Origin: an uncultured Trueperaceae bacterium
GTDB taxonomy: Bacteria; Deinococcota; Deinococci; Deinococcales; Trueperaceae
Length of the DNA: 17,265 nt
Assembly: GCA_937907415.1 (NCBI GenBank)
Contig: CALCHY010000370.1
Location: 1-17,265, forward strand
Reading direction: 5' to 3'
Of this stretch, positions 1 through 17,265 are shown piece by piece (positions within the stretch are counted from its first letter, which is position 1; each line of letters starts with the position of its first letter). Position numbers and translations under genes: made by a program. Below the pieces are notes generated by a model. It saw only the letters and a program-made list of their open reading frames with translations, had not been told where the DNA came from and did no database searches.

Positions 1-54
1 CGGCGTGCATGTCGGCCGAAGGAACGTACGTAGCGCACACGCGGCCGCCTGGAT

Positions 55-80
55 TGACCGGACCCCGTTCTCTGGTCCAC
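55..80 (+). repeat. left terminal inverted repeat of IS3 copy 1
   Basis: Matches the right end (1248-1274) in inverted orientation through a CCCC tract and the octamer TGGTCCAC at 73-80. The octamer overlaps the orfB stop codon at 80-82. Confidence 0.7.
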
Positions 81-943
81 TACTGGTGAGGGGTTCCTGT
101 CTTGACTCTATCAGTCAGGGCTTCTAGCGCTTCGGCTGGGGTGCCGTACCGCAGCGCGCCGTGTGGCCGTTCGTGGTTGTAGTACTTCCTCCAGTTCTCG
201 ATCAGGACTTCCGCTTCGTGTAGGGTCGCGAAGAGCTCCAGGTTCAACAGCTCGTCTCGCAGGCGGGCGTTGAAGCTCTCGTTGAAGCCGTTCTGCCACG
301 GCGAGCCCGGCTCGATGAACAAGGTCTGTACTCCACTGGCCGCCAGGAAGGTTCTGGCGGCGTCGGCGATGAACTCCGGGCCGTTATCGCTACGGATGAA
401 CGCAGGCGGCCCATGGATGGTCATGAGGCGCTCCAGCTCCCGCATCACGCCCTGCGCCGTGAGGCTGCGGGTCACATGCACCGACAGGGCGTACCGGCTC
501 GCCTCGTCGATCACGGTCAGGATCTTCAAACGCCGGCCGTCAGCGGTGGCGTCCATCACGAAATCAAGCGCCCACACCTCGTGCGCGGCCGTCGCCACGC
601 GCCGCTGGCAGCCGTTCTCCGCCTCACCCAACCGCCGGCGCTTGATAACCCGCTGCGGCACCTTCAGGCCCTCAGCGCGCCACAGGCGCTGCACGCGCTT
701 ACGGTTCACGCGCCACCCCTCCCGGTCCAAGAGCGCCGCGATCCGCCTATACCCGAAGCGCGGGTGTTCAGCCGACAACTCGTGCAAGCGCCTGACCAGG
801 TCCAGATCCTGAGCCGGTCGTATCGCCTCGTAACGCTGGCTGGAGCGCGGCTGGCCCAGCACCTTACAGGCGCGCCGCTCGCTGACCTTGAGTTCCTCCA
901 TCACGTGCTTCACTGCCGCCCGCTTACGTTGCGGGCTCAGTAG
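80..943 (-). CDS. IS3-family transposase OrfB (DDE integrase domain)
   Basis: The catalytic half of the transposase, which cuts and joins the IS ends. An HTH_21-like N-terminal region ([10 protein letters not shown], then [13 protein letters not shown]) is followed by an rve integrase core. The acidic triad is visible: the first Asp in VWALDF, the second in RSDNGPEF, and the Glu in [11 protein letters not shown]. The C-terminus has the family signature [11 protein letters not shown]. The frame is open upstream of the first usable start (GTG at 913) back to the slippery site at 943-949, so the product is probably made as an OrfAB fusion by -1 frameshifting. No internal stop or missing catalytic residue is seen, so it could be active. 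It is clearly related to the 10073-10939 protein but differs at many positions. Confidence 0.92.
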
Positions 944-1215
944 TTTCCCTCGAGCGCCTCCTTGAGGATGCTGTTATCCAGCTCCTTCTCCGCCAAGAGC
1001 TTCTTGAGGCGCGCGTTCTCGCGCTCCAGCTCCTTAAGGCGCTTCGCGTCGGGCTTGCTCATGCCCTGGTACTGCTTGCGCCAGCGGTAATACGTCCACT
1101 CACCGATCCCCGCCTCCTTGCAGAGCTGCGCCACCGGCTTACCCGCCGCCTTGCCCGCCTCGATCTGCCTGAGGATCTCTATGATCTGCTCCGGGTTTCG
1201 TCTCGCTTTCTTCAT
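937..1215 (-). CDS. IS3-family transposase OrfA (helix-turn-helix)
   Basis: A small DNA-binding protein of 92 residues that recognises the IS ends. It has an HTH_Tnp_1 pattern ([14 protein letters not shown], then [17 protein letters not shown]) followed by a leucine-zipper-like helix ([19 protein letters not shown]) used for multimerisation with OrfB. An in-frame GTG at 1242 would lengthen it. I prefer the ATG at 1215 because a GAGAGGGA ribosome binding site precedes it and copy 2 starts at the equivalent Met-Lys. It ends EGNY-stop, overlapping the orfB frame, with a slippery heptamer just before the stop. Confidence 0.9.
943..949 (-). promoter_or_regulatory. probable -1 ribosomal frameshift site, IS3 copy 1
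   Basis: Read on the minus strand the heptamer is GGGAAAC, placed as G GGA AAC in the orfA frame two codons before its stop. This is a canonical X XXY YYZ arrangement. Slipping back one base joins OrfA to the orfB frame, which is exactly one nucleotide upstream. Confidence 0.75.
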
Positions 1216-1247
1216 GGGTGTCCCTCTCCGGATCACCCTCACTCTAC

Positions 1248-1274
1248 GTGGACCAGGACGCGGGGGTCAGACCA
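1248..1274 (-). repeat. right terminal inverted repeat of IS3 copy 1
   Basis: Carries GTGGACCA at 1248-1255 and a GGGGG tract. It is the inverted partner of 55-80 and ends in CA at 1273-1274. Confidence 0.7.
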
Positions 1275-1296
1275 CACCCTAGTAGCAGCTCGCAGA

Positions 1297-1331
1297 TAGA
1301 AAACGCGCTCCGCGCGCAGGCGAAGGGCATG
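1297..1331 (+). repeat. family A intergenic hairpin repeat, A1
   Basis: Contains TAGAAAACGCGC and a small stem CGCGC-TCC-GCGCG (1304-1316), then a GAAGGGCAT tail. It shares its first 22 bases with the copy at 2113. It lies directly ahead of the ribosome binding site of the 1346 gene. Confidence 0.75.
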
Positions 1332-1345
1332 AAGGGAGGTAGCAC

Positions 1346-1738
1346 ATGGCTACCAGGCTCTACCCGCTCTTCGACCCCCAGGACCACGACCAGGTGCAGG
1401 CGCTCGAGCGCCTCGCCGGCGTGCCTGCGGGCACGTACGCCCAGGCGCAGCAATACCGCGCCCAGGCGCAAGCCCTCGGGGATGATCCTGAGGCTGGGTA
1501 CCTGCACTGGCGGTCCGTGCAGGACACCCCCGTCGGGCGCATGGACGCCTTCCTCACCTTCGGGTGGGGGCGGCTCGCGCCCCGCGCCGAGGACCTCGTC
1601 GAGGCCCTCGGGCACGACCCGCACTGCGGGTCGATCGAGGACGCCCCCACCGCCGGGGACGTCCTCGACGCGCAGGGCCTCCCCTGCGCCGACGCCGAGA
1701 CGGTGGCCCTCCACCGCCTCGGCGTCACCTGGAACTAA
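1346..1738 (+). CDS. hypothetical protein, 130 aa
   Basis: No family recognised. A soluble, acidic, Ala-rich protein with no membrane segment or signal peptide. It starts MATRLYPLFD, has a Gln/Ala-rich helical stretch (AQAQQYRAQAQAL) around residues 32-45, and two cysteines. The ATG is well supported by GGGAGGT at 1334-1340. Codon use (Leu CTC, Pro CCC, third position mostly C or G) matches the rest of the accessory block and differs from the ccm genes. A long overlapping minus-strand frame is a GC-rich shadow. It is the first intact gene inside the left IS3 element, and its leader carries a family A hairpin. Confidence 0.75.
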   Translation: MATRLYPLFDPQDHDQVQALERLAGVPAGTYAQAQQYRAQAQALGDDPEAGYLHWRSVQDTPVGRMDAFLTFGWGRLAPRAEDLVEALGHDPHCGSIEDAPTAGDVLDAQGLPCADAETVALHRLGVTWN

Positions 1739-1758
1739 CCGTTCCAGGCCGCAAGGCC

Positions 1759-1784
1759 GGCGGCCCAACCCAGCTTGGGCCGCC
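1759..1784 (+). repeat. family B intergenic hairpin repeat, B1
   Basis: A perfect 10-bp stem, GGCGGCCCAA (1759-1768) with TTGGGCCGCC (1775-1784), and a 6-nt loop CCCAGC. It lies between the 1738 stop and the ribosome binding site of the 1809 gene. No T-tract follows, so a simple intrinsic terminator is unlikely. Confidence 0.85.
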
Positions 1785-1808
1785 AGAACCAACCCCGCCG
1801 GAGGACGC

Positions 1809-2105
1809 ATGTTCACGCCCGACATCCGCACCATCACCGACACCGCCATCCGCCACGCCCGCGCCAGCGACCAGTACGCCAAAGCCGTCACCACCGCCGC
1901 CATCGCCGGCTTCACCCTCGACGCCACCCCCAGGCGCAGCGACGACCGCGCCACCCTCACCCTCCCCCGCGACCGCACCCTCCCCGACCAACTCCTCGAA
2001 CAACTCGTCGCGCTCGCCGCCCACCTCCGCGGCCGCGCCATGGACGGAACCTGCACCCCCATCACCATCCACGTCCACCCCAAGGCGCACGCCGCACCCA
2101 ACTAG
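1809..2105 (+). CDS. hypothetical protein, 98 aa
   Basis: No family recognised. The start ATG is fixed by GGAGGA at 1800-1805. The protein begins MFTPDIRTITDTAIRHARAS, has an amphipathic Leu-rich region in its second half (DQLLEQLVALAAHLRG), and ends in a His/Pro-rich beta-like stretch (ITIHVHPKAHA). No cysteine cluster or membrane segment. The frame is open far upstream, but the ribosome binding site and the position just after hairpin B1 mark the real start. Small size and context suggest a plasmid or phage accessory protein. Confidence 0.68.
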   Translation: MFTPDIRTITDTAIRHARASDQYAKAVTTAAIAGFTLDATPRRSDDRATLTLPRDRTLPDQLLEQLVALAAHLRGRAMDGTCTPITIHVHPKAHAAPN

Positions 2106-2112
2106 GCAGGGG

Positions 2113-2146
2113 TAGAAAACGCGCTCCGCGCGCACAACGAAGGCAA
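2113..2146 (+). repeat. family A intergenic hairpin repeat, A2
   Basis: TAGAAAAC, then stem CGCGC-TCC-GCGCG at 2120-2132, with a GAAGGCAACAAGG tail. It begins 7 bases after the 2105 stop and immediately precedes the ribosome binding site (AAGGAGG) of the 2160 gene. Confidence 0.75.
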
Positions 2147-2159
2147 CAAGGAGGCAGGC

Positions 2160-2585
2160 ATGAGCGAAGCCCACCCCATCCGGCTCGACCCCAACTACCC
2201 CTACCGCCTCACGCGCGAGCAGACCGAGAACCTTCCCGCCAGCGAGACCGACCGGGTGGAGGACTGGTACCGCCTACGCGAGGAAACCGGGGCCATCCAC
2301 CCCAGCAACGCGCGCCTCGCCGACACCCTCGACGAAGCCATCCGCGCCACTATCGCCGGGGCGAACACGCACCACCTCACCAACCTCCAGCCCAGCGACT
2401 ACTTCGAGACCAGCCCCTTCGCCACGGCAGGAGAGAAGGCCCAGCACCTCTACCAAGGCCACCTCGAGGAACTCGAAGGGATCCTCGCAGCCGCCCTCAC
2501 GCGCGTGCGCGCGCAACGCACCCACCAGCACCAGTGGAAGCCCAACGGCTTCTGCGCCACCTGCGGGCTCGACGGCAACGCCTAG
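2160..2585 (+). CDS. hypothetical protein with C-terminal Cys/His cluster, 141 aa
   Basis: No family recognised. The ATG at 2160 is preceded by AAGGAGGC. The N-terminal half is acidic and helical (TENLPASETDRVEDWYRL). The C-terminus has the pattern HQHQW...CATCGL within the last 20 residues, which could bind a metal as a minimal His/Cys zinc site. Tails of this kind occur in many small phage proteins, but that is an inference from the motif only. It has accessory-block codon use and lies between hairpin A2 and the next small gene. Confidence 0.75.
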   Translation: MSEAHPIRLDPNYPYRLTREQTENLPASETDRVEDWYRLREETGAIHPSNARLADTLDEAIRATIAGANTHHLTNLQPSDYFETSPFATAGEKAQHLYQGHLEELEGILAAALTRVRAQRTHQHQWKPNGFCATCGLDGNA

Positions 2586-2613
2586 AGCCCGCAGCCCTAG
2601 AGAAAGGAGCCTC

Positions 2614-3003
2614 ATGCCAGGACGCGGCACCACCGCAAGGCACAACGGACAGATCCTCACCGTCCTCGACCCCGCCCCCAACCCCAACGGGAAGCGGCTC
2701 GAGCCCACCCGCGCCTACCGCGTCATCAGCAGCAGCGGCATGACCGGCACCATCGACGCCACCGTCCTCGAGCAGCACCGCATCGACCCCACGACACTCG
2801 AGCCGTACCCGACCGACGCGATTCGCGGGGTGCCGCGCCGGTTCCCGCAGGTCATCGCCGTACCGCACCGCGTCAGCGGCAGCAGCCTCATCTGCACCGT
2901 CATCCACAGCACCCACCCCAGCTACCCCGTCGGCGGGTACGACATCGCCGTCCCCACGAGCGAGGTCCTCGCCGCCCCCGCGCTACGCGCACCCAGCGCC
3001 TGA
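2614..3003 (+). CDS. hypothetical protein, 129 aa
   Basis: No family recognised. AAAGGAG at 2603-2609 supports the ATG. The sequence is beta-rich with many Pro, Thr and Ser (NGQILTVLDPAPNPNGKRLE; TRAYRVISSSGMTGTIDATV) and no membrane segment. The first half, with alternating hydrophobics around RHNGQILTVLD, may be a small barrel, but this is a guess. The last codons (ALRAPSA) are written by a GCGC-TAC-GCGC sequence identical to the family A core, so the C-terminus may have been created or changed by a repeat. Confidence 0.7.
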   Translation: MPGRGTTARHNGQILTVLDPAPNPNGKRLEPTRAYRVISSSGMTGTIDATVLEQHRIDPTTLEPYPTDAIRGVPRRFPQVIAVPHRVSGSSLICTVIHSTHPSYPVGGYDIAVPTSEVLAAPALRAPSA

Positions 3004-3029
3004 GCAGCAGCCCAAGCCGGATTGGGCCG
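2980..3029 (+). repeat. joined A-B hairpin repeat overlapping the end of the 2614 gene
   Basis: The family A core GCGC-TAC-GCGC lies at 2980-2990. The family B hairpin follows at 3010-3027: GCCCAA, loop GCCGGA, TTGGGC. The same A-then-B order with about 20 bases between occurs at 3671-3731. Here the A core is inside coding sequence and the B arm follows the stop. Confidence 0.7.
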
Positions 3030-3088
3030 AAAGGCCAGGCACCCCGGCATCACAAACGACAGACCAGCGGGAAGCTCACGACCAGCAG

Positions 3089-3120
3089 GCAAGGAAGCCC
3101 TACCGGGCATCCAGAAGATC
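3089..3120 (+). repeat. family A hairpin repeat, variant stem, in the SSB gene leader
   Basis: AAGGAA then GCCC-TACC-GGGC (3097-3108), followed by a CCAGAAGATCAGCAAG tail. Compared with GCGC-TAC-GCGC copies both arms have changed together. It is part of the 163-base leader (3004-3166) ahead of the SSB-like gene, which otherwise shows no convincing gene. A further GCGC-CATCGA-GCGC (3137-3150) stands just before its ribosome binding site. Confidence 0.65.
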
Positions 3121-3166
3121 AGCAAGACACTCAAGAGCGCCATCGAGCGCAGAAAGGCAGAACACG

Positions 3167-3574
3167 ATGATCACGATCCAAGGAGTCGCCGTCAACACCA
3201 AGAATGCCGAAGGCCCCATCACCACCAAGGGCGATCCGTTCCTCCCCGTCGCCGTGAACGTCAGCGGCAAGAAGGACAAGGCCGAGTGGCAGACCCTGCG
3301 CATCTACGCGCGCGAAGCCAGCGAGCTCGAGGCCCTGCGCGCGCACCTCGTGGACAAGAAGAGCCTCATCGTCCGCTCCATCTCCAGCCTCTTCGCTCGC
3401 ACCTACGAGAAGGACGGCGAGGTGCGGGCCACCACCAGCTTCAGCGCCAACCTGCGCCAGGTTGAGGGATTCGACAATGACGCGAAGAGCTGGGCGAAGC
3501 TCACCAGCCTCCTCGGCCTCGCCTCCAAGAGCGAGCCCACGGACGCGGTCGAGGGTCAGGACCTGCCCTTCTAA
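3167..3574 (+). CDS. single-stranded DNA-binding protein (SSB-like)
   Basis: A 135-residue protein that fits the bacterial SSB OB fold. A first strand begins at ITIQGVAVN, PFLPVAVNV occupies the second-strand position, and EWQTLRIYAREASELEALRAHL matches the conserved 'W-x-x-x-x-hydrophobic...LA..L' region. KKSLIVR and RTYEKDGEVRATT match the 'G-x-x-hydrophobic-x-V-x-G ... YEKDG' region. It ends in Asp-Leu-Pro-Phe, the short C-terminal tip SSBs use to recruit partner proteins. The linker between OB fold and tip is very short compared with chromosomal SSBs (about 165-180 residues). AAAGG at 3153-3157 supports the ATG. A strong terminator follows the gene. In a plasmid or phage block this suggests an own replication or recombination function. 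Confidence 0.82.
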   Translation: MITIQGVAVNTKNAEGPITTKGDPFLPVAVNVSGKKDKAEWQTLRIYAREASELEALRAHLVDKKSLIVRSISSLFARTYEKDGEVRATTSFSANLRQVEGFDNDAKSWAKLTSLLGLASKSEPTDAVEGQDLPF

Positions 3575-3591
3575 CGAGAGCAGCACCCCAG

Positions 3592-3631
3592 AGGGGGCGC
3601 CGCCGGCGATGCCGGCCGGCGCCCCCTTTTT
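3592..3631 (+). terminator. Rho-independent terminator after the SSB-like gene
   Basis: The GC stem GGGGGCGCCG pairs with CGGCGCCCCC. It extends by five more pairs past a one-base bulge to a GAT loop and is followed directly by TTTTT at 3627-3631. It starts 17 bases after the stop codon at 3574. Confidence 0.92.
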
Positions 3632-3670
3632 CTCGTAACCACCCCCAGCCGGCGCCGCGCGGGGAGAACG

Positions 3671-3733
3671 GCAGAAGGAAGCGCTACGCGCACCAGAAGG
3701 GCATCAAGGACCAGCCCAACCCGGATTGGGCCG
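3671..3733 (+). repeat. joined A-B hairpin repeat ahead of the 3766 gene
   Basis: GCAGAAGGAA then stem GCGC-TAC-GCGC (3681-3691) and tail CCAGAAGGGCATCAAGGA. Family B follows: GCCCAA (3714-3719), loop CCCGGA, TTGGGC (3726-3731). This is the fullest composite copy and serves as the reference for both families. Confidence 0.85.
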
Positions 3734-3765
3734 ACCCCCCGCTCTCGCCCCGCCTGGAGGTTCCC

Positions 3766-5142
3766 GTGGAGTTCAAGACCGCCCGCCAGCGCCGCCGCTA
3801 CCACACCACCCGCAAGACCCTCGCGCGCCACAAGCGCCAGGTGAACGGGGAAGACCGCAAGAGCATGTGGGCCGCCTTCGATGCCGACAACGAGCACTAT
3901 CCCCTCGAGGGGTTCGACGACCGCGCCTGGTACCGCGCCATGCGCGCGGACGGCACCGCCGGCAAGCTGCGCGGCAACCACCAAGGCAAGTACAGCGACC
4001 CCTACGGCGAGCGCTGGATGCAGACCCTCAACCGCACCCGCCGTAACCGCGTCGCCATGCGCAACGCGATGGTCAGCTATGAGCAGGAGCGCGAGCCGTT
4101 GCGTCCCGGCACGCGACCCCACCGCAAGAGCCAGCGCGCGCCTAACGCCACGCAGTTGCGAGACAAGATGCTCGCGCTCGAGGAGGAACTCCGCACGCTC
4201 CGCGCGCGCCGCTACCGCACCGGCGTGCTCGGCGAGTACCTCAGCGACTACAACGACCGGCGCGCCCGCACCCTCGAGCTGCGCCTCCTCGCCCTCGACG
4301 AGCAGCGGGCCCGCCTCCACACCGATCGCGCCGCCCGCGAGGCCCGGCCCCGACCCGGCACGTTCGCCGCCTGGGCCGCCAGGCAGGCCGCCCGCGACGC
4401 CCGCGGCGAACAGCTCTACCTCACGCTCGACCACCCCAGCGACACGAGCGGGCTCGAGCCCCACGACCAAGCGTTGCTCGAGGGGTTCCTCAAGGAGGCG
4501 CTGCACAGCACGGGCGCGCACGAGGAACTGCGCGACACGCACGCCCGGCCCCGCCTCGGGGACACCCACCACGACCACATGATGGCCGCCCTCGCCGAGT
4601 GCGAGGCGGCCGAGCGGCCGCCCACCCCAGCGTGGGCCGCCGCGCAGGAGGAACGCACCATGCCGAACGAGAACTGCCTTGCCGGAATCGCCTGCCCCAC
4701 GTGCGGGCAGGAGGAACACTTCGAGATCCACGCCAGCGCCACCTTCGACGTCACCGACGAAGGCACCGGCGACTACCAGGCCGTCGAGTGGAACGGCGAG
4801 AGCGCCATCCACTGCTCCAAGTGCGGCGAGTTCGGCCGCGTCAAGGACTTCCACCCCCGCGAGTCGTTCGTGCTGGTCAGCGACGAGATGGGCATCTACC
4901 TCGGGGAAGCGTTCGGGCTCGGCTTCTGGAGTCGCCTCGACCCCGCCGGGCAGACGCACGCCGTCAGCCTCACCCGCGAGGACGCCGAAGCCCTCCAAGT
5001 CACCCACGCCGGCCAAGACGTGCGGCTCGAGCGCGTCCCCACCTACCCCCGGTCCATCAGCGCCCGCGAGCTCGACGCCTTCGGACTCCGGGCGTACACC
5101 GCGCCACTGCGCCAGAACGCGCGCGAGCAGCAGGCCGCGTAG
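3766..5142 (+). CDS. hypothetical protein, 458 aa, probable run-together of two genes
   Basis: GTG start supported by GGAGG at 3756-3760. Residues 1 to about 290 are highly basic and Arg/Ala-rich, with predicted long helices (LALEEELRTLRARRYR; LRLLALDEQRARLHTDR) that look coiled-coil; no family recognised. Residues 299-458 form a distinct acidic domain with paired CxxC motifs (CPTC and CSKC, 33 residues apart), a likely zinc ribbon. The junction (PPTPAWAAAQEERTM) is the translation of a family B hairpin plus AGGAGG and ATG. Elsewhere in this block that arrangement is intergenic, so the second domain may be a separate 160-residue protein started at 4660, with or without the fusion. Confidence 0.7.
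   Translation: MEFKTARQRRRYHTTRKTLARHKRQVNGEDRKSMWAAFDADNEHYPLEGFDDRAWYRAMRADGTAGKLRGNHQGKYSDPYGERWMQTLNRTRRNRVAMRNAMVSYEQEREPLRPGTRPHRKSQRAPNATQLRDKMLALEEELRTLRARRYRTGVLGEYLSDYNDRRARTLELRLLALDEQRARLHTDRAAREARPRPGTFAAWAARQAARDARGEQLYLTLDHPSDTSGLEPHDQALLEGFLKEALHSTGAHEELRDTHARPRLGDTHHDHMMAALAECEAAERPPTPAWAAAQEERTMPNENCLAGIACPTCGQEEHFEIHASATFDVTDEGTGDYQAVEWNGESAIHCSKCGEFGRVKDFHPRESFVLVSDEMGIYLGEAFGLGFWSRLDPAGQTHAVSLTREDAEALQVTHAGQDVRLERVPTYPRSISARELDAFGLRAYTAPLRQNAREQQAA
4620..4662 (+). promoter_or_regulatory. in-frame family B hairpin, ribosome binding site and ATG inside the 3766 ORF
   Basis: GCCCAC (4620-4625), loop CCCAGC, GTGGGC (4632-4637), then AGGAGGAAC and ATG at 4660. The loop is identical to B1. 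The A:T pair at the top of the stem in other copies is C:G here. The layout equals an intergenic leader, so ATG 4660 is a likely real translation start for a 160-residue Cys4 protein (4660-5142). Confidence 0.6.
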
Positions 5143-5150
5143 GGGAGAGG

Positions 5151-5186
5151 GCAGAAGGAAGCCCTGCGGGCAGACGAGGGGCATGA
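5151..5186 (+). repeat. family A hairpin repeat with GCCC/GGGC stem
   Basis: GCAGAAGGAA followed by GCCC-TGC-GGGC (5161-5171) and a tail that runs into the start of the 5183 gene (GAGGGGCATGAGC). Both arms of the stem have changed relative to GCGC copies while pairing and the 3-nt loop are kept. Confidence 0.75.
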
Positions 5187-5389
5187 GCAACGACCTGGTA
5201 GCCCGCACGGAGAAGCGCATCCTCGACCTCTACGGCGCGTACCACGACAACCCCAACGGTAGCGAAGCCGACCAGCTCCTCGAGGAGATGAGCGAGGAGG
5301 TCGGCAACCTCGCGGACCTCGCCGGGCTCGAACTGCACGAGATGGCCGCGTCCATCGACCGGCGCTACAGCATCGACCTGCCCGTATGA
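5183..5389 (+). CDS. small acidic hypothetical protein, 68 aa
   Basis: No family recognised. Mostly helical and acidic: VARTEKRILDLYGAYHDNP, then ADQLLEEMSEEVGNLADLAG. No cysteines and no membrane segment. The start ATG at 5183 has GAGGGG very close upstream (2 bases), so initiation may be weak or may use the AGAAGGAAG of the hairpin repeat. The frame is open upstream, but that part is a shadow of the 3766 ORF. Size and charge would fit a small DNA-mimic or regulatory phage protein; that is only a suggestion. Confidence 0.62.
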   Translation: MSNDLVARTEKRILDLYGAYHDNPNGSEADQLLEEMSEEVGNLADLAGLELHEMAASIDRRYSIDLPV

Positions 5390-5396
5390 CCCCAGA

Positions 5397-5424
5397 GGGC
5401 GGCCCAATCCAGGTTGGGCCGCCC
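5397..5424 (+). repeat. family B hairpin repeat, long stem
   Basis: An 11-bp stem from GGGCGGCCCAA (5397-5407) and TTGGGCCGCCC (5414-5424), loop TCCAGG. It begins 7 bases after the 5389 stop. No T-tract follows. Confidence 0.85.
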
Positions 5425-5440
5425 CCACCTCGCGTGGCTA

Positions 5441-5460
5441 TGAAGCGCGCTGCGCGCGCA
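5441..5460 (+). repeat. family A hairpin repeat, 6-bp stem, next to a ribosome binding site
   Basis: TGAA, then GCGCGC-TGC-GCGCGC (5445-5459), directly followed by AGGAGGAAC and the ATG at 5472. The pairing arm touches the Shine-Dalgarno sequence, so folding could affect ribosome access. Confidence 0.7.
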
Positions 5461-5471
5461 GGAGGAACGGC

Positions 5472-5786
5472 ATGAACGACACGCTCACCACTCCCAGAGC
5501 GCGCCTCAACACCGAGTACCGGGCGCTCTACGCAGCCGTGCGGCGCTGGAAGGCCCGGCTCGCCCAAGCGCAGCGGCTCGAGCAGCGCGCCATCCGCCAC
5601 GCGGACGTGCAGGCTCTCTCAGAGGCCAGAGCAGCCAGAGCCCAAGCGGAGAAGAAGCATGCACAGGCGTTGCGCGTCGCCATCGGTGGAATCCGGCGGA
5701 TCGCGCGTAGGCCCCCAACCCGCCCACGGGTAGAGCCTGTGCCGTTGCTGGAGCCCGTCGCGGAAGAGTCCCGCCAGGCCGCCTAA
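5472..5786 (+). CDS. basic coiled-coil-like hypothetical protein, 104 aa
   Basis: No family recognised. The ATG has a strong AGGAGG at 5460-5465. Very rich in Arg, Ala, Gln and Lys with a long predicted helix (RARLNTEYRALYAAVRRWK through LSEARAARAQAEKKHAQAL), followed by a Pro/Arg-rich tail (RRPPTRPRVEPVPLLEP). High positive charge suggests nucleic acid binding or a structural role. No cysteine or membrane segment. The terminator at 5828-5863 closes the unit. Confidence 0.68.
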   Translation: MNDTLTTPRARLNTEYRALYAAVRRWKARLAQAQRLEQRAIRHADVQALSEARAARAQAEKKHAQALRVAIGGIRRIARRPPTRPRVEPVPLLEPVAEESRQAA

Positions 5787-5827
5787 CCCGCACAGCGACC
5801 AATCAGATACCGAGAAAGAATGACCAG

Positions 5828-5863
5828 GAAGGTGCGAAACGGTTCCCGCGCCTTCTCTGTTTT
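5828..5863 (+). terminator. probable Rho-independent terminator
   Basis: GAAGGTGCG (5828-5836) pairs with CGCGCCTTC (5847-5855) with one G-T wobble and a 10-nt loop, followed by TCTGTTTT. It lies 42 bases after the 5786 stop. The rest of 5787-5990 is visibly less GC-rich and holds no convincing gene; a weak promoter-like TTGCAT and TTATCG pair (5862-5891) was seen but not called. Confidence 0.7.
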
Positions 5864-5990
5864 GCATGTAGCGTCGCATCAGAGGTTATCGGATGCCGCC
5901 CACGCCCCCACCCATCCAACCCCAGAAAGAAAGCGGGGTTCCCCCGCAGACCAGGGGCAACACCACAGGCGAACACGCCAGGAGGCACCC

Positions 5991-6227
5991 ATGACCACCC
6001 TCACCGCCCTCACGCTGCTCGTTCTCCTCGCCGCCATCTACGGCCTCATCCGCCAACGCCGCACTGCACGCCAGAACGCCCGCGCCCAGGCTCTGCGCGC
6101 GCGCCTCAAGGCCCAAGCGCTCGTCCTGCCCGAAATCGAACGGCAGTACGGGCCCGACAGCCACAGCGCCAGGTACCTGCGCGCCGCCACCTACCTCACC
6201 ACCCGCCGCCTCCGCACGCGCGGCTGA
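5991..6227 (+). CDS. small single-span membrane protein, 78 aa
   Basis: ATG at 5991 with GGAGG at 5981-5985; an earlier in-frame ATG at 5820 overlaps the terminator and is not preferred. The N-terminus is one hydrophobic segment (LTALTLLVLLAAIYGLI, residues about 3-20). A strongly basic stretch follows (RQRRTARQNARAQALRARLK), giving an N-out, C-in single-pass topology by the positive-inside rule. No family recognised. It lies 11 bases ahead of the exported protein at 6239, so the two may be made together. Confidence 0.7.
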   Translation: MTTLTALTLLVLLAAIYGLIRQRRTARQNARAQALRARLKAQALVLPEIERQYGPDSHSARYLRAATYLTTRRLRTRG

Positions 6228-6238
6228 AAGACACCCCC

Positions 6239-6955
6239 ATGACGCACCGCCCCCACATCCTCACGCTCACCCTCGCGCTCCTCACCCTCGCGCTCCTCGG
6301 CGCCGCCAGCGCCCAAGTCGGCATCGCCTACGCCCACGTCAGCCTCAGCATCCGCTTCGGCGACGGCAACCCCGCCAGCTTCGAGGTGAGCGGCAGCATC
6401 TACCCCAGCCTCGCCACCGACACGTTCTGCATCCCCGGTGCGCGCTGCGCAACCGGCATGGCAACCCCCCTCGGGTACGTCTACGACCCCAACGTCTTCG
6501 ACCACAAGCCCGAGTACCACGGTGAAGAGATCCACCACATTAAGCAGTGGGAGGCGCTCGGCCCCGGCTTCCTCATCGCCTACCTCATGACCGGCGGCGA
6601 ACCGTTCGAGCCGTACCCCACCCGCGGCGTCATCCCCGCCGCAGCCAGCGCCAGCGAGCGATGGGACTTCGGCCGCATGTGGGTGCCCGAACCCGAAATG
6701 GAAGGCACCTTCCCGCAGTTCCGCATCGCGTGGGGTGGCGGCGACAAGCCCAGCACCCGCATCTACCCCGGATACACCGACCTCGCCCGCGACGTCATCG
6801 CCAGCATCCGCGGCAACCCCACCCCCAGCTTGCCCAACGAACCCGTCCTCGCGACCCTCGAGCTCACGCCCTACCTGGCCATCGCCAACCTCGCCACCCC
6901 CGCACCCGACGGCACCCCCAGCGCCAGCGCCAGCGACCCCAACGAGGACGGCTAA
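6239..6955 (+). CDS. exported protein of unknown function, 238 aa
   Basis: A Sec signal peptide is clear: MTHRPH, a Leu/Ala core to about residue 20, then the AxA site GAASA with cleavage after residue 25. The mature part has a Cys pair in FCIPGARC, many aromatic and Pro residues, and an Ala/Ser/Pro-rich tail (SASASDPNEDG) that may be a disordered linker. No catalytic motif or lipobox is seen. There is no good Shine-Dalgarno upstream (only GAAAG), so it may be coupled to the membrane protein at 5991. Unusual as an exported product in a block otherwise made of cytoplasmic plasmid or phage proteins. No family recognised. Confidence 0.75.
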   Translation: MTHRPHILTLTLALLTLALLGAASAQVGIAYAHVSLSIRFGDGNPASFEVSGSIYPSLATDTFCIPGARCATGMATPLGYVYDPNVFDHKPEYHGEEIHHIKQWEALGPGFLIAYLMTGGEPFEPYPTRGVIPAAASASERWDFGRMWVPEPEMEGTFPQFRIAWGGGDKPSTRIYPGYTDLARDVIASIRGNPTPSLPNEPVLATLELTPYLAIANLATPAPDGTPSASASDPNEDG

Positions 6956-6977
6956 ACCCCACGACCACACCCATCAC

Positions 6978-7002
6978 CGGCCCGCCACCAGGCGGGCCGT
7001 TT
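6978..7002 (+). terminator. hairpin, possible terminator after the exported protein gene
   Basis: CGGCCCGCC (6978-6986), loop ACCA, GGCGGGCCG (6991-6999), then TTTC. A 9-bp perfect stem with only a three-T tail, so terminator strength is uncertain. It lies 22 bases after the stop codon and just ahead of the 7024 ribosome binding site. Confidence 0.55.
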
Positions 7003-7023
7003 CAGCAGGGGAGAGGAGACCCC

Positions 7024-7281
7024 GTGCGCCTCTACCGCGTAGAGCCACCCCGTAAAGACTTCGGACACGTCGACGCCATCCTCATCCACGCCCCCGACGA
7101 AGAAACCGCCCGGCGGCTCGCGCTCGAGCACGTCGAACACGACGAGCACCTCGAGTGGTGCTCACGCAGCATCCGCGACCACGAGCTCCGCGTCACCGAG
7201 GAGGACGCGGAGGCCGAGGTGATCCGCGTCGACATGTGCACCCCGTGGTGGAGCGACCAGAACGAGGAGGACGGCGAATAG
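7024..7281 (+). CDS. small hypothetical protein, phage-like, 85 aa
   Basis: GTG start with GGGGAGAGGAG just upstream (7009-7018). The protein starts MRLYRVEPP, has an alternating beta stretch (HVDAILIHAPDEETARRLAL) typical of small phage proteins in which an 'A-x-x-E-E-x-A-R' helix follows a strand, and ends in a strongly acidic tail (QNEEDGE). Two cysteines, no metal-site pattern. The resemblance is to a general phage pattern remembered from annotation, not to a named family. Confidence 0.68.
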   Translation: MRLYRVEPPRKDFGHVDAILIHAPDEETARRLALEHVEHDEHLEWCSRSIRDHELRVTEEDAEAEVIRVDMCTPWWSDQNEEDGE

Positions 7282-7309
7282 GCGGCCCCGGCCCCCTGCG
7301 GTAGCAGGA

Positions 7310-7336
7310 CAGAAGGAAGCCCGCCCAGGGGCGGGC
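7310..7336 (+). repeat. family A hairpin repeat with long GCCCGCC stem
   Basis: CAGAAGGAA followed by GCCCGCC (7319-7325), loop CAGG, GGCGGGC (7330-7336). The lead sequence is kept but the stem is longer and different, again with both arms changed together. A second small hairpin, CGCGC-GAGAGA-GCGCG (7350-7365), lies between it and the ribosome binding site of the 7381 gene. Confidence 0.7.
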
Positions 7337-7380
7337 ACGGGAATCCAGCCGCGCGAGAGAGCGCGAGATGGAGGAGAACC

Positions 7381-9135
7381 GTGCCCGAACAACAGACCCC
7401 GTACGAGGAACTCGCCAGTGTCGTTCACGACTACCGCGAAGCCCAGTACGACAAGCACCGCGGCCACGCCTTCGCCCACTACCAGGAGCACGAGGACGGC
7501 ACGCGTACCGTCACACTGCCCAGTGGCGACATCTTCCACCGCAGCCAGCGCGGCATCCTGCGCCTCGACCTCGTGCAGGCCCGCGACCGCATCGTCCCCA
7601 CCACCTACCCCATGTTCGTCCGCGCCCACTCGCGCTGGTGGCACTCGCTCCTCACCGCCTACCACCGTGACGTCGTAGACGACGTCCTCGGCCTCGCACG
7701 CGCCCACTACGGCCGTGAAATCGACCAACTCAGCGACGCCGAGGCGAAAGCCGCGTTCCGGCACGCCCACCGCATTCACGGCGGCATCGTCCAACCCGGC
7801 CCCTACCAGCAGCGCGCGCGTCACCTCGCCAAGAACCTCTACCGCCTCACCGACCCGGTCGTGTTCAGCCTCTTCACGCGCTGCACCAGCCCCTACAACC
7901 GCAGCAGCCACCAGTACAACCTCATCGCCGCCCTCGAACACCCCGAAGAGGTCAACCCCGCCGTCCTCGCCGCCTACGTCGCGCTCTACGAGCCCACCAC
8001 CCGGCACCAGCACGACCCCGAGGACTACCCGAGGCACGACCCCATCCAAGTCACCCAAGTCGTCCGCGCCGCCCTCGAACGGCAGACCGGCACCCTGCCC
8101 AGGCGCACGTGGCGGTACCTCACGCGCATGAAGCCCCGCGACGCCGCCTACGTGCTCCTCGCCACCCGCGAGCACGCCACCCGCTACTTAGGCGCGCTCG
8201 CCGACTCGGGCGAAACGCCCAGGCACACCACCCTCGGTCACCTCACGAGCGTCTGGACGCGACTCCAGCAGATGAACACCGCTGCGGACATGCCGGTCGA
8301 GCGCTTCAGTCAGTACGCCCGCATGCTCGCGCGCGCCACGCACAAGAGCCGCCGCATCAAGGCCCTCATCCGTGACCTCGATCGCGCCCAAGTCATGACC
8401 GATTGGCTCGCCAGCAACCCGCCCCTCACGAGCGCCCAAGCCGCACTCCCGCTCGAGTGGTGGCAGCAGCAGGCAAGAGCGTGGCACGACGACCCAGGCG
8501 GCCCCATCCAGCAGGCGCAACGCAGGCGCGAGCAGGAGTCCAAGCACTACCGCGAGCGCAACGCATGGCTCCAGCCCCTGCGTGAGCAGCACGCCCTCGA
8601 GCGGCGCGCGCTCACCGCCAGCCTCGAAGGGTTCGAGGTCGCCCTGCCGGAGTTCACGCTCGGGCGCGTCACCGCCCGCGCCCTCACCACCCCCGCCGCC
8701 CTCAAGCAGGAGGGCGAGGAGATGCAGCACTGCGTCGGCGGGTACGGCCACATCTGCGCGCGCGGCAGCAGCCGCATCTACGCCCTCGACGGCAACGACG
8801 CACGCAGCACCCTCGAACTCGCGTTCGACGAGTTCCGCGGCGCATGGTGCATCCAGCAGCACTACGCCGAGCGCAACCGTGACCCCATCCCCAGCCACCA
8901 GAAGACCGCCCGCGCCCTCGCCCAGGCGTACAGCGAGCAGCAGGCGACCCCGCACACCGACCCGTACCAGGCGCTCGAGAAACGCCACGCCCGCGAGATG
9001 CGCGAACGCGAACGCGCCTTCCGCCCCGGTCTCGAACCCGCCGCGACGCCGCTGCCGCAACCCACCAACCCCATGCCCATGCCCGCCATCGACCTTGACC
9101 TCGAGTACCCCGCAGAAGAGGAGTTCCCCTTCTGA
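7381..9135 (+). CDS. PcfJ-like protein, 584 aa
   Basis: GTG start with GGAGGAG at 7371-7377. The C-terminal third carries the PcfJ signature: EGEEMQHCVGGYG (around residues 444-456) with Met448, His450 and Cys451, then an Ile-Tyr-x-Leu strand, a Thr/Leu-Glu-Leu strand and an Ile-Gln-Gln motif (AWCIQQHYAERNRDPIP). PcfJ-like proteins are encoded by conjugative plasmids and phages; their activity is not established. The first 400 residues are helical and do not resemble anything I can name, though HRDVVDDVLGLARAHYG is typical of the upstream region in this family. The tail ends in acidic and Phe residues (EYPAEEEFPF), recalling an SSB-like tip. The PcfK partner often found next to PcfJ is not seen. 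Confidence 0.82.
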   Translation: MPEQQTPYEELASVVHDYREAQYDKHRGHAFAHYQEHEDGTRTVTLPSGDIFHRSQRGILRLDLVQARDRIVPTTYPMFVRAHSRWWHSLLTAYHRDVVDDVLGLARAHYGREIDQLSDAEAKAAFRHAHRIHGGIVQPGPYQQRARHLAKNLYRLTDPVVFSLFTRCTSPYNRSSHQYNLIAALEHPEEVNPAVLAAYVALYEPTTRHQHDPEDYPRHDPIQVTQVVRAALERQTGTLPRRTWRYLTRMKPRDAAYVLLATREHATRYLGALADSGETPRHTTLGHLTSVWTRLQQMNTAADMPVERFSQYARMLARATHKSRRIKALIRDLDRAQVMTDWLASNPPLTSAQAALPLEWWQQQARAWHDDPGGPIQQAQRRREQESKHYRERNAWLQPLREQHALERRALTASLEGFEVALPEFTLGRVTARALTTPAALKQEGEEMQHCVGGYGHICARGSSRIYALDGNDARSTLELAFDEFRGAWCIQQHYAERNRDPIPSHQKTARALAQAYSEQQATPHTDPYQALEKRHAREMRERERAFRPGLEPAATPLPQPTNPMPMPAIDLDLEYPAEEEFPF

Positions 9136-9141
9136 TGATTC

Positions 9142-9167
9142 GCGGGCGGCCCCGGACGGTCGCCCGC
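9142..9167 (+). other. hairpin just after the PcfJ-like gene
   Basis: GCGGGCG (9142-9148) pairs with CGCCCGC (9161-9167), with a 12-nt loop, 6 bases after the stop. No T-tract. It may protect the mRNA end or form part of the repeat-rich tail region. Confidence 0.5.
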
Positions 9168-9189
9168 ACCCGCCTTCGCGCGGCCAGGG

Positions 9190-9225
9190 ACAGAAGGAAG
9201 CGCTACGCGCACAAGAAGAGACAGC
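9190..9225 (+). repeat. family A hairpin repeat
   Basis: ACAGAAGGAA then GCGC-TAC-GCGC (9200-9210) and an ACAAGAAGAGACAGCAAG tail. The lead and stem are the same as in the 3671 copy. No intact gene follows. Confidence 0.75.
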
Positions 9226-9280
9226 AAGCCCCGGAGAGGAACCTGCGGGGCGCGCGAGCACCGCGTCAGCGCGGTCAGGG

Positions 9281-9375
9281 CGGGACCCAGTTGGGCCGAG
9301 GTGCCCCCCGCCCTCAGAACACCGCTGCGCGCGCAGCAGAAGGAAGCGCTGCGCGCAGAACACCAGCATCAGGCA
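9281..9375 (+). repeat. damaged family B copy followed by family A palindromes
   Basis: CCCAG and TTGGGCC (9286-9297) keep the right arm of family B but have lost one loop base and the left arm. After it come GCTGCGC-GCGCAGC (9324-9337, a perfect 14-base palindrome) and AGAAGGAA with GCGC-TGC-GCGC (9346-9356). Confidence 0.6.
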
Positions 9376-9393
9376 CAGAAGGAGGAGCCGACC

Positions 9394-9523
9394 CTGAAAC
9401 GCGTCCATCCGTAAGGCAGAGCAGAGCAGCTGCGAACTGTGCGGCACGCTCGCCCACCACCGGTTGTACCTCAAATGGTGCCGTTGTGGATGTGGAGGCG
9501 CGTCGCGCGCCATGTGTAATTAG
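9394..9523 (+). pseudogene. possible decayed small Cys-rich (zinc-finger-like) gene
   Basis: GGAGGAG at 9381-9387 is well placed for a start at 9394, but the codon is CTG (LKRVHP) and a TAA follows six codons later. In the next frame, open from about 9400, the sequence reads SCELCGTLAHHRLYLKW and then CRCGC, ending in TAG at 9521-9523. CxxC, HH and CxC spacing looks like a small metal-binding protein. A one-base change of frame and a start change would restore one reading frame, so I read it as a broken gene, with modest certainty. Confidence 0.35.
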
Positions 9524-10046
9524 GCGCGGTTTACTCACGGCTCTCTCGACTTCCTGGATTTTGGCTCCAAAGGTGCGACGTTGGAGTGTAAGGAACCATC
9601 GATGACAGTGCAGCACTACCTCCTCGGGCTCTTGATGATCGAGCTCGCTCGGTGATCCATTTCGGGTCTCCGGCAGGACAGTGGGGCGCGTAAGAGTTCC
9701 GTGAGGGTCGGCCTGGAAGATGTGTGTTGGACCTGCCGGAACGGGGGTCTGTGCTTCGGAGGCGACGAAGCCCACTCCTGTATTTGGGCGCTTGGGATGG
9801 GTGGAGCCAGTAGCGCAACCGGCCGAAGGTGAAGAAAGCGATCTCTCCAACACTTTCCTGATTCACCTTCGTCAAGACCGAGCACTTCGAGTTGGGACGG
9901 CACTCATCTGCCGTCCTGACCGGATCCTTGACGAAGGGAGGGCGAAGACCGGGCGCGACCATCGAGGCAGGCTCATCAAGCCATCTCGGACTCGACGCCC
10001 ATCCAACGAGCAGCACCGTAGTCGGCCCCTTTCAGGGGCACACCAC
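9524..10046 (+). other. unassigned stretch of more than 500 bases, lower GC
   Basis: Base composition drops relative to both sides and codon structure is poor in all frames. Several open frames exist on both strands, none with a convincing start, ribosome binding site or recognisable motif. One clear hairpin is present: GGACGGCA (9895-9902), loop CTCATC, TGCCGTCC (9909-9916). It probably holds remnants of older insertions next to the IS3 element. I see no intact gene here. Confidence 0.5.
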
Positions 10047-10084
10047 TGGCCGAACCCCGGCTTTCAATCCACTCACGGTGTGGG
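10047..10084 (+). repeat. left terminal inverted repeat of IS3 copy 2
   Basis: Inverted match to 11229-11271 through AACCCC, CTTT, ATCCA and GTGTGGG blocks; overlaps the orfB stop at 10073-10075. Confidence 0.7.
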
Positions 10085-10939
10085 TTCCATCGTCAGGCTA
10101 TCTGACGTCTTGAACTGGTTGAGGACTTCGAGTGGGGTCGCGTCGTTCAACGCGCCGTGGGGTCGCTCCGCGTTGTAGTACCGTCGCCAGCCGTCGATGA
10201 CGACCTGTGCTTCGAGCACCGTTGCGAACAACTCCTGGTCGAGGAGTTCGTCGCGAAGGCGGGCGTGGAAGGTTTCCGCGAACGGGTTCTGCCACGGCGC
10301 GCCCGGCTCGATGAACATCGTCGCGACACCCGTCGCGGCAAGGAACCGCGCGAGGCCACTCGCGATGAACTCGGGCCCGTTGTCGCTCCGCAGGTGCTTC
10401 GGAGGGCCGTAGCGCGTCATGAGGCGCTCGAGCACCTCGATCGCGTCCGTCGCCTTGACGCTCCTCGCGGTGAACGTCGCCAGGCACGCCTTTGAGTACT
10501 CGTCCGTCACCGTCAGGATCTTCAAGCGACGACCGTCGACGGTGGCGTCGAAGAGGAAGTCGACAGCCCACACGTCGTGCGGCACTTGGGCGCGATAGCG
10601 TTCGCTCCCATCGACCTGCGGACCGAGCCGCCGGCGCTTCACCGTCTTGCGCGGCACGCCGAGACCGTGCAGCCGCCACAACCGAGCGACGCGCTTCTTG
10701 TTGACGCGCCAGCCCTCCTTGCGGAGCTTCACGGTGATCTTGCGGTACCCGAGCCGCGGATGCTTCTCCGAGAGCTCATGGAGGCGCTCCACGAGCTTCC
10801 GATCCGCATGCGGGCGTCTCGGCTCGTAACGAACCAGGCTCCGGGAGATGCCGAGCGCTTTGCAGGCCCGCCGTTCGCTCACGCCGAGCTCCTGGACCAC
10901 GTGCTTCACGGCCGATCGTTTCCGCTCGGCCGTCAGTAC
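10073..10939 (-). CDS. IS3-family transposase OrfB (DDE integrase domain)
   Basis: Catalytic subunit of the second IS3 element. Domain order as in the first copy: SERRACKALGISRS, HPRLGYRKITVKL, then the integrase core with Asp in VWAVDF, Asp in RSDNGPEF and Glu in AETFHARLRDE, ending near YYNAERPHGAL. By eye more than half of the residues agree with the first copy, yet differences are spread throughout, so these are two related elements and not a recent duplication. The frame is open from the slippery site at 10939-10945, and the open frame further upstream is only overlap with orfA. It appears intact and potentially active. Confidence 0.92.
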   Translation of the reverse strand, partial: VLTAERKRSAVKHVVQELGVSERRACKALGISRSLVRYEPRRPHADRKLVERLHELSEKHPRLGYRKITVKLRKEGWRVNKKRVARLWRLHGLGVPRKTVKRRRLGPQVDGSERYRAQVPHDVWAVDFLFDATVDGRRLKILTVTDEYSKACLATFTARSVKATDAIEVLERLMTRYGPPKHLRSDNGPEFIASGLARFLAATGVATMFIEPGAPWQNPFAETFHARLRDELLDQELFATVLEAQVVIDGWRRYYNAERPHGALNDATPLEVLNQFKTSDSLTMEPTP

Positions 10940-11214
10940 TTTCCCTCGACGGCCTCCTTCAGGATGCTGTTGTCCAGCTCCTTCTCCGCCAGCAGCTTCT
11001 TCAGCCGGGCGTTCTCCTTCTCCAGGTCCTTCAGACGCTTCGCGTCGTCCTTGCTCATGCCCGCGTACTGCTTTCTCCAGCGGTAGTACGACCACTCCGC
11101 GATCCCGAGACGCTTCGTCGCCGCAGCGATCGAGAGGCCCTCCTCGGCCTGGAGCTTCTCGAGGTCGCGCAGCATCCCGACGATCTGCTCCGGCGAATAC
11201 GCTTTGCCCTTCAT
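10933..11214 (-). CDS. IS3-family transposase OrfA (helix-turn-helix)
   Basis: 93 residues. It starts MKGKAYSPEQIVGMLRDLEK at the ATG whose + strand complement is 11212-11214, with GGAGGGAG upstream; the longer frame from 11253 lacks this. Helix-turn-helix region ([18 protein letters not shown]) and leucine-zipper-like region ([19 protein letters not shown]) are conserved with the first copy. It ends EGKY-stop over the slippery heptamer. Expected to bind the IS ends and, as OrfAB after frameshifting, to supply the transposase. Confidence 0.9.
   Translation of the reverse strand: MKGKAYSPEQIVGMLRDLEKLQAEEGLSIAAATKRLGIAEWSYYRWRKQYAGMSKDDAKRLKDLEKENARLKKLLAEKELDNSILKEAVEGKY
10939..10945 (-). 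promoter_or_regulatory. probable -1 ribosomal frameshift site, IS3 copy 2
   Basis: Minus-strand heptamer GGGAAAG, read G GGA AAG in the orfA frame, two codons before its stop. Same place and type as the GGGAAAC of copy 1; only the last base differs. Confidence 0.75.
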
Positions 11215-11228
11215 GGGACTCCCTCCTG

Positions 11229-11271
11229 GACTCCCACAGCGTAGCTGGATCAAAAGACGGGGGTTGGATCA
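11229..11271 (-). repeat. right terminal inverted repeat of IS3 copy 2
   Basis: Inverted partner of 10047-10084. It ends GGATCA at 11271, immediately before the first codon of the ccmF remnant. Confidence 0.7.
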
Positions 11272-12792
11272 GATGGCGCGGGCCCCAACCCGCTGCTCCA
11301 GAATCACTGGATGATGGCGGTCCACCCCGTGCTGATGTACCTCGGCATCGTGGGCTTGACCGTGCCGTTCGCGTACGCGATGGCGGCCCTGATCACCGGC
11401 CGCAGCGGCACCGATTGGATGCGGGAGACGCGCGCCTGGACGCTCATAGGGTGTGCATTTCTCAGTGCCGCGATCGTCGCTGGAGGCTGGTGGAGCTACG
11501 AGGTGCTCGGTTGGGGTGGTTACTGGGCGTGGGACCCGGTCGAGAACCTGATCTTCTTGCCGTGGTTGACGGCGACGGCGTTCGTGCACAGCGTTCAGGT
11601 GCAGGAACGTAGGCGCATGCTGAAGGCCTGGAACGTGTTCCTGATCGTGCTGACGTTCAACCTCTCGATCCTCTCGACGTTCCTCATCCGCTCGGGGGTG
11701 CTTTCCTCCGTGCACGCGTTCGGGGACGGCCCGATCGGACCGGTGTTCCTGGGGTTCTTCCTGCTCGTCACCGTCGTCGCGTTCGGTCTCGCCGCCTGGC
11801 GCCGGGATCAGTTGCGCGATCACGCCGAGCTCGACGGCGTGGTGAGTCGCGAGGGCGGGTTCCTGGTCAACAACGTGCTCTTCACGGCGATGGCCTTCGC
11901 AGTGCTGCTCGGCACGCTGTTCCCGCTCGTCGTCGAGGCCGTGAGCGGGGGGAAGGTCACGGTCGGCGCGCCCTTCTTCGATCGCATCAGCATCCCGCTC
12001 TGGTTGGCGGTGCTCGCGCTCATGGGCATCGGACCGCTCCTGCCCTGGCGCAAGGCGGCGACGCAGCGCGTTCGAACGAACCTCGCCTGGCTGATCGCCG
12101 GCGGACTCGTCACGGGCGTCGCTGCGTACCTGTTGGGCATGCGGCGTCCGTACCCGCTCGCCACGATCGCGCTGGCCGGCTACAATCTCGTGAGTCTGGC
12201 CCTGCTCGTGGGGGGACCGATCCGGGCCCGCTCGCGCGCCACAGGTCGACGCATCGTGGGCGTCGCCGCCGACTACGCCCGGGAACACCGGCGCCGCGTC
12301 GGGAGCACGATCGTGCACTTCGGCGTGGTGATCATCGCGGTCGCGGTCGCGGCGAGCGGAGGCTACCGCGTGGACACGCAACTCCGGCTCGCATTCGATG
12401 CGCCCGTGGCCTTCGAGGGCTACACGCTGATCGCCCGGCGGACCTACACCGAGAACCTGCCTCAGCGCACGAGCGAGGGGGCCGTCATCGACGTCGAGCG
12501 GAACGGGCGTGCACTCGCCACGCTCCGGCCGCGCATCAATAGGTTTCGAAACGCGCAGCAGGCCGTCACGACGCCCGGTGTGCTGTACCGGCCGTTCGAG
12601 GACGTCTACCTCAGCCTCTCGCAAATCGATCCCGACGGGCGGTGGGTCATCGTGCGCGCCGTTCGCAGCCCCCTCGTCACATGGATTTGGTGGGGAGGCG
12701 CGATCCTGGTCCTCGGCACGGTGTACGCGCTCATACCGGGACTCGCGCGTGAGCGGCGCCTAGCCGACTCGGTCGAGGGGGCCGCCACGTGA
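11272..12792 (+). pseudogene. ccmF: CcmF, 5'-truncated by IS3 insertion (506 codons remain)
   Basis: CcmF is the membrane haem lyase core that attaches haem to apocytochrome c in System I maturation. The frame runs from the IS edge (DGAGPNPLLQNHW) to the stop. The WWD haem-binding motif (WGGYWAWDPVEN) lies near residues 81-92 of the remnant. Histidines at the positions usually used as haem ligands are visible in MAVHPVLMYLG, FVHSVQ, SSVHAFG and IVHFGVV; their equivalence to the E. coli ligands is my alignment by eye. Many membrane segments remain. Family members are about 630-660 residues, so roughly 130-150 N-terminal residues are missing and are not on the other side of either IS element. 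The first ATG (11311) has no ribosome binding site. The rest is free of frameshifts, which suggests recent interruption. Confidence 0.88.
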
Positions 12793-13340
12793 ATCGTGGG
12801 CTCCTCCTAGCCGCCGTCGTGGTGATCGCGGCCAGCCTCGGCGTCCTGTTCCGCTGGGGACTCGAGCCGCGCGACGCACGTGACGTCGCCTCGCCTCTAG
12901 TGGACCGCACGCTCGACGACTGGGAGGCCCCGGTCCTACCGCGCTACCGCGACGCGTGGGGCGAGAGCCTCCGCTACTCCGATCTGACCGGGCAGCCGCT
13001 GGTCGTGAACGTGTGGGCGTCGTGGTGTCGACCCGCCTGCTACAACGAAGCGCCCCGCTGGAAAGCCGCGTGGGAGCGGTACGGCGACCGGGTCCTCATC
13101 GTGGGCGTCAACTTTCAGGATACGCCCGGCGATGCCGCCGTCTTCCTCGACCGGTTCGACAAGCAGTTCCCCAGCGTGTCCGATCCCAAGGGCAGAATCG
13201 GGATCGCGTGGGGTGTGTTCGGCGTTCCGGAGACGTACTTCGTGCGGCCGGATGGGACGCTGTCGCACAAGCACAACGGCGAGATCGACACGGACACGAT
13301 CGAGCGGCAGATCGAAGCGCTGCTGGTGGACGGCGCGTGA
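12789..13340 (+). CDS. ccmG: CcmG/DsbE-type thiol-disulfide protein
   Basis: A membrane-anchored thioredoxin-fold reductase that keeps the apocytochrome CxxCH cysteines reduced. The GTG start overlaps the ccmF stop (GTGA). The N-terminal anchor is LLLAAVVVIAASLGVLF (residues about 5-21) and the rest is outside the membrane. The thioredoxin fold is clear: LVVNVWASWC, the cis-Pro region GVPETYFV, then a C-terminal helix (IERQIEALL). The active site reads Cys80-Arg-Pro-Ala-Cys84, with three residues between the cysteines where the family has two (WCxxC). The reading is unambiguous in this sequence. No lipobox. 183 residues, normal for the family. Co-translated with ccmH by TGATG overlap. Confidence 0.88.
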   Translation: MNRGLLLAAVVVIAASLGVLFRWGLEPRDARDVASPLVDRTLDDWEAPVLPRYRDAWGESLRYSDLTGQPLVVNVWASWCRPACYNEAPRWKAAWERYGDRVLIVGVNFQDTPGDAAVFLDRFDKQFPSVSDPKGRIGIAWGVFGVPETYFVRPDGTLSHKHNGEIDTDTIERQIEALLVDGA

Positions 13341-13783
13341 TGAGGGCGGCCCGCGCCGTCGTGGTCGCGCTCCTCTTCGCTGCGGCTGGCATGGCTCAGG
13401 TGGAGTTGGCACCGGAGGTGTTCGACATCGCGTCGCGCCTGCGGTGCCCGGTGTGCGTTTCGGAGACGGTTGCGCAATCCGCGAGTTCCACGGCGGTCGA
13501 GATGCGCGAGATGATCGGCCGCCGCCTCGAGGCCGGCGAGAGCGAGGACGAGATTCTCGCCTACTTCCAGCAACGCTACGGAGACTGGATCCTCCTCGAT
13601 CCGCCTCGGCGCGGCATCTTCCTGGTCGTCTGGTTGCTGCCGGTGGTCGTATCGGCTGCGATCGCCGCGGTCGCGGTCGTTCTGGCGGTGCGCTGGACGC
13701 GCCGAGGTCGGGAGCCGATCGACGTCGACCCGGCAGCGCTCGAGGCGTTTCGGCGCGACGCGTACGGTGGAGACGGGCCGTGA
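13340..13783 (+). CDS. ccmH: CcmH, apocytochrome thiol reductase
   Basis: CcmH holds the LRCxxC motif that works with CcmG on the apocytochrome disulfide and associates with CcmF. The ATG overlaps the ccmG stop (TGATG). Signal peptide MRAARAVVVALLFAAAGMA, then LRCPVC with Cys36 and Cys39. Family members usually have Gln after the second Cys; here it is Val (CVSETVAQSAS). The conserved three-helix domain follows (EMREMIGRRLEAGESEDEIL, then YFQQRYGDWILLDPP), and one membrane segment (GIFLVVWLLPVVVSAAIAAV, residues about 92-116). 147 residues, complete. The small C-terminal cytoplasmic tail ends next to the ccmI start. Confidence 0.9.
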   Translation: MRAARAVVVALLFAAAGMAQVELAPEVFDIASRLRCPVCVSETVAQSASSTAVEMREMIGRRLEAGESEDEILAYFQQRYGDWILLDPPRRGIFLVVWLLPVVVSAAIAAVAVVLAVRWTRRGREPIDVDPAALEAFRRDAYGGDGP

Positions 13784-15327
13784 CGGTCGCGCTTCTCGTG
13801 GGCTTCGGTGTCCTGATCGTCGCCATCGTGGTGCTGCCCTACCTGTCCGGTTGGTCGGTCGCGCCGGTGCCGGAGGCCGGAGACCCCGAAGCCCGTGATC
13901 TGGAGGAGGAGCGTGACGCGCTGGTCCGAGCGATCCGGGAGCTCGAACACCGCGACGACCTCACGGCGGAACGGCGTCAGCAGCTGCGCGATCGCTACGA
14001 ACGCAAGGCCGCGATCGTCACGGCACGCCTCGCCGAGCACCTCGCCGGTCCACCGCGCCACCCTCGGCGCCGCGCCCCCGTCCCGCTCGCCACCGGCCTG
14101 CTGCTGCTGCTCGTCGTTCCGAGCATCGCCCTCGTCGGTGGCTACGTGCTGCCCCGCGTCAGCGCGGACGGGACGGTGACGACGAACCGGCGTGCCGACA
14201 TCGACGCGGGCCGCGACCTTCGGCGCCTGAGGCGGGCCGTTCGCGACAACCCCACGGTGGAGACGTTGTCAGCCTTGGGGGACGCGTATTGGCGCCTGTT
14301 CGAGGCTAGCCTCCCGCAAGGGGGTTCTTCGACCCCGCCGGCTCCACGGTTCCTCGAAGAAACCCGTGAAACGTACCAGCGACTCGTGGAGGTCGCTTCG
14401 CAGCGTGGTCAGGAGCCCGTCCTCGCGACGGGGCTCCGTCGGCTCGCCTACGTGGACTTGGTGGAAGGAAACGCGCCGGACGCGTTGACGCGCCTCGAAC
14501 GTGCCGTGGACGCCGTCCCGAATGACGCTGAGGCGCTCTACACGCTCGGTCAGGTGCGGTACGCGCTGGGCCAGGTCGGCGCCGCTGCCGAGGCGTGGCG
14601 TGCGTACCTCGCGACGCCCGTGGGCGAGGGCGACGACGCGACGGCCCAGCTCGCTGCCGCGGCGGAGGTCCTGGCTCCGCTCATCGACGCGGCCGAGGAG
14701 GAGCGGAGCGCCGACAACCTCCTGGCGCTGGCCGACGCGTTGTGGGAGTCCGGCGATCGCGATCGGGCGGCCGACTTCTACACCGAGATCGTGACCGAGC
14801 TCGGGGTCGAGCACCCGCGTGCCGTGCGCCGCCTCGGCATGGCGTTGTTCTTCGCCGGCAACAACGAGCAGGCCGTATTGGCCCTGGAGCGGGCACGCGC
14901 CCTCGACCCGCGCGCGTCAGAGACGTTGCTGTTCCTCGGCAACGCCTACCGCTCCCTCGATCGCCCCGCGCGCGCCGTGGAAGCGTGGAGCGCCTACGTC
15001 GACGCCGTCGGCGGCGAAGCGAACGCGGGTCGGGTGCCCGAGCTCATCGCCGCCGCCCAGGCAGGCGCCACGGTGTCAGCGGACGTGGCCGACGCCGACC
15101 CCGATGGAGCGGAGCTGTTCGCGGCGAACTGCGCCACGTGTCACGGGCCGAGCGGCGGCGGCGGGGTCGGACCGCGACTCGCTGGCAATCCCCGCGTTCG
15201 CGACGCCTCCATGGTCGAGAGCACCGTTCGCTTCGGGCGCGGCATGATGCCGGGCTTCGGATCGTTGCTCGACAAGGACGACGTCGACCGCCTCGTCGCC
15301 TTTGTGGGAACGCTCGCAGGTCCATGA
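13780..15327 (+). CDS. ccmI: CcmI-like TPR protein fused to a C-terminal cytochrome c domain
   Basis: GTG start overlaps the ccmH stop (GTGA); upstream in-frame codons are shadow. 515 residues. N-terminal membrane segment (VALLVGFGVLIVAIVVLPYL), a cytoplasmic helical section (ARDLEEERDALVRAIRELE), a second segment near residues 100-125 (LLLLLVVPSIALVGGYVL), then TPR-like helical repeats (ALTRLERAVDAVPNDAEAL; AVLALERARALDPRASETL) between about 145 and 430. CcmI uses this region to hold apocytochrome C-termini. Residues about 443-515 form a class I cytochrome c domain: haem site ANCATCHG and a distal Met loop (GMMPGFGS). Fusion of the chaperone to its own kind of substrate is unusual as far as I know. 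The haem domain would sit on the outer side of the membrane. Confidence 0.85.
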   Translation: MTVALLVGFGVLIVAIVVLPYLSGWSVAPVPEAGDPEARDLEEERDALVRAIRELEHRDDLTAERRQQLRDRYERKAAIVTARLAEHLAGPPRHPRRRAPVPLATGLLLLLVVPSIALVGGYVLPRVSADGTVTTNRRADIDAGRDLRRLRRAVRDNPTVETLSALGDAYWRLFEASLPQGGSSTPPAPRFLEETRETYQRLVEVASQRGQEPVLATGLRRLAYVDLVEGNAPDALTRLERAVDAVPNDAEALYTLGQVRYALGQVGAAAEAWRAYLATPVGEGDDATAQLAAAAEVLAPLIDAAEEERSADNLLALADALWESGDRDRAADFYTEIVTELGVEHPRAVRRLGMALFFAGNNEQAVLALERARALDPRASETLLFLGNAYRSLDRPARAVEAWSAYVDAVGGEANAGRVPELIAAAQAGATVSADVADADPDGAELFAANCATCHGPSGGGGVGPRLAGNPRVRDASMVESTVRFGRGMMPGFGSLLDKDDVDRLVAFVGTLAGP

Positions 15328-15881
15328 GCGGCGCGGACGAGGGTCGGCGACGCGCCCTGAAGTGGCTGTGGCGCCTCCCGGTCTTGGTGACGGTGGCTGG
15401 TGGCGGTTTCGGCATCTGGCGTGCCCTCCGCGTCCATCTCGGAAAGGTCGTGCCCGTGGCGGTGTCCTCGTTTCGTGCCGTTCGGCCTGTGCCGATCGCA
15501 ACCGTGGAGGAGCTCGAGACGCTCTGGAGCGCAGCGACGTTCACGGTCCACGACACGCCAGCGATCGCGGTGCATGTGCCGGAGGGGGTCGCCGGTGGCG
15601 TCCCCGTCGGCTCGACCTGGATCGCGGGCTTCAGTCGAGTGTGCACCCACCAAGGGTGCCTCGTGAACCTGAACACGTCGCCGGCAGCGATCGCACTGGC
15701 GACCAACTACCGTGCCGATGGGCCGGCGCTCGTGTGCCCATGTCACCTCAGCGTCTTCCTTCCCACACGCCAAGGTGAGGCTGTGGCCGGACCGGCCGTC
15801 CGGCCACTTCCCCGACTGCGACTCGATGTGGTGGACGGAGCGGTCATAGCCACCGGAATCGAAGGGAGTCAGGAGGGGTGA
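15324..15881 (+). CDS. Rieske 2Fe-2S protein
   Basis: Electron-transfer protein, probably the Rieske subunit of a bc-type quinol oxidase or a related membrane complex. ATG overlaps the preceding stop (ATGA). An N-terminal RRR with a hydrophobic segment (ALKWLWRLPVLVTVAGGGFG) suggests a Tat-type signal anchor. Cluster ligands by motif: Cys107 and His109 in CTHQGC, Cys138 and His141 in CPCH, with Cys112 and Cys140 placed for the structural disulfide of high-potential Rieske proteins. The residue after CPCH is Leu where Gly is common. 185 residues, complete. No cytochrome b gene follows; the sequence after the stop is cut short by the IS630 region. Confidence 0.9.
   Translation: MSGADEGRRRALKWLWRLPVLVTVAGGGFGIWRALRVHLGKVVPVAVSSFRAVRPVPIATVEELETLWSAATFTVHDTPAIAVHVPEGVAGGVPVGSTWIAGFSRVCTHQGCLVNLNTSPAAIALATNYRADGPALVCPCHLSVFLPTRQGEAVAGPAVRPLPRLRLDVVDGAVIATGIEGSQEG
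15783..15807 (+). other. 10-bp perfect hairpin inside the Rieske gene
   Basis: GTGGCCGGAC (15783-15792), loop CGGCC, GTCCGGCCAC (15798-15807), then TTC. It is 72 bases before the stop and encodes an ordinary surface stretch (VAGPAVRPLP), so its presence may be a by-product of GC content or an mRNA structure. Confidence 0.45.
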
Positions 15882-16113
15882 GCTCGTTCGCGGATGCCCG
15901 AAGTCGATGGCCTCCGCACAGGCATCGTCCTCCACGATTCGCGCGTGCCTGATCGCGGGACCGCGCGACCGTGACTGGTCGGAAGGGGCGATCACGCGGT
16001 AGGTTCGTCGAACGGCCCGTACCCGCACGTGTGGAGTGGCGCCCTCCCGCCCCGCGCGGCCAGGAATGGCAACCACCCTGACGGACGACTCCCGGTCGCG
16101 GAGCCGCTCTTTG
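15882..16113 (+). other. intergenic stretch between the Rieske gene and IS630
   Basis: No intact gene seen. A GTG at 15878, overlapping the Rieske stop and preceded by AGGAGG, opens only about 24 codons (SSFADARSRWPP...) before a stop. This may be the broken start of a next operon gene. No T-tract terminator found. Confidence 0.4.
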
Positions 16114-16123
16114 ACAGCGGTTC

Positions 16124-16741
16124 TCATTTGAGTGGGTCCGGCTTGTTTCGGTAGCCGGCATGGTCGAACCACCCCCGGCAGTCGTCGGGGGTGACGTTGT
16201 CGAGGACGCGGGCGATGACGCTGGTGAGGGTGGCGTGGGTGCGGTGGGCGAGGCTGCGGACGAGGGTCTTGAGCTTGCTGAACAGCATCTCGATCGGGTT
16301 CAGGTCGGGGCTGTAGGGCGGCAGGAAGAGCACGCTGCAGCCTGCTGCCTCGATCCTCTCGCGCACGCCGTGCGCGTGGTGGGCACCGAGGTTGTCCATG
16401 ATCACGATCTGGAACGGCTTCAGGCTGGGAATGAGGACGCCGTCGAGGTAGGCGAGGAACACCTCGCGGTCGGTGCCGCCCTCGATGAGCATGGGGGCGA
16501 ACGTTCCCTCCAGGGTGAGGCCGGCGAGGAGGGTGAGGGTCCGGCCGCGGTTGCGCAGCACCCGCCCGTGGGCCCGCTGACCGCGTGTCGAGCGGGCGTG
16601 GGTGCGGGTCATGCCGACCTGGAAGCCGGACTCGTCGACGAACACGAACCTCGTGAGGAGCTCGATGGCGAGGGCCTGCTGGTACGCGTCGCGTTCGGCT
16701 TGGACGCTCAGGCGGTCCTGCTCGGTGGGCCGGAGCGTCTT
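16124..16741 (-). CDS. IS630-family transposase, second frame (DDE catalytic part)
   Basis: Catalytic domain: Asp in FVFVDESGFQVG, Asp in IVIMDNLGAHHA, and Glu in SPDLNPIEMLFSKLK. The C-terminal region reads TPDDCRGWFDHAGY, usual for the family. It has no start of its own near the A8 run (T8 on the + strand, 16740-16747), so it needs frameshifting from the first frame. The A-A-A codons on both sides of the slip support this. Catalytic residues look complete. Confidence 0.85.
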   Translation of the reverse strand, partial: KTLRPTEQDRLSVQAERDAYQQALAIELLTRFVFVDESGFQVGMTRTHARSTRGQRAHGRVLRNRGRTLTLLAGLTLEGTFAPMLIEGGTDREVFLAYLDGVLIPSLKPFQIVIMDNLGAHHAHGVRERIEAAGCSVLFLPPYSPDLNPIEMLFSKLKTLVRSLAHRTHATLTSVIARVLDNVTPDDCRGWFDHAGYRNKPDPLK

Positions 16742-16747
16742 TTTTTT
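16740..16747 (-). promoter_or_regulatory. A8 slippery run, probable frameshift site of the IS630 transposase
   Basis: Minus strand reads CGA AAA AAA AGA in the first frame; a -1 slip gives AAA AAA AAG ACG, the open second frame. Programmed frameshifting is known in some IS630 elements; a simple indel in the run is the alternative. Confidence 0.65.
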
Positions 16748-17088
16748 CGGGTGATGCCCATGCGCCTCAGCGCCCGGTCGACGCTCGAGAGGCTGGCGTG
16801 GATGCCGTAGCGGTCCCGCAGCAGGCTCGTGAGCTCGATCAGGATGCGGTCGTTGCGTTCCTCGAGGAGCTCCAGCAGGGCCGCTTCGCCCTGCTCGTCG
16901 ATGGCGCGGGGGTTGCCTCCGCCGTGGGGTCGGGGCTGGAGGCTGCCGGTCTGGCGGTGGTGGCGGAGAAGCTTCTTCACGAAGCCTGGGGAGACCTTGA
17001 AGCGCACGGCGATGGCCTCGATCGAGCCTTCCCCCGCCTCGTAGGCGTCGAAGACGCGCTGGCGGAGTTCGATCGGGTAGGCACGCAT
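16740..17088 (-). CDS. IS630-family transposase, first frame (DNA-binding part)
   Basis: ATG at 17088, chosen over the longer upstream frame because the MRAYPIELRQRVFDAYE start is typical for this family. Helix-turn-helix pattern (SIEAIAVRFKVSPGFVKKLLR), then the second HTH (DRYGIHASLSSVDRALRRMG) before TRKK at an A8 run. Beyond the run this frame reaches a stop at 16708. With a -1 shift at the A8 run it continues into the catalytic frame 16124-16741, giving a fused protein of about 321 residues, near the usual family length. Confidence 0.85.
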
Positions 17089-17154
17089 GCACCAACATGA
17101 ACGAGCGGCCCGCAGGGCGGGCCGCAAGGATCACGCACAACTAGGAACCGCTGT

Positions 17155-17265
17155 GAGGCTGTTGGCATCGACGATGGAGGTGGCGAGCGAGTCCGTGGAC
17201 GCGACGATGCGGAAGGGGCCGTGGCGCGGGAGGAACCGGGCGAGGCCGTCACGGAACAGCGTCTC
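17155..17265 (-). CDS. partial unidentified gene at window edge, cut by IS630
   Basis: The minus-strand frame from the window edge is open to the IS boundary and reads like protein (TLFRDGLARFLPRHGPFRIVA, then STDSLATSIVDA). It runs into the IS sequence and stops there within a few codons, as if the IS630 element had cut the gene. The + strand frame is also open but looks less natural. No family recognised; too short for a firm call. Confidence 0.35.

Follow-up and report, generated by a model that had tools for sequence, protein, structure and literature searches.

The window analysed here, a stretch of 17,265 nt, holds a block of unfamiliar genes in which a short module recurs ten times, each copy consisting of a purine box, a small GC hairpin and a purine-rich tail. 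Its position ahead of so many genes raises the question of what kind of element it is, and whether it works as RNA, as DNA or not at all. Several features of the block are hints of a mobile element: a PcfJ domain identified in one of its proteins with domain libraries, a protein with an SSB-like fold, IS3-type transposase genes flanking the block on both sides, and a strong coding-strand skew. GC3 of the block is 91%. A CcmF gene at 11311 shares 61% identity with a Trueperaceae metagenome-assembled genome (MAG) and at most 48% with the 79 other loci kept, a hint, at the level of protein similarity, of a Trueperaceae-like host. A scan limited to sigma-70-like promoters found none on the + strand of 1240-9700, which fits a block with few promoters.

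All ten copies lie on the + strand, in the direction of the block genes, and each contains a perfect, all-GC hairpin with a stem of 4-7 bp and a loop of 3-4 nt. Copies 1 (1297..1334) and 2 (2113..2150) have the box TAGAAAA and the stem CGCGC/GCGCG (1304-1308/1312-1316 and 2120-2124/2128-2132, respectively), and stand upstream of the genes at 1346-1738 and 2160-2585. Copy 3 (3089..3126; stem 3097-3100/3105-3108, GCCC/GGGC, loop of 4 nt) precedes the gene at 3167-3574. The box CAGAAGGAA is carried by copy 4 (3671..3708; stem 3681-3684/3688-3691, GCGC/GCGC), upstream of the open reading frame (ORF) 3766-5142, and by copy 5 (5151..5188; stem 5161-5164/5168-5171, GCCC/GGGC), whose tail includes the ATG at 5183. 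The tail of copy 6 (5440..5477; variant box; stem 5445-5450/5454-5459, GCGCGC/GCGCGC) likewise includes an ATG, at 5472. Copy 7 (5923..5964; stem 5933-5938/5942-5947, GCGGGG/CCCCGC around TTC) lies upstream of a start at 5991 that we chose, a longer ORF from 5820 being one that would take in the copy. The same box CAGAAGGAA returns in copy 8 (7310..7348; stem 7319-7325/7330-7336, GCCCGCC/GGCGGGC, loop of 4 nt), upstream of the gene at 7381-9135, in copy 9 (9190..9228; stem 9200-9203/9207-9210, GCGC/GCGC), which has no clear downstream gene, and in copy 10 (9336..9373; stem 9346-9349/9353-9356, GCGC/GCGC), which falls within a 37-aa ORF at 9301-9414.

Across the family, the box is identical in five of the ten copies, partial in one and variant in four, and the five copies with the identical box carry stems of three kinds. 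AA abuts the 5' foot of the stem in every copy, whereas the tail is only loosely conserved: the stem is followed directly by A in eight copies and by CA in two, and then by a purine-rich run. Nine of the ten positions of the original prediction (1297, 2113, 3089, 3671, 5151, 5441, 7310, 9190 and 9338) stood, and a further copy was found at 5929. The tenth, a core-only copy at 2980, was dropped, as it lacks a box and forms, in frame, the last codons of the gene at 2614-3003 (..APALRAPSA). Two MAFFT alignments with the stems out of register were set aside in favour of a third. A model built from five copies ranked 2113, 1297 and 7310 and then 2980, the 5441 tail and 5929 above all other sites in the window; it matched just the tail (5456-5477) of copy 6, and its match to copy 7 was weak (E 0.25).

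The repeat pattern is real. With a rule that asks for GAA, 0-2 nt, a perfect GC stem of at least 4 bp, a loop of 3-4 nt and an A within 2 nt, the + strand of 1240-9620 yielded 11 matches, ten of them intergenic and one at 4791 inside ORF 3766-5142, and the - strand yielded one. The 11 matches compare with a mean of 0.6 and a maximum of 3 in 200 dinucleotide shuffles of the block, and the ten intergenic ones with a mean of 0.2 and a maximum of 3 when the intergenic pieces were shuffled 1000 times. Across 85 further loci, 2.59 million strand-bases in all, the rule matched 0.48 times per 8381 nt, with at most 4 matches in any such stretch, and the rate was 0.56 per 8381 nt in the 36 loci above 66% GC. 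The sequence AGAAGGAAGSSC was observed 5 times against 0.01 expected. The word AAGGAA has ten + strand occurrences in the window and a single - strand one; all six sites between 3091 and 9340 are followed directly by a perfect stem of at least 4 bp, the sites without a following stem lie at 19, 9590, 10340 and 14465 (+) and at 15761 (-), and in other loci just 14 of 439 occurrences are followed by a stem.

The stems had been predicted to covary. Pairing is indeed kept through letter changes: all 40 outer pairs are formed, through four distinct stems. When the 3' arms were re-dealt among the ten copies, full pairing arose in 1 of 20000 trials for the outer register and in 11 of 20000 for the inner one, figures that include four copies recognised partly from their stems and that come from a small, paralogous sample. 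For the six copies recognised by the linear box alone, 979 of 20000 re-deals reached full pairing, so that the predicted covariation is beyond chance on ten copies and marginal on six. That the hairpin is kept while its letters differ points to structure being read. Since every stem consists of G-C pairs only, these data do not tell RNA from single-stranded DNA.

G-C-only stems suit DNA as much as RNA, and the same anatomy could belong to a REP-like single-stranded DNA hairpin, that is, a small non-coding repeat spread by an HUH-type transposase and known by a 5' tag and a perfect palindrome. Perfect-palindrome REPs have 5 to 8 bp, a loop of 3-4 nt and a tag at the 5' foot (PMC8266576), and the module resembles them in its short palindrome, its loop, its conserved 5'-foot tag and its mostly intergenic position; in the 2113 copy alone, GTAG stands four bases ahead of the stem. 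The tag of the module is nevertheless AGAAGGAA or variants of it, neither GTAG nor CGTC, and its stem letters vary from copy to copy. REPs lie for the most part after genes, frequently as pairs in opposite orientation (PMC3733652), whereas all copies here point one way and precede starts. No RAYT (HUH) transposase was found among the window proteins tested, and we consider this reading decidedly unlikely.

The placement of the copies bears on what the module may do. The original prediction had put them in gene leaders, and had named a random position relative to start codons as evidence against itself. The leader position is mostly borne out and the placement is non-random: of the ten junctions that are 40 nt or longer, eight contain a module, a count in which several gene starts were chosen by us, and longer ORFs would enclose some copies in frames. 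Eight of the ten copies stand upstream of a gene, those at 9190 and 9338 lying before no clear gene, and the distance from stem to next start ranges from 12 to 75 nt. Folding gives a mixed picture of the hairpins. Half of the copies have 4-bp stems, which are weak (-3.8 to -5.8 kcal/mol); the module stem belongs to the minimum-energy structure in five of ten short stretches, and in longer stretches its pairing probability is at least 0.3 in five copies and below 0.15 in the other five, with local folding favouring alternative pairings for about half of the copies. Opening of the ribosome binding site by the hairpin was rejected as an explanation, as shuffling of the arms barely altered its openness in silico in eight leaders.

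Pairing energies with an assumed 16S tail sequence were compared for the box and for the genes' own ribosome binding sites. The gene's own Shine-Dalgarno (SD) sequence pairs at -9.6 to -16.7 kcal/mol at eight of nine starts (the exception is that of the 5151 copy, and the ninth start, after the 9338 copy, is doubtful), and seven of the eight copies that precede a gene have such a stronger SD downstream, 5151 again being the exception. For the box, five copies give -6.6 kcal/mol, three lie between -5.6 and -7.0, and two give -2.4 and -2.9; the value of -6.6 kcal/mol is just the 15th percentile of intergenic 12-mers. These values weigh on the idea that the box, which contains AAGGA and sits upstream of the gene's own SD, is an upstream SD of the STAB-SD or standby kind, which would hold a 30S subunit before the true SD and protect the mRNA. 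The known STAB-SD, a 5' mRNA stabiliser, acts in this manner (PMC4113751), and the module shares with it an SD-like purine word ahead of the true SD; a STAB-SD is further defined by 30S binding and by protection against a 5' exonuclease. In comparison with STAB-SD, however, the box is a mediocre 16S partner and the hairpin is an extra part left without a role, and we think an upstream SD very unlikely.

The modules might instead derive from, or overlap with, short coding sequences for QKEALRA whose codons are palindromic by accident. Ala-Leu-Arg-Ala can be read in some frame in seven of the ten copies, the most variable stem pair falls on two wobble positions, the 9338 copy lies in its 37-aa ORF, and the 1297, 3089 and 5929 copies lie within longer ORFs of some frame. 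Yet the 3089, 5929 and 7310 copies keep the stem and not the reading, and the tail word GAAGGGCAT stands in different frames in the 1297 and 3671 copies. Codons drawn at the frequencies of the block would give a matching wobble pair about 28% of the time. Codon usage also argues against a coding relic: GAA makes up 28% of Glu codons in the block and CTA 1% of Leu codons, while the copies that read K-E have GAA in six of six and CTA in three, although these are related copies rather than independent draws. Of all the explanations weighed here, we give this one the lowest probability.

Read from the other strand, each module offers a GC hairpin followed by a pyrimidine tract (TTCCTTCTG, TTTTCTA or TTTCTTTCTG), as would a leftward intrinsic terminator that halts antisense transcription at upstream gene edges. 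On the - strand, TT adjoins the stem in all ten copies, and at least five of the eight bases after the stem are T in eight of them; the all-GC stems fit a terminator as well. A scan that required 5 or more stem pairs and 5 or more T among 8 bases placed 10 sites on the - strand and a single one on the +, against 5.5 over both shuffled strands, and seven of the ten - strand sites overlap four copies (1297, 2113, 5929 and 7310). Against this, five of the ten stems are just 4 bp long, whereas the clear + strand terminator of the block, at 3601-3621, combines a 7-bp stem with TTTTT. The + strand is T-poor throughout the block, which in part accounts for stretches rich in pyrimidines on the - strand; five copies share one invariant tract, TTCCTTCTG, beyond simple T-richness, and a terminator leaves both the purine-rich tail and the placement before starts unexplained. 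We regard this reading as unlikely. Taken together, the leftward terminator, REP-like DNA hairpin, upstream SD and coding relic are weaker explanations than a start-associated RNA element.

The module matches no family tested in this analysis, in keeping with the expectation that no named family would fit. Rfam 15 at gathering thresholds found only a c-di-GMP-II RNA at 9749-9833 in the whole window and no module, and a permissive Rfam scan of 1240-9620 gave a single weak match, at 2195-2261, that is not in any module. An integron attC site has a RYYYAAC box and, 40-140 nt away, a complementary GTTRRRY box; integron attC cassettes were rejected, with no exact RYYYAAC/GTTRRRY pair on either strand of the window. 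A limited search of the open-access literature did not find a comparable module.

Partial likenesses exist among phages. The SAS of Cluster K mycobacteriophages (PMC12699233) recurs in dispersed form where some non-structural genes begin, almost always in the same orientation, and has no known function; its word, GGGATAGGAGCCC, stands a few nt from the start, an inverted repeat adjoins the fixed word at about half of the sites, and the ESAS repeats, 17 bp long, share a consensus, their hairpins being little supported. The module is like SAS in arrangement, not in membership, being dispersed, one-oriented and start-associated, but differs from SAS and ESAS in that its stem letters vary and still pair. 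The word GGGATAGGAGCCC itself, with up to 2 mismatches, has one match in the window (with 2 mismatches), and 85 of 200 shuffles have at least one, which is chance level. Cluster O mycobacteriophages contain many copies of 17-bp dyad repeats, with a 7-bp inverted repeat and a 3-nt centre (PMC4351075). These also recur within one genome, many of them between genes, but they have invariant arms, a seemingly irrelevant orientation and about a third of copies within genes, whereas the arms of the module vary with pairing kept and adjoin a one-sided box.

Relatives of the block were sought in several collections. In the protein database, the PcfJ protein has six matches, one of them 100% identical, the SSB-like protein has 18, one of them 98% identical, and the 458-aa ORF matches itself alone. 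Viral contigs held no protein relative when searched with the PcfJ protein and alignment, the SSB-like alignment and the 458-aa protein; two DNA patterns matched four viral contigs once each, by eye inside the coding sequence of unlike genes. Phages and plasmids, searched with proteins and by distant DNA similarity, gave nothing, or just remote or short partial matches, and the PcfJ alignment had no match in genome contigs. The SSB-like alignment found 0/6, 0/111 (the phylum of the Trueperaceae MAG), 0/7, 0/395, 0/396 and 0/297 genomes, the last three sets being the phyla of loci titled Gemmatimonadota, Actinomycetota and Acidobacteria; the PcfJ protein found 0/7, and an RNA model of the module 0/111. 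As none of these sets includes a genome known to match, their empty results are weak. A DNA pattern matched one of the 111 genomes, a single time.

We favour, at a probability of roughly 45%, a cis element tied to gene starts, belonging to a plasmid- or phage-like element, that would act in sense RNA at the 5' ends of cistrons, a mechanism proposed from sequence and position. The block would be part of such a mobile element in a Trueperaceae-like host, and each module would mark the 5' end of a cistron in a polycistronic message. The box would be recognised by its letters and the adjoining hairpin by its shape, and recognition may set the processing or protection of that 5' end and, with it, the cistron's share of expression. 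The original prediction had gone further and suggested a 5' UTR switch spanning the block, with one of the block's own proteins as its reader. Position was the one line of evidence for it, and the block proteins tested against the domain libraries included no RNA-binding regulator; the sole candidate nucleic-acid binder is the SSB-like protein, for which the model is weak. A broader possibility, rather unlikely on our estimate, is a new class of intercistronic RNA punctuation, in which a mobile element would tag most of its cistrons with a constant purine word and a GC hairpin recognised by shape. A single trans factor, which the element itself might encode, would read all marks, so that cleavage or protection of a long message would proceed one cistron at a time.

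Dispersed, start-associated repeats are already known from some phages, where their function was left open. Unlike in those cases, pairing here outlasts letter change. If the module is a general leader mark, a mobile element could tune many genes without many promoters.

The left gene cluster of the contig (~1240-9620, hereafter the block) carries ten copies of a module, named by position (1297, 2113, 3089, 3671, 5151, 5441, 5929, 7310, 9190 and 9338), in which a purine box is followed by a GC hairpin and a purine-rich run. The box reads CAGAAGGAA in five copies, GCAAGGAA in one and variants in the other four, and AA stands immediately 5' of the stem in all ten. Stems are perfect and G-C paired (4 bp in five copies, 5 bp in two, 6 bp in two and 7 bp in one), with loops of 3 nt in eight copies and 4 nt in two, and are followed immediately by A (eight copies) or CA (two copies). 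The subsequent run is 71% purine over 22 nt, compared to 56% across all intergenic DNA, and supplies the start codon at 5151 and 5441.

A hairpin rule (GAA, 0-2 nt, a perfect GC stem of at least 4 bp, a loop of 3-4 nt and A within 2 nt) identified 11 places on the block's + strand, 10 of them intergenic, while 200 shuffled blocks averaged 0.6 and never exceeded 3, bearing out the repeated hairpin family of the original prediction. In 85 other loci the rule found 0.48 places per equal length (maximum 4). AAGGAA occurs 11 times in the window; the six occurrences between 3091 and 9340 all have a stem directly after them, the other five do not, and in the other loci this holds for 14 of 439. With a five-copy model, the next-ranked matches were 2113 (E 0.0015), 1297 (0.0067) and 7310 (0.021), then 2980 (0.14; a boxless site in the coding end of gene 2614-3003, not counted as a copy), the tail of 5441 (0.21) and 5929 (0.25), and these six outrank every other place in the window. 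The family is not due to chance.

Twelve genes, all in one direction, fill the block by our gene calls, the starts at 1809, 5183, 5991 and 7024 being chosen by ribosome-binding site and context where a mechanical ORF list runs longer. Modules occupy 8 of the 12 junctions (counting the leader of gene 1346) and also 8 of the 10 junctions with a length of 40 nt or more, in agreement with the claimed gene-leader placement; 12 to 75 nt separate the end of the stem from the gene start. Seven of the eight module-preceded genes have their own downstream SD that is stronger than the box; the best SD of gene 5183 is no stronger. No clear gene was found downstream of copies 9190 and 9338. A 37-aa GTG ORF (9301-9414) runs through copy 9338, and after it, within 9301-9519, lies a Cys-rich reading (CELCG..HH, by eye) with no in-frame standard start.

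The two module-free long junctions hold other hairpins (1759-1784 and 6978-6999). A second hairpin family (1759-1784, 3010-3027, 3714-3731, 4620-4637 and 5397-5424) consists of GCCCAA or GCCCAC, a 6-nt centre, and TTGGGC or GTGGGC, pairing over 6-11 bp; three of the five lie directly past stop codons. Its hairpin is upstream of the module at 3004-3166 and 5390-5471 and downstream at 3671-3731. Within ORF 3766-5142 (458 aa), region 4605-4660 holds an in-frame member, a AGGAGGAA site and an ATG (4660). Plasmids of Halomonas and Vibrio encode separate hypothetical proteins that match this ORF in its C-terminal part only (from about residue 295); it may be two genes fused through stop loss.

Outer stems vary among copies (GCGC in four, GCCC in three, CGCG in two and GCGG in one), and 40 of 40 outer pairs are formed. 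When the 3' arms were redealt, this outer pairing was reached in 1 of 20000 trials, and 11 of 20000 for the inner register, in a sample of few copies that are related to one another. The covariation originally claimed exceeds chance for the ten copies together and is marginal in the six found by box with the stem disregarded, which have only two outer stems and whose value is reached in 979 of 20000. Stem pairing is probably under selection. It is very unlikely that the module is instead a coding relic, in which GCG CTN CGC GCA (Ala-Leu-Arg-Ala) is palindromic by accident: the most-changed stem pair does fall on two wobble positions, and Ala-Leu-Arg-Ala persists in some frame in seven of the ten copies, five of which read QKEALRA or one change short of it, but 3089, 5929 and 7310 keep the stem without the peptide, and the frame of the tail word differs between 1297 and 3671. 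Codon usage also disagrees, with GAA in all six K-E copies yet only 28% of Glu in the block, and CTA in three copies yet 1% of Leu, at a GC3 of 91%.

Read on the - strand, the module resembles a leftward terminator, a hairpin with a T tract, an unlikely reading that deserves note: TT directly follows the stem in all ten copies, at least 5 of the first 8 bases after the stem are T in eight, and terminator-like sites overlap four. Weighing against it are stems of only 4 bp in five copies, the fixed TTCCTTCTG and a + strand that is poor in T throughout.

The family, its placement and its pairing are observed features of the DNA. We think that the module is a cistron mark, read in sense RNA, through which 5' ends would be processed or protected; the RNA level, the reader and the effect are what we infer, from a letter-fixed box, a shape-fixed hairpin, one orientation, position before starts and a promoter scan that found no sigma-70-like site on the block's + strand. 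Counted against the sense-RNA mark are partial stem folding and a calculated ribosome-binding-site openness that is independent of the stem arms. The minimum-energy structure includes the module stem in 5 of 10 short stretches (1297, 3089, 3671, 5929 and 7310), and in longer stretches its pairing probability is at least 0.3 in 5 of 10 (1297, 2113, 3089, 3671 and 5929) and below 0.15 in the others.

IS3-type transposase genes lie left (80-913; NCBIfam and Pfam) and right (10073-11095; Pfam) of the block, with a c-di-GMP-II riboswitch (RF01786, + strand, 70.6 bits) at 9749-9833 between the block and the right one. Domain-library searches of the block proteins found no known domain in most and a PcfJ domain in one. 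Gene 3167-3574 looks SSB-like, both in its fold and in its -LPF ending; its family has 18 database matches, one of them (P0021) on a 56.9-kb contig (NCBI/ENA), and none in the phages, plasmids or genomes searched. Coding-strand asymmetry is strong (AT skew +0.25 to +0.35 and GC skew -0.08 to -0.26 over 1501-9000; third codon positions 65% C and 2.5% T) and is absent from the cytochrome c biogenesis genes to the right, whose CcmF shares 61% identity with its counterpart in a Trueperaceae MAG and no more than 48% with the other 79 loci kept. We infer that the block is part of a mobile element resembling a plasmid or phage, and that the host is Trueperaceae-like.

Among the known repeats compared, Cluster K mycobacteriophages have the ones nearest in arrangement, the SAS/ESAS repeats (PMC3203893), but these have a different word, and hairpins in them are described there as little supported; perfect-palindrome REPs (PMC8266576) are nearest in anatomy but differ in tag, orientation and place. 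On these likenesses and differences, we place the module, as a variant with a putative function, among dispersed start-associated repeats, a known kind.
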